Assembly: GCA_025041175.1 (NCBI GenBank)
Contig: JAKCFJ010000003.1
Location: 682,001-746,000 of the forward strand
Direction of reading: 5' to 3'
DNA: 64,000 bases
DNA from: Halobacteriales archaeon YIM A00010
Lineage (GTDB): Archaea; Halobacteriota; Halobacteria; Halobacteriales; Haloarculaceae
In this document: piece by piece, positions 1 through 64,000 of the stretch
How positions within the stretch are numbered: position 1 is the first letter of the stretch
Layout of the letters: every line of letters begins with the position of its first letter
Position numbers and translations under genes: made by a program
The notes under the pieces: generated by a model
Database searches by the model: none
Seen by the model: only the letters and a program-made list of their open reading frames with translations
Told to the model about the DNA's origin: nothing

Positions 1-3000
1 GTCCTCGCCCTCGACCACCATCACCACGAAATACCACGTCCCGGGATCGACCGCGATGGACGAACCACCGGACCCGAGACCGACGCTACCGTTGTTCCAG
101 AGTTGGGGATTGATGTTCTGGGTGTTGTTCTGGAATTCGAGGTCCCACCCGTTGGTGGGCCCCTCGGAGAGAGAACCGCCGACCTGGAAGGGGGCGCGCG
201 CCCACTGTTCGTGGTCGGTGTAGTTAATCCACGCACCCGCAGTCGCGGCCTCGCCGTTGAGCGGCAAGGGCTCGGTCGTCACGCCGTCGCCGGCCGTGGC
301 ATCCTCCGGTGGGATCGTGACACCCGTTTCTTGGTTGACGTCGAACTCGTAGGCGTTGCCGACGACGCCCTCCGCACCGGAGGTCACGTCGCCGCTGATC
401 GTGGCGTCGGTACCGGTAACCTCGTTGGTCGGCGTGGCGTCGTCGAGCGTGAAGTGCGCCTCCAGGCCCCGCTCGAGGGGGTCGCCGCTGAAGACTAAGA
501 TGGTCGTGCTCGCGCTGGTCTGTCCCTCTTCACCGTTATGGGTGAACGTCGCCTCGGCGTTCAGGGTGTAGCTCCCCTGTGAGGCGCTGTCCACGGCCGA
601 GACACCGAACTCGACAGACTGGCTCCCGCCAACCGCGATCGAGTCGATGCTCGTCCCCGGATCGGTGACCTCGACCTGATCGCTATCGGAGGTGAGCGAC
701 ACCCCCACACCGGACAGTTCGCTGTCCGATGTGTTCTCGACGGTGACGGTAGCCGTGGTCGACTCGCCTTGACCCAGCGTACCGCTGTCGAGACTGACCG
801 AGGCGACCGCTTTTGCGCCGCCGGTGATCCGGTAGATTCCCGAGTCGTCGTTGGGAGCACCGTAGCCGCTGCCCCATTCGAGCAGGTAGAACGCCCCGTT
901 TGGTCCGATTGTCATGTCCATCGGCCGGAGGAACGTCTCGTTGGGCATGAACGGGGCAATGTCGGTCACCTCCCCGTTCTCGCCGTAGCTGACGGTCCTG
1001 ATCCAGCTCGTGCTCGCGCCCCGATCCGCGATGAAGTGCCTGTTGTCGAAGTACGCCGACAGCGCGTCGTTGCTCAAGTAGTTCTCGACGTTGTACACCG
1101 AGCCACCCATCGGTGCCCCGCCCTCGAACTCGGGAAAGGGGAGCTCCTCTGGTAGGTACTCCTGGGCGTACTCGGGCGGAGAGTTGAGGAGCGCGTCCCA
1201 AGAGTAGGTGTACCAGATCGTCGCCTCCTGGGGCGTCGGCAGTTCTGTCAGTCCGTCGTTGTGCACGGACTCGTTGACCGGATTCTGTGGGTCGAACGGA
1301 CCGTTCGCGGTCTGGGTTGCGAAGTTCCAGTCCTGATACGGGAGGTTGGGTCCGATAAAGTATGGCCAGCCGTAGAAGCCGGGCTCGGCGGCCCGGTTGA
1401 ACTCGACGATCCCGGGTGGACCGCGCTCGGCGTCCCACGATCGTGAGTCGGGTCCGTAGTCGCCCCAGTAGAGGACGCCGGTCTCGTGGTCGATGCCCAT
1501 TCGGAAGGGGTTGCGACACCCCATCACATAGATTTCGGTTTTGACGAGACCGTCCTTGCGTGCCTGGGAGTACTCGTCGCCGGTGAAGAGGTTGCCGTCG
1601 GGCACCGTGTAGGAGCCGTCGTCCTGGGGGGTGATTCGGAGGATGCTGCCCCGGAGGTCGTTGGTGTTGGCCGCCGACCGCTGGGCGTCGAACAGCGGCG
1701 AACGGACGTCACGCTCGTCGATCGGCGTGAAGCCACTGGATTCGAACGGGCTGGTATCGTCACCGGTCGAGAGGTAGAGGTTCCCCTCCGGGCCGAACTC
1801 CAGGTCGCCACCGACGTGACAGCACGGGTCGGGCGCGGCCGGTATGCGGAGCATCTCGACCTCCGAGGCGGGATCGATCGTGCCCCCATTGACGGTGAAC
1901 CGCGAGAGCTTCTTGTGGGGTTCCTCGCCGGTCTGGTCGTGCGGCGCGGAGTAGTACGTGTACAGCAAGCCGTTTTGCTCGAAGGCCGGGTCGAGGACGA
2001 GTCCCTGCAAGCCGTCCTCACCAGTGATGAGCACGTCGAGTTCGAGAAGGGTCGTGATATCGCCAGTGTCGGGGTCGACCATCCTGACCCTTCCGACGCT
2101 GCCGTTCTCGCTTCCACGAGTGGTGTAGAAGACGCGGCCGTCGGACGCGACATCGATCGCCATCGGTGCGTCCAGATCGTAGGCCAATTCCGTCTTAGTG
2201 AAACTGCTCCAGATGGGGTCGGACTGGTCGCTGCCCGGGCCGACGCTTCCGATGGGAGCGTCGGGATCGACCGGCTTGACTTCGATCGAGCGAAATTGGG
2301 TGGGGTGGCTTTCGGCTTGGATGGAGATGGTACCCTCACTGAGCGGGGTGCCATCCTCGAGCTGAGGGTTGGTGTAGCTCATGACGACCCCGTCGCCCTC
2401 GACGTAGTGACGGACCTCTTGATCGCCGCGGACGACGACGGTGACGGTCACCCATTCGTCGCCTCGGTAAGTATCGGAGTTCGAGTTAGTGCAGTGTTGC
2501 GTGTGGAGGTCCCCGTCGAGGACGATGTTTGTACCTGGGGTACAGATGTTCGCGGTCGTGCGCTGGTTGGTGGCTCCCGCCTCAGTGCCGAGCAGTTGGG
2601 TCTCGAGGGAATCAGGGTAGTCCTGGTCGGTGCCCATCTCCTCGGGCGTTTGGCCGTGGAGCATCAGGCCGTTGTTTCGGAAGGCCCAGTCGGGGGCTCC
2701 GGAAGGTTGCTCGCCAACGAAGCGGTACTCGGCGCGGAGAATGTAGTGAGAGAATTCGTCGTCGTAAAAGAGATGGCCGAAAGTACCATTCCAGCCGTCG
2801 TACTGATCGTAATTGACCGTCAGCAGGCCGTCTTCGACGGTGAAGGTGTTGTTGTAGTTCTCACCGGGCTGATAGCCGGTGAATTTGGGCGTCCAGTTGT
2901 CGAGGTTCTCGCCGTTGAACAGTTGAATCCACTCGTCGTAGCCCGCGGCCCACATGAGGCCGCCCTTGAGGTGCTGGCGGAACTCCTCGTCACTGTAGCT

Positions 3001-3807
3001 GTCGGTGGTGTGGCCCATACCGGTGTAGAACGAGCGGGCACCCTCGTAGGTGTGATACCAGGCGATGGGGTGGTCGTCGGCCTGGTCGGGAGTACCATCG
3101 CCTTCGTCGTAGGTGGACTCGTCGAGGGAGGCGAGGACGTTGACGTTGCTTCGCGGGTTCTCCCTGTAACTGTACCACTCGTCGAAGCGGTCCCACGTGG
3201 CGGGAAGGTGCTCCGTAGCTGGGTGGATTCGATCCTCGATATTGACGGTTGCGGTCTGATTCTGGGGGTGGCTGTCAAAGTAGGCTCCGACGAGGTCACC
3301 GTAGAAGCTCCAGTCGTACTCGGTGTCGGCGGCGGCGTGGATGCCCATGTAGCCACCGCCGTTCTGGATGTACTGCTCGAAGGCGGCCTGTTGTTCGTCG
3401 TTCAGGACGTCCCCAGTGGTGCTGTTCCAGACCACCACGTCGTACTGTGACAGTCCGTCGGCGCTGGTGGGGAAGTTCGACCCCCCAGTCTGGGCTGGGC
3501 CGGTGATGACGTCGACGGTGATATTAGTATTGTTCTCGTTGCCGATCTCGGTGGCCAGTTCCTCGATGGTCTGGTTGGCGGTGGGGATCGAGCCGTGGGT
3601 GTACCCCTCGGTGGCCGAGAACACGAGAATAGCCGGATTCTCGCCGAGGTTCTGACCCTGGGTTTGTAGTTGTCCTATCCCGTCGGTACTGGCCGAGCCG
3701 ACGCCGACGAGGCCGACCGCGCCGAGTCCGCCGATCGTCTGGAGAACGCTTCGCCTGGAGGTGCCGATCCCTGTGTTGACTGCTTGTTTACTACTATCGT
3801 TGTTCAT
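1..3807 (-). CDS. Tat-exported ThuA / 3-keto-glycoside hydrolase-like / PQQ-type propeller / LamG protein (partial, C-terminus off window)
   Basis: An open frame of 1269 codons starts at ATG 3807 and runs off the left edge. A twin-arginine signal (SRRSVLQ, residues 17-23) is followed by a hydrophobic stretch. Domains by eye: ThuA-like glutamine-amidotransferase fold (about 58-285), DUF1080/3-keto-disaccharide hydrolase jelly roll (about 288-512, opening LFNGENLDNW), a soluble glucose/sorbosone-dehydrogenase beta-propeller (about 530-995), a CARDB/NEW3-type Ig-like domain (about 995-1105) and a LamG/concanavalin-like domain (from about 1107). Family knowledge: ThuA, DUF1080 and such propellers occur in bacterial 3-keto-sugar metabolism. 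Inference: extracytoplasmic oxidation or cleavage of a glycan. There is no CxxCH haem motif. A TATA-like box lies near 3836-3847. It runs in the same direction as the related protein at 4500-8468, separated by mobile-element debris. The exact reaction is unknown. Confidence 0.85.
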   Translation of the reverse strand, partial: MNNDSSKQAVNTGIGTSRRSVLQTIGGLGAVGLVGVGSASTDGIGQLQTQGQNLGENPAILVFSATEGYTHGSIPTANQTIEELATEIGNENNTNITVDVITGPAQTGGSNFPTSADGLSQYDVVVWNSTTGDVLNDEQQAAFEQYIQNGGGYMGIHAAADTEYDWSFYGDLVGAYFDSHPQNQTATVNIEDRIHPATEHLPATWDRFDEWYSYRENPRSNVNVLASLDESTYDEGDGTPDQADDHPIAWYHTYEGARSFYTGMGHTTDSYSDEEFRQHLKGGLMWAAGYDEWIQLFNGENLDNWTPKFTGYQPGENYNNTFTVEDGLLTVNYDQYDGWNGTFGHLFYDDEFSHYILRAEYRFVGEQPSGAPDWAFRNNGLMLHGQTPEEMGTDQDYPDSLETQLLGTEAGATNQRTTANICTPGTNIVLDGDLHTQHCTNSNSDTYRGDEWVTVTVVVRGDQEVRHYVEGDGVVMSYTNPQLEDGTPLSEGTISIQAESHPTQFRSIEVKPVDPDAPIGSVGPGSDQSDPIWSSFTKTELAYDLDAPMAIDVASDGRVFYTTRGSENGSVGRVRMVDPDTGDITTLLELDVLITGEDGLQGLVLDPAFEQNGLLYTYYSAPHDQTGEEPHKKLSRFTVNGGTIDPASEVEMLRIPAAPDPCCHVGGDLEFGPEGNLYLSTGDDTSPFESSGFTPIDERDVRSPLFDAQRSAANTNDLRGSILRITPQDDGSYTVPDGNLFTGDEYSQARKDGLVKTEIYVMGCRNPFRMGIDHETGVLYWGDYGPDSRSWDAERGPPGIVEFNRAAEPGFYGWPYFIGPNLPYQDWNFATQTANGPFDPQNPVNESVHNDGLTELPTPQEATIWYTYSWDALLNSPPEYAQEYLPEELPFPEFEGGAPMGGSVYNVENYLSNDALSAYFDNRHFIADRGASTSWIRTVSYGENGEVTDIAPFMPNETFLRPMDMTIGPNGAFYLLEWGSGYGAPNDDSGIYRITGGAKAVASVSLDSGTLGQGESTTATVTVENTSDSELSGVGVSLTSDSDQVEVTDPGTSIDSIAVGGSQSVEFGVSAVDSASQGSYTLNAEATFTHNGEEGQTSASTTILVFSGDPLERGLEAHFTLDDATPTNEVTGTDATISGDVTSGAEGVVGNAYEFDVNQETGVTIPPEDATAGDGVTTEPLPLNGEAATAGAWINYTDHEQWARAPFQVGGSLSEGPTNGWDLEFQNNTQNINPQLWNNGSVGLGSGGSSIAVDPGTWYFVVMVVEGED

Positions 3808-3941
3808 ACGATATACGTGTGAGTAACATCGAACAGGTATAAATATTACGCTCATTCCAATTAGTCGTAACTTCTACTGAGGCCAAGAACGAACGTCGCC
3901 GGTAATGGACGACGAGACGGTTTGGGTCTTCTTGCCGAGCA

Positions 3942-4330
3942 GTGAAGACTGCGACCGTAGTCTGCGTCTACTGCGCTAGCGACGGAGTCATCAAGGGGAA
4001 CCACCGGCAAGGACGCCAGCAATACTACTGCAACAGTGCGAGACGTATTTCAACGACTTCACCGGGACGTTGTTCGAACACCACGAGTTCCCCCACTGAA
4101 GAACTACTCTACATGCTCATACTGTCGGACAGAGATGGTTGCATATCGGCTGCTAGTGAACCGCCAGACAGCAGATGGATATTCCGACTTACTTCTTACG
4201 TGGCTCTGTCCGACAGTATCAGGGAGACGGATCTGTGCCGACCGCACAGATCGCTCGGGAACCCAACGGGGACGATGATGCCACTCCTAACTTCGCCCAC
4301 GAGATCCAAGACCGTTGCAACGACGTAATT
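3942..4330 (+). pseudogene. IS1595-family transposase relic, frameshifted and split by a MITE-like insertion
   Basis: The zinc-ribbon start of an IS1595-type transposase is readable: CVYCASDGVIKGNHRQGRQQ, then after a frameshift CETYFNDFTGTLFEHHEFP and LLYML. Downstream of the inverted-repeat element at 4119-4219 a second piece reads PTAQIAREPNGDDDA and FAHEIQDRC, which fits the next part of the same family. The catalytic domain is gone. No intact start or terminal repeats are visible. This is a dead element; the assignment rests on motif resemblance only. Confidence 0.6.
4119..4219. mobile_element. MITE-like element copy A, 101 bp
   Basis: It is bounded by a perfect 16-bp inverted repeat, ATACTGTCGGACAGAG at 4119-4134 and its complement at 4204-4219. 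The interior matches the reverse complements of 14255-14351 and 16910-17010, including the shared blocks GCTGCTRGTGAACC and AGACAGCAGATGG. It has no coding capacity of its own and sits inside the IS1595 relic. No clear target-site duplication was found. Confidence 0.75.
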
Positions 4331-4499
4331 CATACACTATTTGTTGAATATAAAACGACTAGATTTCGAGTATCCACCGCTTGAATTGTGTCGGTCGCGG
4401 AGATACACGCACGGTTACCGACGAACGACTACGGGTGCGCGTCAGGCGGGCACCGAGCGTTCAAAAACCGCGTCGTTCGGGGTTACCGCACCCCCGCAA

Positions 4500-7400
4500 T
4501 CAGTCATCGCGTTGGTTACGCCAGGCGACGATGTCGTCGAGGTCCACGCGTCCGTTACCGTTGAAGTCGAAGGCGTCGGGGTTATCTTGGATTTCGGGGT
4601 CCTCGAAGTGTTCGAAGAACAGTTCGCCGTCGGCGTCGGTCACCTCTCCGTCGCCGTCGATGTCCTCGTACAACCCGTCGCCGTCGGGGTCCGTCGGGGG
4701 GGAGTCCGAGTCTCCGATCGGCTGCGGTCTCTCCCCGCCGCCGTCGCTTTCCTGAACGGAGACAGCAGCGAGCATACTCGTCGGATGAACCGAGCAGTAG
4801 TACTCAACCATCTCCTTGGTCGCGGTGAACGTGACTGATGCCGTTTTACCCTCTCCGGTCACGATATCAGTTCCAGTACCGTCGATTTCGTTGCCCTGCG
4901 AGTCGAGCATATAGATGTCGTGCGGTGCTCCGTCGGCGTTCGTCCATTCGACGGTGTATTCGCCCCCTTCTTCGAGCACGAGCGTCGGGTTCGTCTGGCT
5001 CGTGATCCCGTCGGGCGCAGTTCCTTCCCACCCATCGATAAACGCGTCGAGCTGGATTGTGGTCGACGGATCGATAACGCCTCCACTACCACCGTCATCG
5101 TCATCGTCTCCGTCAGACTCGACGTGGGTCACAACGCGCTCGTAGACCGTTTCTAGACCGCCACTAGACCCACCGATCTTCTTCAACTCTGTATCGTCGA
5201 ACCAGACGGTGCCGAACGCATTACCCCAGCCACCGAACAGGAGATTGAGCTGCAGTTCTGCGGAAGAACCACTGGTTGTGAACGTGGTCTCGAGCATCTG
5301 CCAGCCGTCGACAGGCTCGGTATAGTAGTCGGTGATGGAGTCCTGCCCGAGCGAATGAACGTTGAGTGTGACACCGTACGAGCCACCGATCTCGCCAAAT
5401 CCGTCTTCGGAACTGTGAAAGTCGTCTGACGTTCGAACCCACGCCCGGAATCTATACTCCGAGTTTGCATCTAACTGGACGAACTGTGTCCACGACGCGT
5501 CTGCTCCGTCGGAAGAGTCAATCCGAACGCTGTCTTCACCAGTTCGCGCAACATCTGCTGTGTGCGTGAACTCAGCTGTGCCACCGTACGTTATGGATTC
5601 CCAGCCAGCGGGTCCGCTGTCAGCAGGCTCCTCCATCGAAGGGTTCTGGAACAGATTCGGCAACTCGCCCGGATCTGGCTGATCGCCGGTGTCTTCGTTG
5701 GCTTCGTAGGCAGTGATGAATCCAGTGGCGTGTTGGGCACCAGCGACCGACGCGGCGTCAACCAGGACTGTGTCCTCGTAATTAGGTTCCGTACTAATCA
5801 TCTGGTAGACCGCTTCACCCGCCCCATCTGTTTCTGGAGTCTCTGCGAGTGTGAGCAGTGCCCACATTGCGACCCGCTGATCGTCGTCGTTCAGGAGGTC
5901 GTTGCTGAGGATCGCATCCCGGATTGTCGCCGTTGTTGGCACGACCCGGAGCGCAGTAATCCGAACGCCAGCCGACGAGTGAGTCAGCGCACCCATTGCA
6001 GCAGTTATCGCTGCGCTGTCACCGGAGTCTGCATCGAGCGCACCCAGCCCATCGAGCGTCCAGAGAGCGTGGATCGCGCCCGGATCGAGCCCGATCTCAT
6101 CGAGAGACTCGTTGTTGATCGACTCGATGAGGTCAGAAACCACGTCCGTCTCACCGCGCTCTACCAGCATCCGCTGCGCCGTGCGCCGCCAGAACATGTT
6201 GTCGTTGGACAGCGCATCGACCAGCGCTGACGGACTGGCACCGCTCAGATCCGTTTGCTGATAGCTGGTGTCGTCGCCGTAGGTGACGCGGAAGAGCCGA
6301 GCAGTAGCATGATCCCGCAGTTCGGTCACGTACGCGTTACCCGGACCGTTCTCGAAGCCGTCGGGCGTCGGGTTGTGTTGGTAAATGTAGTTGTACCAGT
6401 CGATGAACCATAACACGCCGTCTGGACCGACGGTCGAATAGGAGGGTGCAAACCACGCATCTGTGCCGCCGACGAAGTTATGGGCGTAGTGGCTGCTGTA
6501 GTCTGCACTGTCCTGTTCGAGATGGAAGGTGCCGAGTAAGTGACCGGTTCCATCCCCGACGAAGCCAGCGCTGTTCCAGTACTTCTTGGGGTACTCTCGT
6601 GCCGTGTAGATTGTGTGTCCAGTGGCCGCGGTGTACCCCCCGTGGCGGTCGACCTGTCGCACTCGATCGGTGACCGGCAGGAACCGATTCGTGTCCGAAG
6701 CCGCACCGAAGTCGGTTGGTGAGGTTCCGTTGATCAACTCGTAGTAGCTGTACGGGATCGGGAAATAGTTGCTGGGTCGGTCAGCGGTCGCAGCGGAGCC
6801 GAAGGCGAGACCTTCCTCAGTGAACCCGAGTCCCGCCTGATTCCCCGGCAGTTCGCCAACTATTTCGAACGCAGAGACCCCTCCGGAACTGTCATGTTTG
6901 AATCGGTAGACGGAGGAACCAAAGTCATACTGCTCGCCAGCAACGGTTCCACTGAACCCGGAGTAGCCGACCTGCCCCCAGATCCAGTTATCGACACCGT
7001 GAACGAGTTCGTTGGGACCAGCGTGCGTGTCTCCGTTGTCGAAGCCAGAGAACAGCACGGTCCGCTCATCGGCCTGGTCGTCACCGTCGGTATCCCTGAT
7101 GTGTAACATCTGGCCGCTTTCGGACGGATCATGGAGATTGGTCACGATGACACCGTTCTCGACGAGGATCATACTCGCAGGGATGGACAGATTTTCGGCG
7201 AAGACGGTGAAGTCATCGGCTTGGCCGTCACCGTCCGTGTCCTCGCAAATGACGACCTTGTCCCGATTTTCCCCCAATTCGTTGGGATAGTCGCGGGTTA
7301 CGGCCAACCAGGCCCGACCCTGTTCGTCGAATTTCATGTCGAGTATATTTCCCTTCGCGTTGTCGGGGAGCATGTTCTCGGTGACGAACGGCTGGAGATC

Positions 7401-8468
7401 GAAGTCCTCGGGCGTGATCGTGCGTTTGATCGTTTCTACAGGATTCAACGCCCGTTGCATTCGGTTCCAGTCGGTTCCCTCGCCGACCGCGTCTGGAACT
7501 GTGGTGGGTAGTAGGCTGTCCTCTGGTGGAGGATAGTATGGTATATTGGCGTCCACGAACTCCAGTTCGTCGAGGATGCGGGTGTCATCGCCGATTGTAC
7601 TCTCGTTGCCGGTTACCCAACGGAGTGCGTTCTCGATGAGTTTTTTGAAGCCGTCCTTCTCCCACGTGCCCCTGCCGTGGCCCCAAGCCGTGTAGAAGAT
7701 TCGCCCATCACCCTGCGTACGTGTCCAGGACCACGGTTCGGGATCTTCGTTTTCGCCGTAATCGGGAAAGTCACCGTGCGCGAGGACGTTGATATCATCA
7801 TTGAGGTTCGTGTGTCTGTAGGTTTCGTCCTGAGAGACGATGGGACTGAGATTGGACAGAATGGGGTGATCGGGCTGCTCGAACGTCGTACTCATCTCTC
7901 CATATCCGTGGGATTCGAACCGCCCGCCGACGAGGCTACTATACGCATCCGATTCGGGAAAGCACGCCGAGGCGCTATGGATCGGAACGAAGCCACCGCC
8001 GTTTTCGACGAACTCGACGATGGAGTCTTCCTGCTTTTGGGTCAGCCCCGACCGGTTGTCGTACATGATCCACGCGTCGTACCGGTGGAGCGTGTCCGAT
8101 TCGAGATCAGCCAACCGATCGGTGTATTGCGCTTCAATGCCCCGATTCAGCAGATACTCCGTGATCTGCACCTGCCGGGCTGGTGCGTCGTGGCTACCAC
8201 CTTCAGGACCTCCCATCATGAGGACGCTGATCGTGTCCTCGCCGGGTTCGGGAACCGCTGTCTCAACAGCATCGAGTTCGGTCACACTGTCGTCGGTGAC
8301 TTCCTGCGCGCTAAGCGTCCCTATGCTGATGAGGCTGCCTGCACCAACCCCTCCTGTCGCTTGGAGAAGCTGCCGTCTGCTCATGGTAATCGACGTTGAT
8401 TTGGTGCTATTCGTGTCTCTCACGCCACCTGTATCTTGCTCGTTTGGCATGCTATTACGATCCAACAT
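4500..8468 (-). CDS. Tat-exported ThuA / dehydrogenase-type propeller protein with cupredoxin and dockerin domains
   Basis: 1322 aa. The start at ATG 8468 is supported by a TATA-like box about 25 nt upstream; ATG 8450 is an alternative. Twin-arginine signal SRRQLLQ at 30-36. Domains by eye: ThuA-like (about 79-290), a membrane-bound-dehydrogenase-type beta-propeller as in planctomycete proteins (about 300-745), a helical HEAT-like stretch (about 750-900), a carbohydrate-binding jelly roll (about 925-1110), a cupredoxin (about 1134-1234) with the type-1 copper ligand pattern His (GAPHDIY) and Cys-His-Met (YYCSVHPTSM), and a C-terminal dockerin-like pair of calcium loops (DIDGDGEVTDADG, DFNGNGRVDLDD). 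Known relatives usually carry cytochrome c instead of a cupredoxin. Inference: an exported sugar or polyol oxidase passing electrons to its own copper centre and docked or calcium-stabilised at the surface. Substrate unknown. Confidence 0.88.
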   Translation of the reverse strand: MLDRNSMPNEQDTGGVRDTNSTKSTSITMSRRQLLQATGGVGAGSLISIGTLSAQEVTDDSVTELDAVETAVPEPGEDTISVLMMGGPEGGSHDAPARQVQITEYLLNRGIEAQYTDRLADLESDTLHRYDAWIMYDNRSGLTQKQEDSIVEFVENGGGFVPIHSASACFPESDAYSSLVGGRFESHGYGEMSTTFEQPDHPILSNLSPIVSQDETYRHTNLNDDINVLAHGDFPDYGENEDPEPWSWTRTQGDGRIFYTAWGHGRGTWEKDGFKKLIENALRWVTGNESTIGDDTRILDELEFVDANIPYYPPPEDSLLPTTVPDAVGEGTDWNRMQRALNPVETIKRTITPEDFDLQPFVTENMLPDNAKGNILDMKFDEQGRAWLAVTRDYPNELGENRDKVVICEDTDGDGQADDFTVFAENLSIPASMILVENGVIVTNLHDPSESGQMLHIRDTDGDDQADERTVLFSGFDNGDTHAGPNELVHGVDNWIWGQVGYSGFSGTVAGEQYDFGSSVYRFKHDSSGGVSAFEIVGELPGNQAGLGFTEEGLAFGSAATADRPSNYFPIPYSYYELINGTSPTDFGAASDTNRFLPVTDRVRQVDRHGGYTAATGHTIYTAREYPKKYWNSAGFVGDGTGHLLGTFHLEQDSADYSSHYAHNFVGGTDAWFAPSYSTVGPDGVLWFIDWYNYIYQHNPTPDGFENGPGNAYVTELRDHATARLFRVTYGDDTSYQQTDLSGASPSALVDALSNDNMFWRRTAQRMLVERGETDVVSDLIESINNESLDEIGLDPGAIHALWTLDGLGALDADSGDSAAITAAMGALTHSSAGVRITALRVVPTTATIRDAILSNDLLNDDDQRVAMWALLTLAETPETDGAGEAVYQMISTEPNYEDTVLVDAASVAGAQHATGFITAYEANEDTGDQPDPGELPNLFQNPSMEEPADSGPAGWESITYGGTAEFTHTADVARTGEDSVRIDSSDGADASWTQFVQLDANSEYRFRAWVRTSDDFHSSEDGFGEIGGSYGVTLNVHSLGQDSITDYYTEPVDGWQMLETTFTTSGSSAELQLNLLFGGWGNAFGTVWFDDTELKKIGGSSGGLETVYERVVTHVESDGDDDDDGGSGGVIDPSTTIQLDAFIDGWEGTAPDGITSQTNPTLVLEEGGEYTVEWTNADGAPHDIYMLDSQGNEIDGTGTDIVTGEGKTASVTFTATKEMVEYYCSVHPTSMLAAVSVQESDGGGERPQPIGDSDSPPTDPDGDGLYEDIDGDGEVTDADGELFFEHFEDPEIQDNPDAFDFNGNGRVDLDDIVAWRNQRDD

Positions 8469-8489
8469 AACTCATATAGTCACCAACCA

Positions 8490-8497
8490 TTATACAC
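8490..8497 (-). promoter_or_regulatory. TATA-like box for the 4500-8468 gene
   Basis: On the minus strand this reads GTGTATAATGG, centred about 25 nt before ATG 8468. That spacing is what haloarchaeal leaderless genes show and it supports the longer start of the protein. Confidence 0.5.
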
Positions 8498-8954
8498 ACC
8501 GTTACTGCAAAATATTCTGGTATCACAAGATATATATTATAATTCACGTCTGGCGTGAAAACGCGGTTGTTTAGCGCGTCGGCCGATAGCAATCGTATCA
8601 GTGTAGTCAGGCTCACGGTTCATTCTACGTCGAGGCGGACAATCTGATGACTGAAATCATCTGCGAAGGATCTACTCGCAGAGGCCACACGGTGCGGCGG
8701 TAACGGGCCACCGCCAGCAAAAGGGGTGTGGCCACAGTTGCTTACTGTCCGTTGGATGCAGGCAATCCGAACGCGGTCCATCCGCACCCCAATATTGAAT
8801 ATGCACACTCGTATCTGTGGTACTGTGTTATGACATACCCACGCATGCGGTCGCGGAGACATCTCGCGCCGCCGAGTGCGGCAGACGCGATCATCAGTGA
8901 CGAACAGTTCAATCGACAGTCCATGCATCAATCCACTTCGCTGGAACGTGAGCT
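8498..8954. other. Intergenic region, nothing recognised
   Basis: Divergent spacer between the exported ThuA protein and the UPF0261 gene. The left part is AT-rich and holds the promoter of the minus-strand gene. Short open frames on both strands show no recognisable family or acidic haloarchaeal composition. Confidence 0.5.
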
Positions 8955-10166
8955 ATGAGTGTCATCATCGTCGGAACGCTCGATACAAAGGGTGAGGAGA
9001 TCGGTTTCGCGCGCGACGTTCTCGAATCACAAAGCGTCGATGTCCACCTTGTCGACGTGGGGGTGATGGGTGAGCCGAAGATCGAACCAGACACGACGGC
9101 CGCGGACGTAGCTGACGCAGGGGGACGTAGCCTAGAGTCTCTCCGAGAGGTGGGCGACCGCGGCACGGCTGTTGCGGTCATGGGCGAAGGTGCGGCCGTC
9201 GTCGCAGCCCGTCTCCACGACGAGGGCGCACTCGATGGTATCCTCGGTCTGGGCGGGTCGGGGAACACCTCTATTGCGACGGCCGCGATGCGTGCTCTCC
9301 CAGTGGGTGTCCCCAAGATGATGGTTTCGACGATGGCTTCGGGTGACACGGAGCCGTACGTCGGGGCGTATGACATTACGATGATGTACTCTGTTGCCGA
9401 CATCGAAGGACTCAACCAGCTCTCACGGACCATCATCTCCAACGCGGCGCTTGCGATGGTCGGCATGGTCACGAACGACCACAGTATCGACACCGAAAAC
9501 AGACCAACGATCGGACTAACGATGTTTGGCGTCACCACACCGTGTGTCCAGACGGCGCGTGCGTGGCTCGAAGACCACGGCTACGAAACGATCGTGTTTC
9601 ACGCGACTGGCACTGGTGGGCGGGCAATGGAGCGGCTGATCGACGAGGGCGTTATCGACGGAGTCCTCGACGTCACGACCACCGAATGGGCCGACGAACT
9701 CGTCGGTGGAGACCTCTCGGCGGGGGCCGAACGACTCGATGCCGCCGCCGAATGCGGCGTGCCGCAGGTCGTCTCGACCGGCGCGCTCGACATGGTAAAC
9801 TTCGGCCGGTCGGTCCCGACCGAGTTCTCCGACCGACAGTTGCACGTCCACAACCCACAGGTGACACTCATGCGAACCACGGCCGAGGAGAACGCAGAAC
9901 TAGGCCGTATTCTTTCGGAGAAGCTCAACGCAGCGACCGGGCCGACAGCACTCGCACTGCCACTCGGCGGTGTCTCGATGCTCGGTGTCGAAGGCGAGGA
10001 CTTCCACGATCCGACGGCCGACGAGGCACTGTTCGACGCTGTTCGAGAACACACCGACGATGTGGAACTACTCGAAGTCGATACCGGGATCAACGACGAA
10101 CGATTCGCGCAGACGATCGTCGAAAAGCTCGACGCGTACATGCGCGACGCGCGACTCACCGAGTGA
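8955..10166 (+). CDS. UPF0261 / Tm-1-like ATP-binding domain protein
   Basis: 403 aa, cytosolic, no signal peptide or membrane segment. The N-terminus IIVGTLDTKGEE, the glycine-rich LGLGGSGNTSIATAAMRALP (residues about 97-116), and the block YVGAYDITMM followed by D.EGLN are hallmarks of the UPF0261/Tm-1-like family. Tomato Tm-1, which blocks tobamovirus replication, is a fusion of this domain with a TIM barrel; microbial members are separate genes of unknown enzymatic role, often in sugar-catabolic loci. Its usual partner, the TIM-barrel protein, lies at 14407-15240, on the far side of a ribose-type importer. The gene converges on the importer ATPase, 78 bp away. The family call is firm; the reaction is unknown. 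Confidence 0.92.
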   Translation: MSVIIVGTLDTKGEEIGFARDVLESQSVDVHLVDVGVMGEPKIEPDTTAADVADAGGRSLESLREVGDRGTAVAVMGEGAAVVAARLHDEGALDGILGLGGSGNTSIATAAMRALPVGVPKMMVSTMASGDTEPYVGAYDITMMYSVADIEGLNQLSRTIISNAALAMVGMVTNDHSIDTENRPTIGLTMFGVTTPCVQTARAWLEDHGYETIVFHATGTGGRAMERLIDEGVIDGVLDVTTTEWADELVGGDLSAGAERLDAAAECGVPQVVSTGALDMVNFGRSVPTEFSDRQLHVHNPQVTLMRTTAEENAELGRILSEKLNAATGPTALALPLGGVSMLGVEGEDFHDPTADEALFDAVREHTDDVELLEVDTGINDERFAQTIVEKLDAYMRDARLTE

Positions 10167-10244
10167 CTCCCCACTGCGATTCGACGCGACGGTGTTGCGT
10201 TCGGTCCGTTCGCCGGACGTAGATGAGGGGCGCAGCCGGGTACC

Positions 10245-11057
10245 TTACGTCTCCCGTTCTTTGTGCATCTGTGCCACGATGTCCATTCGATCGACGTTAC
10301 TGCTACTGTCGAGGACTTCGACGAGACCGCCGTCGCGCATGACGGCGATCCGGTCGGCGACGTCAACAACGATATCGATTTTGTGCGAGATAAGAATGCC
10401 CGCTTTCCCATCGTTCGGAATCTGTCTGACGAGATCAATGATCTTGTCGGTGCCCGTCGTCGAAACCTCCGAGGTCGGTTCGTCGAGGATGACGATCGGT
10501 GGATTCCTGATCAATGCCCGAGCGACGGCAACGGCTTGCTGTTGTCCGCCGGAAAGCTCAGAGACGGGCGACCGGGGATCGAAATCAAAACCGATCTCCT
10601 GGAGCAGTCGGTTGCTCTCCTCGACCATTCGCTCCTCATCGATTTCACGGAGGAGTGTTCCTCTGAGTCCGGATTTGCGCGGCTCGTACCCGAGAAAGAT
10701 GTTGGTTGCGACCGTGTTCGTCGGAGTAAGGTGCTGTCCTTGGTAGACGGTCGCAATACCTGCTTTCTCCGCGTCTTTCGACGAGGTGAAGTGACGCGGT
10801 TCGTCCACGCCGTTCTCGCGGACGTATATCTGTCCGGCGGTCGGGGTGAGGACCCCCGAGAGCATCTTGACGAACGTGGACTTTCCAGCACCGTTGTCGC
10901 CTGCGATGGCGAGAATTTCGCCCTTCCGGACGTCCAAACTAACGTTTCTGACAGCCTCGATCGCACCAAAGGTTTTACTGAGATCTTTCGTCCGGAGGAC
11001 GGTTCGATTCTCGGTGTCCTCGGTTGTTTCCTCGGCGGTGGATACTGTGTTACTCAT
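10245..11057 (-). CDS. ABC transporter ATP-binding protein, sugar (FrcA/RbsA half-type)
   Basis: 270 aa, a single nucleotide-binding domain. Walker A GDNGAGKST (about residues 52-60), Q-loop region TVYQGQHL, signature LSGGQQQAVAVARAL, Walker B VILDEPTSE and the switch histidine in ISHKI are all present. Ribose-type importers normally use a tandem ATPase (RbsA) of about 500 aa; this one-domain form resembles fructose-type FrcA and would act as a homodimer. It is the last gene of the permease, binding-protein, ATPase run, starting 9 bp after the binding-protein stop, so it is almost surely cotranscribed. Confidence 0.93.
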   Translation of the reverse strand: MSNTVSTAEETTEDTENRTVLRTKDLSKTFGAIEAVRNVSLDVRKGEILAIAGDNGAGKSTFVKMLSGVLTPTAGQIYVRENGVDEPRHFTSSKDAEKAGIATVYQGQHLTPTNTVATNIFLGYEPRKSGLRGTLLREIDEERMVEESNRLLQEIGFDFDPRSPVSELSGGQQQAVAVARALIRNPPIVILDEPTSEVSTTGTDKIIDLVRQIPNDGKAGILISHKIDIVVDVADRIAVMRDGGLVEVLDSSSNVDRMDIVAQMHKERET

Positions 11058-11066
11058 GTCGTTTCG

Positions 11067-12323
11067 TTAGAAGTTGTTCTTCTGCCAGTTCCGGAGTTCG
11101 CTCCACGTGTTGCGCGTCAGCGCATACTCGACGTTCTCCTGATCGACGAAGGTGACGCCGAACTCCAGGTGCTTCATCTCGATACCGCGTTCCATATACA
11201 TCCACGCGAGTGGGATGTTCAGAAACCCCTGTCCATACGGATCCTGACCCATGGTGAAGTCGACGCTTCCGTCTCTAATACTCGTCAGCACAGCCTCTAC
11301 GAGGTCGAATCCACAGATGACGAGTTCGCGGTCGATACTCCCGCTCTCGACAGCCTGTGAAGCGCCGACAGCCGTCCAAAACCCGGCACCCATGACCACG
11401 TTGATATCCTGATTGGCTGACAACCGACTCTCGACGCGGCTCTGTGCCTTCGCGAAGTCGGTCGTGACGTCGAGCGTCTCCTCGATGAGCGTCACGTCGT
11501 CTTTCGTTTGCAAGAACGACCGTGCTCCGGGGTCGACACGGCGTGTGACGGCCGGATTGCCCGGGAGACCGTTACCAATCAGGACGGTGTACTCGTCGGC
11601 ATCGAGTTTGTTCTGCATCCGGTTGTACGCCTCTGCCGCCATCGCAATTCCTCCCTGTCTGTCTCTGATGCCGACGTGTGGGATGACGATTTCCCGATCG
11701 CGGTATTTCAGGTTCTCGCGCATCCACTCGTTGTTCCAGTCGTTCTCGGCTGGCGTCGAGTGGCCGTTGATAACGGCGATGTCGTTGTCGAGCGCCCGCT
11801 GAATCGGACTGAGATACGCTTGACGGTCTAGAATCGTCGTGACCAGCACATCTCGTCCGTTCTTCAGTTCGTCAACGAGCGTGTTGATGATCTCGATCTG
11901 CTGACTCTGGCTCTGTGTCCCACTGGACGGACCGGTGACACCGCCGTTCCACCCGAACTGGTTGAGCGCGTCGTTGTAGCCAGCGATGAGCGGCGTGAAG
12001 AACGGATTCGCAACGTTCTGAATCACGAACTCGGCTCGTCGCGTCACCCCGGCACCTGGGTTCGAGTTGTCGATCGGAGCTGATGGCGGCTCGACCATTG
12101 GAATCCGCGAGTGGTCGAAGTCCGATCCTGCGCTACTGCCGCCTCCATCGTCAGCGCTACCACCGTCACCGCTTGCGTTCCCGGTGTCTTGTAAGAGACC
12201 GGAACAGCCGGCCATCGATGCTGTGGCACCGACTGCACCGAGTTGTTTGATGAGCTTTCGTCGTGATACCCCTAATTCGATCGAGAAGGTATCATCCCGA
12301 AGCGTTTGGCGATCAAATGCCAT
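11067..12323 (-). CDS. ABC sugar-binding lipoprotein, ribose/xylose type (Peripla_BP_4)
   Basis: About 418 aa from ATG 12323 (an upstream GTG at 12338 would add five residues). A twin-arginine motif SRRKLIKQLG precedes a lipobox ending MAGC, then a Ser/Gly/Asp-rich linker usual for haloarchaeal membrane-anchored receptors. The mature part has the two-lobed fold of ribose-type receptors: the early VIQNVANPFF, then DVLVTTILDRQAY, and a later lobe CGFDLVEAV with TMGQDPYGQG near the end, the site that usually contacts sugar. It lies between the permease (56 bp upstream) and the ATPase (9 bp downstream). Substrate not deducible from sequence. Confidence 0.92.
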   Translation of the reverse strand: MAFDRQTLRDDTFSIELGVSRRKLIKQLGAVGATASMAGCSGLLQDTGNASGDGGSADDGGGSSAGSDFDHSRIPMVEPPSAPIDNSNPGAGVTRRAEFVIQNVANPFFTPLIAGYNDALNQFGWNGGVTGPSSGTQSQSQQIEIINTLVDELKNGRDVLVTTILDRQAYLSPIQRALDNDIAVINGHSTPAENDWNNEWMRENLKYRDREIVIPHVGIRDRQGGIAMAAEAYNRMQNKLDADEYTVLIGNGLPGNPAVTRRVDPGARSFLQTKDDVTLIEETLDVTTDFAKAQSRVESRLSANQDINVVMGAGFWTAVGASQAVESGSIDRELVICGFDLVEAVLTSIRDGSVDFTMGQDPYGQGFLNIPLAWMYMERGIEMKHLEFGVTFVDQENVEYALTRNTWSELRNWQKNNF

Positions 12324-12394
12324 GATAGTGAACGACACTCATTCTAACTTAACTCTTTCCCTCCTGTTTCATTTTGTGCGAGATGAGAGGAGGA

Positions 12395-14101
12395 TTACGT
12401 TAGATTGCTGCCGAAGTACAGCGACACGATAATCCAGACGCTGTACGTGGTAGCAACAGTAATCGCTGCGTTACGCGAGGATACGTCGTGAAGCGAACCG
12501 ACGCTCAGATACAGCGTTACAGCCACGAGTAGGCCGACGACGGCGAGGCTCCCAAACACGAGGACTGTCAGGAACGCGAACCCTTGTAACGTGATTGGGA
12601 CGAACAGGAGTAGCGCCGGTGCCATGCCGTATCCGACAGCAGCGATCGTACTGTCGACGTCTCCAGCTCCACCGAGGTGCGTTGCAGTGAAGTGAACCGT
12701 CAGAACCGCGAGAAGCGTCAGTAGCGCCATCACGAGGTATATCTGGAGGACGATCATTGTTACCCCCGCGAGGTTGGCCTCGGCAATGTAGAGCAGGAAT
12801 CGATCGGCGAAGGATGGAGAGAGCGCTGCTGACAGCATCACGATCAGTGCGACCAACAGCCCGATAACGACGATCGACGTTGCGATGAACGCGATAGACT
12901 GACTCGGTCCCTTTTCGTTTGCTTCGTTTTGGAAGAACGAACGTGGACCAGAGATGATTCGACCGAGAGGACGCGTGTACCAGTTTCGCAGGAGCTGAAG
13001 CGAGAACTCGGAGAACACGGTGTCGAGACCGATAGCGGCGATAATGAAAAGTCCCGTGATTAGCCGGGAGAACTTCGGACCGAAGCCACCGAGCGTGAGG
13101 ATGTTCTGTGCGAAACCAAGGATGAGTGCACCCATCAGTACGCCCGTCATTGAGCCGTCACCGCCCGTGAGCTTTGTTCCGCCCAGAACCACCGCCGCAA
13201 TGACGATCAGTTCTGTTCCGGAACCGGTACCCGGCGACACACTCCCGATGTACGCGAGCTCCGACAGTCCCGCGAACGCGGTGACCGCAGCAACGATGGC
13301 GAAACAAGCGATTTTGATTCGTTCCGGATCCAGCCCCGTCGTCTCGGCAGCGTTGATGTTGTCACCCGTCGCACGAACGTGGCGACCGAACGTCGTCCTG
13401 AACAGGATGTGATGGAATACGAAGAGGAGGACCATAATCCAGACGATCTGCGCGGGAAAGCTAGCGAATCGCTGCGTCTCGGAGTGAACGAACGGAACGG
13501 CGTAGTCGAGTACCGGGATCGTGAAGAGACCCGCGTCAATGAACGGCACTGTAACCGTGAACGGGAGGGAGTAGGTACCGCCGATAGCCTTCATCACTGG
13601 ACCAGCCTCCGCCACGGATATCGTAACAGCTTCTCCGCCCAGTAAGAGGAAGTGCGCACCGCGAAGGAGCGTTAGTGTTCCGATGGTGACGATCAGCGAC
13701 GGCAGACCGAACTTCGTCACGAGTAGTCCTTGTGTGACGCCGTATATCGCCCCCAGCGTAATCGTCAGTACGATCGTAAAGATTGGATCGAAGCCGCTCG
13801 AAATCATTACTGCCCCGAGACCGGCCGTGATACCGATCAACGAGCCGACTGACAGGTCAAACTCCGCGGTGACCATCAGGAGTGACATACTGTAGCCGAC
13901 CATCGCGATGATGGCTGCGCTACGGAGAACGCGTACGAGATTGTTGAGTGTGAGGAACGACGATGCGTTAACCAAAACACCCAGCAGGACTATTGCGATC
14001 AATCCGACCATGACGCTCGATTCGCGCCTGTCCAGGATCGACGTCCTGATGGATTTTATTCGGCTCTGAACTGAACCCGGTGTAGTTGTCAATGCGAACA
14101 C
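12395..14101 (-). CDS. ABC sugar permease (RbsC type) fused to a Yip1-like membrane domain
   Basis: 568 aa starting with GTG 14101; a TATA box 27 nt upstream supports this start. Residues about 30-365 are a standard RbsC/BPD_transp_2 permease with the conserved FDLSVGS, the coupling region GRHVRATGDNINAAETTG and AAVVLGGTKLTGGDGS. Family members are usually about 330 aa. From about residue 375 a second membrane module begins (GPRSFFQN, then four or five hydrophobic segments including FTATHLGGAGD and VGYGMAPALL), which resembles archaeal Yip1-domain proteins. The two halves are in one uninterrupted frame. The gene leads the importer operon. The role of the extra domain is unknown; a coupling or stability function is only a guess. 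Confidence 0.88.
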   Translation of the reverse strand: MFALTTTPGSVQSRIKSIRTSILDRRESSVMVGLIAIVLLGVLVNASSFLTLNNLVRVLRSAAIIAMVGYSMSLLMVTAEFDLSVGSLIGITAGLGAVMISSGFDPIFTIVLTITLGAIYGVTQGLLVTKFGLPSLIVTIGTLTLLRGAHFLLLGGEAVTISVAEAGPVMKAIGGTYSLPFTVTVPFIDAGLFTIPVLDYAVPFVHSETQRFASFPAQIVWIMVLLFVFHHILFRTTFGRHVRATGDNINAAETTGLDPERIKIACFAIVAAVTAFAGLSELAYIGSVSPGTGSGTELIVIAAVVLGGTKLTGGDGSMTGVLMGALILGFAQNILTLGGFGPKFSRLITGLFIIAAIGLDTVFSEFSLQLLRNWYTRPLGRIISGPRSFFQNEANEKGPSQSIAFIATSIVVIGLLVALIVMLSAALSPSFADRFLLYIAEANLAGVTMIVLQIYLVMALLTLLAVLTVHFTATHLGGAGDVDSTIAAVGYGMAPALLLFVPITLQGFAFLTVLVFGSLAVVGLLVAVTLYLSVGSLHDVSSRNAAITVATTYSVWIIVSLYFGSNLT

Positions 14102-14123
14102 CTATCCATGTATTCTGGTGAAG

Positions 14124-14131
14124 ATATAAAT
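14124..14131 (-). promoter_or_regulatory. TATA box of the sugar importer operon
   Basis: The minus strand reads TATTTATATC, centred 27 nt before GTG 14101. It predicts a leaderless transcript beginning at the GTG codon. The box lies about 130 bp from MITE-like copy B. Confidence 0.55.
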
Positions 14132-14254
14132 ATTTTACCGCTGTACCGCATAATTGTCCCGATCCGGGATTCAGCCGGGATAGCGGAGCTGACCCACGAG
14201 GCGGAATCAAGGTCTGTTGCGATTGGACGCGTTCGTGATTTCGGTCGGCGATTC

Positions 14255-14351
14255 GTACTGTCGGACCTGCGGACGGAGTGTGACGGACGAGCCAGCTACT
14301 GTCTAGTGGTTCACCAGCAGCCGATACGCGATCACCCCTGTCCGACAGTAT
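14255..14351. mobile_element. MITE-like element copy B, 97 bp
   Basis: Its ends read GTACTGTCGGAC at 14255-14266 and GTCCGACAGTAT at 14340-14351, an inverted repeat. The interior, read on the minus strand, shares TATCGGCTGCTGGTGAACC and a GACAGTAGCTGG block with copies A and C. It is inserted in the 305-bp spacer between the TIM-barrel gene and the importer operon, apart from which the spacer holds only the importer promoter. Confidence 0.7.
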
Positions 14352-14406
14352 CACTCTCCAGAGCGATTCCGACAGACTGACCGGGAGAACAGCTCCCAGT
14401 CGCCGT

Positions 14407-15240
14407 TCAGAAATCGATGTTCTTGAACTCGCGGGTCTGGGTTTCGATCGCTTCCTCGGTTGCGAGTCGTTCGATGCTTGACGCTCCAAAGAAACCAACG
14501 ACGCCGTCAGTGTTGTTTAGTACGTACTCAGCGTCGTCCGGCCAGGCGATAGGACCGCCGTGACAGATCACGTGGATGTCGTCGTTGACGGCCTTCACGG
14601 CGTCGTGGTGGGCCTGAACGCGCTCGGCCGCGGCATCGAGATCAAGCGCGGTTTCAGCACCGATATCACCCGACGTTGTGAGGCCCATATGCGAAACGAT
14701 CACGTCGGCCCCCGCCTCGGCCATCGCCTCCGCCTGTGCTTCGGTGAAGACGTACGGACACGTGAGCAGGCCCTGGTCGCTCGCTTCGCGTATCATCTCC
14801 ACTTCCTTGTCGTAGCCCATACCGGTCTCTTCGAGGTTCTTGCGGTAGGTGCTGTCCTCGTCAATGAGTCCAACAGTCGGGAAGTTCTGGACGCCCGAGA
14901 AGCCACGACGCCGGAGATCTTCGAGGAACACGTTCATGTTCCGAAACGGATCTGTGCCACAAACACCAGCGAGTACTGGGGTGTTTTCAACGACCGGAAT
15001 TACTTCGTGACCCATCTCGACAACGATCTCGTTGGCGTCGCCGTACGGCAGTAGCCCCGCTAGCGAGCCACGGCCGTTCATTCGATACTGTCCGGAGTTG
15101 TAGATGATCAGGAGGTCGACTCCGCCACGCTCGGCGAATTTCGCCGAGATTCCAGTTCCGGCACCGGCACCGACGATAGGATCACCCGATTCAATCGTTG
15201 ATTCTAATCGACCGAGAGACTCCATACGTGAGTACTTCAT
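14407..15240 (-). CDS. Phosphoenolpyruvate-hydrolase-family TIM-barrel protein (Tm-1 C-terminal-domain homologue)
   Basis: 277 aa from ATG 15240 (upstream TTG at 15252 rejected). The N-terminus RLESTIESGDPIVGAGAGTG, the AKFAERGGVDLLIIYNSGQY block, GVCGTDPFR, FSGVQNFPTVGLID and VSHMGLTTSGDIG are strongly conserved features of the IPR009215-type TIM barrel found alone in microbes and as the C-terminal half of plant Tm-1. It lies downstream of the cupin gene (about 100 bp) and upstream of MITE copy B. Together with the UPF0261 protein at 8955-10166 it reconstitutes both Tm-1 domains. Enzymatic activity in archaea is unproven; the 'phosphoenolpyruvate hydrolase' name is a family label. Confidence 0.9.
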   Translation of the reverse strand: MKYSRMESLGRLESTIESGDPIVGAGAGTGISAKFAERGGVDLLIIYNSGQYRMNGRGSLAGLLPYGDANEIVVEMGHEVIPVVENTPVLAGVCGTDPFRNMNVFLEDLRRRGFSGVQNFPTVGLIDEDSTYRKNLEETGMGYDKEVEMIREASDQGLLTCPYVFTEAQAEAMAEAGADVIVSHMGLTTSGDIGAETALDLDAAAERVQAHHDAVKAVNDDIHVICHGGPIAWPDDAEYVLNNTDGVVGFFGASSIERLATEEAIETQTREFKNIDF

Positions 15241-15340
15241 CCGAGTAAACAAGGGCCCTCACTACCCTTCAATATTTCGATAGAATCGTGTGCTGTATCC
15301 AATCCGTACGACGGACCACCGGCCCGATAACCGGTCTCAC

Positions 15341-15751
15341 TCAGGCGTCCGGGAACTCATCCGGCGGAAAAACCGTCGCTTCAGCGAGGTCACGTAGTTC
15401 AGCCTCCGGTCCCGGCGGCCCGTAGATTGCTAGAAATCGAAGGGGTTCCCAAGAACAGTTCATTGTGCTGTGCTCGACGCCAGCCGGGATGTACACCATC
15501 TCACCCGGTCCGACCGACCGTTCTTCGTCCGCGATGGTTTGTTCACCCTCGCCACTGAGGATGTAAAGGATTTCTTCGCTGTCCGGGTGAGTGTGGCGCT
15601 CGTGGCCCTTTCCGGGATCGAGTACGACGACGCCAGCACTGAACGACTCCGATCCAGTAACTTCGGGGGTGTTCATCCACTTCAGTGTCCCCCAGTCCAG
15701 TTGAATCGTCTCCACATCTCTCGATCGGACGAATCGCTTTTCGGCTACCAT
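15341..15751 (-). CDS. Cupin-domain protein
   Basis: About 136 aa from ATG 15751; a GTG at 15799 would add 16 residues whose composition (Phe/Cys-rich) does not fit the rest. A single cupin barrel is visible: motif 1 ERHTHPDSEEILYILSGEGE supplies two histidines and glutamate, and motif 2 GEMVYIPAGVEHSTMN supplies the third histidine, so a divalent metal site is complete. Small cupins of this kind act as sugar isomerases/epimerases, dioxygenases or sensors. Position at the head of the Tm-1/importer cluster suggests a role on the imported compound. Confidence 0.88.
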   Translation of the reverse strand: MVAEKRFVRSRDVETIQLDWGTLKWMNTPEVTGSESFSAGVVVLDPGKGHERHTHPDSEEILYILSGEGEQTIADEERSVGPGEMVYIPAGVEHSTMNCSWEPLRFLAIYGPPGPEAELRDLAEATVFPPDEFPDA

Positions 15752-16909
15752 AGCGTACGTCAACAAACAGCAATCGAAAGTAAATGTTTTGGTGCTCACG
15801 GTTCGTTCGATTGGGTTCGCCGAACTGAATACTGAATCTCGGCTGCCATACCGGCTGTATCTGATTTTCTCATGCGATTAGCACGCGCGAAAGCTCACTC
15901 TCCCCGATTGAAGCATGAGGCCGGGCTGACGACGGTTCATAGAACAAACATTAATATAATCTAGATATTTGATGAGTGTTCGATCTATAGAAAATCGATG
16001 AATGAATTGTATGAATATACGCGGTTTACGGACGAGTGTTCTCGTATTGTGAATCGCCTTTATACAGAGACGCCAACACGATTCATGGGTCGACATTCTC
16101 ATATTGTAAATGATCTCGATACACAAACAGGAGTGCGCGTCTACCGTCATACAGTTGCTCTCGGTCACGCATACCTGCCTGAAAGACGGCATACGTTCCT
16201 CCTGGCGACCGAAAATACGGTCACGAATCGGCGGAGTTAGTGTCGATTACCACGACTGACGACAAGATCCTCGGTGCGGTCAGCGTCTCCGGCCCGTCAA
16301 GTTGGGGGGAGCGATGGACGAACGACATCCCAGAAAAAATATTCAAATGCAGGTACATGATTGAACGTAATATCGAGTAGTGCTGGTCTATAACGAACCA
16401 AACGAATCTCAAAATGAGAACAGCCGTCATATTTTTGCCCTAATAATCACTGTGTACATGAATCCGTTTCCAGATGTGAGTCTACCGGCCAATCAGGCTA
16501 TAGTAGTTCGAATAGAGCTCCCCATTACACACGCACTACTGTGAACAGAAGTGGATATCTACACCGTCAAGACTGGGATGGACGGTGTTCGTCGTTCCGA
16601 TGGTCGTCCAACGTCTCTAGTGACGGGCGGCAACGACGAGCGTTATTGATGATCTTCGTAAACGCATCTGAAATACACGAGCGTGCCCTCTGAATGGTTG
16701 GGTATAGATACACAATATTCTCCCGTTTCGTGGGTTACCCGTAACCACACCTGGTCAGCACGACGGAGAGCGCAAAGTGAGTGACATTATAAGTAGAAGA
16801 ATCGATTTAATCGAAATGACGTTTACAAATCGAAAATAGAACGGTATTGACGTGTGGATCACGGCACGTTCGGCACGTTCGAGTTACTACTCGACACCTC
16901 TGTGAGGTT
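15752..16909. other. Non-coding accessory spacer with degenerate tandem repeat
   Basis: About 1.2 kb without a convincing gene. It is AT-rich around 15945-16030, then holds three diverged units of about 57-60 bp (15971-16145). Short frames exist on both strands but none has a recognisable family. The rest shows no structure I can support. Confidence 0.5.
15971..16145. repeat. Degenerate tandem repeat, three units of about 57-60 bp
   Basis: Units begin near 15971 (GATGAGTGTTC), 16031 (GACGAGTGTTCTCGTATTG) and 16088. The core TTCTCGTATTGTGAAT at 16039 recurs as TTCTCATATTGTAAAT at 16096, spaced exactly 57 bp (19 codons). On the minus strand the units translate to related blocks such as CIEIIYNMR and CIKAIHNTR. 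Divergence is high, so this is an old repeat. Confidence 0.45.
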
Positions 16910-17010
16910 GCAGCGCTCAGACAGAGCCACGGACGGATTGAGATGGAATATCCATCTGCTGTCTGCGGTTCACCAGCATCTGATATTCGATCACCTCTGT
17001 CCGACAGTAT
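16910..17010. mobile_element. MITE-like element copy C, 101 bp
   Basis: The right end CTCTGTCCGACAGTAT (16995-17010) is identical to that of copy A; the left end is eroded (GCAGCGCTCAGACAGAG). Read on the minus strand, roughly 58 of the first 66 positions agree with copy A. It has the same length as copy A. Confidence 0.7.
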
Positions 17011-17078
17011 CAGGACCAGGTGAGCAGTCTTCTCGAGAAGAAAACGTGTGAGTGTACCCACGAGTCCAACGAAGGCAT

Positions 17079-17108
17079 TACTATGACAGCAGAGTTATTG
17101 TCATAGTA
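17079..17108. repeat. 30-bp dyad with perfect 10-bp arms, related to 36828-36857
   Basis: Arms TACTATGACA and TGTCATAGTA flank a 10-bp loop (GCAGAGTTAT). The reverse complement of 36828-36857 has nearly the same sequence including the loop, so this is a repeated element and not a chance hairpin. It lies in the mobile-element region, not in front of an obvious gene. Confidence 0.55.
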
Positions 17109-17639
17109 TTCCATCCAATCATGTAGTATACATCCAACGGCAGGAATTACAAGAAAAAATCAAAAATGTATCAGAACGATCGTTGGGCGCTGTCTAGTCA
17201 GTCGTTCATCAACTCCTCAACTGGCATGCGGTTGTTGAGTGCTTGTTCGGTCGTTGAACGTTGGTAGTAGACGAAGCCACTAACGCGTTAACGTCTGTCA
17301 CAAGAGTACTCTACAGGGCTCAAAGAATGAACGACGCTATGTCCTGGCTGGACGGTCCTAATCGACCGGAGAACGCCGATGAGCTGCTCGACAGGTGCTT
17401 GCGCATGAGAGTAACGTCCGAGACGACCCTGTCAAGATCGTCAGCCGCCCATTTGGATTCAACAGCGACAAAGCACGACTGATCAGAATGGACGATAGTG
17501 CTGTCGCTAGACACTCACTGGTGCCGCTCGAACGCCTTCAGATCGCTGCGGTGTCAGTAAGCGTTTGTGAAGCGAAGTAAAACACCTCGACAGTTTATGA
17601 AACTCGCTATTCATCCCCATCTTGTTTAGATATCAGTTA

Positions 17640-18005
17640 TATACTATTTCTACTTCTGGTAAATTTGATGTTCAGTGCGGTCATTTCCCCATGTACAACG
17701 CCGAGCGACAGCCCGAGGATGGTCGCAGCCCGGATCACGTTGCGGTCGATGAGGCCGTGATCCTTCTCGGTACCGTGATTCGTACGAGACACGGTGTCGC
17801 CGAGGCTGTGTGTGCCGTTGATGGAGCGACACCACTCCAAGCGTAGGCCCGACACGGCCGCGATATCAGATCCGAACATCGCGGCCATCGAAACAGCGTC
17901 GAACATATAGTTTATCAGATAAAATATAGGAATTATCCCATTTCAAATTATTTCAATAATACCGAGAGGGAAACTGCTGGCGAGTGGTTACGATCGTTCA
18001 CCGTC
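17640..18005 (+). pseudogene. IS6-family (haloarchaeal ISH15-like) transposase relic 1
   Basis: Plus-strand fragments read AERQPEDGRSPDHVAVDEAV (first DDE aspartate), AVCAVDGATPLQA (second aspartate), HRGHRNSVEHI (region of the catalytic glutamate), and at the end SNYFNNTERETAGEWLRSF. The N-terminus is missing, there is an internal deletion after DEAVILLGT, and stops and frameshifts break the frame. The block around 17702-17735 is nearly identical in DNA to 21953-21986 in relic 2. Together with that copy it brackets three redox genes. Confidence 0.65.
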
Positions 18006-18067
18006 GCATGGAATCAGCGTATCTGAACATGCATCAAACCTTGCCGTGAATCACTGTCACTCACACC

Positions 18068-19045
18068 CTATTCGTGACCAACGATGGGGACCGGTTCGTA
18101 CGGTTCTTCGAGGTACTCCATATCGCTGTCCGGGAGTGCGATATCGAGTGCTGCGACAGCATCTTCAAGGTGTTCGACGCTTGTTGTACCGACGATCGGC
18201 GCTGTCACCCAGTCTTTGTGAAGTAGCCACGCGAGTCCGATCTGTGCCATCGTCGCGTCGTACTCCTCAGCGAGTTCCTGAACGCGCTCGTTGATCTCGC
18301 GCCCACCGCCCGCAGCGTACGTCCCCTCGTCGGTGTACGAATCGGTCTCACTGCGCGTGGTCGTATCGAACTCTTCGTGCGGTCGTGTGAGATACCCCCG
18401 CGCAAGCGGCGACCACGGGATGACACCGACGTTCTCCCGTTGACAGAGCGGGAGCATCTCGCGTTCTTCCTCGCGGTATGTGAGATTGTAGTGGTCTTGC
18501 ATCGTCATGAACCGATCGAGTCCAAGCGCGTCGCTCGCGTGTAGTGCTTCTGCGAACTGGTAGGCGTACATCGAACTCGCGCCGAGATAGCGGACCTTCT
18601 CCTGACGCACCGCGTCGGCAAGCGCCCGCATTGTCGTCTCGATCGGCGTGTCTTCGTCCCAGCGATGAATCTGATAGAGATCGACCGTGTCCATGCCGAG
18701 TCGATCGAGGCTCGCAGCCAGTTCTTGCTCTATCGTTTTCCGCGAGAGACCGCCAGAATTGGGATCGCCCTCGCGCATCTGGTTGTACACCTTCGTCGCC
18801 ACCACCGACTCCTCGCGTCGGCCTTCGAGAGCGTCCCCAAGGATGCGCTCTGATTCACCTCTCGAGTAGATGTTTGCTGTATCAAAGAAGTTGATACCGA
18901 GATCGATCGCGCGCTCGATGATCGGCAACGCATCGTCCTCTTCGAGCACCCATTCGGACCAGTCTTTCGAACCGAAGCTCATGCAACCGAGACAGATCCG
19001 ACTCACTTCGATCCCAGTCTCACCAAGTGTTGTATACTCCATCAT
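18068..19045 (-). CDS. Aldo/keto reductase
   Basis: 325 aa. The start ATG 19045 is fixed by a GGAGG ribosome-binding site 5 nt upstream (GGGAGGAATA then ATGATG). It has the (beta/alpha)8 aldo/keto reductase pattern: TLGETGIEVSRICLG at the N-terminus, the catalytic Asp and Tyr in FFDTANIYSRGES, Lys in VVATKVY, His in LYQIHRWD, the Asn-type site before MTMQDHYNLTYR, and a C-terminal NADP-binding segment near APIVGTTSVEHLEDAV. It probably reduces or oxidises an aldose, diketone or keto-sugar with NADP(H). It is the third of three minus-strand redox genes framed by IS6 relics, but a 160-bp gap and its own RBS suggest a separate transcript. Confidence 0.93.
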   Translation of the reverse strand: MMEYTTLGETGIEVSRICLGCMSFGSKDWSEWVLEEDDALPIIERAIDLGINFFDTANIYSRGESERILGDALEGRREESVVATKVYNQMREGDPNSGGLSRKTIEQELAASLDRLGMDTVDLYQIHRWDEDTPIETTMRALADAVRQEKVRYLGASSMYAYQFAEALHASDALGLDRFMTMQDHYNLTYREEEREMLPLCQRENVGVIPWSPLARGYLTRPHEEFDTTTRSETDSYTDEGTYAAGGGREINERVQELAEEYDATMAQIGLAWLLHKDWVTAPIVGTTSVEHLEDAVAALDIALPDSDMEYLEEPYEPVPIVGHE

Positions 19046-19207
19046 TATTCCTCCCAAACTCCTGTTCGCTTGTCTATCCCTTAGATGTTCGCCAGGCAAC
19101 TCACACGGTCTGCACCCACGGTCACCAAACTATTTCCGTGCTCGCTGTTGAATCCGTTTTATTAACATCATAAAACGAACATCATACGCTTTTGAGGGTT
19201 GGATGCG

Positions 19208-20236
19208 CTATGGTTCGATTACCGCTCGAAAACGCGCCTCGCTCTCCATCATCCGCTCGTAAGCCTCACTAGCCCCCGCCAGCGAGTAGGTTTCGATTAT
19301 TGGTTCGATGTCTCGAAGGGCACTGAATTCGAGGGTGTCCTGGGAATCGCGCGCGTCGCCCGATGGCCACCCTGCGACCGACCGACGTCCCTGAACGAGC
19401 GGCTGGACCGAAACGGCGAGCGGTTCGTCGGGGATGCCGACTGCAAGCAGTTGGCCGTCGACGCCGAGACCACCCACGATGGACTCCATTGCTGGCGCGT
19501 TCGGGGCTGTCCCAAGGATGACCTGGGCTCCGCCCAACTCGGTGAGCGCCTCGCCGGGATCTGATGCCTCGCTATCGACGTAGTGGTCCGCGCCGAGATC
19601 GAATGCGAGATCCCGCTTTTCGGTTCCTCGCGAGACCGCTACGGTCTCGAAGCCTGCGGCGCGTGCGTACTGGAGGGCGAGATGACCCAGACCGCCAACA
19701 CCCTGAATGGCCACGAGATCGCCTGGCTTTGCGTCGCTGTTCCTGAGCGCGTTGTAGGTGGTGACGCCGGCACACATCAGCGGCGCGGCCGGAGCAGCGT
19801 CAAGACCGTCGGGCACGCTTGCGAGCGTTTCCTGGGGCGCGGTCAGGTATTCTGCGTAGCCACCGTCGTAGTCAAAGCCCGTCACCTGCCCATTCTCACA
19901 GTTGATGAACTTCCCCCGGCGACACGGCTCACACGTGAAACAGTGCCCACCGTGCCAGCCGATCCCGACGCGCTCGCCCTCATCCCACGTGTCGACGCGC
20001 TCGCCCACAGCGTCGATCCGGCCGACGACCTCGTGTCCCGGGATTCGGGGGTACTCGACGCCCGGCCACTGGCCTTGCTTGAGGAAGGCGTCGCTGTGGC
20101 AGACGCCGCAAGCGTCGACTGACACACGCACCTCCTCTGGACCGGGGACTGGCACATCGCGCTCGACAACCGCAAAGTCGCTGCCCGCCGCAGGAATCTG
20201 TACGGCTCGCATCTGATCGTTTGCAGTTTCACTCAT
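19208..20236 (-). CDS. Zinc-dependent alcohol dehydrogenase (medium-chain)
   Basis: 342 aa from ATG 20236. Catalytic zinc ligands are in CGVCHSDAF and the IPGHEVVGR His-Glu pair; structural zinc is held by four cysteines spaced C-x2-C-x2-C-x7-C in HCFTCEPCRRGKFINC. The Rossmann motif GVGGLGHLA is present. The overall layout is that of AdhA-type ethanol/aldehyde dehydrogenases using NAD(P)H. The start lies 25 bp after the stop of the aldehyde dehydrogenase at 20262-21635, so the two are likely cotranscribed and could take an alcohol to an acid via the aldehyde. Confidence 0.94.
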   Translation of the reverse strand: MSETANDQMRAVQIPAAGSDFAVVERDVPVPGPEEVRVSVDACGVCHSDAFLKQGQWPGVEYPRIPGHEVVGRIDAVGERVDTWDEGERVGIGWHGGHCFTCEPCRRGKFINCENGQVTGFDYDGGYAEYLTAPQETLASVPDGLDAAPAAPLMCAGVTTYNALRNSDAKPGDLVAIQGVGGLGHLALQYARAAGFETVAVSRGTEKRDLAFDLGADHYVDSEASDPGEALTELGGAQVILGTAPNAPAMESIVGGLGVDGQLLAVGIPDEPLAVSVQPLVQGRRSVAGWPSGDARDSQDTLEFSALRDIEPIIETYSLAGASEAYERMMESEARFRAVIEP

Positions 20237-20261
20237 GTCTGTTGTTTCGGGACGCAGTAGT

Positions 20262-21635
20262 TTATTCACCCGGCTGCTGGACCCACACCGTCTTTTTGTT
20301 CGTGAACTTGCGGATGCCGTGCCGCGAGAGTTCGCGGCCATAGCCCGAGTTCTTCACACCGCCGAAGGGGATCCGGGGATCGGATTTGACAAGTTGATTG
20401 ATGTACGTCATGCCGGCTTCGAGGTCACGGGCAACTGCCGTTCCTCGCTCTACATCTTCGGTCCAGACGGAGGCACCGAGACCGTAGTCAGTGTCGTTGG
20501 CGACCGCAATCGCCTCATCTTCATCCGTGACCTCGAAGACCGCAGCCGAGGGACCAAAGACTTCCTCACTGGCTGCTGCCGAATCGTGGGGCACGTCGGT
20601 GAGCACCGTCGGCGGATAGTAATATCCATCCCGGTCGAGCGGCTCGCCCCCGAGTTCGCAACTCGCGCCTGCGTCGATGGTTCGTTGCACTTGGTTGTGG
20701 AGGTCTTCCATGAGGTCCTCTCTAGCCTGCGGGCCGATGTCGGTATCGTCGTCGGTGGGGTCGCCAACGGTGAACGCGTCCATCTCTGAAAGGAATATAT
20801 CGAGGAACGCATCATAGACGTCCTCGTGGACAATGAAGCGCTTTGCCGCGATGCAGGACTGGCCGGAGTTCACCGTTCTGGCCTGGGCGGCGATTGTGGC
20901 CGTGGTTTCGAGGTCAGCGTCGTCGAGTACGACAAACGGGTCGTTCCCGCCGAGTTCGAGCACCGTTTTTTTGATTTCGCTGCCCGCGGTTTCGGCGACC
21001 GCCCGGCCCGCGCCTTCGCTGCCCGTGAGCGTTACAGCTTTGATCCGCTCGTCGCGGATGATGTCCTCGATCGGGTCCGAATGAATAATGAGCGACTGGA
21101 AGACTCCCTCGGGGAAGCCAGCCTCGTCGAAGACGGTTTCAACGGCTTTGGCGACACCGGGAACGTTCGACGCGTGTTTCAGGAGACCGACGTTGCCCGC
21201 TGCGAGGTTCGGCGCGGCGAAGCGAAAGACCTGCCACATCGGAAAGTTCCACGGCATGATTGCCAGCACTGGCCCAAGTGGTTCGTAGGAGACGAACGTG
21301 TTCGCTTGGGGTACGCTATCGATCACCTCATCCTGCACGAACTGATCGGCGCGCTCGGCGTAGTAATCACACGCCCACGCACACTTTTCAACTTCGGTGA
21401 CAGCGTCACCGATGGGTTTGCCCATCTCCATGGTCATGAGCTCCGCATACTCGTGTTTGTTCTCTCGGAGCACGTCGCCAGCCGCCCCGAGCAACTGCTG
21501 GCGATCACAGATGCGGCTCTCACTCCACTTTTCAAACGCCTCGGTGGCGCTGTCGAGTGCAGCATCAATATCCGCCTCGGTGTCGTCCTCGATAGGCTTG
21601 AGCGACTCGCCGGTGGCTGGATTCGTTCGGTCCAT
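20262..21635 (-). CDS. NAD(P)-dependent aldehyde dehydrogenase, succinate-semialdehyde type
   Basis: 457 aa from ATG 21635 (the frame is open further upstream, but MDRTNPATGE is the family N-terminus). Catalytic cysteine in NSGQSCIAAKRF (about residue 261), general base Glu in LELGGNDPF (about 228), cofactor-binding MPWNFPMWQVFR and LTGSEGAGR. The short N-terminus and sequence of the active-site block match the succinate-semialdehyde dehydrogenase subgroup, though that name does not prove the substrate. First gene of the aldehyde/alcohol dehydrogenase pair. Confidence 0.93.
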   Translation of the reverse strand: MDRTNPATGESLKPIEDDTEADIDAALDSATEAFEKWSESRICDRQQLLGAAGDVLRENKHEYAELMTMEMGKPIGDAVTEVEKCAWACDYYAERADQFVQDEVIDSVPQANTFVSYEPLGPVLAIMPWNFPMWQVFRFAAPNLAAGNVGLLKHASNVPGVAKAVETVFDEAGFPEGVFQSLIIHSDPIEDIIRDERIKAVTLTGSEGAGRAVAETAGSEIKKTVLELGGNDPFVVLDDADLETTATIAAQARTVNSGQSCIAAKRFIVHEDVYDAFLDIFLSEMDAFTVGDPTDDDTDIGPQAREDLMEDLHNQVQRTIDAGASCELGGEPLDRDGYYYPPTVLTDVPHDSAAASEEVFGPSAAVFEVTDEDEAIAVANDTDYGLGASVWTEDVERGTAVARDLEAGMTYINQLVKSDPRIPFGGVKNSGYGRELSRHGIRKFTNKKTVWVQQPGE

Positions 21636-21889
21636 GGATGCTGTCACGGCGGTGAGCCAATTGTCACTTTGGCCTGTATTCGTCTGCTCTGAGTGGGGTG
21701 GATCTACTGTTTTGCCGTAGCGTCTCACACCTCGCTTCCAGCGAGCGAGTACGTGAGCCGATGTCAGCGGACGCCGCTTTTTGACGAGATTGATGCGGAT
21801 GTCGTGGAGGAGAAACAACACTACAACTGTTTATGAAGATCTATCTTTCTATAATATCATTTTTTAATACTACTATTATTTCATATATT

Positions 21890-22460
21890 AGTGTTTAGCG
21901 CGCTCGTTCCACGGTTCACAGCCGGAATCACAACGCCAAGCGACAGCCCGAAGATGGTCGAAGACCGAACGTTGTGGTTGACGAACAGTGATTCGGCTCA
22001 ATGGTGGGCAGTAGTGGCTGTACGCGGTCACCAAAACGCGAAGCGTTCGGTTGGCACGCAAGACCAAAGCTCTCGTGAACGTCACCAGAACTCTCCGAGT
22101 TCTGGCTGGCTCATCAGACCAAAGGTCTGATGAACGCTATCGATCCTGAAACGAACAAATTGCTCCATACAACGCTTGTGCCGGCACGAAACACCGTGAT
22201 TGCGCAGAAATTCGTTGCAGAACCCCGAGAAGCACATCATCTCCCGTAGCTCTCCTCGATAGCGCGCGAAATCACGCCGAAACGCAGGTCGATGTCGCAA
22301 TCTCCACTCCGGTATGAACGCCATAGAAATCAGAACAGTGTCGACATATCTTTTATTAGATGGAATAACGAACAAATTTGTTCTCAAACTATTTCAGCAA
22401 CGCCGATAAAGAAACTGCTGACAAGTGGTTATTCATTATCACTCACTACGCACAAGGTCC
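21890..22460 (+). pseudogene. IS6-family (ISH15-like) transposase relic 2
   Basis: Pieces in shifting plus-strand frames read RARSTVHSRNHNAKRQPEDG, VVVDE, TVIRLNGGQ and WLYAV, DPETNKLLHTTL, ARNTVIAQKFVAE and near the end YRTNLFSNYFSNADKETADKW, a colinear but frameshifted IS6-type transposase. Segment 21953-21986 is nearly identical to 17702-17735 and the terminal block to the end of relic 1. It has the same orientation as relic 1. The remaining spacer to 22703 contains only short frames I do not recognise. Confidence 0.65.
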
Positions 22461-22703
22461 CGTGCAGTTACAGTGTCGGACGTATCTGTTGAAAGATAGC
22501 ACTCGTGGACGCGTGGGATCCGATCCATCCCTGTCGAGTTCACGCTGACGGGCCTGTCATAACGTACGTCCGGCACTATACACGCATCGGCTGCGTACTC
22601 TCCAGCGCTCGGAACGCGATTTCGATGTCACAGCACTCGTCCACGGTTGCAAGCACACTAAGGCTACACTGATTACTGCGAAGAGCACTTTGATTGTACT
22701 GAT

Positions 22704-24206
22704 ATGGCACAACATCACGCATCTTCGTTCTCTATCGACGCCGAGTGGAACGCGCTGTACATCGACGGGGCGTGGGTTGACTCCGACAGCAACGATACTA
22801 TCGCAGTCACGGATCCATCGACCCGAGAGACCGTTGCACACGTCCCGTCCGCGGTCGAAAGCGACGTTGATGCGGCCTACGACGCGGCGTCGGCCGCCCA
22901 GCCCGAGTGGGCGGCCACCCCACCTGCTCGACGGGAACAGGTGAGCCGCGAGTTTCTACAGATCCTTCAGGAGCACAGCGAGGAGATCGTCGAACTGCTC
23001 GAGACCGAAGCTGGCGGCTCGCGGATCATGGGTGAAACGTCCATCCGGATCGCCTCGGATCACGCTAGCGAGGCGTCGTCGTATCCCCGCCGAATGAATG
23101 GTGAACACAGAGATTCGAACATACAAGGGAAAGAGAATGTCGTTCAGCGGGGACCAAAGGGAGTCGTCACCGTGATCTCCCCGTGGAACTTCCCGCTGAA
23201 CCTTTCGATGCGGGCCATCGCGCCCGCTATCGCAACGGGGAACACGGTCGTCGTGAAGCCAGCAACGAATACGCCGATCACCGGTGGATTGCTGTTCGCA
23301 AAACTGTTCGAGGAAATGGAACTTCCCGATGGCGTCCTCAACGTCGTCACCGGCCACGGTTCAGAGATCGGGGATCGGGTTGCGGGCCATCCCGAGAGCG
23401 ACGTGGTTACGTTCACAGGATCGACAGCAGTCGGACGTGGAGTAGCCGCCACCGCCGCAGATAACCTCGCCGTTCCAGTGATGGAACTGGGCGGCAACAA
23501 CGCCCACATCGTCACGGCCGACGCCGATCTCGACGCAGCGGTTGACGCGGCTGTCTTTGGATCGTTCGTCCATCAGGGGCAGGTCTGCATCTCGATAAAC
23601 CGCCACGTCGTCCACGATGCTGTCTATGAGGAGTACGTCAGCCGTCTCGTCGAGCGTGCGGAATCACTGCCAGTCGGGAGCGCCCACGACTCGGAGACCG
23701 TGGTCGGCCCGATCATCGACGAGTCCCAACGCGATGAGATGCTGGAGTACGTTGACGAGTCGATTGAAGCGGGTGCGACGCTAGAGACCGGCGGCGATAC
23801 GTTCGATATCGACGGTATCGATGACTCGCTCGTCGTAGAGCCGACCGTGTTGTCCGAGGTGACGAACGATATGAGCGCAGCCTGCAACGAGCACTTCGGT
23901 CCTATCGCACCGGTCATTGCATTCTCGGATGTCGCTGAAGCCGTATCGATCGCCAACGACACGGAGTTTGGACTGGCCGGCTCCGTTCATGCGGGAGACG
24001 TGGCGGCTGGAAAGACGATCGCCGAGCGCATGGACACGGGCCACGTTCACGTTAACGATCAGCCGATCAACGACGAGGCACACGTCCCGTTCAGCGGCAT
24101 CAACGCGTCCGGAATGGGTGGATTCAACAGCGAGACGATCCTCGAGGAGGTTACCGAAACGAAATGGATCTCGCTACAGCACGAACCGCGCGAGTTCCCC
24201 TTCTGA
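22704..24206 (+). CDS. Aldehyde dehydrogenase, benzaldehyde/vanillin type
   Basis: 500 aa. Catalytic cysteine in HQGQVCISINR (about residue 295), glutamate in MELGGNN (about 260), SPWNFPLNLSMRA and FTGSTAVGR for cofactor and active-site geometry, and a C-terminal GGFNSETILEEVTETKWIS. The ISINRHVVH region and PRRMNGEH near residue 130 place it near benzaldehyde- or salicylaldehyde-type members rather than succinate-semialdehyde ones. It stands alone on the plus strand next to IS6 relic 2 and converges on the GH115 gene, so it may be an independent detoxification enzyme. Confidence 0.93.
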   Translation: MAQHHASSFSIDAEWNALYIDGAWVDSDSNDTIAVTDPSTRETVAHVPSAVESDVDAAYDAASAAQPEWAATPPARREQVSREFLQILQEHSEEIVELLETEAGGSRIMGETSIRIASDHASEASSYPRRMNGEHRDSNIQGKENVVQRGPKGVVTVISPWNFPLNLSMRAIAPAIATGNTVVVKPATNTPITGGLLFAKLFEEMELPDGVLNVVTGHGSEIGDRVAGHPESDVVTFTGSTAVGRGVAATAADNLAVPVMELGGNNAHIVTADADLDAAVDAAVFGSFVHQGQVCISINRHVVHDAVYEEYVSRLVERAESLPVGSAHDSETVVGPIIDESQRDEMLEYVDESIEAGATLETGGDTFDIDGIDDSLVVEPTVLSEVTNDMSAACNEHFGPIAPVIAFSDVAEAVSIANDTEFGLAGSVHAGDVAAGKTIAERMDTGHVHVNDQPINDEAHVPFSGINASGMGGFNSETILEEVTETKWISLQHEPREFPF

Positions 24207-24375
24207 TGCTGTCGGTCATGGTCCGTCGACCACGCAGTCGCCCGTTCACCACGCGTCCCATCTCCGCGACACAGACCACCGTAGACTCCACGTACGTATG
24301 ACCGACAGTATGAGACGTGATCGCCAGACGATTCGTCGCGGAAACGGAGACTGCAACCATAAGAGACGGCGTCGA

Positions 24376-27219
24376 TCACGTTTCGAGAGCGGATTCTCGC
24401 GGGCCGAGGTACGTCTCCCGGTCACGGTCGGCGTAGACGACGATCCGGTCCACGATGAGACCTGGATCCAATGCTCGGAGTTGCAGGGTGTGAGTCCCCG
24501 GGGTCTCGATCCCGTGGGTCGTCGTCGCTAGTGCGGCTCCACGGAGGACGTTCCGTTGCCACTGGGAATCGTGTTCCCCGCCGTCGGGATCGATCGAAAC
24601 GACCGATCTCTCGCCGCCGTCGATGGAGACGGCGTACCGTAGATCCCGCCGTTCGTTGAGGGCTTGGGTCGGGATGCACTGCACTTCGACATCGACCGGT
24701 CCGGTCGTGGACAGTTCGATGTCGTACTCCAACAGCGGGGTGGCGTCGCTTCCTGGAGCGTGGCTCGGAAACGTCGACGGCTCCACGGCGATGGTCGACC
24801 CCGAAACGCGTCCCGGTACGTCACACCGGCTCCAGGTGCTCGAATCGCCGTCGTGGACCCTGCTGTAGTGCTCCGCCTCGACTGCGACGGCTCCGTTCGT
24901 CTCGAGGAAGTCACCGCGAGGTCCGCTCGATGGCGGGACCGTCTCGACGCGAACAGTCTTTTCGACGCCGCCGCCTTCGATCGTCACCGTACCTGTTGCG
25001 CGCCGCGGGGCGGCGTCCCACTCTATCCCGATCCACAATCGTCGTTCTCCACCGACGGTTCCCTCGGTGGCATCGAGGTCGATCCACTCGTGATCGGTCG
25101 TCGCGGACCATTCGACCGAGTCGTCGCCGCGGGTGAAAATATCGATGAAGCGTTCGGGATCGGTGTCCGGATCGAACGCTGGTAACGACGGCGGCGTGCT
25201 CTCGTGCCTGCGAACCGGTGCCCGATGACCCTCCGCCACAACGCCGAGTGCAGCACCCTTCTGTGGCGTCACACTCCCCGTCGCGGGAGCGTCGAACACG
25301 GGCAGCTCTCGTGGCTGATGCGACATCATCCCGGCCCACTTGCCGTCACACAGCTCCTCGTTGTAGTACCGCGTCTCGGACTCGATCCGGCGGTGGGCGC
25401 GCTCGGCCAGTTCGGCGTAGCGGTTCGCTGTCGTGCGGCCTTGTCCGGCGTACAGCCGGCTGCGAGCCGCGTGAAGGTGCTTTTTCGTCATCGATGCAGC
25501 GCAGCGCACCTGATACAGCACCAGCTGATAGAAGCCCGGTCGCCGCTCCGGCGGGAGAGTTTCGTAGACTGACTCCGCCCGCTCGAGGAGGCGTTCGAAC
25601 GCGTCGACCCGTCGGCGCGCTTCGTCGCCCTCCTGAACGAAACTGAACGCCGGCTCGTCCGGAGCGGTGTCCGGATACACCGTCGACCAGCCCATGTGTT
25701 CGGGCTTGCGCGCGAGCGACAGCCGGTAGTACTCGTCGAGGATCTTGGCGACGTCGTCGGCACGAGCCGCTCCGAACTCGCGGTCGGCCCAGTTGCGCAG
25801 CCACTCGGTGCTTGAGACGGATCGGGTGGTCTCGACGTCCCACGCGAGATCGAGAGCGAACTCCAGCTCCGTTTCGGTCGGCTTGATATCGCCGACGTTT
25901 ATCACCCAGTAGTCGCGAACACCCGCGTCGTACGCTTTCACCAGTTCGGTCCGGACGAGACCGAGAGGGATGCTCGACAACCAGAGATAATCGTGGGGAC
26001 GGCCCCAGTATGAAAGGTGATAGTACATCCCTGAACCGCCCTCGCGGCTCCGCTCGGCGCCGGTCGGAAGCTCTCGAACGTAGCCGTGGTTGTCGTCGGG
26101 CCACAGTAGACAGACGTCCTCAGGAACGTCGAGACCCCCGCGATACACGTCGAGGACCTCCTTGTACGGACAGAACACCTGGGGTATCTCCTCGACGGGC
26201 CGGTCGTGGGCCTCGTCCAACAGTCGCCGCTGATCGTCGATCACTTGCTGGAGCAACTCGGCCGTCTCCGCTCGGGAATCTCCGCCAGCCATTCCGGAGT
26301 CGTGGATCCCACGCATTCCGAGGGTGAAGACGTTCTCGTGGTCCGCCACGGCTTCGACGCGCGAGCGCCAGTACGTCAGTATCCGCTCGCGGCTCGTCGC
26401 ATAGTTCCACTCGCTGGGGGAGCCCTCCCATTCGTCGACGTTGTTTCTGTGCAGCGGTTCGCAGTGTGACGTACCCACGATGATCGCGTACGCCTCGGCG
26501 ACCTCCGGGTTCCCGGGATACCGGTAGAACGCCTTCGTACCGGGATGCATCGCCGGCCAGATGGTGTTCGCCTTGAGGCGCAACAGTAACTCGAAAATCC
26601 GAGCGTAGGTCGTCGGCCCGATCCCGGGTCGATCGTCGGCCTCATCCGGAGCGAACGTCTCCGACGCCCATGGTCGTAATCCGAAATCCTCGTCGTTGAG
26701 GAAGATCCCTCGATGGGTCACCGAGGGAGGCCCGAAGCTGTGCGTTCCCGACTCCACGAAGATCCTATCGCGCTCCGCAACCGTAACGTCTGCCCACCAG
26801 TACCACGGCGAGACGCCGATCCGCTCCGACAGCTCGTACGCCCCGTAGGCCGTCCCGCGGCGATCGCTCCCCGCGATCAGTACGCACGACTCGACGTCCG
26901 GAAGCGGTCGCTTGATCGTCTCGATGACGAAACTCTCCCGCTCGTCCGTCAGCGTCGCGGCGTCGACGTCGCTCGCCTGCAGGCACCGCTCGATCCCCTC
27001 GGAGCGACCGATCGTCCCGACGATCACGGCGGTCTCGGAGAGCTCATCTATCGAACCGGTAACCGTGGGACTGCGTCCGGTTACACGCTCGATATCGTCG
27101 CCAACGTCGGTCGCCGCAATGTTCGCGACCTCGTGATCGTCCCCGCCGACGTAAATGTCGGCGAGCGCGTTCCCAGACACGATCGGAACATCGCCGTCCG
27201 ACGGTTTGTCGGTTATCAT
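24376..27219 (-). CDS. Glycoside hydrolase family 115 (xylan alpha-1,2-glucuronidase)
   Basis: 947 aa from ATG 27219. ATG 27366 would add 49 residues unlike the family; MITDKPSDGDVPIV fits the GH115 start. Recognised from THRGIFLNDEDFGLRPW, LKANTIWPAMHPGTKAF, YAIIVGTSHCEP, NEWEGSPSEWNY-like text after HRNNVDEWE, FTLGMRGIHDSGM, WPDDNHGYVRELP and the YHLSYWGRPHDYLWL block. An N-terminal alpha/beta domain (1-130), the catalytic barrel (about 150-480), a helical domain and a C-terminal beta-sandwich follow the family order. GH115 removes 4-O-methyl-glucuronic acid from internal xylose of xylan. No signal peptide, so it probably acts in the cytosol on imported oligosaccharides delivered by the importer at 27804-33862. 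Confidence 0.93.
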   Translation of the reverse strand: MITDKPSDGDVPIVSGNALADIYVGGDDHEVANIAATDVGDDIERVTGRSPTVTGSIDELSETAVIVGTIGRSEGIERCLQASDVDAATLTDERESFVIETIKRPLPDVESCVLIAGSDRRGTAYGAYELSERIGVSPWYWWADVTVAERDRIFVESGTHSFGPPSVTHRGIFLNDEDFGLRPWASETFAPDEADDRPGIGPTTYARIFELLLRLKANTIWPAMHPGTKAFYRYPGNPEVAEAYAIIVGTSHCEPLHRNNVDEWEGSPSEWNYATSRERILTYWRSRVEAVADHENVFTLGMRGIHDSGMAGGDSRAETAELLQQVIDDQRRLLDEAHDRPVEEIPQVFCPYKEVLDVYRGGLDVPEDVCLLWPDDNHGYVRELPTGAERSREGGSGMYYHLSYWGRPHDYLWLSSIPLGLVRTELVKAYDAGVRDYWVINVGDIKPTETELEFALDLAWDVETTRSVSSTEWLRNWADREFGAARADDVAKILDEYYRLSLARKPEHMGWSTVYPDTAPDEPAFSFVQEGDEARRRVDAFERLLERAESVYETLPPERRPGFYQLVLYQVRCAASMTKKHLHAARSRLYAGQGRTTANRYAELAERAHRRIESETRYYNEELCDGKWAGMMSHQPRELPVFDAPATGSVTPQKGAALGVVAEGHRAPVRRHESTPPSLPAFDPDTDPERFIDIFTRGDDSVEWSATTDHEWIDLDATEGTVGGERRLWIGIEWDAAPRRATGTVTIEGGGVEKTVRVETVPPSSGPRGDFLETNGAVAVEAEHYSRVHDGDSSTWSRCDVPGRVSGSTIAVEPSTFPSHAPGSDATPLLEYDIELSTTGPVDVEVQCIPTQALNERRDLRYAVSIDGGERSVVSIDPDGGEHDSQWQRNVLRGAALATTTHGIETPGTHTLQLRALDPGLIVDRIVVYADRDRETYLGPRESALET

Positions 27220-27390
27220 AGCGATTGGTTCGGTGTTCGAAACGGACCGGTAAAAAAGGTCACGAGTTCCAAGCGCCGCTGTTCGACGGTGTGGGTTCGT
27301 TGGCGAGCCCCGATCAGCATCGCTCCACCAGTGATCCGCGTGGTTTAACACAGTAACCTTTGTCATGGACGGGCATGAACTACGGACACA

Positions 27391-27615
27391 ATGTCAGAAG
27401 AGACGTTCAGTGACGTGCTTTGTGGGTTTCGTCACCAATTCCACCTCCTATTTATGGTTTCGGTGCTGTCGTTAGTCATCCTAGGAACTGCGCTGACGCT
27501 CATCGAGAGCGGAACTGGCACGTACGTTATCACGGTGCTACAACTCGTAACGTTCGTCGTGGTCGGTTCGTTCTCGCTTGGGATGATGATTCTTTGTGCG
27601 CGGAAGAACGAGTGA
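27391..27615 (+). CDS. Small two-helix membrane protein, unknown
   Basis: 74 aa with two hydrophobic segments (about 17-38 and 45-68), an N-terminal soluble part and a basic C-terminal end (CARKNE). No family recognised. It is divergent from GH115 and precedes the importer; codon use and composition look genuine. Function unknown. Confidence 0.6.
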   Translation: MSEETFSDVLCGFRHQFHLLFMVSVLSLVILGTALTLIESGTGTYVITVLQLVTFVVVGSFSLGMMILCARKNE

Positions 27616-27773
27616 TCACACGTCGCACTACACTGCTCGAGCCGAAGCTCATCTCGGCGTATCGCAGTGTAGTATCTGTACGCCCCGACCCGGTGCCGTT
27701 ATCACCGACGGGTGTGTAAAGACCGCCCGGAAATACGTCATTATATTGTATAGAACACCATACTCGTCCGAAA

Positions 27774-27781
27774 AATACATA
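27774..27781 (+). promoter_or_regulatory. TATA-like box of the oligopeptide/oligosaccharide-type importer operon
   Basis: AAATACATAA is centred about 27 nt before GTG 27804. It suggests a leaderless start at the GTG; ATG 27813 would then have a 9-nt leader. Confidence 0.45.
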
Positions 27782-27803
27782 AGGATGGCTCATATGGATC
27801 TCC

Positions 27804-29591
27804 GTGGGAAAGATGATCAATGCCCACCGTCATTTGAGTAGACGTACATTCATCGGGACCAGCGGCGCGATGCTTGCAGCAGCACTTGCTGGTTGTCAGG
27901 GTGATGCCGGCAGCGATACGTCGCGATTCGCCACGGCGTTCGAAGGCGGTCGTCCACCGACAGGGGTTCATTTCAATCCCTGGAATCCGTCGGACTACGC
28001 CCAGACGTACAGTATCTACTGGATTCAGCCCACCACGTCGGTGCACGGCGACGGATCAGTATCTACGAGTTTCTTCGAGAATCTGAGTGTTGACGGGCGG
28101 GACGTCACGATCGAGTTCCCAACGAACTGGAGCTACTGGAACGGCGACGATATCACCGCCGAGGATTACCTCGTCGAGGCGGAGATCGACCGATACCAGG
28201 ATCCGGAGGGATCGCCCATCGAAGGCCACGAACTGGTTGATGATTACACCGTCCGCCGAACCTACAAGGACGACGTCTCGTCGACCATTGCGAAAGTGAA
28301 CGCCGGCTACGGGATGGCAGCACCCAAATCGGTCTTTCGAGAATACCTCGAACGCTACCAGGACGCCACCACCGAGAACGAACGCCAGGCTGTCACCGAC
28401 GATCTCCTCCAGATGACCATCCCGACGGAGGAGTTCGTCGATCAGGGTCTGGGCAGTTCACTGTTCAAAATCGAGGACTTCAACTCTTCGGAGACGCTGG
28501 CAGTGAAGCAGGACGATCACCCGTGGTCAGATCGGACGGACATCGATGAGATCCGGGTCCTGCCGAACGTCGAATCCGGGACGCAAGTCGAGCAGCTCGA
28601 GAAGAGCAACGAGCTCGACATGACGCAGTACATCACCGACAATCAGCGTTCGGAGTACCCCGATACCCTCGAGAACGTCTACGAGCTGAGCCACTACAAC
28701 TGCCAGAAGTACATGCTGAACCGGAACAACGAGCACCTCGCGAACCGATCGGTTCGGCGGGCGATCATCGCAGCGATCGATATCCCTTCGATCGTCGACG
28801 CGGCAACGCAGACGGGCATGCTTGCGTCGCCAACGCAGGTCCAGACGGGGATCCGGGAGACCATCGAAGAGATGTACCTCGGGGAGGGCTTCACCGACCA
28901 ACTCATCCAGTACCCCGTCGGGGCCGACGAGGAGACGGCACGCGGGTACATGGAAGACGCCGACTATTCGCTGGAGGACGAGACGTGGGTTAGTCCGGAC
29001 GGCACGGCCATCTCCTTCGACATCATCACGCAATCCGCCGTCGCACAGTCCCAGCCGACGAAAGTGTTCAGCGACCAGCTGAACGGGTTCGGCATGGAGA
29101 CGAACATGAACGCGATCGGCCAGGACTACTACTCGAAACTCCAGGAGTGGGAGTTCGATATCGCCTGGATCTGGCACGTCGCGCTCCCGTTCTGGCATCC
29201 GACAGCCTACTTCTCGAACGACTTCTACGGTATCCTCGCTGGGGATCCGGGCAGTGGTGACGATACTGGTCCGACCGGCGTGCCATTCTCGATCGAAATC
29301 CCCGAGGAGGTCGGCGCGGAAGAAGTCGGGAGCAACGGCGTCGAAATCAACCCTGCACAGCTCATGACTGATCTGAAGGCCGCATCGTCCGAAGAAGAGA
29401 CGAGAGAGCTCACACGGCAACTCGTTCAGTGGGTCAACTTCGATCTCCCCTCGATCATTCACATGCAGGAAAACCGCGGCTTCGGCGGCGACGTCGAGAA
29501 CTTCAGCTTCCCCGATCCGGACGAAACCCGCCTCGATCGGCCGAATCCCGGTCCGTGGGCGTTGACGAGCGGGTTAATCTCGACCAAGTAG
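27804..29591 (+). CDS. ABC substrate-binding lipoprotein, family 5 (DppA/OppA type)
   Basis: 595 aa (GTG start, or 592 aa from ATG 27813). Tat lipoprotein signal: SRRTFIGTSG followed by AALAGC. The mature sequence follows the family-5 receptor plan: FNPWNPSDYAQTYSIYW near the N-terminus, FPTNWSYWNGDDITAEDYL, the hinge region with NNEHLANRSVRRAIIAAID and the C-terminal lobe with WHPTAYFSNDFY. These receptors bind peptides, nickel or, in archaea, often oligosaccharides. Location next to GH115 argues for a xylan-derived oligosaccharide. First gene of the operon. Confidence 0.92.
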   Translation: MGKMINAHRHLSRRTFIGTSGAMLAAALAGCQGDAGSDTSRFATAFEGGRPPTGVHFNPWNPSDYAQTYSIYWIQPTTSVHGDGSVSTSFFENLSVDGRDVTIEFPTNWSYWNGDDITAEDYLVEAEIDRYQDPEGSPIEGHELVDDYTVRRTYKDDVSSTIAKVNAGYGMAAPKSVFREYLERYQDATTENERQAVTDDLLQMTIPTEEFVDQGLGSSLFKIEDFNSSETLAVKQDDHPWSDRTDIDEIRVLPNVESGTQVEQLEKSNELDMTQYITDNQRSEYPDTLENVYELSHYNCQKYMLNRNNEHLANRSVRRAIIAAIDIPSIVDAATQTGMLASPTQVQTGIRETIEEMYLGEGFTDQLIQYPVGADEETARGYMEDADYSLEDETWVSPDGTAISFDIITQSAVAQSQPTKVFSDQLNGFGMETNMNAIGQDYYSKLQEWEFDIAWIWHVALPFWHPTAYFSNDFYGILAGDPGSGDDTGPTGVPFSIEIPEEVGAEEVGSNGVEINPAQLMTDLKAASSEEETRELTRQLVQWVNFDLPSIIHMQENRGFGGDVENFSFPDPDETRLDRPNPGPWALTSGLISTK

Positions 29592-29646
29592 GAACGTAAC
29601 AAATTGTCGTATCCATGAAGAAGACGAATTCATCAAAAGATCGGCC

Positions 29647-30666
29647 ATGAGAACTGATTATTTCGTAAAGCGCGTCGGACAGGCGGTGTTGACGTTTTTC
29701 GCAACGGTGACGCTCACGTTTGTCCTGTATCGGATGATGCCGGGCGGACCGGCTGAAGCGCTCCAAAACGTCATCTTGCAGCAACAGATGGGATCCGGTA
29801 ACACGATCGATCCGGCCCGAGTCGAACGGTTGGTCGCACAGTATACGAACCTACAGAGCGATGCACCACTGTACGAACAGTACATACAGTACATGAGCAG
29901 CGTCTTTCTTGAACAGGATCTCGGGGAGTCGCTTTATGAGGATGCGTCCGTGACCTCGCTGCTCGCCGAACGGATCCCGTGGTCGATGCTCATCAGCGTC
30001 TACGCCATGGTGATCGGATACACGGTGAGCATCGTGCTCGGTGCTGTGATGGCCTTCAAGGAAAAATCCCGGTTCGACTCGATCTCCTCAATCGTCGTTA
30101 TCGGTCTCAACTCCACGCCGTATTACGTTGTCGGGATCCTGTTCATTTTCTTCTTCGGTATTCGGAACGAGTTCTTCCCGACGGGGGGGCGGGTCGGGCT
30201 GGGCGTCGAAGAAGGATTCAACGCAGCGTTTATGCAGAGTATTGCGTACCACGCCGCATTGCCGGTGCTCTCGATGAGCGTTCTCGGACTCGGCACAGCG
30301 TTGACGATGCGGGGCAACTCCGTTCGAGTACTCGGAGAGGACTACCTGCGCGTCGCGAAGCTACGCGGGCTTCGCAACTCCCGCATCGCGACCCAGTACG
30401 TGGGACGAAACGCTATCCTGCCGATGTACACGCAGTTCATGATCGGTATCGCCGGCGTACTCAGCAGTTCAGTCATCGTCGAGGAGATCTTCTCCTATCC
30501 GGGCGTCGGGCTACTCGTGTACGACGCCATCCAGGTACGGAACTACCCGGTGCTCATGGGATCACTCATCGTGTTTACCCTCGTGACGATCGTTGCGATC
30601 CTGATCGCGGATCTGACGTACGGATTCATCGATCCCCGCATCTCATCCGGAGGAACCGATGAGTAG
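29647..30666 (+). CDS. ABC permease, DppB type
   Basis: 339 aa. The N-terminal RVGQAVLTFFATVTLTFVLY helix and RMMPGGPAEAL, about six membrane helices, and the coupling loop VLGEDYLRVAKLRGLRNSRI with a downstream PMYTQFMIGIAG and VVEEIFSYPGVG are diagnostic. The long extracytoplasmic loop between helices 1 and 2 is present (about residues 35-100). Its stop overlaps the start of the next permease by 8 nt, showing translational coupling. Confidence 0.93.
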   Translation: MRTDYFVKRVGQAVLTFFATVTLTFVLYRMMPGGPAEALQNVILQQQMGSGNTIDPARVERLVAQYTNLQSDAPLYEQYIQYMSSVFLEQDLGESLYEDASVTSLLAERIPWSMLISVYAMVIGYTVSIVLGAVMAFKEKSRFDSISSIVVIGLNSTPYYVVGILFIFFFGIRNEFFPTGGRVGLGVEEGFNAAFMQSIAYHAALPVLSMSVLGLGTALTMRGNSVRVLGEDYLRVAKLRGLRNSRIATQYVGRNAILPMYTQFMIGIAGVLSSSVIVEEIFSYPGVGLLVYDAIQVRNYPVLMGSLIVFTLVTIVAILIADLTYGFIDPRISSGGTDE

Positions 30667-31660
30667 TGACCGACCTGACGATTCGGAAGGACTCGAGAGC
30701 CTCTTCGACGCTGACAGCGACCGAGAGCCAGTTCCACGGTCACAGCGACTCGAGCGGCAGTTCGATCTGTACGTCGCTGCGCCCGTCCGCGTTGCGATGA
30801 CCGATTGGCGTGCTATCGTTGGAACGGCGATCATCCTCGTCTTCATCCTGATGGGAACCCTGGGCGTTTGGCTCGTCGACAAGCCCACGAGCGGTGATGC
30901 GCCAGTTCTCGAACCACCGTTCCAGAACCCAAGCTACATTCTCGGGACGGACACCTTCGGACAACCGATCGGGGCACAACTCATTCATGCAACACCGGAT
31001 ATGTTCCGGATGGTGTTCGCTGGAGCGGTCGTGAGCGTCGGATTCGCGGCGGTAGTCGGCGTCGTTTCGGGGTTCCTTCGCGGTTCGACGGTCGATACGA
31101 CACTGATGGCGATAACCGACATCATCATCACCATTCCCGGACTTCCGCTTGTCATCGTTCTCATCGCTATCTTCCAGCCGGGGAATCCGTACGTCATCGG
31201 CGTCCTGCTGGGGCTCGACAACTGGCCCGGGTTAGCGAGGACCGTGCGGTCGCAAGTGCTTAGCATCCGGGAGGAGTCGTACGTCGAAGCGTCACAGATC
31301 ATGGGCATCTCGACGGGGACGATCCTCCACCGGGACGTACTCGCCCAGCTGATGCCCTACATAACGGTGAACTCGGCACTGGCCTCCCGACGTATCATCT
31401 TCGAGTCCGTGGGACTGTACTTCCTGGGAATTCTTCCGTTCACGACGTTCAACTGGGGCGTCATGATGAACATTGCCTACGAGGGGAACGCGTTGAATCG
31501 CCCGGACATGTACCACTTCCTCGCTTTCCCGTTGCTGACGATCTTCCTGATGTCGTTCGGACTCGTGTTGTTCTCACAGGGAATGGACAGCGTGTTCAAC
31601 GTCCGACTCAGGGCGCGCCACTCGTCGACAATCGACGACGACGGAGGTCCCAAATCGTGA
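30659..31660 (+). CDS. ABC permease, DppC type
   Basis: 333 aa. An acidic N-terminal tail precedes the first helix (GTAIILVFILMGTLGVWLVD), then LGTDTFGQPIGAQLIHATP, the usual DppC signature for the loop, and the coupling segment EESYVEASQIMGISTGTILHRDV. Six helices are visible. It pairs with the DppB-type permease to form the heterodimeric channel; the start ATG 30659 lies inside the preceding gene. Confidence 0.93.
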   Translation: MSSDRPDDSEGLESLFDADSDREPVPRSQRLERQFDLYVAAPVRVAMTDWRAIVGTAIILVFILMGTLGVWLVDKPTSGDAPVLEPPFQNPSYILGTDTFGQPIGAQLIHATPDMFRMVFAGAVVSVGFAAVVGVVSGFLRGSTVDTTLMAITDIIITIPGLPLVIVLIAIFQPGNPYVIGVLLGLDNWPGLARTVRSQVLSIREESYVEASQIMGISTGTILHRDVLAQLMPYITVNSALASRRIIFESVGLYFLGILPFTTFNWGVMMNIAYEGNALNRPDMYHFLAFPLLTIFLMSFGLVLFSQGMDSVFNVRLRARHSSTIDDDGGPKS

Positions 31661-31712
31661 CCCGATCGACGGAGTATACCACTGTCAGCAATCCACTACG
31701 ACAATACGACAC

Positions 31713-32777
31713 ATGAGTGAAACAGACACAATCGTCGAGGTCCGAGACCTCGACATCACGTTTCAGATGAATCGTGGACAGTCGCGCGTCGTGCGCGACG
31801 TCGACCTCGACGTCGCTCGCAACGAGACGCTCGGTATCATCGGCGAAAGCGGGAGCGGGAAGTCCATGCTCGCTTCGTCGTTTCTCAACGCCGTCGTCGA
31901 GCCTGGCGTCTCGACCGGGGAGGTCACGTACCACCCGGAGGACGGGGACCCTATCCCCGTCTTGGAGCTATCCGAGTCCGAACTGGATCGATTCCGCTGG
32001 GAGCACGTCGCCATGGTGTTCCAGGGCGCGATGAGTTCATTCAACCCCGTCACGAAGATTCGCACACACTTCAGAGAAACCCTTCAGGATCACAACTGTG
32101 ATATTCCCGCCGGTATGGACCGAGCGCGCGAGCTCCTGGAAAGCGTGTATCTCGATCCGGACCGAATCCTCGCCTCGCACCCACACGAACTGAGCGGCGG
32201 CATGAAACAGCGCGCGCTCATCGCACTGAGTCTAGTACTCGAACCCGACGTGCTCGTTCTCGACGAGCCGACGGCCGCGCTGGATCTGCTGATGCAGCGC
32301 TCGATCGTCACGCTCCTGCGCGAATTACAGGAGGAGTACGATCTAACGCTCGTATTCATCACCCACGACCTCCCGCTGTTAACCAAGATCGCCGACCGTC
32401 TTGCCGTTATGTACGCGTTCAACGTCGTCGAGATCGGGACGACGGGTGATCTGCTATACAACGCTTCTCATCCGTACACGCGCGCGCTCCTCGATACGAC
32501 GCCGGATCTGAACGTGCCGGTCGACGAAATGAGCATCATCGAGGGGAGCAAGCCGGATCCAGTCGACCGGATTCCGGGGTGCTCGTACAATCCCCGGTGT
32601 CCGATGGCCGATGACCACTGTCGATCCGAAGAGCCGCCGATGATGGAGGTGCGTGACACCCAAGAGTCAGCGTGTTTCTACTACGACGAAGCTGCAGACG
32701 CTGTGCCGATCAGCGCCGCACCCGACAAAAACCCACCAGCCGGAAGAACCACCGCAATCGATGGGGGAGATAACTGA
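31713..32777 (+). CDS. ABC ATPase, DppD type
   Basis: 354 aa. Walker A GESGSGKSM, Q-loop VFQGAMSSFNP, signature LSGGMKQRALIALSL, Walker B VLVLDEPTAALD and H-loop FITHDLPLL. The C-terminal oligopeptide-type extension carries GCSYNPRCPMADDHC and a later SACFY, four cysteines that in characterised Dpp ATPases bind a [4Fe-4S] cluster. Its stop overlaps the next start at 32777, so the two ATPases are coupled and form a heterodimer. Confidence 0.94.
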   Translation: MSETDTIVEVRDLDITFQMNRGQSRVVRDVDLDVARNETLGIIGESGSGKSMLASSFLNAVVEPGVSTGEVTYHPEDGDPIPVLELSESELDRFRWEHVAMVFQGAMSSFNPVTKIRTHFRETLQDHNCDIPAGMDRARELLESVYLDPDRILASHPHELSGGMKQRALIALSLVLEPDVLVLDEPTAALDLLMQRSIVTLLRELQEEYDLTLVFITHDLPLLTKIADRLAVMYAFNVVEIGTTGDLLYNASHPYTRALLDTTPDLNVPVDEMSIIEGSKPDPVDRIPGCSYNPRCPMADDHCRSEEPPMMEVRDTQESACFYYDEAADAVPISAAPDKNPPAGRTTAIDGGDN

Positions 32778-33862
32778 TGAACACCTCCGAACCAATGCTC
32801 TCGATGGACAACGTCTCCGTCGAATTCACCGAGGACGGGGGACTGCTCGGTATCTCCGGCGAATCCGAGACAGTCAGGGCGGTCAACGACGTGTCTCTCG
32901 ACCTCGGCGAACAGGAGACGCTCACGCTCATCGGTGAGAGCGGGTGCGGCAAATCGACGCTCGGAAAGACGGCAATTGGCGCCCAGAAGCCGACCAGCGG
33001 AACGGTTAGCTACCGCGGCCAGGATATCTGGGAGGCGCGAAACGGCGCTGGCCACGTTTCGATCCCCTTCGACGAGATTCGTCACTCGCTCCAGATCATT
33101 CACCAGGATCCGGGGAGTGCGCTCAACCCGAATCAGCGGATCCTTACTTCGTTGATGCTCCCGCTGAAACAGTGGTACCCCGATCTCAGCCGTGAAGAAC
33201 GAGAGGAGCGCATCCACACGCTGTTCGAACGGGTCGGGATGTCACCGCCCGGCGATTACCTGAACCGGTACCCCCACCAGTTGAGTGGTGGGGAAACCCA
33301 GCGTGCGGTCCTCGTTCGTGCGCTGTTGTTGAACCCCGACCTGATCCTAGCCGACGAGGCGATCAGCGCGCTCGACGTGTCCCTGCGCGTCGAGATGATG
33401 GATCTCATGCTGGAGCTGCAGGACCTGTTCCAGACTTCGTACCTCTTTATCTCGCACGATATGTCGAATGCGAGATACATAGCCGAAAAGTCCGGCGGGC
33501 GCATCGCCGTGATGTACCTCGGCGAGATCGTCGAAGTCGGAACCGTCGAGGCGATCACCGAGAACCCACAGCATCCCTACACGAAGGCGCTACAGTGGGC
33601 GACGGCAAACCTCTACGAGGACGAAGGCGAAGAGGAGTTCCCTCTGCGGAAAATAGACGTCCCGGACCCGACGAACCGTCCCTCTGGCTGCCACTTCCAC
33701 CCGCGGTGTCCAAACGCTCGCGAGGTGTGCCAACGCCAGCACCCGGAGCAGATCCACGTTGGCGAGGAAACGAACTACGCCCGGTGCTTCCGGGCGGACG
33801 AGAACCACGAGTACTGGAACAGCCCGGAGATACCGGCCGAATCGTCGGAGGACGCTCGTTGA
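32777..33862 (+). CDS. ABC ATPase, DppF type
   Basis: 361 aa. Walker A GESGCGKST, IIHQDPGSALNP Q-loop region, signature LSGGETQRAVLVRAL, Walker B ADEAISALD and H-loop FISHDMS. The C-terminal extension again holds the cysteine set (GCHFHPRCPNAREVC and YARCFR). A long acidic segment near residues 275-290 is typical halophilic adaptation. It completes the importer (receptor, two permeases, two ATPases). Confidence 0.94.
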   Translation: MNTSEPMLSMDNVSVEFTEDGGLLGISGESETVRAVNDVSLDLGEQETLTLIGESGCGKSTLGKTAIGAQKPTSGTVSYRGQDIWEARNGAGHVSIPFDEIRHSLQIIHQDPGSALNPNQRILTSLMLPLKQWYPDLSREEREERIHTLFERVGMSPPGDYLNRYPHQLSGGETQRAVLVRALLLNPDLILADEAISALDVSLRVEMMDLMLELQDLFQTSYLFISHDMSNARYIAEKSGGRIAVMYLGEIVEVGTVEAITENPQHPYTKALQWATANLYEDEGEEEFPLRKIDVPDPTNRPSGCHFHPRCPNAREVCQRQHPEQIHVGEETNYARCFRADENHEYWNSPEIPAESSEDAR

Positions 33863-33888
33863 GAGGCTGTTCTGACACTGTGCCCACT

Positions 33889-34134
33889 ATGACCGACAAC
33901 ACCGATATGGACACGTCCAGACAATCGAACTCCAAACGGCGTCGATCCACGAGTCTCCCGGGCAGCCGGGGACTCTGGATATCGATCGGGATCGGGATCG
34001 CGCTGATTCTCACCGGTATGTTCGCCTTCGACGGGCCGATGGCAGGCGTTCTTGGCCTGTGGGGGCTCTCACTCCTCGCCGTATCCGTCGTCGGATACGT
34101 CGCGTATCGCCTCTGGTATCACTACGGTTCGTGA
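33889..34134 (+). CDS. Small two-helix membrane protein at the end of the importer operon
   Basis: 81 aa. A basic N-terminus (SKRRRST) precedes two hydrophobic segments (about 31-47 and 52-74). It begins 26 bp after the DppF-type stop in the same direction, so it is probably cotranscribed. No family recognised; the role is unknown. Confidence 0.6.
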   Translation: MTDNTDMDTSRQSNSKRRRSTSLPGSRGLWISIGIGIALILTGMFAFDGPMAGVLGLWGLSLLAVSVVGYVAYRLWYHYGS

Positions 34135-34243
34135 GAACCGACTGGGGACGGGTTACTCGAGATTCCGACGGTCGACGCCGGGTGTTCGGCTATCAATCCG
34201 TCGTCGACAGCTCGGTGGTCCGCCGGTCGTCAGCGTGCGCCCG

Positions 34244-34996
34244 TCAACGCCGGTTCAGCACCGCAGCCATCGCCTCGTCGGCGTCGCCAGCGGGCGAGAA
34301 CTCACAGCCGACGTAGCCGTCGTACGCCGTCCCCTCGATCGCCTCGAGTATGTTCTCGTAGTCGAGCTCACCGGTTCCCGGTTCGTGCCGACCGGGAACG
34401 TCGGCCACGTGGAAGTGACCGATGTAGTCGATGTTCTCCGTAATGTTCTGGATGACGTTGCCCTCAGTGATCTGCTGGTGGTAGATGTCGTAGAGCAGGC
34501 GGACGTTCGGCGAGCCGACCGCGTCGACGATTTCGTACCCCTCTTCGGACGTTTCGAGGTAGTACCCCGGATGATCGACCGCCGTATTCAACGGTTCCAG
34601 AACGATCGTCACGCCCGCCGCTTCGGCGTCGGGCGCGACCCGCGAGAGGATATCGACGATAGAATCGTGCTGAGTCGCCCGATCCAGCCCGTCCTGGTCC
34701 GGACCGGTCGTCGCGATGAGCGAGGGGATCCCGAGGGAGGCTGCCGTTTCGATCGACTCCCGAATGGTCTCGACGGCGTCGTCGGCCGCGTCGGGATCGG
34801 TGAGCGTCCCGCCCGCGACGCAGCCGACGATCGGAATATCCGCATCGGCGGCGGCGTTCCGGACTTCGTCGAGGTCCTTCCCGCGCCAGTCCCAGAACTC
34901 GACGGCGTCGGCGCCCGCCCCAGCGGCCCGCGTAATTCGCTCGTGGAACGGCTCGTCGTCGTACACCATCTCCACGCAGACGGAAATTTTCGGCAT
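34244..34996 (-). CDS. Hydroxypyruvate-isomerase-like / xylose-isomerase-like TIM barrel
   Basis: 250 aa. The AP-endonuclease-2 fold is recognised from VLEPLNTAVDHPGYY, RLLYDIYHQQITEGN, HFHVADVPGRHEPGTGE and GCEFSPAGD, which supply the Glu, Asp, His and Glu metal ligands of hydroxypyruvate isomerase and related sugar epimerases. It is reached directly from the upstream Gfo/Idh gene with no gap (stop codon ends next to ATG 34996). Such pairs act on keto- or inosose-type sugars. Substrate unproven; an aldouronate or pentose derivative fits the GH115 context. Confidence 0.9.
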   Translation of the reverse strand: MPKISVCVEMVYDDEPFHERITRAAGAGADAVEFWDWRGKDLDEVRNAAADADIPIVGCVAGGTLTDPDAADDAVETIRESIETAASLGIPSLIATTGPDQDGLDRATQHDSIVDILSRVAPDAEAAGVTIVLEPLNTAVDHPGYYLETSEEGYEIVDAVGSPNVRLLYDIYHQQITEGNVIQNITENIDYIGHFHVADVPGRHEPGTGELDYENILEAIEGTAYDGYVGCEFSPAGDADEAMAAVLNRR

Positions 34997-36100
34997 TTAC
35001 TCGTCCTCCGTCGTCGAGGGGGTCAGCTCGCCGGATTTGACCATCGCTTCGAGCGGGTTATCGTCAATCTTCAGCGGGAGATCGACGCGACCGCGCCGGC
35101 GAGCGGACTCCCACGTGGCGAAGATCAGCTCGGTCGCGTTCAGCGCGTTCTCCGCTCCGAGTTCCGGTTCCTCGCCGGTCTCGAGGCAACGAACGTTCTC
35201 GGCGATGGCGCGGTCGATGAACTCCCAACTGTGCAGGCCGTCGTCGGTCTCGACCGCCTCCCACTCCTCGTTGCCGGCACGGCGGATCCGCAGCGTCGGT
35301 AACGCCTCGTTCTCGCCGGAGGGACCGAGTTCGATCGTGCCGCGAGTACCGATCAGTCGGTGGTGACAGCTGACGGCGCTCGTGGGACCCCTGCCGTCGG
35401 TGCTGTCGCTCGTTCCGAGACCGCTGACGCCGTTCTCGTACTCCCAGAGAACGACCGCCTGGTTCTCGTTATGCGAACCGAAGAGGATGTTCTCCTCGCC
35501 GTACTCGATCTGGCCGAGTGCCCAGTCGCCGGGAATCTCGTCGTTGAAGTAGTTACAGAGATCGAAGGAGTGGGAGCCGTAATCGAAGATGCCGGCCGGG
35601 GAGGCGAACTCGATCCGATCGAGATCGCCAATCGCACCCTCATCGAGCAACCCCTTTGCCGTTCTGACTGCGTCACTGAACCGCCGCTGGTGGTTGAACG
35701 TTAACTGGACGCCGTGACGACTCGCCTCCTGGGCCATCAGGTGCGCTCCGCCGTAACTGTCGGCCATCGGCTTCTCGCAGTGAATCGCCTCGACGACGCC
35801 CGACCGGATGCAGTCGATCGCGATCGTGTCGTGGACCGCCGGTGGCACACACAGCGAGACGATATCGGGTTTGACCGTCTCGAGCAGTTTGCCGTACGCC
35901 TCGAAAACGTTCCCGTCGTCGATGTCGAACACCCTGGCGAACGTCTCGGCGTTCTCGGGGACGATGTCCGCACACGCGACGAGATCGCACTCGGCGTGGT
36001 TCTCGTAGGCAGTAGCGTGATGATACGCCATCGCGTAGCCGTCTTCGTCGGGATCATCCGGTTCTGTGCCGGTACCGATCACAGCGACTCGGTAAGACAT
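34997..36100 (-). CDS. Gfo/Idh/MocA-family NAD(P)-dependent oxidoreductase
   Basis: 367 aa; start ATG 36100 is supported by a TATA box 28 nt upstream (the frame extends to 36139). The Rossmann N-terminus VAVIGTGTEP, the cofactor-contact EKPMADSYGGAHLM (Glu-Lys-Pro hallmark, about residues 98-101), and the C-terminal sheet with GIFDYGSHSFDLCNYF containing the D-x3-H catalytic pair are present. These enzymes oxidise sugars or inositols at one carbon. It is transcribed with the TIM-barrel isomerase and converges on the importer operon. Confidence 0.93.
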   Translation of the reverse strand: MSYRVAVIGTGTEPDDPDEDGYAMAYHHATAYENHAECDLVACADIVPENAETFARVFDIDDGNVFEAYGKLLETVKPDIVSLCVPPAVHDTIAIDCIRSGVVEAIHCEKPMADSYGGAHLMAQEASRHGVQLTFNHQRRFSDAVRTAKGLLDEGAIGDLDRIEFASPAGIFDYGSHSFDLCNYFNDEIPGDWALGQIEYGEENILFGSHNENQAVVLWEYENGVSGLGTSDSTDGRGPTSAVSCHHRLIGTRGTIELGPSGENEALPTLRIRRAGNEEWEAVETDDGLHSWEFIDRAIAENVRCLETGEEPELGAENALNATELIFATWESARRRGRVDLPLKIDDNPLEAMVKSGELTPSTTEDE

Positions 36101-36123
36101 ACGCTTCGATAGTGGAGAGCACG

Positions 36124-36131
36124 GTATAATA
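36124..36131 (-). promoter_or_regulatory. TATA box of the Gfo/Idh - isomerase operon
   Basis: The minus strand reads ATTATTATACCG, centred 28 nt before ATG 36100, predicting a leaderless mRNA. It decides the start codon of the dehydrogenase. Confidence 0.6.
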
Positions 36132-36132
36132 A

Positions 36133-37409
36133 TTGTCACGGCTGGGACGCGACGGATCGGTATCGTCGGCGTCGGCTGCGTCGGTCTCCACCTTGGTGCT
36201 TCCAGTTGCGTGGCCGGGATCGTCCGATAACACCGGAAACACAGCTACTGAAAGCGATCGACGGCAAGCGCTGTCTCCGTGCGCCGATTTTGGACCAGAC
36301 CGATGGAGTGCTCAGCGCTGTGAGTGTCTCCGAGCGTGAGCCAACTGCACGACAATCGCTCCGGGATCGAGATCCCGCGGCGTGGGAGTACCACGAACGG
36401 TCTCGAAGTCGACACGACCTACTTGTGTCCGTCCGGTATTCCCGAACGGATTCATTCCATTTTATTTATATATGTGTCAAAATAGCCGGTATCACCTTCG
36501 AACTATCGACAATCACATGGTTACACTACCGACAAATCAACCAGTACGCGGCGGCGCTACGACTCCTGAGAAATGATACAGAAACAGTATGAGAACCACT
36601 TCCGGTGTCCTTTATTGCGAAATAGTCCTGTCGGCGGTGGTCTTGGGCAGAATCCCCGGAAGTGTGCAGTTCGAACAATAACTCCACCACACCGTTCGAT
36701 GATACCGGACAGACTCAATTCAGACGGAATTTATTTCGCGTCTATAACTAAATACAGTAATCAACAGCAAAGCTACTACGCGAGCGACCTGAGCGGAGAA
36801 CGTGTGGTACACGAACGAGCCACGCTGAGCTATGACAACAACCCTGTCGTCATAGTATACGCCGTGTACGTTCCTCGAAAACGCCGCGCTCGACGAAGAC
36901 CATCAGTGCGTCACATCTGAGCAGCGCAAAGACACTATCTGTTACATATTATTCCTTGTATATTATCCGCGTGCGCCGTACAGTCACTCTCCGACACCTG
37001 AAGGGAAGTGGACAATCTCGATCTGCTATCGCACAGTATAGCCCGAAAATAGTGGGAATATCTTTTTATTGTGGTAATAGTATTTATTATAACACTTATT
37101 CTTCGATCTACCATCCTAATCCCACTACTATGTACAATCACACGGGATTTTTCTACGGTTATACAAGAGGTACAGGAGCAGGTTCCTCCATAATGGTATC
37201 TGAATTATATGATATATAATGAAGATAGTGGCTCTAATATATTTAACTATTTCTGTAGATGAACGCGGAAGTGTGAACACGACACGCCGGATCGCCGCTA
37301 TCCACGAGTACTGGACCGTGCGCAAATGAACTCGGTTCGAGAACGTCCACGAGGCGGGAGCGACTTCTGCTATCCCAACCGTTATCTCTCGCAGCCACCC
37401 ACACCACAT
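36133..37409. other. Gene-free spacer, 1.3 kb, increasingly AT-rich to the right
   Basis: Between divergent Gfo/Idh and flavin monooxygenase genes. Short frames on the plus strand at 36206-36592 and elsewhere show no recognised family. A conserved dyad lies at 36828-36857. The part 36930-37260 is notably AT-rich and may hold the promoter of the gene at 37410; a sharp fall in G+C suggests inserted or decayed DNA. Confidence 0.5.
36828..36857. repeat. 30-bp dyad related to 17079-17108
   Basis: CTATGAC and GTCATAG form the inner inverted arms. Read on the minus strand, the 30 bp match 17079-17108 at about 24 positions including the central CAGRGTTRTT. It is the second copy of the same motif. 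Confidence 0.5.
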
Positions 37410-38432
37410 ATGGACGTTTCTGTCGTCGATCTCTCCCCGGTTCCCAACGACGGCACCGCGGCCGATGCCTACGCAAACACCGTCGCAACTGCACGACAGG
37501 CCGAACGCCTCGGCTACTCGCGGTTCTGGGTGGCCGAACACCACGGCATGGCGGATTCCATCGCTGGAACGACCCCTGAGGTTTTGCTCGGGAAACTCGC
37601 TGGTAAAACCGACTCGATCCGGCTTGGATCCGGGGCGGTACTACTCAATCACTACAGTCCGTTCAAGGTCGCAGAACAGTTCGCCGCGCTGGACGCCCTC
37701 GCCCCGGGTCGCATCGATGCAGGTCTCGGTCGGGCGAACGGCTCGCCCGCCGCTGACCGCGCCCTGGGTACCGAGCGCCACGTCCAAAATCCTGACGAGG
37801 ACCATACAGAGAAAATCGAGGCCGTCGTCAACCACCTTTACGACGACTACCCCGAGGAACACCCCTACAGCGATCTAACACTCCCCCGTTCGGGCCAGAA
37901 CACACCTGTGCCATGGGTGCTCGGGTCGAGTCCCTCCAGCGCAGCGATCGCCGGCAAGCTCGGGCTACCGTACTGCTTCGCGGCGTTTATCCGGCCGCAG
38001 TTCGCTGCTCGTTCGTTCGAGGCGTACCGTGAGCAGTTCCAGCCGTCACGGCTGGCGGGCGGCAGTGACGAGCCCAACGGGATGATCGCGGTGAACGCGG
38101 TCTGTGCCGAGACCGACGAGGAGGCGGCCCGACTCCGGGCAGTAGCTGAAGCGTCGTACAAACGGATGCAACGCGGAGACGTCGGATCTACACCATCCAT
38201 CGACGAGGCCCTCGACGAACTCGGTGGCGTTCCCGAACCGACGCCTGCGACACTCGATTCTGACGAGTGGCCACGCGCGATCTCGGGAAGCCCCGAGACG
38301 CTCGCTGGTCTCCTACAGCAACTCACCGAGCGTGTCGGTGTTGACGAGGCGATGATCCAGCACATCGTTGGAGATCACGATGACGCGCTTCGTTCCCACG
38401 AACTGCTGGCCGACGGCGTTGGACTCACGTGA
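37410..38432 (+). CDS. Flavin-dependent (luciferase-like, MsnO8-type) monooxygenase
   Basis: 340 aa from ATG 37410 (MDVSVVDLSPVPNDGTAADA is the family start; the frame opens 28 codons earlier). It has the bacterial luciferase fold: ERLGYSRFWVAEHHGM, IRLGSGAVLLNHYSPFKVAEQF, GRIDAGLGRANG and WVLGSSPSSAAIAGKLGLPY. It uses reduced FMN or F420; the substrate is not deducible. Monocistronic. Confidence 0.93.
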   Translation: MDVSVVDLSPVPNDGTAADAYANTVATARQAERLGYSRFWVAEHHGMADSIAGTTPEVLLGKLAGKTDSIRLGSGAVLLNHYSPFKVAEQFAALDALAPGRIDAGLGRANGSPAADRALGTERHVQNPDEDHTEKIEAVVNHLYDDYPEEHPYSDLTLPRSGQNTPVPWVLGSSPSSAAIAGKLGLPYCFAAFIRPQFAARSFEAYREQFQPSRLAGGSDEPNGMIAVNAVCAETDEEAARLRAVAEASYKRMQRGDVGSTPSIDEALDELGGVPEPTPATLDSDEWPRAISGSPETLAGLLQQLTERVGVDEAMIQHIVGDHDDALRSHELLADGVGLT

Positions 38433-38725
38433 ACCCGCCTTCACCGCCAAGGATATCTCAAATAACGAAGGACACATCGTCGTTACACGACCAGAGCACA
38501 CCGTTTGCGACTTCTGCTGGCGCCCCGATCCGTTTCTCACGAGAACGTCTTCGACGATCACGAACTGCGATCTACCACCTCGTGATAGAATTATGATGTA
38601 TAGCGTGTGGCGACGAACGCAGTACACTCCGAGATGCTGCACTCGCTCTGCTCGATTCTATTGAGCTGCCAAGCGTCGTTACAGACGTGTGTTCGTAGAT
38701 AAAGCCGAAAATATGTAGTTAAAAA

Positions 38726-39490
38726 TTATACACCATCCTCACTTCTCTCCTTCTGGTCTCTCGTCGTATCACGGCTCATCGGGCCAGCCCGTCCCCGCCG
38801 CCAGGATATCCAACCGATCCCGATCTGCCACACGGAGGCGAGCAACGTCGCCGGGAAGATCATCCAAAACTGAACGCCGGGAACCTGGGCAAAGAGCAAG
38901 AGACCGATACCACCCCAGACCGCCCCACCGACGATTCCCACCCAACAGAGCCATCGCGGATACTCCCGAGAGGCGAGTGTGGCCCCTGCCAAGGTCCCAA
39001 CAGCCGTCCCGTTCAGTGTCTGAAAGGCGAACGATGTCCCGCCCATGATCGTGAGCACGAAATCCGCCTGTGCGACGGCTGTCTCTCGTGCCGCCGGATC
39101 GGTGGCTGCCTCCCAGTTTTCGACCAGCGCAGAGAGCACGAAGCCATCGATCGCGAAATCGACACCAAACACGGCAGCGGCGACGATCACAAAGACCGAT
39201 CCGACCCTCCCGACCGCAGCAGCCACGGGAGCGGTAAACGTCCGCACTATCAGCACTAAGCCGCCGGCTCCGACCATGATCGAAACGATGGTGAGGATGT
39301 GAATCGGTCTCCAAAAGATGGGGTTGATATGCTCCATCGCTGCCTGGCCGGTACCGGGCAGGTCACCGTGGGCGATATTTAATACCAGCACTGCAAGGGC
39401 GCTAATCAGAACTAATCCGCCGCCGATAGACAGATGGGCGTTTCGGTGCGGTGATGATTCGGAGGGGTCTGTGTCTGAGATCTGATTCAT
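38726..39490 (-). CDS. Multi-pass membrane protein of unknown function
   Basis: 254 aa from ATG 39490. About seven hydrophobic segments alternate with short loops; the second carries HILTIVSIMVGAGG and the last part is strongly basic at SWRRGRAG. The N-terminus is polar and acidic. The pattern resembles DUF4386-like integral membrane proteins, but I am not certain. It is divergent from a Bat-type regulator 100 bp away, which may control it. Confidence 0.72.
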   Translation of the reverse strand: MNQISDTDPSESSPHRNAHLSIGGGLVLISALAVLVLNIAHGDLPGTGQAAMEHINPIFWRPIHILTIVSIMVGAGGLVLIVRTFTAPVAAAVGRVGSVFVIVAAAVFGVDFAIDGFVLSALVENWEAATDPAARETAVAQADFVLTIMGGTSFAFQTLNGTAVGTLAGATLASREYPRWLCWVGIVGGAVWGGIGLLLFAQVPGVQFWMIFPATLLASVWQIGIGWISWRRGRAGPMSRDTTRDQKERSEDGV

Positions 39491-39592
39491 GTGTTCCTTC
39501 TGAATACTTCTGGGAAGAAGATGATAAATTCTAACCGAAACATGTTGCATCGGTTCGGGCTGTTAATGGATGGGCGAGTAGTACCAGAGTGC

Positions 39593-40225
39593 ATGCCTGA
39601 CGTAGAGATGAAAATCAAACCCTCTCACGCGGAGATAGCAGCTGTTTCATGCGACTATCCGGAAGACGAATTTCTGATACTGGACTCGCAAATGATCGAG
39701 GAAGGGACGCGCATGCATGTCCTCTACGAAGTACGGACAACGGATCCTGCGTCCGTTATTCAGTCGTTTGACGATGTAACGGAATTTCACTCGTATGAGG
39801 TACTACACACTGGTGAAAAGGTGGTGCTCATTCGGTGCCTGATCGATGAGCCAGCACCAGCTCGTGCGGCACGTTCCTCCAACAACCTCGTAAGCTCTCC
39901 ACTCATCCTTCGTAACGGATGGATTTTCGCCACATTCACCGCCTCGGACGAAGACCTATCACTGTTCAAAGATGAGTTAGAGTCAGCTAGTGTTACGTAT
40001 CAGGTCGTTTCGATCACCTCGTCGTCTGATCCGATAGACCGTCTCACAGAACGCCAACGAGAGGTGCTCAATGAGGCGGTCGACCGGGGGTACTACGAAA
40101 CGCCGCGTGAGTGCTCGATCACCGATCTCGCAACCGAACTCGGGGTAACGAAGGGAACTGTGAGCCGGGTCCTTCATCGTGCTGAAGGGAGCATCATCAC
40201 AGAATTCGTCGGGCACGGCAACTGA
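39593..40225 (+). CDS. Bat-type helix-turn-helix regulator (HTH-10)
   Basis: 210 aa from ATG 39593; ATG 39566 and 39542 are alternatives. The C-terminal domain RLTERQREVLNEAVDRGYYE followed by ITDLATELGVTKGTVSRVLH is the HTH-10 module of bacterio-opsin-activator-like proteins, specific to haloarchaea. The N-terminal part (about 1-145) is the Bat-associated sensor-like beta domain. It is divergently paired with the membrane protein at 38726-39490, a likely target. Confidence 0.9.
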   Translation: MPDVEMKIKPSHAEIAAVSCDYPEDEFLILDSQMIEEGTRMHVLYEVRTTDPASVIQSFDDVTEFHSYEVLHTGEKVVLIRCLIDEPAPARAARSSNNLVSSPLILRNGWIFATFTASDEDLSLFKDELESASVTYQVVSITSSSDPIDRLTERQREVLNEAVDRGYYETPRECSITDLATELGVTKGTVSRVLHRAEGSIITEFVGHGN

Positions 40226-40745
40226 CGCCTGCCTCCAGCCGTGCAGATCGGTTGAAGTCCATTACGGGCGGGCTAGTGGGACCGATCTCGCGGCCTGGGG
40301 CCATCCCCAGCCAACGCAGCTGCTCCACGGCAGTATACTACGTTAGAAATAAGTACCCATTTGAGAGCTGGTCGCAGCCAGTCAGTGCAGAGCGCGTCGC
40401 TGCGAGTGCTAGGTTCTCTAGCGCAGTGGTAAACGCTCAGTTACTTCTCCGCTACGTCAGGTTTGCTGGGGGCGGTTAGGGAGGAGTCACGCACCGCTAC
40501 AGCGTCCTACCGGTAGCAGCTCACCGGACGGTCAGAAGCGATGTGACCAGTGGATCAATCCATCCTCCTGTCGGGGAGAGACCGTGGGACACATCCCTGT
40601 TTCGAGAGTCATAGACGACCGGCCCATTCGATACGAATTATCGAGTATATACTTTTAACGATATTCGCATATCTCGATCGAAGCCATCGCTGCTCCACCG
40701 CAGCTATTTCTCTCGCACCCGTCGCGCTCACGAAAGCGAGGGCGG
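40226..40745. other. Spacer of 520 bp, nothing recognised
   Basis: GC-rich at first, then AT-rich near 40620-40660. A tRNA D-arm-like string at about 40412-40436 lacks the other arms. No open frame is convincing. Confidence 0.45.
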
Positions 40746-40955
40746 TCACCCCCTTGCGAGGTAAGACTCGATCATGAAGCTCGCGCCGACAAAGAACGCC
40801 ATGACGAGCAACAACGGGAACATCACGATATCCGGAACCGAAAATACGTCGATCGGTATCCGCGTCGACGCCGAGAACCGCTCGATGAGGTATAGGACGA
40901 AAATCGACGTTGCAATCACTAAGCACACGCGCGAGAGTAATTTGAAGGTGCGCAT
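40746..40955 (-). CDS. Small two-helix membrane protein, unknown
   Basis: 69 aa with hydrophobic segments at about 10-24 and 44-62, separated by a short polar loop. The composition is that of a genuine membrane protein and the frame is clean. It lies downstream of the TRAP transporter genes in the same direction, with a 259-bp gap, so cotranscription is uncertain. Confidence 0.55.
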   Translation of the reverse strand: MRTFKLLSRVCLVIATSIFVLYLIERFSASTRIPIDVFSVPDIVMFPLLLVMAFFVGASFMIESYLARG

Positions 40956-41214
40956 AAACGGTAATAGTATCGACAGAGCAAAAACCTATTGGTGATTCGG
41001 CCCTTTGAGTGGTGGCGATGGTGAGGAACCGAGCGCGAGCACCGCAGTTCCACCAACATCGAGATGGTGGCTATCCGACTCCCGTGTCGGATGCTCGACA
41101 ACGCGCCGGTCGCCAGCCCGATCTCGGTCCGTAGCAGACAACGTACGTGACGCCGAACACCACCACAGTGTGGGATTGAGCGAGGAATCAACGCCCAGAC
41201 GAGCGAAGGGATGG

Positions 41215-42498
41215 TTAGGGCCCTGTGAGCACCGTGCTGATACTCGGGACGAATCCGATCAACAGCACAAGGCCGATCAACGCCGCTAAGAACGGTAAAA
41301 TCTTGCTTGCGATCGGGAGGACGGACTCCTCGGTGACACCCGACATGACGTAGAGGTTCATCCCGAAGGGCGGAGTGATGAACCCAACGCCCAGTGCCGA
41401 GTTGAGGAAGACGGCGAAATGGACGGGATTCATCCCGATTTCTTGGGCGACGGGAAACAGGAGGGGGGCGAGGAGCAGTATGTTCGGCGTGGTTTCCATG
41501 ACCGCCCCAGCAACGATCAACACGACGAACATCAACAGTACTGCGATGTGGAAACTCCCTGTGGAGTTCGCGAACAGATTCACGATCAGATCCGGCAGTC
41601 CAATCGCGTTGAACGACTGACTCAGCGCCAGCGCGACGGCGATGATCGGGGAGATAACCCCGTTGACGACCGCACTCCGCTCGAAAAGGGTCTGGAAATC
41701 ACCGAGGGTGATCCGCCGCTGGGACACCCCGATGGCGACCGTCACGGCGACGGCGACAGCCGCCGATTCCGTCGGGGTGAAGATCCCGGAGTAGATACCG
41801 CCGAGGATGATGAGTGGGATGAGTAGCCCTTCGCGGGCGTTCCACGCCGCCGTAAGCATTTCTGATGGGCTGGCGAACTCGTGCCCACGTTCGTAGTCGT
41901 GCCGATGATTCACATAGATGTTCACAAACAGGATGCCAAAAAGGATCAGTACGCCCGGTAGTATCGCGGCAAGGAACAACTCCGACGCTGATATTCCGAT
42001 GGTAACGCCGATAATGATGTACGCGATACTGGGTGGGATGAGAATTCCGGTGGTTGCGCCGCTCGCGATGAGGGCGGCAGCGTAGTCGCCCGGGTATCCG
42101 TAGTCCTTCAGACTTCCGTGGGAGATGCGACCGATCGCAGCGGCGTCTGCCGCGTTCGAGCCGCTGATCGACGCGAACAGCCCACAGCCCAGTACGGTGG
42201 CCGAACCGACGCCAGACTTAAAGCCGCCGACGACCCTGTCGGCAAACGTTATGAGCTTCTCCGATATCCCGGATTCGACGACCGCGTCGCCCGTCAGGAT
42301 GAACAGCGGGATCGCAATGAGTGCGAACTGGTCGAGCCCACTATAGAGGTTGTCGCCGAAGAACGTCAGCTGGAACGATCCGGTCACCTGTAACAGGACA
42401 ATGATCCCGATGCCGATTGAGAACAGGACGGGAACGCCGAGGACTAACAACGCCACGATCAACAAGAGGGGAAGCAGTATCTCGAGCGAAATGGCCAT
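41215..42498 (-). CDS. dctM: TRAP transporter large membrane subunit
   Basis: 427 aa from ATG 42498, which overlaps the DctQ stop codon by one base (TGATG) and has GGAGGACAAC just upstream. About twelve hydrophobic segments; the DctM blocks GLDQFALIAIPLFILTGDAV, GLFASISGSNAADAAAIG, ASGATTGILIPPSIAYIIIG and VGFITPPFGMNLYV are all present. It is the sodium-driven channel subunit of a tripartite ATP-independent importer. Confidence 0.95.
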   Translation of the reverse strand: MAISLEILLPLLLIVALLVLGVPVLFSIGIGIIVLLQVTGSFQLTFFGDNLYSGLDQFALIAIPLFILTGDAVVESGISEKLITFADRVVGGFKSGVGSATVLGCGLFASISGSNAADAAAIGRISHGSLKDYGYPGDYAAALIASGATTGILIPPSIAYIIIGVTIGISASELFLAAILPGVLILFGILFVNIYVNHRHDYERGHEFASPSEMLTAAWNAREGLLIPLIILGGIYSGIFTPTESAAVAVAVTVAIGVSQRRITLGDFQTLFERSAVVNGVISPIIAVALALSQSFNAIGLPDLIVNLFANSTGSFHIAVLLMFVVLIVAGAVMETTPNILLLAPLLFPVAQEIGMNPVHFAVFLNSALGVGFITPPFGMNLYVMSGVTEESVLPIASKILPFLAALIGLVLLIGFVPSISTVLTGP

Positions 42499-43073
42499 CA
42501 GTTGTCCTCCTCGTATATCTCGAAGAGGCGTTCTCCCTGGTAAACCTGTTCGCCGTTCCACACCGACCGGGCGTCGAGGGCCAGCATCTGCACTGCCCGG
42601 AGCGCCATGAGCGTGAGACCGACAGGGATGGCTGCCTGGAAGAAGACGAGGCTTACGTCGATAGTGACGAGGGACCCCCCGTACAGCAAGGTCGTATTGA
42701 GCACCGGAACGAACGCCTCGAACGCGACCACGCAGAACGCGAGAATGACGAGATCGCTGAAGATGTAGAGGAGTCCCTCGATCCTGTCGGAGACGTATTG
42801 ATAGATGAAGTCAATACGAATATGTGAGCGCTGGCGAACCGCAAGACTAGCGCCAATCCAGGTGAGCCAGATGAAGAGCAACCGCGCAGTTTCTATCTCC
42901 CAGCCGCTCGTAGACTGGAGGACGAATCGATTGAAGACGCCCATAATGATGATAAACGTTATGTAAAAGTACGTCACTATTAATAGGTAGCGTTCGATGT
43001 TCTCGTCTAACCACACGGCGTATGGGCGCACGGTTTTTGGAATCATGATTCGAGTATCTTTATAATCGAACAT
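42498..43073 (-). CDS. dctQ: TRAP transporter small membrane subunit
   Basis: 191 aa with four hydrophobic segments and the family block ETARLLFIWLTWIGASLAV followed by RQRSHIRID. The start at ATG 43073 or at 43046 (MIPKTV) is uncertain. It lies 30 bp after DctP and overlaps DctM by one base. Confidence 0.92.
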   Translation of the reverse strand: MFDYKDTRIMIPKTVRPYAVWLDENIERYLLIVTYFYITFIIIMGVFNRFVLQSTSGWEIETARLLFIWLTWIGASLAVRQRSHIRIDFIYQYVSDRIEGLLYIFSDLVILAFCVVAFEAFVPVLNTTLLYGGSLVTIDVSLVFFQAAIPVGLTLMALRAVQMLALDARSVWNGEQVYQGERLFEIYEEDN

Positions 43074-43103
43074 AAAGGTATGGGCTTCGATTCTCGATGG
43101 TCC

Positions 43104-44240
43104 TCACAGGACCTCCTCGAGAGTGCCGATTTGAATATCGCTTTCTTGTTGCGTTGCTTCCTCCAAGCGGGTTCGGGCCTCTTCGTCCGGGAATACGTCG
43201 TTCATCAGGTCGTTCCACTCGTCGTTTCGGTCGTACGCGATGGCGTCTTTCCACTGTTCGAGCCTGTCCCCCTCGATGAGATGGAACTCGATGCCGGCTT
43301 CCTCGAGGTGTTCGACGGCGTTCTCTCGGAGTGTACCGTTCCGCTCTGCGTTTCCCTGTGTTGTCTTCTCGCCTGCGCGTTTGACTTGGTCCTGAAGTTC
43401 GCCAGGAAGCGAGTCGAACCATTGGTAGCTCATCCCCCAGACGCGACCGTCGTGGACGGCGTCGATGATGACTTCGTGACTGAGGAGGTCAGCGAAACCG
43501 GAGTTTGCGTGGTACTGTGGGGCGTTGTACATCGCGTTTGCGGTTCCCTCCTGGATAGCGGCCGGCGATTCTCCCCAGGGGATCTGCGTTGGGTTCCCTC
43601 CGAGCATCTCGAAAGCCGTGTTCGTGAACGGGGACCCGCCGGTCCGTTGGGTGATGTTTGCTGCTTGGATGTCACTGGGTGTGAGTGGTGGTTCTTCACC
43701 GCGGAACTGATTTCCCGGGGCCCAACAACGCGGGTCGTTGAACCCGTAGGAGAAGATTTCGAATCCACTTTCGTTGGCCTGGGACTCGACGATCTCCTGC
43801 CACGCGTCGCTCGTAACGAGATTCACGAACTCCTGGTTCTTCCCGGCGAAGTATGGGAGATTCTTGATGTCGAAGGAGGGTGCCACCGGTGAGAAGTTCT
43901 GTACGGAAGTGTCACCGAACTCGATCGTCCCCTGCTGGACCTTCTGCATGATGCCAGTCTCTTGGGCTCCGACCTGCCCTGCAGGGAATATTTCGACGGT
44001 GAGTTCGCCGTTGGTCTCTGCTTCGACGTTCTCCTTCAGACTCTCGATCGAGGTGGTAACGAAGTCGGAGTTGACGGCGTCGATGAGCGTCGCCGCCCGG
44101 ACGTTCGTCTTGTAATCAGAGCTGTCGTTGGCTCCCCCTCCGAGATCTGTGAGTCCTCCGTCGCCGACACAGCCAGCCAATCCAGCGGTAACCGCTGCGC
44201 CAGCGGCTGTTATATATTGCCGGCGGTTAACACGGGTCAT
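43104..44240 (-). CDS. dctP: TRAP transporter substrate-binding lipoprotein
   Basis: 378 aa. Tat lipoprotein signal NRRQYITAAG with lipobox LAGC (Cys 24). The DctP fold is recognised from VEAETNGELTVEIFPAGQVG, IEFGDTSVQNFSPVAP, the conserved basic site region near FNDPRCWAPGN and AMYNAPQYHANSGF. DctP receptors bind organic acids, often uronates or sulfonates, through an arginine. It is first in the operon and divergent from the DUF1450-sulfatase pair. Confidence 0.93.
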   Translation of the reverse strand: MTRVNRRQYITAAGAAVTAGLAGCVGDGGLTDLGGGANDSSDYKTNVRAATLIDAVNSDFVTTSIESLKENVEAETNGELTVEIFPAGQVGAQETGIMQKVQQGTIEFGDTSVQNFSPVAPSFDIKNLPYFAGKNQEFVNLVTSDAWQEIVESQANESGFEIFSYGFNDPRCWAPGNQFRGEEPPLTPSDIQAANITQRTGGSPFTNTAFEMLGGNPTQIPWGESPAAIQEGTANAMYNAPQYHANSGFADLLSHEVIIDAVHDGRVWGMSYQWFDSLPGELQDQVKRAGEKTTQGNAERNGTLRENAVEHLEEAGIEFHLIEGDRLEQWKDAIAYDRNDEWNDLMNDVFPDEEARTRLEEATQQESDIQIGTLEEVL

Positions 44241-44262
44241 GTCCTACCATTACGAACGATCA

Positions 44263-44269
44263 TATAAAA
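44263..44269 (-). promoter_or_regulatory. TATA box of the TRAP operon
   Basis: The minus strand reads TTTTATATG, centred 26 nt before ATG 44240; leaderless transcription is expected. It faces the promoter at 44428-44435 across 160 bp. Confidence 0.55.
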
Positions 44270-44427
44270 AATTATGGGCTGAAACCCGACATCGTTCGGA
44301 GTGGCGGGTTCCAACCACCTGCTATCGTTAGCCACTCCGTCAGCGCGTTCGCAACCCTGCGGTCGAGCAGAGTTGCGTCGTCCCTCACGCGAAGATAACT
44401 CCTTGATAATCCAACAAAAACAAAAAA

Positions 44428-44435
44428 TTTTATAG
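44428..44435 (+). promoter_or_regulatory. TATA box of the DUF1450-sulfatase operon
   Basis: TTTTATAG, preceded by an A-rich stretch, is centred 28 nt before ATG 44459. The spacing fits a leaderless mRNA and supports the small DUF1450 gene as the first gene of the operon. Confidence 0.6.
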
Positions 44436-44458
44436 TAGGAAGTAGATCTTGGAATCGT

Positions 44459-44677
44459 ATGACCCTCATAGAGTGCTGTCTAGGGAACGTTACAGCCGAA
44501 GCAAGGAGGGAACTCCGCGAATCGGACGGGCAGGTCCGGGAGACCATCTGTCTCGATCGGTGCGGAACGTGTTGTGCGAGTCCGTTCCTGATCGTGGACG
44601 GAGAACTTCGGGAAGACGAATCGTTCTCGGACCTCCTTTGCTCGTTCGATCGACAGCAGGAGGGGGACGAACGATGA
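44459..44677 (+). CDS. DUF1450 (YuzB-like) small cysteine-rich protein
   Basis: 72 aa. The pattern IECCLGN, then CLDRCGTCCASPFLIVDGEL and a short C-terminal helix matches DUF1450, a thioredoxin-like/ferredoxin-like small family found in Firmicutes and haloarchaea with unknown function. Five of its cysteines are close in the middle and two at the start. The stop overlaps the sulfatase start (ATGA at 44674), so the two are made together. A redox or metal role linked to the sulfatase is an inference. Confidence 0.8.
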   Translation: MTLIECCLGNVTAEARRELRESDGQVRETICLDRCGTCCASPFLIVDGELREDESFSDLLCSFDRQQEGDER

Positions 44678-46227
44678 ACGTCCTCCTCGTCTCCATCGAC
44701 AGCCTCCGCAAGGACTTCCTCTCGACGTACAGGGAGACACCGGCTGTCGTCGATTACGAGGTGGATACGGCGAGCCTCGACCGATTCGCGGAGCGTGCTG
44801 CCGTCTTCGACTCACACTACGCCGGGAGTCTCCCGTGCATGCCCGCCCGCCGGGAGTGGCTCGCAGGCATCCAGGAGTTCCTGTGGCGTTCGTGGGGACC
44901 CATCGAACCGTTCGATGAGACGATTCCACGCCTCGCCCGACAGAACGGCATCGTCGCGCAGCTCGTTACGGACCACTACCATTACTTCCAGCACGGCGCA
45001 CACGGCTACTTCGAGGATTTCAGCGGTTTCGATTTCGTCCGGGGACACGAATACGATGCGTGGCAGACGTCACCGAAAAATCCCGATGAGGCGTTTCTCG
45101 ACCAAATCGATGCAACCAGCCCTCTGAGCCAACAGTTTCTGAATCGCGCCGCCTACGCTCGCAACGTCGAAGCGTTCGAGGATGATGCCGATTTCTTCGC
45201 CCCCAAGGTGTTTTCGAAAGCGACCGAGCGGATCGATAACGCCAACGAGTGGGAGCAGTGGTTTACGTACGTCGACAGCTTCGACGTTCACGAGCCGTTC
45301 CATTGTCCGGAGCCCTATGCCTCGATGTACACCGACGAGGAACCTACGGACCTAGACCTGACGTGCTGGCCCTACTATGGGCGGATAGACGAAGGACAGA
45401 GCGCCCTCGACGAGCGGGAGCTGGCGTTCGTCCGCTCACAGTTCGCCGGCAAGGTCACTTTGGTCGACCAGCAGTTCGGGCGCGTTCTCGATGCCCTCGA
45501 CGAGAAGGATCTTTGGGGGAACACGATGGTCGTGGTCACGTCCGATCACGGCTACTTCCTGGGCGACCACGGCTGGATCGGCAAGAACGATCCTCCTGTC
45601 TACGATGTGCTCGCGAACACCCCGCTGATGATCTGGCACCCGGATTCTCAGAGGATGGGCGATCGGATCGACACGGTCACCGCCGCTGTGGACCTCTACG
45701 CGACGGTGTTGGAAGCACTCGGGATCGACACGCCGACGGAGACGCACAGCCGGAGTCTCCTCCCGTTGCTCATGAATGATACCGATGCACACCGGGACTG
45801 GGCACTGTACGGGTACTGGGGAGCAACCGTTAACGTCACCGATGGACAGTACACGTATCACCACCCGAACGCCGGCGACGAACCGCCGCGCAACCACTCG
45901 ACGATGATGGTGAACCCGTACAGTTGGTTCATCCCGCCAAAAGTGCAGAAAAACGCAGAATCCGGCGATTTCCTGCCGTACACCGACGCACCCGTGTGGC
46001 GGTACACGCCGTCGAACCAATCCGGACCCGAAGAGCACCTTAAGGTGTCAGTCCAGCACGACGATGAGTTGCTCTACGACACCGAAGCCGATCCACGACA
46101 GAACGAGAACCTCACGGAATCGCACCCCGACAAACGGAACGAGATGCGATCCCTTCTCGTCGAGGCGATGGAGTCCCTCGAGGCTCCTAGCACCGAGTTC
46201 AGTCGCCTCGGAATCGAACCCCAGTAG
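44674..46227 (+). CDS. Sulfatase (S1 family, cysteine type)
   Basis: 517 aa from ATG 44674. The activation motif C-x-P-x-R is intact as LPCMPARREW (Cys at about 55), where cysteine is converted to formylglycine in active enzymes. Metal-site aspartates are in VSIDSLRKD and TSDHGYFLGDHGWIGK. The C-terminus carries the LYDTEADPRQNENL subdomain typical of sulfatases. No signal peptide, so it probably works in the cytosol on an imported sulfate ester. Lies beside a TRAP importer and an IclR regulator. Substrate unknown. Confidence 0.93.
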   Translation: MNVLLVSIDSLRKDFLSTYRETPAVVDYEVDTASLDRFAERAAVFDSHYAGSLPCMPARREWLAGIQEFLWRSWGPIEPFDETIPRLARQNGIVAQLVTDHYHYFQHGAHGYFEDFSGFDFVRGHEYDAWQTSPKNPDEAFLDQIDATSPLSQQFLNRAAYARNVEAFEDDADFFAPKVFSKATERIDNANEWEQWFTYVDSFDVHEPFHCPEPYASMYTDEEPTDLDLTCWPYYGRIDEGQSALDERELAFVRSQFAGKVTLVDQQFGRVLDALDEKDLWGNTMVVVTSDHGYFLGDHGWIGKNDPPVYDVLANTPLMIWHPDSQRMGDRIDTVTAAVDLYATVLEALGIDTPTETHSRSLLPLLMNDTDAHRDWALYGYWGATVNVTDGQYTYHHPNAGDEPPRNHSTMMVNPYSWFIPPKVQKNAESGDFLPYTDAPVWRYTPSNQSGPEEHLKVSVQHDDELLYDTEADPRQNENLTESHPDKRNEMRSLLVEAMESLEAPSTEFSRLGIEPQ

Positions 46228-46498
46228 CGTCTCCGTTTTCTCGAGTCGTCGACTGTGCCGTAGTATCACTCGGAACGGATCTCATCATACAACTGCATTC
46301 GATTCCATCGAACGCTTGTCCCAGTATCGGATCGAACCACTAGCTGCGTCTTCTCGCAGGAAATGCGAAAGGATGGACTGCAATCATTTCTTAATTATAA
46401 TTGTATAGTGAATTATTTGATTGGGGGGATCGATACTTCGAGATATCCGTTCGAATAAATCGAACAGCGTTATGTGTTTCCACGCTACAGAGGAAGGT

Positions 46499-47266
46499 AT
46501 GAGTTCGGATACCACTGACCGACAAACGGGATCGAAAATACTGGGAATAATTTCTGCGCTCAACGAGCGCGGCGAGGCAGGAGTAACGGAACTGGCCGAG
46601 CAGCTCGACATCGCCAAGAGCACCGTTCACTACCATCTCGACACGCTCAGGAAGGAGGGATTCGTCGTAAAAGATAGCAAAAAGTACCGCCTTACGCTCC
46701 GTTTTATGGAGATGGGCGAGCGGGTCCGGCGCCGGATTCCCCTCTACGATATAGCGAAAGACGAGATCGATACTTTGGCTGCTCAGACCGGTGAACTCGT
46801 GATCCTGATGGTCGAAGAGCAGTGTCTCGGCGTTTACCTCTACAAAGCCGGGGGAAAGGGTGCGATCGATGTCGATGCCCCGATCGGTCGCTTCGCCACC
46901 CTTCACAACCGCGCGCTCGGGAAAGCGATTCTTGCCCATCTCGACCAGTCTCGTGTCGAGGAAATACTCGCAAAACGGGGCTTGCCACGGACGACCCCTC
47001 GGACCACCGTCGACCGCGAGCAGCTGTTCGAGGAGTTAGAACGGATTCGGAACGAAGACATCGCGTTCAATCGTGAGGAAGCTATCGAGGGGCTTCATGG
47101 CGTCGCTGTCCCGATCCTCGACGCAGACGGGAATCCCCTCGGTGCTATCAGCATCGCTGGTCCTGCCAAACGACTCGAAGGCGAAACATTCACCGAGCGA
47201 TACCCAACACTCCTCTCGAAATCCCGGAACGTCATCGAACTCAACGTTCAACACACCGATCGCTGA
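46499..47266 (+). CDS. IclR-family transcriptional regulator
   Basis: 255 aa from ATG 46499, which has GAGGAAGG just upstream; the frame opens earlier. A winged helix (VTELAEQLDIAKSTVHYHLDTLRK, residues about 30-53) is followed by the IclR effector domain (LVILMVEEQCLGVY, ATLHNRALGKAILAHL, NREEAIEGLHGVAVPI). Haloarchaeal IclR proteins control local catabolic operons; here the sulfatase/TRAP genes are the natural targets. A perfect dyad at 47403 lies downstream. Confidence 0.93.
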   Translation: MSSDTTDRQTGSKILGIISALNERGEAGVTELAEQLDIAKSTVHYHLDTLRKEGFVVKDSKKYRLTLRFMEMGERVRRRIPLYDIAKDEIDTLAAQTGELVILMVEEQCLGVYLYKAGGKGAIDVDAPIGRFATLHNRALGKAILAHLDQSRVEEILAKRGLPRTTPRTTVDREQLFEELERIRNEDIAFNREEAIEGLHGVAVPILDADGNPLGAISIAGPAKRLEGETFTERYPTLLSKSRNVIELNVQHTDR

Positions 47267-48082
47267 GTCCGAGTTCTTGGACGGCCCTGATTGACTCCAC
47301 GCTCGATGCACCCGATCTAACTGCATTCGAGGGGAGCGTATTCGAGCAGGTCGCGGGTGATTGCCCGGTGAGCGTCGAATCGATCGACTGTTGGGTTCTG
47401 TGCATTACAAGCGTACTGTTGTAATGTAAATCCAGTCCATCCGCAGTCACAGGGGACGGATACCGACGATAGCTAGCCAAGGATAGCAGTTCCTGTGATG
47501 ATAGCTCCCGCGATGTTCCCTGAATTGATATATACCTGATTATTATGACCTTGGTGTCCTACAATAATAATTGAACTTCAACAATTCATTCAGCACGATT
47601 GTTCTGGTGTGAAATATAGGCTGTAGGAGATAAACAGCAGTTACAGGCGTAAAACCGATTTTTACGCCATTAGATGGGATCTCTAGGCCGATTTCATCGT
47701 ACTCCGGTGAGGAGTGCTTCTATAGTTGTATATCGTTGTATTCTTTCGATGTACGCCTATGTTATCGACTCAAATCAGTATATGATCAGCAATCGATGCA
47801 GAGCAAAGTGAAAAACGGACAATCATCGGCAAATGAAATCTTGTCATAATATTTGGTTTCTTCTGTTTGGAGAGCATGGCGATAGAATGTTGTATAGTCT
47901 TTCGTGTGACGTTCTAGGGATTCGACGCTTGGATTACTACAGATCTCCAACAAGGACGCCCGACGAGTACGGAGCATCGTTCTACAGAGCGTTGCGTGTG
48001 GGTACCAGTCTTCTCACCCATCGTTGGTCCTTATAACGATCGTTGTGACTCCCTCCCCGACCGGTGTCCGAAGACAGAGCGG
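47267..48082. other. Spacer of 0.8 kb with one perfect dyad and an AT-rich core
   Basis: Between an IclR gene and the end of a BCCT gene. It holds the dyad 47403-47426. The part 47490-47790 is AT-rich. Short frames (for instance 47786-47977 on the minus strand) have no family that I recognise. Confidence 0.5.
47403..47426. promoter_or_regulatory. 24-bp dyad, perfect 8-bp arms; paired with 50015-50038
   Basis: CATTACAA and TTGTAATG flank GCGTACTG. The reverse complement of 50015-50038 agrees at 20 of 24 positions, loop included. Such symmetric sites suit a dimeric regulator such as IclR; the link is inference. Confidence 0.45.
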
Positions 48083-49693
48083 TCAGACGTCCTCTGGTCT
48101 TGGTGCGTCACTCTGGTTCGACTGTGATCTATCGGATGAACCGATGAGGTTCGTTTCTTCTTGTAGGAGGACGGATCCATATTTGGTACGGAACGATTTT
48201 ATCAATCCGATGGTGGCGACGAGGCAAACGAGGGCGAACGGACCGCCAGTGATCACAGCAGCCGACTGAAGCGCCTCGATACCGCCAATGATCAGGAGTA
48301 TTGCGGTGACAAGTCCGAGCGAAACACCCCAAAAGACGCGGTTGATTGATGAGGGGTGTTCCTTCCCGCCGGTCGTCATCATGGAGACGGCGAGCGTCGC
48401 GGAGTCAGCAGACGTGATGAAGGATGCGGTAACGAGCACGATAAATCCAACCGTCAACAGCTGTCCGAAGGGCAGTGCATTGAAGACGACATATCCGGAA
48501 ACTGCTTCACCCAGGTTGTTGACCGGGCCGAGGATGTCAGCAGCACCAGTATGCTGCAGTTGAAGGCCGGTTCCACCGAGGATGATGAACCATGGGATGG
48601 TCGCCATCGCGGTAGCACCGATACCGGTGAACGCGACTTCCCGGATAGAGCGTCCGCGGGAGATGCGGGCGATGAACAGGCCGATGAACGGTGACCAAGA
48701 GAGCGGCCACACCCAGTAGAACGCCGTCCACTCGTTCACCCACCTGCCGCCTTCGCTAACGTGCATAAACAGGCTCATCTCCAAGAAGTCGCCGATGAAT
48801 CCGCCCATCGATTGCGTGCCGAGTTGGAGAATGAACACCGACGGACCAACGATGAACGTCAGCAACATTAGTAGAGCAAACATCCCAATGTTGAAATTCG
48901 CAATGCGTCGGATGCCGTGATTGACTCCCAACAGTAATGAGAACGTGAACAATACGGTCATTCCGGTGACGACCAGAAGCACTTCGAGACTGCCGAGCTG
49001 AATACCCCATTTGAATTCGACGCCGGTAATGAGTTGGCTACCGATGAATCCCAACGAGGTAGCGACACCCCCGAGCGTTGCGAACACGGCGAGAATATCG
49101 ATGAGCGTCCCCCACGAATTGTCGATCTCATCCGGGCCGAAAAACGGCGTGAGGACCGCCGAAACACGGAGTGACGCCCCTCGTACGTAGCTGAAGTAGG
49201 CGATTGCGATACCCATGATGGTAAAGCCCGACCACTGGGTGAGACTCCAGTGGAACAGCGAGTACTGCATCGCAATAGCCATTGCAGTCTCCGTCTTGGG
49301 AGGTACATCGTAGAGCGGCGGGACGTTCTGATAATGCATGATCGCCTCGACCGGTCCCCAGAAGACGACACCGGCTGCGAGACCCGCAGAGAACACCATC
49401 GAAAAATACGAGAGATAGCTGTATTCCGGTGGACCATCACCCAGCCGGATGTTCCCCCACGGACCGAGGATGAGATACACGAGAAAGAGGACGAATCCGA
49501 GCATCACGACGATGAATGCCCAGTTGAAGTACGTGAGGATCGTTTGGTTGATCCCGCTCACGACGCTTGCAGCCGTCTCCGGACTCGCGGCGAAAACAGC
49601 AACGAAAAGCAGCGTGAGTCCCGCACCGAAACCGAACACGAGGGGGTCGATCTCCTCGAAGAACTCGCGTATCAAACGCTCCGCTCGGTTCAT
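48083..49693 (-). CDS. BCCT-family betaine/choline/carnitine-type transporter 1
   Basis: 536 aa from ATG 49693 (a GTG at 49702 is possible). Twelve hydrophobic segments and the family aromatic box: FHWSLTQWSGFTIMGIAIAY, FWGPVEAIMHY before it, and ISRGRSIREVAFTGIGATAM, TSADSATLAVSMMTTGG later. BCCT carriers import quaternary ammonium or related compounds (betaine, choline, carnitine, ectoine) with sodium or protons. It is paralogous to 55263-56882. The start overlaps a short upstream ORF (ATGA). Confidence 0.94.
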   Translation of the reverse strand: MNRAERLIREFFEEIDPLVFGFGAGLTLLFVAVFAASPETAASVVSGINQTILTYFNWAFIVVMLGFVLFLVYLILGPWGNIRLGDGPPEYSYLSYFSMVFSAGLAAGVVFWGPVEAIMHYQNVPPLYDVPPKTETAMAIAMQYSLFHWSLTQWSGFTIMGIAIAYFSYVRGASLRVSAVLTPFFGPDEIDNSWGTLIDILAVFATLGGVATSLGFIGSQLITGVEFKWGIQLGSLEVLLVVTGMTVLFTFSLLLGVNHGIRRIANFNIGMFALLMLLTFIVGPSVFILQLGTQSMGGFIGDFLEMSLFMHVSEGGRWVNEWTAFYWVWPLSWSPFIGLFIARISRGRSIREVAFTGIGATAMATIPWFIILGGTGLQLQHTGAADILGPVNNLGEAVSGYVVFNALPFGQLLTVGFIVLVTASFITSADSATLAVSMMTTGGKEHPSSINRVFWGVSLGLVTAILLIIGGIEALQSAAVITGGPFALVCLVATIGLIKSFRTKYGSVLLQEETNLIGSSDRSQSNQSDAPRPEDV

Positions 49694-49833
49694 GACTTCC
49701 ACTCCATTTTGGTCTTCTCAGCACCGTTCCGTCCGCTGCACCATCCCTGATTGTCCGATCCGTTCCTCTCCGGTTCGTGGGTCGCTACCGTATGAGCCGT
49801 CCCCTTAGCTACCTCCTTCCTACCACTGAGCAT
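49690..49833 (-). CDS. Short ORF overlapping the BCCT-1 start
   Basis: 47 codons, basic and polar, no family recognised. ATG 49833 is preceded by GAGGAG, with an AT-rich TATA-like box (TTTAAATA) near 49863-49870. Its TGA overlaps the BCCT ATG (ATGA). A similar overlapping ORF precedes the second BCCT gene. It may be a leader peptide coupling translation rather than a functional protein. Confidence 0.4.
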   Translation of the reverse strand: MLSGRKEVAKGTAHTVATHEPERNGSDNQGWCSGRNGAEKTKMEWKS

Positions 49834-50014
49834 GGTTGTACTCCTCACACAGGCACAATATTATTTAAAGGATTCGATATCAGTATGATCTATCGTTAGA
49901 GATCGATTGACGGATCGAGATAACCGGAAAGAATCGAGGGGATAAACGTTCGCGAGACAGAAACCTCACGTTGGAGGGATGTACAAGGACCACCGAAATC
50001 CGTCGTCCCGATTC

Positions 50015-50038
50015 TATTACAGCAGTACGTTTGTAATA
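50015..50038. promoter_or_regulatory. 24-bp dyad, related to 47403-47426
   Basis: TATTACAG and TTGTAATA flank CAGTACGT; one arm position is mismatched. It is located between two divergently transcribed solute genes, 320 bp from BCCT-1 and 345 bp from the M24 gene, a plausible operator position. Confidence 0.45.
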
Positions 50039-50353
50039 CTTCAGCACTTCCCGGTCGTTTTCCCCCTCGGTGAACCAAGGTATGAAAAACGCCGATCAGA
50101 CTGGTATAACGCGCCTGTATCGTTATATAACTGTTCGCCTCTCGAAAACCGAAGCAAGATCGATACGCGATATATTATTTCTATGAATTATCGCTTATAG
50201 AAATTTCTGTTACGGCCGGGGCAGGCGATCGTTCGATCGCCAGCGCTCGAACAGAGATGGCTGTCGCCAGCCCGACGCGACTCCCTCTACGGATTCGCGG
50301 AGGACTGGACGAAATTCTCGTCCGAACGGTGTCGTAGCGACCACCCGAAAGGA

Positions 50354-50360
50354 TTTATAC
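50354..50360 (+). promoter_or_regulatory. TATA box of the M24 hydrolase - FAD oxidoreductase operon
   Basis: TTTATAC centred 26 nt before ATG 50383; strong leaderless promoter geometry. Confidence 0.6.
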
Positions 50361-50382
50361 TGAATCATCGTCATATGGTGGT

Positions 50383-51561
50383 ATGGCCCAGCTAGCCAGG
50401 CGACCGTTTAGCGAAGCGGAATTCCGAGATCGGCTTGTGGAGACGCAACAGCGGATGGAGGAGCAGAATATCGATGTACTGCTCGTCACGGATCCTGCGA
50501 ACCTGTATTATCTCTCCGGGTACGACGCGTACTCGTTTTACGTGCCACAGATACTCATCGTCACGCTGGACCGAGATCAACCAGTCGGTGTCTGGCGGGA
50601 ACAGGACTACCGATGCGCTACGGAGACGACGTGGCTGGACGACGAAAACATCATTCTCTACACCGATGCGTACATCGATTCCGAGAAACATCCAATGCAG
50701 TTCGTGGTGGATCTCCTATCGGAGTGGAATAGCATGAAAACCATCGGCGTCGAAATGGATACGTACTACTTCTCGGCCCGTGCGTACACCGCCCTCGAAC
50801 AGGCACTACCGGAGGGGTCCCTGAAGGACGCGACCGGTCTCGTGAATTGGTGTCGGTCGGTGAAAAGTGACCGCGAGATCGAATATCACCAGCACGCCGC
50901 ACGGATTTCGGAACGCGCCATGACCGTTGGCGTTGAGACCATCGAACCGGGCGTCAGGCAGTGCGATGCCGCTGGGGCAGTGTACGACGCACTTCTTTCC
51001 GGAACGAAGGACGCTGGCGGTGACTATCCAGCGATCGTCCCGCTGATGCCATCGGGTCGAGGAACGGGGTCACCACACCTCACGTGGACGGATAACGAGT
51101 ACGAAGCCGGAGAGCCAGTTATTATAGAGATTGCAGGTGTCGTGAATCGATACCACTCTCCACTGACGCGCACCATGTTCCTCGGCGAACCCCCCGCAGA
51201 GGCCCGAGAAGCGGCCGACATCATCATCAACGGACTGGAAGCAGCACTGGATGCGGTCGAGCCCGGCGTCACGTGCGAGGATGTCGAACTCGCATGGCGC
51301 GAGGAGATCGAAGGGACACCGGTGGAAAAGGAATCCCGGATCGGCTACTCGACAGGTATCGGCTATCCGCCGACGTGGGTCGAGCAGACGGCGAATATTC
51401 GCCCTGGTGATGAGACAGTCCTCCAACCGAACATGGTGTTTCACATGATTCCCGGTGTCTGGTTCGACGAGTACGGCATCGAGATCAGCGAATCGTTCCG
51501 TGTAACCAACGACGGTGCTGAAGTGCTCGCGGACTTCCCACGCGAACTCATCGTCAAATAA
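50383..51561 (+). CDS. M24-family 'pita-bread' hydrolase without metal ligands, ectoine-hydrolase (DoeA/EutD)-like
   Basis: 392 aa. An N-terminal creatinase domain (NIDVLLVTDPANLYYLSGYD) and a C-terminal M24 domain are present. In metal-dependent members two aspartates head the metal site (D-x-x-x-x-D-x-L-T-R-T); here the block is EIAGVVNRYHSPLTRT (about residues 248-263), so both are replaced. The active-site stretch PLMPSGRGTGSPHLTW resembles ectoine hydrolase DoeA/EutD and not prolidase. DoeA opens the ectoine ring to N-acetyl-diaminobutyrate; creatinase, also metal-free, splits creatine. It is followed after 11 bp by an FAD amine oxidase, within an island with BCCT carriers. The exact amide bond hydrolysed is unproven. 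Confidence 0.85.
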   Translation: MAQLARRPFSEAEFRDRLVETQQRMEEQNIDVLLVTDPANLYYLSGYDAYSFYVPQILIVTLDRDQPVGVWREQDYRCATETTWLDDENIILYTDAYIDSEKHPMQFVVDLLSEWNSMKTIGVEMDTYYFSARAYTALEQALPEGSLKDATGLVNWCRSVKSDREIEYHQHAARISERAMTVGVETIEPGVRQCDAAGAVYDALLSGTKDAGGDYPAIVPLMPSGRGTGSPHLTWTDNEYEAGEPVIIEIAGVVNRYHSPLTRTMFLGEPPAEAREAADIIINGLEAALDAVEPGVTCEDVELAWREEIEGTPVEKESRIGYSTGIGYPPTWVEQTANIRPGDETVLQPNMVFHMIPGVWFDEYGIEISESFRVTNDGAEVLADFPRELIVK

Positions 51562-51572
51562 GTAACAAAATA

Positions 51573-52757
51573 ATGAGCATTCAACCAGACATACCGACAG
51601 AAACAGACGTTGTTGTCGTAGGTGGCGGCGTCATAGGAACGAGTATCGGATATTTTCTGACGACCGAGACCGACCTGGACGTTACACTACTAGAACGAGA
51701 CGCCATTGCTGCAGGATCGACCGGGGATTCATCGGCCATCATCCGCCATCACTACGGTGATCGTGAGAGATACACTCGGATGGCTCGGTGGAGTCACGAG
51801 TTCTATCGACGATTCGAGACAGAAGTGGGAGAACCCATCGCATACGAGGAGACGCCACGCGTCGTCTTCGCCGAAGAAGGGACCGAAGACGCGGAATACG
51901 CGGATTCAGGGCATGATATTCTGTCCGAACACGAGATCCCGGTTCAGAAACTCGACTCTGGAGAGGCCCACGAGCGGTTCCCGATGCTCCGGTATGAGGA
52001 CGCCGATTTCGCGGTGAGCGACGAAACAGCGGCGTACTCCGACGGGACCGACGTTGCCGCTGGCTTCGCACGGGCTATGGCTGATCGTGGCGCAACTGTG
52101 ATCACTGGAACGACTGTCGAGGGGTTCGCTATCGAGGACGACCGAATCATCGGGGTGGACACCGACGATACAACCGTTGACTGTGATCGAGCCATCGTCG
52201 CAGCGGGTCCGTGGACACCGCGACTGATGGACGAGATCGGTGTCGATCTCCCGCTCGTCTCCGAACGGGAGCAAGTCATCATCCTCGACCCACCCCGCAC
52301 GGTCGAGACTGAACAGCTACCGACCACTGGTCTGCCCGGTGGCTACTACATGCGACCGGAATTCGGTGAGGGTGTGTTAGTCGCAACGCACCACTCCGGA
52401 GAGGAAGTCAATCCGGATACGTACGACAATCAACCCGACGAGGAGACGCTGTTGCATCTCCACGAGACAGTAGCCTCTCACGTCCCAGAACTGGAGAACG
52501 CGGGGATTAGAGGATCCTACTGCGGTGTCTACGCGAGCACCCCGGACCACGACTTCATCATTGACGAGTGTGGTCCGGATGGGTGTTACGTCGCGTGCGG
52601 GTTCTCCGGCCATGGATTCAAGAACGCGCCAGCTGTCGGCCAGTTTGTCACGGATCTCGTCACCGACGCGGACTCGATGCTCGTTGACCCAGAGCATTTC
52701 TCTCTCTCCCGGTTTGCGGATACAGAAGACGGGAACGGAGACCAGATCAAATACTAA
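51573..52757 (+). CDS. FAD-dependent amine oxidoreductase (DAO / sarcosine-oxidase type)
   Basis: 394 aa. The dinucleotide-binding VVVVGGGVIGTSIGYFL and the following AIAAGSTGDSSAIIRHHYG, a substrate domain with YMRPEFGEGVLVATH and a C-terminal FAD block CGVYASTPDHDFII and GCYVACGFSGHGFKNAP mark the DAO family (glycine, sarcosine or dimethylglycine oxidases). It oxidises a C-N bond, giving an imine. It is cotranscribed with the M24 hydrolase, so it may act on the amine released by it. Confidence 0.92.
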   Translation: MSIQPDIPTETDVVVVGGGVIGTSIGYFLTTETDLDVTLLERDAIAAGSTGDSSAIIRHHYGDRERYTRMARWSHEFYRRFETEVGEPIAYEETPRVVFAEEGTEDAEYADSGHDILSEHEIPVQKLDSGEAHERFPMLRYEDADFAVSDETAAYSDGTDVAAGFARAMADRGATVITGTTVEGFAIEDDRIIGVDTDDTTVDCDRAIVAAGPWTPRLMDEIGVDLPLVSEREQVIILDPPRTVETEQLPTTGLPGGYYMRPEFGEGVLVATHHSGEEVNPDTYDNQPDEETLLHLHETVASHVPELENAGIRGSYCGVYASTPDHDFIIDECGPDGCYVACGFSGHGFKNAPAVGQFVTDLVTDADSMLVDPEHFSLSRFADTEDGNGDQIKY

Positions 52758-53021
52758 ACGGGATCGAAGGCCGGATCGGCACGTCCCCCATTCATCCAAT
52801 TATCAGATCAGTGTATTCTATCGAGGAATAGATATGAAACTGGTCCATCGAAACGGGACGGCTATGGCAACAGTACAGATGATACGCCAGTCACAGTAGA
52901 GGTAATTACTCGTCTTTGGAACCGAGTTTTGGCCGAGTTCTTTCGAAGCTTCAGGGATCGGGACTCGGGTGGAATCACTATACACACAAGATCTTTGTAT
53001 GACTGTGCCACTCCGAAGTAC

Positions 53022-53828
53022 ATGGGGTCGAAGGATACCGGCCGGACACTCGAGACGACCAAGCTATCGCTCGAACTCTTAGAGCGTATCGTCGAACTCG
53101 ACGGTGCGAGTTTGACCGAATTGACGGAGGTGACTAATCTCGCCAAGAGCACCGTCTATAATCATCTCACCACGCTTTCCGAGCACGGGTACGTTGTCAA
53201 CGAAAACAACCAGTACTATTTGGGAGTCAAATTCTGTCATCTCGGTCAGTATGTGAAACATCGAAAATCCATCTATCGTCTCGCAGAAGACGCTGTTTCG
53301 CGGTTGGCAGATGAGGTAGAGCTGGATGCCGACTTCGCTGTCGAAGAGCACGGACGAATCGTCTCCCTGTACGGCGATCTCACAGCTGATACCGTGTCTC
53401 ACTTTCTGACAGACGGGCGATCGTTTTACGTTCACAGTACCGCATCTGGAAGAGCGATAATCGCCGAGTACTCGGATGAACACGTACACACCATTATCGA
53501 TCGATGGGGGCTTCCCCAAGAGACCGAACAGTCAACGACGACGAGAGAGGAACTCTTTGCTGAACTGGCGACAGTTCGGGAACGAGGATACGCTATCAGC
53601 CATGAAGAATCAATCCCCGGCCTATGGTCGATCAGTATGGCTGTAACAGAGCCACAAGGAGGCGTCTGTGGCGCACTAAGCCTCAGCTGTCCCATCTATC
53701 TTGTCGATCATAGAATGAAGAGTACGTTGGCTGAGGTCCTCCAGCGCCATGTCGAGCGGTTCGAGGATGAGATCGAACAGTCGTACACTACCGAACGCTC
53801 TACGAGCCCTCACACAGATAGTCGGTAG
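53022..53828 (+). CDS. IclR-family transcriptional regulator
   Basis: 268 aa from ATG 53022 (the frame opens at 52929; MGSKDTGRTLETTKLS is the usual haloarchaeal IclR start). Winged helix LTELTEVTNLAKSTVYNHLTTLSEHG (in parts, about residues 30-55), then the effector domain with STASGRAIIAEYSDEHV and SHEESIPGLWSISMAV. It sits 264 bp downstream of the FAD oxidoreductase and is the likely local regulator of the M24/FAD and BCCT genes. Confidence 0.92.
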   Translation: MGSKDTGRTLETTKLSLELLERIVELDGASLTELTEVTNLAKSTVYNHLTTLSEHGYVVNENNQYYLGVKFCHLGQYVKHRKSIYRLAEDAVSRLADEVELDADFAVEEHGRIVSLYGDLTADTVSHFLTDGRSFYVHSTASGRAIIAEYSDEHVHTIIDRWGLPQETEQSTTTREELFAELATVRERGYAISHEESIPGLWSISMAVTEPQGGVCGALSLSCPIYLVDHRMKSTLAEVLQRHVERFEDEIEQSYTTERSTSPHTDSR

Positions 53829-54052
53829 CGATGAGTATCCCATCGGCCGTCTTCTCAATCCGTTCTCAATCCATGTGATTGTCATTACTATTTAGTTATT
53901 AATATGTGGAATATAATGCCATCATGTTCATGCTCTACTACGGCTTTCGAGTGAATACTTCTATTGCCCAGTTTTAATCGATACGTATTCTCAGTCGTCA
54001 ACGCTGTTCGATCGTATACGATGAGACGGGACGGGCAACGAGAGTAACCGGG

Positions 54053-54706
54053 TTAGTCGCTCAACTCTTGGACACGCTTGTCCCGGTGCTCCACCGCAGC
54101 GTTGACCTGCTCGATTAACTCGGTCATTTGTTCTTTCATTTCGGATCGTATAGCTGTCGCCGAGAAGTCGTCGGCCTCGGCGAGCAGACGGACGAACACC
54201 CGAAGCTCCTCGTCGGTGATCTCCTCGAAGTCGCCGAACGCGAGTTTGTCAATGACTTCGTCGACATCAATCTGACCCACTGGATCGACGTTGAAGTCGA
54301 CGGTCACCATGCGGTAATCGGATCCGGCAAGCTCTTGTTCTGCCTTGTTGACTCCCTGACCGAGCATGTCTTTGAAGGGGGTGTAGTACCCCATCGTTCC
54401 CAGGTGAAGAAAGGCGAGCATGTCGGTGATTCCCTGCGTGTAGGCGTCCCTCGCATCATCATCCGGATTGAATACCGTCTCTCGGTCACGGTCTTCGAGA
54501 GACTCGAAGAGGATCGTAAAATCTAGGATGGCGTTACGGAGGCGGTGACGGATTCGATTCCGTTTCTGCTTCTTGGAATGCTCCGTGTAGTCCGTCTTCC
54601 GGCCGAGCAGAAACTCTCGATCGCTCGGCGTTAGAATACCTCGGTCCCGTTCGGACGAGTAGGCAAGGCTATCCTCTCGTTCTGTACTGTTTGTGTCGTT
54701 ACTCAT
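54053..54706 (-). CDS. Conserved haloarchaeal protein of unknown function
   Basis: 217 aa, highly acidic, no membrane segments. It contains a basic patch KKQKRNRIRHRLRNAILDF (about residues 45-63) followed by a helical, acidic remainder that ends with a coiled-coil-like stretch. The start RGILTPSDREFLLGRKTDYT is a motif I associate with widespread haloarchaeal proteins without known role. The basic patch could contact nucleic acid. It is not obviously linked to the neighbours. Confidence 0.75.
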   Translation of the reverse strand: MSNDTNSTEREDSLAYSSERDRGILTPSDREFLLGRKTDYTEHSKKQKRNRIRHRLRNAILDFTILFESLEDRDRETVFNPDDDARDAYTQGITDMLAFLHLGTMGYYTPFKDMLGQGVNKAEQELAGSDYRMVTVDFNVDPVGQIDVDEVIDKLAFGDFEEITDEELRVFVRLLAEADDFSATAIRSEMKEQMTELIEQVNAAVEHRDKRVQELSD

Positions 54707-55065
54707 ATACAGATATTGTTTACTGGACGGATTAAGAGTTACGGACGCGCAAAAACATCCTTATTTTGAGTCGATAGCTATCGCTATAAACGGCCAATAT
54801 CCCCGGACGTTCGTTCTCAGCCCAGTGTCCGATCGACTGATGGATACAGAACCCGTTCACATGAACTTCGAACGCCGGAGAATTTCTCGACGATCTCGGG
54901 AATATCCGACAATCCGTCTCGTTTGGTCATCTACCCCTGTCCCGACCCTCACCAAATTCTGTTGTGATCGTATACAGATAACGTACCCAAGTCAGCTATA
55001 TAAACAAATATTGTATCTGCTGAATTCGATAATCGTAATATTTATCAGGATCTTTCACAACTGGC
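54707..55065. other. Spacer, promoter region upstream of BCCT-2
   Basis: AT-rich to the right, with TATTTATC at 55039-55046 about 24 nt before ATG 55066. No gene or repeat was recognised in the remainder. Confidence 0.5.
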
Positions 55066-55266
55066 ATGCTGTACAGTAGCGTGCGACACGGTACACAAAA
55101 GTGTGATTCAGACATGAACTGCAATGGCTGTCGTGGAGAAGTACAGACGAATCAACGATTTTGCGGGTGGCAGGGGGGCGTCAGAGGAGGGGCAGCGGCT
55201 ACTCCGACCGACGATTCAGTGATCGGTCGGTTACCGTCCCTTCGAAAACGAGGTGAGTACGTATGA
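55066..55266 (+). CDS. Short ORF overlapping the BCCT-2 start, degenerate zinc-ribbon-like
   Basis: 66 codons from ATG 55066 (TATA-like box 24 nt upstream), or 50 from ATG 55114. The segment MNCNGCRGEVQTNQRFCGWQ resembles a double zinc ribbon (CxxCG...NQRFCxxC) whose last cysteine is a glutamine. The stop overlaps the BCCT ATG (ATGA), and the BCCT ribosome-binding site is inside it. Could be a leader peptide or a small regulatory protein. Confidence 0.4.
   Translation: MLYSSVRHGTQKCDSDMNCNGCRGEVQTNQRFCGWQGGVRGGAAATPTDDSVIGRLPSLRKRGEYV
55250..55256 (+). promoter_or_regulatory. Ribosome-binding site for BCCT-2
   Basis: GAGGTGA, 6 nt before ATG 55263, complements the 3' end of haloarchaeal 16S rRNA. 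A real Shine-Dalgarno here, in a genome with many leaderless genes, implies that BCCT-2 is translated from within a longer message and supports coupling to the short upstream ORF. Confidence 0.7.
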
Positions 55267-56882
55267 ATTCCTCCGATGACCAGGGCGTTGTCGCGGAGTT
55301 TTTGGACGAAATCGAACCGACAGTCTTCGCGTTCGGAACGGGTATCACGCTCGTGTTCGTGGTACTCTTCGCCCTCAGCCCGAATACTGCGAGGGATGTC
55401 GTCTACGGTGTACAAGAGGTCATGCTCGAGCACTTCAACTGGGCATTCCTCATCATCATGCTCGGATTCGTCCTCTTTCTCGTCTTTCTCATCGTCAGTC
55501 CGTGGGGAAATCTGAAACTGGGAGACGAACCGCCCGAGTACAGCTATCTCTCGTACTTTGCGATGGTGTACTCGGCGGGGCTTGCAGCAGGCATCGTTTT
55601 CTGGGGGCCGACAGAGGCACTCCTCCACTACTCTAGCGTTCCACCCCTGTACGACGCACAGGCAAAGTCTGCGGCGGCAATTCCCATTGCCCTCCAGTAC
55701 ACGGTTTTTCACTGGAGTCTCACACAGTGGTCGTGTTTCACGGTCATGGGACTGGGCATTGGCTACTACGTCCACAACCACGGGGCGCCACTTCGCGTGT
55801 CCGCGATGCTGACGCCGTTTGTGGGTGCCGACAACGTGGATAACGCGTGGGGCCAACTCGTCGACATCCTCGCAGTGTTCGCGACCCTGGGTGGCGTTGC
55901 GACATCACTCGGTTTCATCGGGAGCCAGTTCATCACCGGGTTAGAGTTCCAGTGGGGTATCCAACTCGGAGACCTCGGAACGGTGGCAATAATAACTGGA
56001 ATGACGGTTATCTTCACCGCTTCGTTGGTGTTGGGAGTCGATCGCGGGATTCGCCGTCTCTCGAACTTCAACATGACGGTGTTTTTCGTCATCATGATCG
56101 CCACGCTCATCTTCGGGCCGACGGTTCGAATCCTCGGGGTTGGGACACAGGCGATGGGCGGATTTATCGGCGACTTCTTCGAGATGAGTCTGTTCACCCA
56201 CTTCACGAAGAACGGAGCGTGGGTGAACGAGTGGACTGTCTTCTACTGGCTGTGGCCACTCGCCTGGTCGCCGTTCGCAGGACTGTTCATTGCTCGTATT
56301 TCGCGCGGTCGGAGCGTCCGCGAGGTCGCCTTTGCTGGCATCGGAGCGACCGCAATGGCGACGATTCCGTGGTTCTTGATCGTCGGGGGATCGGCGGTCA
56401 TCATGCAACACTCCGGTACCGCCAACATCCTCGGTCCGGTGAATACATTTGGTGAGGCTGTTTCCGGCTACATCCTCTTCGGATCGATTCCGATAGCCGG
56501 AACGGTTCTGATGTTCCTCTTTCTCGTCCTCGTCACGACGTTTTTCATCACGTCTGCGGACTCCTCGACGCTCGCCGTCTCCATGATGACGACCGGCGGG
56601 AAAGAAGACCCCTCGTCCATCAACCGCATCTTTTGGGCCGTTCTCCAGGGAGTGGTCGCGTCCATTCTCATGGTCATCGGCGGCGTGGAAGCACTGCAGT
56701 CGGCCGCCATCATCACCGGCGGTCCGTTCGCTATCGTCTGCCTCCTCGCAGTACTCGGTCTCATCAAGACGTTCCGGAGCGAAGCGGGCAGCGTTTTGCT
56801 ACAGGAGGAAACGACGCTCATCGGTTCGGACGATACACCAAAACAGACCGCAAACCCCGAACCAACGAAAACCGACGACTGA
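55263..56882 (+). CDS. BCCT-family betaine/choline/carnitine-type transporter 2
   Basis: 539 aa, twelve hydrophobic segments. The aromatic box FHWSLTQWSCFTVMGLGIGY, the preceding FWGPTEALLHY and the RISRGRSVREVAFAGIGATA and TSADSSTLAVSMMTTGG blocks mirror those of BCCT-1, so the two arose by duplication. It imports a quaternary-ammonium or zwitterionic solute with Na+ or H+. It precedes the class-III aminotransferase by 52 bp in the same direction and may share its transcript. Confidence 0.94.
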   Translation: MNSSDDQGVVAEFLDEIEPTVFAFGTGITLVFVVLFALSPNTARDVVYGVQEVMLEHFNWAFLIIMLGFVLFLVFLIVSPWGNLKLGDEPPEYSYLSYFAMVYSAGLAAGIVFWGPTEALLHYSSVPPLYDAQAKSAAAIPIALQYTVFHWSLTQWSCFTVMGLGIGYYVHNHGAPLRVSAMLTPFVGADNVDNAWGQLVDILAVFATLGGVATSLGFIGSQFITGLEFQWGIQLGDLGTVAIITGMTVIFTASLVLGVDRGIRRLSNFNMTVFFVIMIATLIFGPTVRILGVGTQAMGGFIGDFFEMSLFTHFTKNGAWVNEWTVFYWLWPLAWSPFAGLFIARISRGRSVREVAFAGIGATAMATIPWFLIVGGSAVIMQHSGTANILGPVNTFGEAVSGYILFGSIPIAGTVLMFLFLVLVTTFFITSADSSTLAVSMMTTGGKEDPSSINRIFWAVLQGVVASILMVIGGVEALQSAAIITGGPFAIVCLLAVLGLIKTFRSEAGSVLLQEETTLIGSDDTPKQTANPEPTKTDD

Positions 56883-56934
56883 CGCTTCGCCAACGATAAC
56901 AAGTTTTAATTGACGCCATATACACTCTTTGTGT

Positions 56935-58296
56935 ATGGATAGGGATACCGCGGAACCCGCTGTTGACGCGCTTCCTGGTCCGAGCGCGCAAAAGTGGACA
57001 CAATTCCACCAAGAGTACGCGGCACCGAGTGAGTACTCACACGAATTCGTCTGGGACATTACAAGCGAGGCGGACGGGCCGTTCGTCACCGATGTCGATG
57101 GTAACGTCCTCTTGGATTTCACCTGTCACATCGGCGCGGCTCCGCTCGGGTACAACAACGAAAAGATCCTCGACAAGCTGCGCGAATTCGCGCTCGTCGA
57201 GCCAATGAAGATCGCGGGCCAGGATATGTACTTCGGCGCGGGAGACGATCCGGAGACGTCGGCGTTCCCCAGCTCCAGCCACCTGATGGAGAAACTCGTC
57301 GATGCCACCAGCCAGTACGGGATGGACACCGTTTTTCTCTCGAACTCCGGGGCAGAGGCCATCGAGAACGCGATGAAGATAACCCACGACCACAACCCGA
57401 CCGCCAAGTACGCCTACACGTTCGAGGGAGGGTTTCACGGTCGAACGCTGGGTACGCTCTCGCTCACCCGATCGAATGAGGTGTACACGCGCCGCTACCC
57501 GGAGATCGCTGGGGTTCGGATGGTCCCGTTCTGTGACGACCAGGACTGTTCGGCCGACGCCTGTCGCTGCGGTTTCTTCACCGGCAGCGGTTCACAGCTT
57601 CGGAACGCGCTCCAACCAGAAGGCGGACACGTCTCTCCGGATGAAATCGCGTTTATCGTTCTCGAACCGATTCAGGGGGTTGGCGGCTACCGATTCCCGA
57701 ACCCCGAGTTCGTGGCAGAGGTGGGGGATGTATGTGAGACGTACGACATTCCGCTCGTCGTCGACGAGATTCAGTCCGGCGTCGGCCGTACCGGCAAGAT
57801 GTGGGCATCGGATCACTACCCCATCGAACCCGACGTTATCGCCAGCGCAAAGGCACTTAGGGTTGGAGCGACGATTTCGCGATCGGACATCTTCCCGACC
57901 GAGAAGAACCGCCTCGGATCGACGTTCGGCGGCGGCGATGTTCTCTCGTCAATGCAGGGTGTGTTGACGTTGGAGGCGATCGAGGAGTACGACCTACTCG
58001 CGAACGCGACGAAGCGCGGTCAGCAAGCCACGGAGTTGCTCCGCGACGAGGCGCCCGAACACGTGGTCGACGTTCGCGGCAAGGGATTGATGCTCGCAGT
58101 CGAGTTCGACACGACAGAACGACGGGACGCTGTCGTCAAAGAGGCGCTGAAACGAGGGATGCTCACGCTCGGCTGTGGCTCTCAAACGCTCCGGTTGCTC
58201 CCACCGCTGGACTCGACCGAGCGCGAGATCGAACTTGGTATCGGTATTCTGAACGAGGCCATCGAATCGGCGCGGCGACAGCGTACGGCGGTATAG
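56935..58296 (+). CDS. Class-III PLP-dependent aminotransferase (GABA/diaminobutyrate type)
   Basis: 453 aa from ATG 56935 (TTG 56929 is possible). Fold-type-I features: NSGAEAIENAMK, TFEGGFHGRTLGTLSLT, VVDEIQSGVGRTGKMWA and the PLP lysine in VIASAKALRVG (about residue 306). An unusual cysteine-rich insertion, CDDQDCSADACRCGFF, lies at about 201-216. Substrates of this class carry a distal amine (GABA, ornithine, diaminobutyrate, beta-alanine). It follows a BCCT carrier and converges on a threonine-dehydratase gene, fitting degradation of a diamino acid such as diaminobutyrate. Confidence 0.92.
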   Translation: MDRDTAEPAVDALPGPSAQKWTQFHQEYAAPSEYSHEFVWDITSEADGPFVTDVDGNVLLDFTCHIGAAPLGYNNEKILDKLREFALVEPMKIAGQDMYFGAGDDPETSAFPSSSHLMEKLVDATSQYGMDTVFLSNSGAEAIENAMKITHDHNPTAKYAYTFEGGFHGRTLGTLSLTRSNEVYTRRYPEIAGVRMVPFCDDQDCSADACRCGFFTGSGSQLRNALQPEGGHVSPDEIAFIVLEPIQGVGGYRFPNPEFVAEVGDVCETYDIPLVVDEIQSGVGRTGKMWASDHYPIEPDVIASAKALRVGATISRSDIFPTEKNRLGSTFGGGDVLSSMQGVLTLEAIEEYDLLANATKRGQQATELLRDEAPEHVVDVRGKGLMLAVEFDTTERRDAVVKEALKRGMLTLGCGSQTLRLLPPLDSTEREIELGIGILNEAIESARRQRTAV

Positions 58297-58323
58297 CACG
58301 GGAACGACGCGTTCGCCTGCGAG

Positions 58324-59568
58324 TCACCCGAGGCTCGTGGTCACGACCTCGACACCGTCGAGTGCGTCCAGCGCGTCCAAGACGGTGGTGAGATGCTCCG
58401 CTCCGCTGCCTGACACACAGATTCGAACGGGTGTTCGGTTCGGGGCGTCCCCGTCGGTTCGTCGAGCACGTTCGAGGGTGGCGAGTTCCCCACCTTGGTC
58501 TTCGACGGTCTCTACGAGCGCGCCGAGTCCGGTTGGCCAGTCGGCAACAGCGAGGCGAGCCTCGGCGTATCGCCCGAGTTCCATCAGACCCGTGCGCACG
58601 AGCTCACCGTGTTCGGAGAGGTTCACGTTCCCACCGGAGACGACGACCCCGACGCGTTCGTCCGTAACGTCCACCGCGCCCGAACACAGCGCGGCCACGG
58701 GGGCCGCGCCAGCCGTCTCGACAACAGTCTTGGCGCGTTCGGCGAGGAGGGTCAGCGCGACGCTCATGTCGCGGTCACTCACGGAGACGACGTTGTCCAC
58801 GCGCTCGCGAATGACGGCGAAGGTCTTCTCCAGTAAGCGCGCATCAGCGATGCCCTCAGCAACCGTGTCTATCTCGGAGAGACGGTGTATCTCGTCGTTT
58901 TCTAGGGACGGTTTCGCGTGATACGCGCCCTCCGGCTGGACGCCGATGACGCGGATGTCCGGATCGTGATGCTTCAGGTGGGTGGCGATGCCGGAGATGA
59001 GACCGCCGCCACCGATGGAGACGAGAACGGTGTCGAGGTCGGGGAACTGCTCCAGCAGTTCGAGACCGACGGTTCCCTGCCCGGCGATGACGCCCTCGTC
59101 GTTGAACGGGTGGACGAATTCGTAGCGCTCCTCCTCGGCGAGGGTGAGCGCGTGCTCGTAGGAGCGCTCGTAGATGTCGCCCTCGACGACGACCTCCGCA
59201 CCATACCCTCTAGTCGCCTCGATCTTTGCGGCTGGCGTTATCTCGGGGACGACGATGGTAGTATCAATATCCAGCAGCTGTCCGGCGAGCGCGACGCCCT
59301 GGGCGTGGTTGCCAGCACTGGAGGCGACGACGCCGCGATCGGCGACTTCCTTCGGGAGTTGGGCCATGGTGTTGTACGCGCCGCGGATCTTGAACGAGCC
59401 TGTTCGCTGCATGTTTTCCAGTTTGAGACCGACGGACGTTGCCCCGCTCAGCTCCGCGAAGGTGGTCGAGGTGTCGAGCGGCGTCCGGTGGACCACGATA
59501 TCGATGCGGTCGCGGGCCTCCCGGATGTCGCCCACGGTGACGATATCTGACGCACGCTGGACACTCAT
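58324..59568 (-). CDS. Threonine/serine ammonia-lyase-like PLP enzyme with C-terminal ACT-like domain
   Basis: 414 aa. PLP lysine in RTGSFKIRGAYN (about residue 58), SSAGNHAQGVALAG, the glycine loop VSIGGGGLISGIA and VVSGGNVNL near residue 310 mark fold-type-II dehydratases. The last 75 residues (VRICVSGSGAEHL and so on) look like an ACT domain, as in catabolic IlvA-type enzymes. In hydroxyectoine degradation a related dehydratase, EutB, acts, but EutB is shorter. The start overlaps the stop of the M20 gene (ATGA), so the two are coupled. Confidence 0.92.
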   Translation of the reverse strand: MSVQRASDIVTVGDIREARDRIDIVVHRTPLDTSTTFAELSGATSVGLKLENMQRTGSFKIRGAYNTMAQLPKEVADRGVVASSAGNHAQGVALAGQLLDIDTTIVVPEITPAAKIEATRGYGAEVVVEGDIYERSYEHALTLAEEERYEFVHPFNDEGVIAGQGTVGLELLEQFPDLDTVLVSIGGGGLISGIATHLKHHDPDIRVIGVQPEGAYHAKPSLENDEIHRLSEIDTVAEGIADARLLEKTFAVIRERVDNVVSVSDRDMSVALTLLAERAKTVVETAGAAPVAALCSGAVDVTDERVGVVVSGGNVNLSEHGELVRTGLMELGRYAEARLAVADWPTGLGALVETVEDQGGELATLERARRTDGDAPNRTPVRICVSGSGAEHLTTVLDALDALDGVEVVTTSLG

Positions 59569-60842
59569 GGTTGTTCCTCCGCTGTGGTGAGAATGGCGTC
59601 TCTCAGCACTTCGACGCCGATAGCGAGGCTCCGCTCGTCCACGTCGAACTCGGGAGAGTGGTGGCTTGTCGGATGGTCGGTGCCGACGATGAGGTAGGTG
59701 GCCAAGCCCCCCTCGTCCTGGACGCGTTCCATGAGGTAGGTGGCGTCCTCGCTCGCGCCGAAGTCGGCGGTCGGAACGACTGTATTCACCCCGGCAATGT
59801 TCGTGGCCGTGTTGGCGACGACAGCCGCGAGTTCGGGGTCGCTGTCGGCGCGCGGGGATTCGCTGACTGCGTTGACAGCCACGTCACAGCCGTGCATGTC
59901 GGCGGCTGTCCGGAGGACGGTCTGCAACGTCTCCTTCGTGTACTCCATCAGTTCGGTGGTCTCGCCGCGCACTTCTCCTTGGATCCTGGCTCGCTCGGCG
60001 ATGACGTTACTCGCAGTACCGGCTTCGGCCGACCCGAGGTTGACGCGGGTCATACCATCTTGATGGCGAGGAATGCCGTACGCGTTCTGGATGGCGGCTC
60101 CGAGCGCCTGCATCGCGTTGTCGCCCTCGTTCGGTGCCTTGCCAGCGTGGGCAGAAGTTCCATGGAAGGTCGCGTTCAGGTGACACATCGCCAGTGGTCG
60201 CTCGATACCGGCGACCACCTCGCCTGTCGGGTGGTCGAGACCGATATGGATCGCGAAAAGATAGTCGAGATCGGCCGCGTACTCGCTTTCTGCCATCGGA
60301 TGACCACCACCGGAGACCTCCTCGGCGGGCTGGAAGAAGACAGTGAACCGCCCTTCGAAATCGCTCCTACTTACTGCTTCGAGCACGGCTAGTCCCCACG
60401 TCATGTGTGCGTCGTGACCACAGGCATGCATCGTCTCGTTCTCTGTGCGGAACCCGTCGGCGGTGGGTTTGTGGTCGCTGTTCGTCGTCTCCTCGATGAA
60501 CAGCGCGTCGATGTCCACCCGCAGGCCGATAGAAGGTCCATCACCACGGTCGAGAACGGCGACAGCACCCGTATTGCCGCCAGTCATACGAGAAAGGAGT
60601 TCATCCTCCACGCCGCGCTCGCTCGCCCGCTCGAACCACGGGTCGATGTCCGCAGCGTCGGGAACGGCCATCCGGTCGTCGGGGTCGTACGCCTCTGCCC
60701 CAACCGCGAGTTCGTCTACCCCAATGCGCTCTATTTCCTCGACAATGCGCGCGGTGGTGGCGAACTCACACCACGCCGGTTCTGGATAGCGGTGAAACTC
60801 GCGTCGCAACGACACGAGTCGCTGCTCGGCTAACGCTGACAT
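59565..60842 (-). CDS. M20-family amidohydrolase (N-acyl-amino-acid deacylase type)
   Basis: 425 aa from ATG 60842, chosen because a TATA-like TTAAGTA lies 28 nt upstream; ATG 60857 is an alternative. Two-metal ligands: HACGHDAHMTWG (Cys/His pair), PAEEVSGGGHPM (Glu), AIHIGLDHP (His) and the late HHSPEFD. A dimerisation lid begins near residue 200 (LNATFHGTSAHAGKAP). Such enzymes remove an acyl group from an amino acid or indole conjugate. Coupled with the threonine-dehydratase gene, it would release the free amino acid for deamination. Confidence 0.92.
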   Translation of the reverse strand: MSALAEQRLVSLRREFHRYPEPAWCEFATTARIVEEIERIGVDELAVGAEAYDPDDRMAVPDAADIDPWFERASERGVEDELLSRMTGGNTGAVAVLDRGDGPSIGLRVDIDALFIEETTNSDHKPTADGFRTENETMHACGHDAHMTWGLAVLEAVSRSDFEGRFTVFFQPAEEVSGGGHPMAESEYAADLDYLFAIHIGLDHPTGEVVAGIERPLAMCHLNATFHGTSAHAGKAPNEGDNAMQALGAAIQNAYGIPRHQDGMTRVNLGSAEAGTASNVIAERARIQGEVRGETTELMEYTKETLQTVLRTAADMHGCDVAVNAVSESPRADSDPELAAVVANTATNIAGVNTVVPTADFGASEDATYLMERVQDEGGLATYLIVGTDHPTSHHSPEFDVDERSLAIGVEVLRDAILTTAEEQP

Positions 60843-60865
60843 GTGTTCTTCCTTCATGCTCGCCC

Positions 60866-60872
60866 TACTTAA
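60866..60872 (-). promoter_or_regulatory. TATA-like box of the M20 - dehydratase operon
   Basis: The minus strand reads CAGTTAAGTAGG, centred 27-28 nt before ATG 60842. It decides between two possible starts of the M20 gene. Confidence 0.4.
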
Positions 60873-60969
60873 CTGTACACGATTTTCGTTACTATCGGTT
60901 ACACAAACCTCTAAGTGAAGGGGGAGACGATCTCCCAGTACTGACCGACATCTTCGGACAGAGACATAC

Positions 60970-61941
60970 ATGAGCGATGACCTAGACATCATCGTCCTCA
61001 GAGAGGGGACGGAAGGACTGTCGATGGAATCATACACCAAAAAACTGCGCGAACGTCTGTCGGACCACACCGTCGCGCTTGCGCGCACCCCACAGGAAGA
61101 GCGCGAACTCGTCCAGACCGGTCGCGTCGTCACCGGTATCACGATCGAGGAGGCGCTGTTGGACTGTGCGGAGACTCTCGAACTGTTTGCGTGCACGTTC
61201 TCCGGTACTGACCACGTTCCGTTGGACGCGCTAGCCGACCACGGCGTCGCTGTCACGAACGCTGGGGGCATCCACGCCCCCGGTATTGCAGAGCAGGCCA
61301 TCGGTAACATCCTCGTCTTCACGCGCCGGCTCCACGAGGGCTGGCGTCGCAAGCAGAACGCCGAGTGGCGGCACTTCCAGTCCCACGAACTCACGGACAG
61401 CACCGTCTCCGTCGTCGGTCTCGGCTCCATTGGTCAGGCCGTCGTCCAGCGTCTCGACGGATTCGAGGTCGAGACTATCGGCGTCCGATATACACCATCG
61501 AAGGGTGGCCCAACCGACACGGTCGTCGGTTTCGAGACGGACGCCATCCACGATGCGCTCGCCCGCAGCGATTACGTTGTCCTCGCGTGTCCGCTCAACG
61601 ATCTGACGCGGGGACTCATCGGCGCGAAGGAACTCGCAACGATGCCGACCGACAGCGTTCTCGTCAACACCGCCCGCGGCGGCATTGTAGACACCAGTGC
61701 ACTCGTCTCGGCGCTGCGCTCGAATGCGATTCGCGGCGCGGCACTCGATGTGACCGATCCTGAACCGCTGCCCACCGACCATCCGCTCTGGACACTCGAA
61801 AACTGTCTCATCACACCGCACACGGGTGGACACACGCCAAAGCACTGGGACCGTCTCGCCGAGATCCTCGCCCGAAATATTGAGCGTCTCGATGCGGACA
61901 GAGAACTGGAAAACCAAGTGCTTGCTCCCGAATCTAACTGA
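60970..61941 (+). CDS. D-2-hydroxyacid dehydrogenase (NAD-binding)
   Basis: 323 aa. The Rossmann GLGSIGQAV is preceded by the catalytic-domain part with AGGIHAPGIAEQAIGNIL. Catalytic Arg in VNTARGGIVD, Glu in DVTDPEPLPTDHPLW and His in ITPHTGGHT are all present. The family reduces 2-oxo acids or oxidises D-2-hydroxyacids. It is 3 bp before the GlcD-type oxidase, giving a two-gene unit for 2-hydroxyacid metabolism, divergent from the M20/dehydratase genes, which would supply a 2-oxo acid. Confidence 0.93.
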   Translation: MSDDLDIIVLREGTEGLSMESYTKKLRERLSDHTVALARTPQEERELVQTGRVVTGITIEEALLDCAETLELFACTFSGTDHVPLDALADHGVAVTNAGGIHAPGIAEQAIGNILVFTRRLHEGWRRKQNAEWRHFQSHELTDSTVSVVGLGSIGQAVVQRLDGFEVETIGVRYTPSKGGPTDTVVGFETDAIHDALARSDYVVLACPLNDLTRGLIGAKELATMPTDSVLVNTARGGIVDTSALVSALRSNAIRGAALDVTDPEPLPTDHPLWTLENCLITPHTGGHTPKHWDRLAEILARNIERLDADRELENQVLAPESN

Positions 61942-61944
61942 TAG

Positions 61945-64000
61945 ATGGTGTCCCAGGATTCCCGGCCCGCCGATGCTGCCGATGCCACTGACGCGGCCGA
62001 TGCAACGGACGATCCAGCTACTGATGGGCGGGCCGACTACGACTACACTGGCGGCAGCGTCGCCCGCCCCGGTCTCGTCTCCGATCTCGAATCCAGGGTC
62101 GCCGGCGAGGTTCGGTTCGACGAGTACTCCCGACAACTGTACGCCACCGACGCCTCCGCCTACGAGGTCACGCCGGTCGGCGTCGTCTTCCCCGAATCGA
62201 CTGCCGACGCCGCCGCTGTCGTCGAGTACTGCGCCGAGCGCGAGATACCTGTTCTCCCGCGTGGCGGCGGCACCAGTCTCGCCGGGCAGGCCGTCAACAG
62301 GGCGGTTGTCCTCGATTTCACTGTCCACATGTCGGACCTGCTCGACGTGGACTCAGAAGACCGTCTCGCCCGCGTCCAGACCGGGGCGGTGCTCGCGGAT
62401 CTGAACGCCGCACTCGAACCGCACGATCTCAAGTTTGCGCCCGATCCCGCCGCTGGCAACCGAAGCACCATCGGCGGTGCAATCGGGAACAACTCGACCG
62501 GCGCGCACTCGCTCCAGTACGGCAAGACCGACGCCTACGTCGAGGAGTGCGAGGTCATTCTTGCGGACGGCACTGTGACGACGTTTGGTGAGGTGTCGCT
62601 CGCGGCGTTGCGGGACCGCGCCGATAGCGACGGCGACCGGGAGGCACGGATTTACGACGCCGTCCGGCGGATCGTGGACGAAGAGTCCGACGCGATTCGG
62701 GACGTGTATCCACAACTGAAGCGCAACGTTTCCGGATACAACCTCGACAGGCTGGTTCAGGAGGCGTGTGAAACAGACGGGAGTGATGGCACTGCCACCG
62801 TGAATCTCGCGCGCGTCCTCGCGGGCAGCGAGGGGACGCTCGGCGTCATCACGGAGGCGACCGTCTTGCTCGAACCCGTGCCCGAAACGAAGTCCGTCGC
62901 TCTGCTTACGTACCGCGACCTGCTGGATGCGATGGCGGACGTCAACGCCATCGTGGAGCGTCACGATCCAGCCGCAGTCGAGACCATCGACGACGTGCTG
63001 CTCGACCTCGCACGCGACACCGAGGAATTTGCCGAAGTCGCCGCGATGCTCCCCGAGGAGACAGAAACCGCCCTGCTCGTGGAGTTCTACGCCGACTCTG
63101 ACGCCCACGGTCGCGAGCAGGTCACACACCTGCTGTCGGACCGCGTGGCGGGTGACAAAGCCCCTGCCAAGACGGTTGGTGGTGAACTCGCCAGCGAGCC
63201 TGTCCGCGCGTTCGACGCCCTGGAGGCCCACGCGTCCGACGAGCGGGCGACGTTCTGGAAGCTCAGGAAGAGTGGGATGCCCATTCTGCTGTCGCGCACA
63301 TCGGACGCAAAGCACATCTCGTTCATCGAGGACACCGCCGTTCCGACCGAAAACCTCGCGGACTACGTCGCTGACTTCCAGGCCGTACTGGAGGAGAACG
63401 ACACGTTCGCATCCTTCTATGCGCACGCCGGGCCGGGCTGTATGCACATGCGGCCGCTCGTCGACACGAAGCGATCAGCTGGTGTCGAGCAGATGGAGTC
63501 GATCGCGGACAGGGTGACCGATCTCGTGATCGAGTACGGAGGAAGCGTCTCTGGCGAGCACGGTGACGGCCGCGCCCGCACCCAGTGGAACCGGAAACTG
63601 TACGGTGAGCACGTCTGGGGACTGTCCCGCGGCCTGAAATCAGCGTTCGATCCCGACTGGCTCCTGAACCCCGGCCAGGTCTGTGGCTATGACAAATCAG
63701 AGGAGTTGCCAGCGCACACGCCACGGCGTGCGAACGCCGTGGATATGACCGAGAACCTCCGGATGGGACCGGAGTACGAGACCGACCTCGGCTTCGATCC
63801 CGATCTCGCATGGGACAACGAAAACGGCATGCAGGGCATGGTCGAACTCTGTCACGGCTGTGGCGGGTGTCGCGGCCAGCAGGACACCACGGGCGGTGTG
63901 ATGTGCCCGACCTACCGCGCGGCCGAGGAGGAGAGCGTCACGACGCGCGGCCGAGCGAACCTCCTACGGCAGGCGATGAGCGGCGACCTCGCAGCTGCTT
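61945..64000 (+). CDS. GlcD-type FAD-linked oxidase with Fe-S domain (partial, C-terminus off window)
   Basis: At least 685 aa; it runs off the right edge. The FAD-binding-4 domain is recognised from LPRGGGTSLAGQAVN and AGNRSTIGGAIGNNSTGAHS, LAGSEGTLGVITEA, and the substrate domain from YAHAGPGCMHMRP and SGEHGDGRARTQW; LNPGQVCGY ends this half. A ferredoxin-like part follows: CHGCGGCRG and MCPTYR, likely [4Fe-4S] ligands. One-chain GlcD/GlcF fusions oxidise D-lactate, glycolate or 2-hydroxyglutarate and feed the respiratory chain. The start is ATG 61945, 3 bp after the preceding stop. Confidence 0.93.
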   Translation, partial: MVSQDSRPADAADATDAADATDDPATDGRADYDYTGGSVARPGLVSDLESRVAGEVRFDEYSRQLYATDASAYEVTPVGVVFPESTADAAAVVEYCAEREIPVLPRGGGTSLAGQAVNRAVVLDFTVHMSDLLDVDSEDRLARVQTGAVLADLNAALEPHDLKFAPDPAAGNRSTIGGAIGNNSTGAHSLQYGKTDAYVEECEVILADGTVTTFGEVSLAALRDRADSDGDREARIYDAVRRIVDEESDAIRDVYPQLKRNVSGYNLDRLVQEACETDGSDGTATVNLARVLAGSEGTLGVITEATVLLEPVPETKSVALLTYRDLLDAMADVNAIVERHDPAAVETIDDVLLDLARDTEEFAEVAAMLPEETETALLVEFYADSDAHGREQVTHLLSDRVAGDKAPAKTVGGELASEPVRAFDALEAHASDERATFWKLRKSGMPILLSRTSDAKHISFIEDTAVPTENLADYVADFQAVLEENDTFASFYAHAGPGCMHMRPLVDTKRSAGVEQMESIADRVTDLVIEYGGSVSGEHGDGRARTQWNRKLYGEHVWGLSRGLKSAFDPDWLLNPGQVCGYDKSEELPAHTPRRANAVDMTENLRMGPEYETDLGFDPDLAWDNENGMQGMVELCHGCGGCRGQQDTTGGVMCPTYRAAEEESVTTRGRANLLRQAMSGDLAAA

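Follow-up and report, generated by a model that had tools for sequence, protein, structure and literature searches.

A haloarchaeal locus encoding exported, cupredoxin-fused propeller proteins, a laccase-like oxidase and a putative cohesin scaffold for a proposed docked sugar-oxidizing complex

The locus lies in a salt-loving archaeon (Halobacteriales archaeon YIM A00010, most likely a Halocatena), within a window of 64,000 nucleotides (contig JAKCFJ010000003.1, positions 682,001 to 746,000) and immediately to its left. Its central gene (4500..8468, minus strand) is a real open reading frame of 1322 aa that carries, in order, a twin-arginine signal (SRRQLLQATGG; residues 29-46, 8331..8384), a ThuA domain (residues 82-285, 7614..8225; Pfam E 3.5e-39), a DUF7133 β-propeller (residues 343-730, 6279..7442; E 2.7e-85), a HEAT-like helical repeat (residues about 746-924, 5697..6233), a CBM4/16/22-like carbohydrate-binding module (residues 938-1075, 5244..5657), a cupredoxin (residues 1136-1245, 4734..5063) and a type I dockerin (residues 1256-1322, 4503..4703), all on the minus strand. 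Copper-bind (1172-1239, E 2.7e-5) and Dockerin_1 (1267-1313, E 3.1e-5; 24.5 bits against 22.9) exceed their curated cut-offs, whereas CBM_4_9, HEAT_2 and TAT_signal score below theirs, although the twin-arginine motif is plain in the sequence. The propeller also passes the N-terminal TIGR02604 model (142.4 against 122.2 bits), the model of PVC-type heme-binding CxxCH proteins; however, no CxxCH motif occurs in the 1322-aa translation, and a cupredoxin takes that place.

The neighboring gene on the left (1..3855, minus strand) runs off the end of the window, and its whole length (G000:C3:681176-685855, minus, where G000 is the genome and C3 the contig under study) encodes a 1559-aa Tat-exported protein of ThuA, DUF1080 (3-keto-disaccharide hydrolase), GSDH (sGDH-type), CARDB/NPCBM-like, LamG, cupredoxin (His-Cys-His-Met) and dockerin domains, the last scoring 23.8 bits with Dockerin_1. 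Further left, outside the window, are a secreted protein of 405 aa with two divergent cohesins and a dockerin of its own (G000:C3:679561-680778, plus), about 6 kb from the central gene, and a CotA-type multicopper oxidase (MCO) of 611 aa that also ends in a dockerin (G000:C3:677248-679083, plus); as whole proteins, these two score 22.0 and 15.3 bits with Dockerin_1, below its cut-off. The MCO is a CotA homologue (E 3.5e-98) with all four copper motifs (HFH, HDH, HPIHLH and HCHMLEHEDNKM) for the T1 and trinuclear sites. On the other side, 8955..15799 encodes UPF0261, a sugar-type ABC transporter (ATPase, permease and binding protein), a PEP-hydrolase-like protein and a cupin, which are regarded as adjacent catabolic context and not as part of the complex.

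In the AlphaFold model of residues 310-1322, the propeller matches sGDH (Foldseek E 3.8e-8 to 1qbi) and the PQQ sugar dehydrogenase 3a9g (VIA Z 25.2), the carbohydrate-binding module matches CBM4/16/22, and the copper domain matches a nitrite-reductase cupredoxin. The neighboring GSDH aligns with sGDH through the catalytic-His and RNP motifs; for DUF7133, in contrast, DTHAG (His482) aligns near the GSDH catalytic His, but the profile comparison reaches only 63% probability and is too weak to place PQQ-binding residues. Moreover, the same fold includes the non-enzymatic HHIP, and a search with the PqqC model TIGR02111 returned no match in 7 genomes, although its control was equally silent. The cupredoxin presents its His, Cys, His and Met ligands in APHD ... 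YYCSVHPTSM, with the spacing C-x2-H-x3-M; these ligands are conserved in nearly all haloarchaeal relatives in the C-terminal copy, which keeps them where the N-terminal copy has lost them.

Both calcium-loop F-hand repeats of the dockerin, DIDGDGEVTDAD and DFNGNGRVDLDD, are conserved across 18 aligned sequences, the present one and 17 others, which, together with the exclusive co-location with cohesin described below, led to the rejection of a chance calcium-loop match. The candidate cohesin partner was less readily recognized, because PF00963 finds no match in this genome, and a Pfam search alone would have indicated that no cohesin exists; this reading was abandoned after the neighboring open reading frames were inspected. 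A profile of the scaffold's domain compared with archaeal PF00963 cohesins gave 96-97% probability over 125 columns, a full-length alignment, as against no more than 5.5% for five unrelated domain profiles, and the best PDB profile hit is a Ruminococcus scaffoldin C cohesin (E 0.0089). Among relatives, PF00963 is the commonest Pfam match (6 of 43 at E <= 0.1, best E 4e-5). The fold evidence comes from a homologue 26-32% identical, the Haladaptatus protein of locus L038, in whose single-sequence model the top 28 Foldseek hits are cohesins, with Z 9.3 to a C. thermocellum cohesin. As the Pfam cut-off is a detection limit rather than a biological definition, the domains are termed remote cohesins. 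Scans of viral contigs with cohesin queries returned no relatives, and a Haloferax 792-aa repeat protein next to that organism's MCO was considered as a cohesin and dropped, being Ig/Fn3-like by Pfam.

With family-specific profiles, the genome contains exactly four dockerins and two cohesin domains of this family, all located at C3:678.9-686.7 kb; the dockerins are those of the central protein, the ThuA-DUF1080-GSDH-cupredoxin protein, the MCO and the scaffold. The ensemble recurs in a genome of another haloarchaeal family (G209), where GSDH-cupredoxin-dockerin, a protein of three cohesins and a dockerin, MCO-dockerin and more occupy one locus, and partly in Haladaptatus L038, where DUF7133, GSDH-cupredoxin-dockerin and a cohesin protein occur together. 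Without dockerins, cupredoxin-fused propellers still sit beside this laccase subfamily in Haloferax, Halocatena and others. An MCO lies within about 11 kb of DUF7133 in 7 of 9 genomes; the genomes G265 and G272 lack this adjacency, the DUF7133 of G272 being on a 26.7-kb contig. Of the 11 MCOs that are >=62% identical, 10 lie near cupredoxin-fused propellers, compared with 2 of 89 others (Fisher p 4e-11, without correction for phylogeny). In another genome, G264, the MCO itself carries an N-terminal cupredoxin with intact ligands.

The initial annotation had described a Tat-exported chain of ThuA, propeller, carbohydrate-binding module, cupredoxin with complete ligands and dockerin-like calcium pair, and this observation is confirmed, far beyond chance. 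Its interpretation is supported only in part. It had proposed a dehydrogenase-like propeller, a blue-copper domain taking the electrons where planctomycete relatives use fused cytochrome c, and assembly with a cohesin partner; two of these three guesses are strengthened. The propeller is closest in fold to PQQ sugar dehydrogenases, and a candidate cohesin partner was found next door. Planctomycete relatives mostly end in cytochrome c while the haloarchaeal ones end in a cupredoxin, so a blue-copper acceptor is plausible; however, one Phycisphaera protein also has the cupredoxin version, so the swap is not unique to haloarchaea. The claim that such dockerin assembly is rare in haloarchaea is not right, since neither dockerins nor cohesins are rare there. 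The dockerin-bearing laccase, which is the key to the likely mechanism, lay outside the window and could not have been seen in the initial annotation.

Most likely, and with moderate confidence, the gene encodes one subunit of an extracellular redox complex assembled by cohesins and dockerins. In this view, the two Tat-exported propeller proteins would bind glycosides through their CBM/LamG modules and oxidize the sugar, probably at C3, to a 3-keto glycoside that the DUF1080 domain would cleave; electrons would pass from the propeller cofactor to the covalently attached C-terminal cupredoxin and from there to the T1 copper of the CotA-type MCO, which would reduce O2 to water. The two-cohesin scaffold would hold dehydrogenases and oxidase together through their similar dockerins, while its own, more different dockerin may let scaffolds link to each other, in a stoichiometry that two cohesins for three docked enzymes plus one scaffold dockerin do not fix; no cell anchor was identified. 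The analysis itself establishes the domain content, the predicted fold of propeller and cohesin (the latter on the homologue), the conservation of the copper ligands, the closed set of four dockerins and two cohesins in one locus, and the recurrence of the ensemble and of the dehydrogenase-laccase pairing, whereas dehydrogenase activity and its cofactor, the substrate, the 3-keto chemistry, copper loading, cohesin binding and its specificity, and the direction of electron flow are inferred.

Alternatively, the proteins may be docked while the electrons bypass the laccase, the cupredoxin handing them to halocyanin or the membrane respiratory chain and the MCO being a copper-tolerance or phenol oxidase that shares the scaffold. 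Haloarchaea use halocyanins as electron carriers, the Copper-bind domains of relatives score with halocyanin/amicyanin/plastocyanin models, and G265 has cupredoxin-fused DUF7133 and GSDH with no MCO within reach; however, the dockerin on the MCO itself, the subfamily-specific co-location and the cupredoxin fused to the MCO of G264 speak against this reading, which is considered unlikely. Slightly less likely still is that the propeller is not an oxidoreductase but a substrate-binding or lyase/hydrolase domain, with the cupredoxin as a structural or copper-scavenging module. DUF7133 has no assigned function, and the missing CxxCH motif, the example of HHIP and, for what a search with a silent control is worth, the absence of a detected PQQ synthesis gene are compatible with it; at the same time, relatives alternate cytochrome c and cupredoxin at the same end, which points to a one-electron acceptor role, and the sister protein in the locus is a recognizable GSDH with the same cupredoxin.

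The least likely alternative is that the dockerin is only a calcium-stabilized tail or substrate-binding module and that no complex forms. This would follow the published reading of haloarchaeal type I dockerins as substrate binding (PMC10963439, PMC13260240) and the silence of PF00963 in this genome, but it is opposed by the divergent two-cohesin protein within 6 kb, by the occurrence of dockerin and cohesin of this family together and nowhere else in the genome, by the all-cohesin structural hits of the homologue, and by PhoX-type dockerin proteins elsewhere that also sit beside surface cohesin proteins.

The boldest possibility, which remains tentative and somewhat less likely than not, is that of a natural electrosome, a natural version of an electron-passing enzyme assembly that has so far only been engineered, in which a cohesin scaffold gathers blue-copper-tagged, quinoprotein-like sugar dehydrogenases and a laccase outside the cell, so that sugar oxidation is wired directly through cupredoxins to O2 without the membrane respiratory chain; it would also supply haloarchaeal dockerins with cohesin partners that earlier work did not recognize. 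Cohesin-dockerin assemblies are known almost only as hydrolytic cellulosomes or as unexplained archaeal modules, and a docked oxidative complex with its own electron relay and terminal oxidase would be a new use of the principle. The question of what the many haloarchaeal dockerins bind becomes testable. The papers that read them as substrate-binding domains mention no cohesin; the divergent cohesin family found here occurs in a third of sampled Halobacteria genomes. Moreover, the finding suggests that the large family of DUF7133 proteins feeds electrons to an attached one-electron carrier, heme or copper. Searches of the open-access literature for haloarchaeal cohesin-dockerin redox systems, or for cupredoxin-laccase-sugar dehydrogenase systems, gave nothing equivalent.

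Compared with known systems, the locus is not a cellulosome, because the three docked enzymes carry no glycoside hydrolase family and are oxidoreductase-like, although the scaffold has two cohesins. The non-cellulosomal archaeal systems of Archaeoglobus and the scaffoldin-like proteins of ANME (PMC9012536) likewise combine archaeal cohesins and type I dockerins, with a scaffold of several cohesins plus a dockerin and no link to cellulose; here, however, the docked enzymes are cupredoxin-fused, propeller dehydrogenase-like proteins and a laccase, and the cohesins are divergent haloarchaeal ones that PF00963 misses in this genome. Planctomycete ThuA-DUF7133 proteins (TIGR02604, PVC-type) share ThuA, propeller and HEAT in the same order, with 36-48% identity over the propeller and HEAT part, but mostly end in cytochrome c, one Phycisphaera protein ending in Copper-bind, and no dockerin was seen in them. 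Soluble PQQ glucose dehydrogenase, aldose sugar dehydrogenase and AA12 pyranose dehydrogenase share the propeller fold (Z 21-25) at only 10-16% identity, without a demonstrated PQQ site here; fungal pyranose dehydrogenase also carries a fused electron-transfer domain, which is a cytochrome b rather than blue copper. CotA laccase shares the fold family and all four copper motifs with the MCO, which here carries a dockerin and sits next to cupredoxin-fused propellers. Finally, the engineered electrosome (Szczupak et al. 2017, PMC5535219) reportedly used a cohesin scaffold to hold dockerin-fused dehydrogenases, and a dockerin-fused copper oxidase; that system is artificial and displayed on yeast, with anode and cathode in separate compartments and, as far as its abstract tells, no cupredoxin relays, and the complex proposed here would be its natural counterpart.

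The open reading frame at 4500-8468 on the minus strand is uninterrupted over 1322 codons, and Pfam assigns to its product ThuA (residues 82-285), DUF7133 (343-730), Copper-bind (1172-1239, over its cut-off) and Dockerin_1 (1267-1313, over its cut-off), while CBM_4_9, HEAT and the Tat signal remain sub-threshold. In addition, NCBIfam assigns TIGR02604 over its cut-off. A predicted structure of residues 310-1322 (mean pLDDT 68, with the propeller core and HEAT better) returned soluble glucose dehydrogenase (sGDH) as its top Foldseek hits (E 3.8e-8), together with CBM4/16/22 and a nitrite-reductase cupredoxin domain. Similarly, structural alignment ranked the PQQ sugar dehydrogenase 3a9g (Z 25.2), AA12 (24.0) and sGDH (22.6) above HHIP (21.7) and SMP-30-type propellers. 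As a result, the observation made in the initial annotation holds, because every part that it named is present in the chain.

On contig C3 of the assembly, where the window occupies 682001-746000, the next gene to the left runs off the window and encodes a 1559-aa Tat protein composed of ThuA, DUF1080 (3-keto-disaccharide hydrolase), GSDH, a CARDB/NPCBM-like part, LamG, cupredoxin and dockerin. Beyond it, on the other strand, lie a 405-aa secreted protein with two repeated beta domains and a dockerin (C3:679561-680778) and a 611-aa Tat-exported multicopper oxidase (MCO) with a dockerin (C3:677248-679083); the oxidase is CotA-like (E 3.5e-98) and retains all four copper motifs. The gene order is MCO and scaffold in one direction, followed by the GSDH gene and the 1322-codon gene in the opposite direction.

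Although PF00963 detects no cohesin in this genome, it exceeds its cut-off in 109 of 295 Halobacteriota genomes, and the repeated domains of the 405-aa protein have relatives in 97 of 292 Halobacteria genomes. A profile built from 62 of these relatives matches accepted archaeal cohesins with 97.1% probability over 125 columns, and a repeat gave 96.2%, while five unrelated domain profiles gave at most 5.5%. Among 43 members, PF00963 is the most frequent Pfam match (6, best E 4e-5), and against PDB sequences the best hit is a scaffoldin C cohesin (E 0.0089). A single-sequence AlphaFold model of the Haladaptatus homologue returns cohesins as its top 28 Foldseek hits, with Z 9.3 to a C. thermocellum cohesin and 8.8 to that of Archaeoglobus; however, the domains of the 405-aa protein are 32% and 26% identical to this homologue, so that the predicted fold is carried over rather than modelled directly. 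In addition, adjacent gene pairs comprising a PhoX-type protein ending in cohesin-dockerin and a short secreted protein with one cohesin and a C-terminal membrane anchor are widespread, with about 25 loci from Halobacteria genomes (L012-L037; e.g., L035:1297-3423 and 548-1300, L012:1222-3456), which looks like a general haloarchaeal cohesin-dockerin surface system that PF00963 mostly misses.

With a dockerin profile derived from the locus, the genome contains exactly four dockerins, and with the cohesin profile exactly two cohesin domains, all of which fall at C3:678.9-686.7 kb. The dockerin of the 1322-residue protein is 91% identical to that of the GSDH neighbour and 62% identical to that of the MCO, whereas the scaffold dockerin differs more (56%) and is nearest to the scaffold dockerin of G209, a genome from another family (60%). 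The two cohesin types are 23% identical to each other, but each is 54-65% identical to its counterpart in G209. Two conserved cohesin types and two conserved dockerin types suggest two specificities, for example, enzyme docking and scaffold-scaffold linking, although this remains a hypothesis.

The ensemble recurs beyond this genome. In G209, a single locus holds GSDH-cupredoxin-dockerin, a three-cohesin-dockerin protein, GSDH-dockerin, a secreted double sugar-isomerase-type TIM barrel with dockerin, MCO-dockerin, and ThuA-GSDH with an inserted cupredoxin and a dockerin; the last of these, a 974-aa GSDH-type protein at L112:14594-17518 (G209:C1:169593-172517), carries the cupredoxin between two halves of the propeller sequence and the dockerin at the end. 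Haladaptatus sp. DYF46 combines DUF7133, two GSDH-cupredoxin-dockerin proteins and a cohesin protein in one locus (L038), and a second locus (L040) contains the complete architecture of the 1322-residue protein.

Dockerin-free versions are commoner. All full-length DUF7133 proteins in the haloarchaeal loci that were read carry cupredoxins, the Haloferax gibbonsii gene (L048:9674-14856) being split into two overlapping frames after the propeller by a frame break or sequencing error, and an MCO lies within about 11 kb in 7 of 9 genomes. Of the 11 MCOs at least 62% identical to the one studied here, 10 sit near cupredoxin-fused propellers, against 2 of 89 more distant ones (Fisher p 4e-11, not corrected for phylogeny). 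In the same genome, a second, dockerin-free pair lies on contig C2, with the MCO 66 bp from CUP-ThuA-GSDH-CUP, and a remnant of an MCO gene with three stops (C4:40601-41044) lies right next to a CUP-ThuA-GSDH gene (ORF 11027-13726 of locus L143), representing a decayed third copy of the pair. The second DUF7133 protein of the genome (L007:9067-12678; C3:49066-52677) bears a cupredoxin at both ends, HEAT and DUF6807, but no dockerin. Likewise, H. pallidirubidus has an MCO beside two CUP-GSDH-CUP genes, and in another genome, G264, the MCO itself bears an N-terminal cupredoxin with intact ligands (L138:13641-15728; G264:C2:173640-175727).

Across the fused cupredoxins, the C-terminal copy keeps His-Cys-His-Met nearly everywhere, while the N-terminal copy has lost ligands in Haloferax and in Halocatena YIM 93972; selection therefore holds on the C-terminal site, the loop of which is C-x2-H-x3-M. 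Four planctomycete relatives that were examined end in cytochrome c, and one Phycisphaera protein ends in Copper-bind, so that heme and copper alternate at the same end of the same propeller, which supports a one-electron acceptor role.

In the most likely mechanism, the propeller would oxidise a CBM-bound glycoside, and the electrons would go to the tethered cupredoxin, then to the T1 copper of the laccase and to O2, with the cohesin scaffold bringing the partners together. The associated families, namely ThuA, DUF1080 (annotated as 3-keto-disaccharide hydrolase), xylose-isomerase-like TIM barrels in G209, and Gfo/Idh and isomerases near the H. pallidirubidus locus, point to 3-keto chemistry, although this is an inference from families. 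The window also encodes a GH115 alpha-glucuronidase (24376-27366) next to two aldehyde dehydrogenases and an SBP5-type ABC transporter, which likely serve xylan side-chain utilisation, and the glucuronidase, the dehydrogenases and the sugar or oligopeptide-type transporters of the window together fit a plant-polysaccharide locus. The analysis itself establishes the anatomy, the folds (that of the cohesins through a homologue), the conservation and the association of these genes, whereas the substrate, docking, copper loading, electron flow and the cofactor are inferred, the PQQ residues of DUF7133 having eluded placement and the search on PQQ synthesis having had a silent control. At the same time, the interpretation in the initial annotation, that a blue-copper domain could take the electrons and that the dockerin hints at assembly with a cohesin partner, is supported in part, by the carrier swap and by the remote cohesins next door.

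Archaeal cohesins and dockerins are already known, and ANME possess scaffoldin-like proteins, although an earlier survey cited in the same work saw no archaeal multi-cohesin scaffoldins (PMC9012536). For planctomycetes, a peptidase "planctosome" has been proposed (PMC6461901), while haloarchaeal dockerins in mannanases and a GAG lyase have been read as substrate-binding (PMC10963439, PMC13260240). No natural redox version was found in the open-access literature that was searched; the nearest functional likeness is the engineered electrosome, in which dockerin-fused dehydrogenases and copper oxidase are placed on cohesin scaffolds (PMC5535219). The present locus thus belongs with the known cohesin-dockerin systems in having a true dockerin and a remote but credible cohesin, and departs from them in that its enzymes are, by their predicted families, oxidative instead of hydrolytic.

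Follow-up and report, generated by a model that had tools for sequence, protein, structure and literature searches.

The locus described here lies in a window of 64,000 nucleotides (the whole stretch of haloarchaeal DNA that was analyzed) and combines a GH115 alpha-uronidase with a Dpp-type importer and a Gfo/Idh-isomerase pair. We consider it moderately likely that, within a haloarchaeal system of the rhamnogalacturonan-I/arabinogalactan type, these genes form the branch for import and trimming. The initial annotation had spotted the parts correctly, but wood xylan is probably wrong as the food of the locus; against its proposal of glucuronoxylan and aldouronates as substrate stand a BtGH115A-type pocket, rhamnogalacturonan/pectin neighbors, a receptor that follows PL11, and the location of GH67 and GH10 on another contig. 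A plausible xylan annotation thereby moves to a testable pectin-type one.

Composition and conservation of the locus

The locus comprises eight genes, listed with the evidence for each assignment:

24376-27366, minus strand: GH115 alpha-uronidase of 996 aa, predicted cytoplasmic, with a BtGH115A-type pocket (Pfam, PDB matches, pocket mapping)
27804-29591, plus strand: SBP_bac_5 (Dpp-type) receptor, predicted Tat-exported lipoprotein (Pfam, sequence, orthologue distribution)
29647-30666, plus strand: permease B of the importer, BPD_transp_1 (Pfam; G005 counterpart 94%)
30659-31660, plus strand: permease C of the importer, BPD_transp_1 (Pfam; G005 counterpart 91%)
31713-32777, plus strand: DppD-like ATPase of the importer, ABC_tran and oligo_HPY (Pfam, NCBIfam)
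32777-33862, plus strand: DppF-like ATPase of the importer, ABC_tran and oligo_HPY (Pfam, NCBIfam)
34244-34996, minus strand: AP_endonuc_2 sugar isomerase/epimerase (Pfam, NCBIfam, PDB)
34997-36139, minus strand: Gfo/Idh/MocA oxidoreductase, alternative ATG start at 36100 (Pfam, PDB, orthologues)

All components named in the initial annotation (GH115 without a signal peptide, a full Dpp-type importer and the Gfo/Idh-isomerase pair) are present and are kept together in other haloarchaea; the idea that GH115 works inside the cell and comes with a dedicated importer and processing pair is supported. In G005, a genome of the same genus (L087), every part of the set is retained at 80-94% identity, and the Gfo and isomerase genes are adjacent in 11/11 fetched places holding a Gfo orthologue of 66-87% identity, so the grouping is more than chance. 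Gfo orthologues were counted only at an identity of at least 66%, because Gfo by itself is a common family (40/80 genomes at E<=1e-70).

The GH115 protein matches the catalytic domain PF15979 with 428 bits and GH115_C with 136 bits (Pfam), which places it in the family, and its closest solved relatives are SdeAgu115A (555 bits) and BtGH115A (546 bits; PDB sequence search). Judged by pattern and hydropathy only, the called protein has neither a Tat-like motif nor a hydrophobic N-terminal stretch, and the same holds for the called proteins of 11/11 haloarchaeal GH115 genes. The G005 gene has an in-frame hydrophobic stretch upstream of its called ATG, and coding score points to the ATG at 27219 (codon 50) as a possible start of the window gene. 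Haloarchaeal GH115 is rare (4/145 relatives and 3/392 genomes sampled from the phylum, both counts including the source genome) and forms one clade. Its presence in haloarchaea is already in print, and hence not new: the accessible portion of PMC10963439 lists GH67 and GH115 of Natronoglomus under xylan/arabinoxylan.

The GH115 pocket

The catalytic residues are kept: D356, R352, E403, H450 and D225 correspond to Asp332, Arg328, Glu375, His422 and Asp206 of BoAgu115A, and 17 of the 20 BoAgu115A residues mapped by alignment are conserved (residue roles follow the available text of PMC3879575). The pocket and cleft differ from BoAgu115A at Trp249 (His274), Asp424 (Ser452) and Val426 (Trp454), and the replacements are the residues found in BtGH115A. 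At the two pocket positions, solved xylan enzymes carry Trp/Asp, while BtGH115A and the enzyme described here carry His/Ser, as do 11/11 haloarchaeal GH115 proteins. The Trp at the xylan/GlcA-contacting position (BoAgu115A Trp249, wtsAgu115A Trp220) is absent from all 11, His taking its place, and occurs in 8/74 bacterial GH115. The His/Ser class, to which most GH115 homologues seen here belong, is almost uncharacterised; its solved member BtGH115A is reported to act on arabinogalactan, not xylan (via the accessible parts of PMC9063842 and, for further BtGH115A claims, PMC13059095). Since two pocket classes exist, a GH115 annotation alone is insufficient for inferring xylan use.

These residues bear on the possibility that the locus imports glucuronoxylan-derived aldouronates and deglucuronidates them inside the cell, which we regard as unlikely. 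The majority of characterised GH115 enzymes are xylan alpha-glucuronidases, according to the available part of PMC13059095, and a Catenovulum GH115 (L041) has the His/Ser pocket yet adjoins GH10 and GH67, so this pocket is not exclusive to non-xylan loci. The Trp/Asp pair of the solved xylan enzymes, however, is missing in all 11 haloarchaeal GH115 proteins compared.

Neighborhoods and distribution

In relatives, GH115, the importer or the Gfo-isomerase pair adjoin rhamnogalacturonan/pectin genes (PL11, PL22, GH105, GH154, GH78, GH28, GH4, GH42). Within at most 50 kb on G429:C2, GH115, Gfo, the isomerase, an ABC ATPase and the orthologous five-gene importer occur together with GH105, GH154, PL22, PL11, GH78, CBM9, GDSL, GH4, UxuA, MR_MLE and GH42. 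PL11 and GH154 lie beside the GH115-importer-pair unit in G005, and N. mannanivorans (L023) has its GH115 within a GH78/GH28/PL22 cluster. The importer and isomerase-Gfo genes of G496 are arranged as in the window, but adjoin PL22 and GH42. Linkage of PL11/GH105/GH78 to the unit is present in G005 and G429 and partial in G496 and G497; PL11 of the source genome is on another contig, G000:C2, where a rhamnogalacturonan cluster contains a paralogous second importer with PL22, GH42, GH78, PL11, Gfo and GH4. No PL11, PL22, GH28 or GH105 was found in the window, so the rhamnogalacturonan link in the source genome rests on that contig and on relatives. Bacterial GH115 loci contain PL11, PL22, GH28, GH105 or GH78 in 10/75 cases and GH10 or GH67 in 2/75. 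A sulfatase adjoins GH115 in Halogeometricum pallidum. A glycosaminoglycan reading, prompted by GH88/GH105, GH154 and sulfatase, was put aside because PL11, PL22, GH78 and GH28 recur.

Across 80 genomes, the receptor tracks PL11, not GH10 or GH67. Its orthologue occurs in 7/11 genomes with a full-length PL11 and 1/69 without (p=7.9e-7, a value that overstates independence, as do the p-values generally, since many of the genomes are close kin). Among genomes lacking GH115, the receptor is found in 3/4 with PL11 and 0/66 without; where receptor and PL11 are both present (7/7 genomes), they share a contig and lie no more than 35 kb apart. The association has exceptions: GH115-bearing G012 and G443 have no PL11, the PL11 match of G497 is only partial, and at E<=1e-80 no receptor orthologue was found in G058, G443, G498, G499 or G012.

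Enrichment of GH10 (7/10 genomes with GH115 vs. 17/70 without) and of GH67 (7/10 vs. 13/70) favors xylan, as does the presence of GH67 and three GH10 matches in the source genome; these lie on contig C2, not on the window contig. Against it, the scanned proteins of the window yielded no GH10, no GH67 and no other xylan gene, GH10 is absent from G429, G496 and G497 despite their close orthologues of the locus genes, and the receptor occurs in 0/13 GH115-less genomes having GH10 without PL11 and 0/11 genomes having GH67 without PL11. GH67 was also considered as a partner of the importer and rejected: its surroundings (L128) hold UxuA, SDR, subtilase and acetamidase, with no receptor or permease among the scanned proteins.

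Proposed function and comparison with known systems

In the proposed rhamnogalacturonan-I/arabinogalactan-type system, polymer cleavage would fall to exported enzymes whose genes lie elsewhere (PL11 at G000:C2 in the source genome; in G005 and G429, a PL11 next to the unit). Acidic oligosaccharides, the likely ligand, would then be bound by the Tat lipoprotein receptor and carried inward by the Dpp-type ABC importer. Cytoplasmic GH115, as an inverting alpha-uronidase, would strip an alpha-linked glycone, putatively (4-O-methyl-)glucuronic acid or a related uronic acid, and the Gfo/Idh-isomerase pair may process the released sugar or sugar acid. Counting against this reading, the GH115-bearing N. 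mannanivorans is described as not growing on pectin, polygalacturonate or rhamnogalacturonan (PMC9726719, accessible text). In view of such reports, the receptor and GH115 provide a handle on a question of haloarchaeal ecology, namely what the PL11/PL22/GH28/GH105 gene sets act on.

The same system may instead serve a polymer other than plant pectin, namely an exopolysaccharide rich in uronic acid and rhamnose from the algae, cyanobacteria or archaea of salt lakes, to which the pectin-type enzymes would be suited by coincidence; we hold this to be unlikely. Against it, PL11 and PL22 carry family annotations for the breakdown of plant pectin. In its favor, the authors of PMC9726719 propose, in the part available, an unknown activity for haloarchaea that carry such gene sets and failed on those polymers. 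Strain A-rgal3 was isolated on rhamnogalacturonan plates with marginal or no liquid growth (PMC12343721, as far as accessible), and the H. pallidum sulfatase also fits.

GalA-alpha-1,2-Rha and GlcA-alpha-1,2-Xyl share one bond type. It is conceivable, at similarly low probability, that His/Ser GH115 enzymes are a non-xylan class whose haloarchaeal members cleave a rhamnogalacturonan-type alpha-1,2 uronide bond (a new specificity), the Gfo-isomerase pair completing a new uronate/rhamnosyl-uronate route. This would explain haloarchaeal pectin-type clusters lacking an assigned substrate; the literature covered, which takes in few subscription papers, yielded no archaeal GH115 tied to rhamnogalacturonan.

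The importer has the Dpp/Opp-type composition (SBP_bac_5 receptor, two BPD_transp_1 permeases, two oligo_HPY ATPases; Pfam), and the receptor carries a Tat motif plus lipobox (SRRTFIG...AGC). Its predicted structure is poor (pLDDT 51.5, pTM 0.38, 9-row alignment). That the importer serves peptides, dipeptides or nickel and merely adjoins GH115 is very improbable: the receptor's sole PDB sequence matches are DppE (weak, 26 bits) and two nickel/family-5 proteins, but scores to Dpp/Nik equivalogs fall far below their cut-offs (NCBIfam), relatives show the orthologous receptor genes in linkage with PL11, PL22, GH42 or GH78, and titles cited in PMC3850815 report sugar-binding Opp-type receptors in Thermotoga. 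The receptor is probably not a peptide receptor.

The isomerase has hydroxypyruvate isomerase and 2-oxo-tetronate isomerase as relatives, yet scores under their cut-offs (NCBIfam). A 3-keto-glycoside route for the pair was considered and dropped: the best PDB match of Gfo/Idh (DgpA, 60 bits, N-terminal domain) and the isomerase match to 3-keto-D-glucoside 4-epimerase (57 bits) are too weak to claim it, and a literature search on the pathway gave nothing useful.

Among known systems, BtGH115A of Bacteroides thetaiotaomicron (PDB 5by3) is the nearest pocket class, sharing the catalytic Asp and the motifs WPAMH, SHCEP, RG(I/V)HD, YYHxSYWGRPHD and NDED(F/W)GL. BtGH115A is bacterial, with arabinogalactan as its reported substrate in the consulted part of PMC9063842, whereas the archaeal enzyme lacks a signal peptide and sits beside an ABC importer. 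The xylan alpha-1,2-glucuronidases (EC 3.2.1.131) BoAgu115A, SdeAgu115A and wtsAgu115A belong to the same family, and equivalents of Asp332, Arg328, Glu375 and His422 are kept, but their Trp249/Asp424 positions are His/Ser in the archaeal enzyme. Haloarchaeal glycosaminoglycan clusters (PMC13260240, accessible sections) are alike in pairing an exported lyase with an ABC disaccharide importer and cytoplasmic GH88/GH154; here PL11/PL22/GH78/GH4 replace the glycosaminoglycan lyase, and GH115, unmentioned in those sections, is added. Maribacter PUL 7 likewise groups GH115 with GH78, two GH105 and GH43_18, but uses a SusC/D system and periplasmic enzymes (PMC11036162, available excerpt).

Gene set and conservation of the unit

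The host genome is haloarchaeal (5.97 Mb, 7 contigs), and the window (G000:C3:682001-746000) carries all of the genes listed in the initial annotation: GH115, a five-gene Dpp-type importer, an isomerase and a Gfo/Idh oxidoreductase.

24376-27366, minus strand: GH115
27804-33862, plus strand: Dpp-type importer
34244-36139, minus strand: AP_endonuc_2 isomerase and Gfo/Idh oxidoreductase

The receptor N-terminus has a Tat motif and a lipobox. GH115 lacks a signal peptide, as initially annotated, the called form having neither a Tat-like motif nor a hydrophobic N-terminus (pattern and hydropathy checks); an alternative start at codon 50, preferred by coding score, leaves this result unaffected. 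A 74-codon open frame (27391-27615, plus strand) encoding a membrane-like protein lies between GH115 and the receptor.

Elsewhere in the window, two minus-strand genes encode very large ThuA proteins, one (1-3807) with 3keto-disac_hyd, GSDH and Laminin_G domains, the other (4500-8468) with DUF7133, copper-binding and dockerin domains and a Tat-like N-terminus. The stretch 8955-15252 comprises a sugar-type ABC set and, around it, UPF0261 and PEP_hydrolase genes; one permease (12395-14101) has an additional Yip1 domain. A TRAP transporter (DctM/Q/P), a sulfatase and an IclR regulator (41215-47266) are near the locus. G+C is 0.487 at 16001-18000 vs. about 0.58 on either side.

The proposed import-and-process unit is real and conserved among relatives. 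It is complete in G005, a genome of the same genus (80-94% identity), and occurs in two forms in G429, on contigs C2 (GH115, Gfo and isomerase, with the importer about 27 kb on, 77-87%) and C3 (GH115, Gfo at 44%, importer at 72-88%). Halogeometricum pallidum has GH115, two Gfo genes, the isomerase, two receptors and the importer. At each of the 11 fetched sites where Gfo has an orthologue at 66-87% identity (G005, G429:C2, G058, G443, G498, G499, G012, G003, G002, G065, G496), the isomerase is its direct neighbour, and Gfo orthologues of at least 66% are found in 9/10 GH115-positive vs. 4/70 GH115-negative genomes. G002 and G006 are probably near-duplicates, since their matches have identical coordinates (G002:C1, G006:C1); the listed contamination of G006 is 9%. 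Few haloarchaea carry GH115 (4/145 relatives and 3/392 phylum genomes, own genome counted in both). A scan of genome contigs with the window's GH115 kept 79 distinct loci from 596 confirmed, including four from haloarchaea (Halorubrum lipolyticum, H. pallidum, Halovivax sp. KZCA124 and Natronoglomus mannanivorans).

The GH115 pocket

The PDB matches of GH115 are SdeAgu115A (555 bits), BtGH115A (546), BoAgu115A (422), wtsAgu115A (395) and AxyAgu115A (388). When mapped on BoAgu115A (residue descriptions from the part of PMC3879575 used here), Phe203, Asn205, Asp206, Trp245, Met248, His275, Arg328, Asp332, Tyr373, Lys374, Glu375, Asp396, Asn398, Tyr420, His422, Tyr425 and Asn462 are kept, and three residues are changed: Trp249 to His274, Asp424 to Ser452 and Val426 to Trp454. 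According to the same part of that source, the pocket wall is formed by Trp249, which also makes contact with GlcA at O3; Trp220 of wtsAgu115A, equivalent to Trp249 in sequence alignments, contacts xylan (PMC9063842, in part). BtGH115A, from Bacteroides thetaiotaomicron, shares His, Ser and Trp at these positions with the window's enzyme; it is reported to be active on arabinogalactan and not on xylan, although the linkage is questioned in PMC9063842 (in part).

We compared 85 GH115 proteins (loci L008-L092; 11 haloarchaeal and 74 bacterial, the latter skewed to the query's relatives), leaving out L068, which was unreadable. All 85 have the catalytic Asp, and two pocket classes are apparent, Trp/Asp and His/Ser (or Gln). 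The Trp249 position is His in 11/11 haloarchaeal and 66/74 bacterial proteins and Trp in 8/74 bacterial ones; the Asp424 position is Asp in 8/74 bacterial proteins. A quick maximum-likelihood tree places the haloarchaeal GH115 in a clade of their own (support 99) and the Trp class in a separate one (support 100). Eighteen actinobacterial His-class sequences form a single block in it.

Residue mapping, class comparison and the tree together make an active alpha-uronidase the most likely identity of the window's GH115; we do not place it among the xylan glucuronidases. Its glycone could be GlcA, MeGlcA or GalA, with (Me)GlcA favoured by the retention of Tyr420, His422 and the O4 channel. 4-O-methyl-GlcA is present on pectic galactans and gums, and GalA-alpha-1,2-Rha is part of the RG-I backbone.

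Gene neighbourhoods and the imported substrate

The initial annotation assigned the unit to glucuronoxylan oligosaccharides, a label that is probably wrong given the His/Ser/Trp pocket and the pectin-type neighbours in relatives. PL11 and GH154 adjoin GH115 in G005, and the interval between GH115 and importer on G429:C2 holds GH105, GH154, PL22, PL11, GH78, CBM9, GDSL, GH4, UxuA, MR_MLE and GH42. Neighbourhoods include GH3, sulfatase, GDSL, GH78, GH28 and PL22 in H. pallidum, and GH78, GH4, GH28 and PL22 in KZCA124 and N. mannanivorans. In G058, GH42 adjoins GH115, with Gfo, isomerase, PL11, GH4 and PL22 at 40 kb distance; G443 has GH28, then Gfo, isomerase and GH4; G496 has the importer and isomerase-Gfo ordered as in the window, alongside MR_MLE, PL22 and GH42. 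A second importer in the own genome, on C2, is accompanied by PL22, GH42, GH78, GDSL, PL11, Gfo and GH4.

Around 75 bacterial GH115 loci (tblastn, within up to 10 kb), PL11, PL22, GH28, GH105 or GH78 occur in 10 and GH10 or GH67 in 2, with misses likely for both groups because the probes were haloarchaeal proteins. Sixteen loci have the strict BtGH115A signature; for 15 of them (L036 left out), with 90 neighbours, the first 25 Pfam families listed include GH2 (6), GH43 (5), GH88/105 (3), UxuA (3), GH106 (2) and PL22 (2). The corresponding list for the Trp class (8 loci, 72 neighbours) includes UxaC, UxuA, GH43 with a beta-xylosidase C-domain and GH8 (2 each).

Co-occurrence was analyzed in 80 genomes, 10 with GH115 and 70 without (picked in handle order from 141 such relatives); all p-values are optimistic owing to kinship of the genomes. 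Full-length PL11 (partial matches in G497 and G049 left out) is present in 7/10 GH115-positive vs. 4/70 GH115-negative genomes (p = 1.1e-5), GH10 in 7/10 vs. 17/70 (p = 0.0066) and GH67 in 7/10 vs. 13/70 (p = 0.0018). The receptor orthologue (E<=1e-80), found in 8/80 genomes, occurs in 7/11 with PL11 vs. 1/69 without (p = 7.9e-7); among GH115-less genomes these counts are 3/4 and 0/66, and within the genus 5/5 and 0/2. Receptor and PL11 are on one contig, at most 35 kb apart, in 7/7 genomes carrying both. Across all 80 genomes the receptor is weakly enriched with GH10 (5/24 vs. 3/56, p = 0.048) and GH67 (6/20 vs. 2/60, p = 0.0025); it is absent from the 13 GH115-less genomes with GH10 but without PL11, and from the 11 genomes with GH67 but without PL11.

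A pectin/arabinogalactan-type oligosaccharide is the best-supported prediction for the importer's ligand, but several observations count against it. No PL11-type gene lies in the window itself, PL11 is absent from two GH115-positive genomes (G012, G443), five GH115-positive genomes have no receptor orthologue, and one His/Ser GH115 (L041) is located with GH10 and GH67. N. mannanivorans is described, in the portion of PMC9726719 used, as not growing on pectin, polygalacturonate or rhamnogalacturonan, and a second natronoarchaeon, obtained from rhamnogalacturonan plates, grew marginally or not at all on rhamnogalacturonan in liquid (PMC12343721, in part).

A pattern search matched a Tat-like motif in two of five haloarchaeal PL11, and visual inspection showed a near-Tat N-terminus in another two; the same pattern check found no such motif in the GH105, GH154, PL22, GH78, GH4 and GH28 examples. 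This corresponds to a layout of exported lyase, import and cytoplasmic trimming, similar to that of published haloarchaeal GAG clusters as outlined in part of PMC13260240. The layout of the unit is of this already known kind; what is new is the non-xylan-type GH115 within it.
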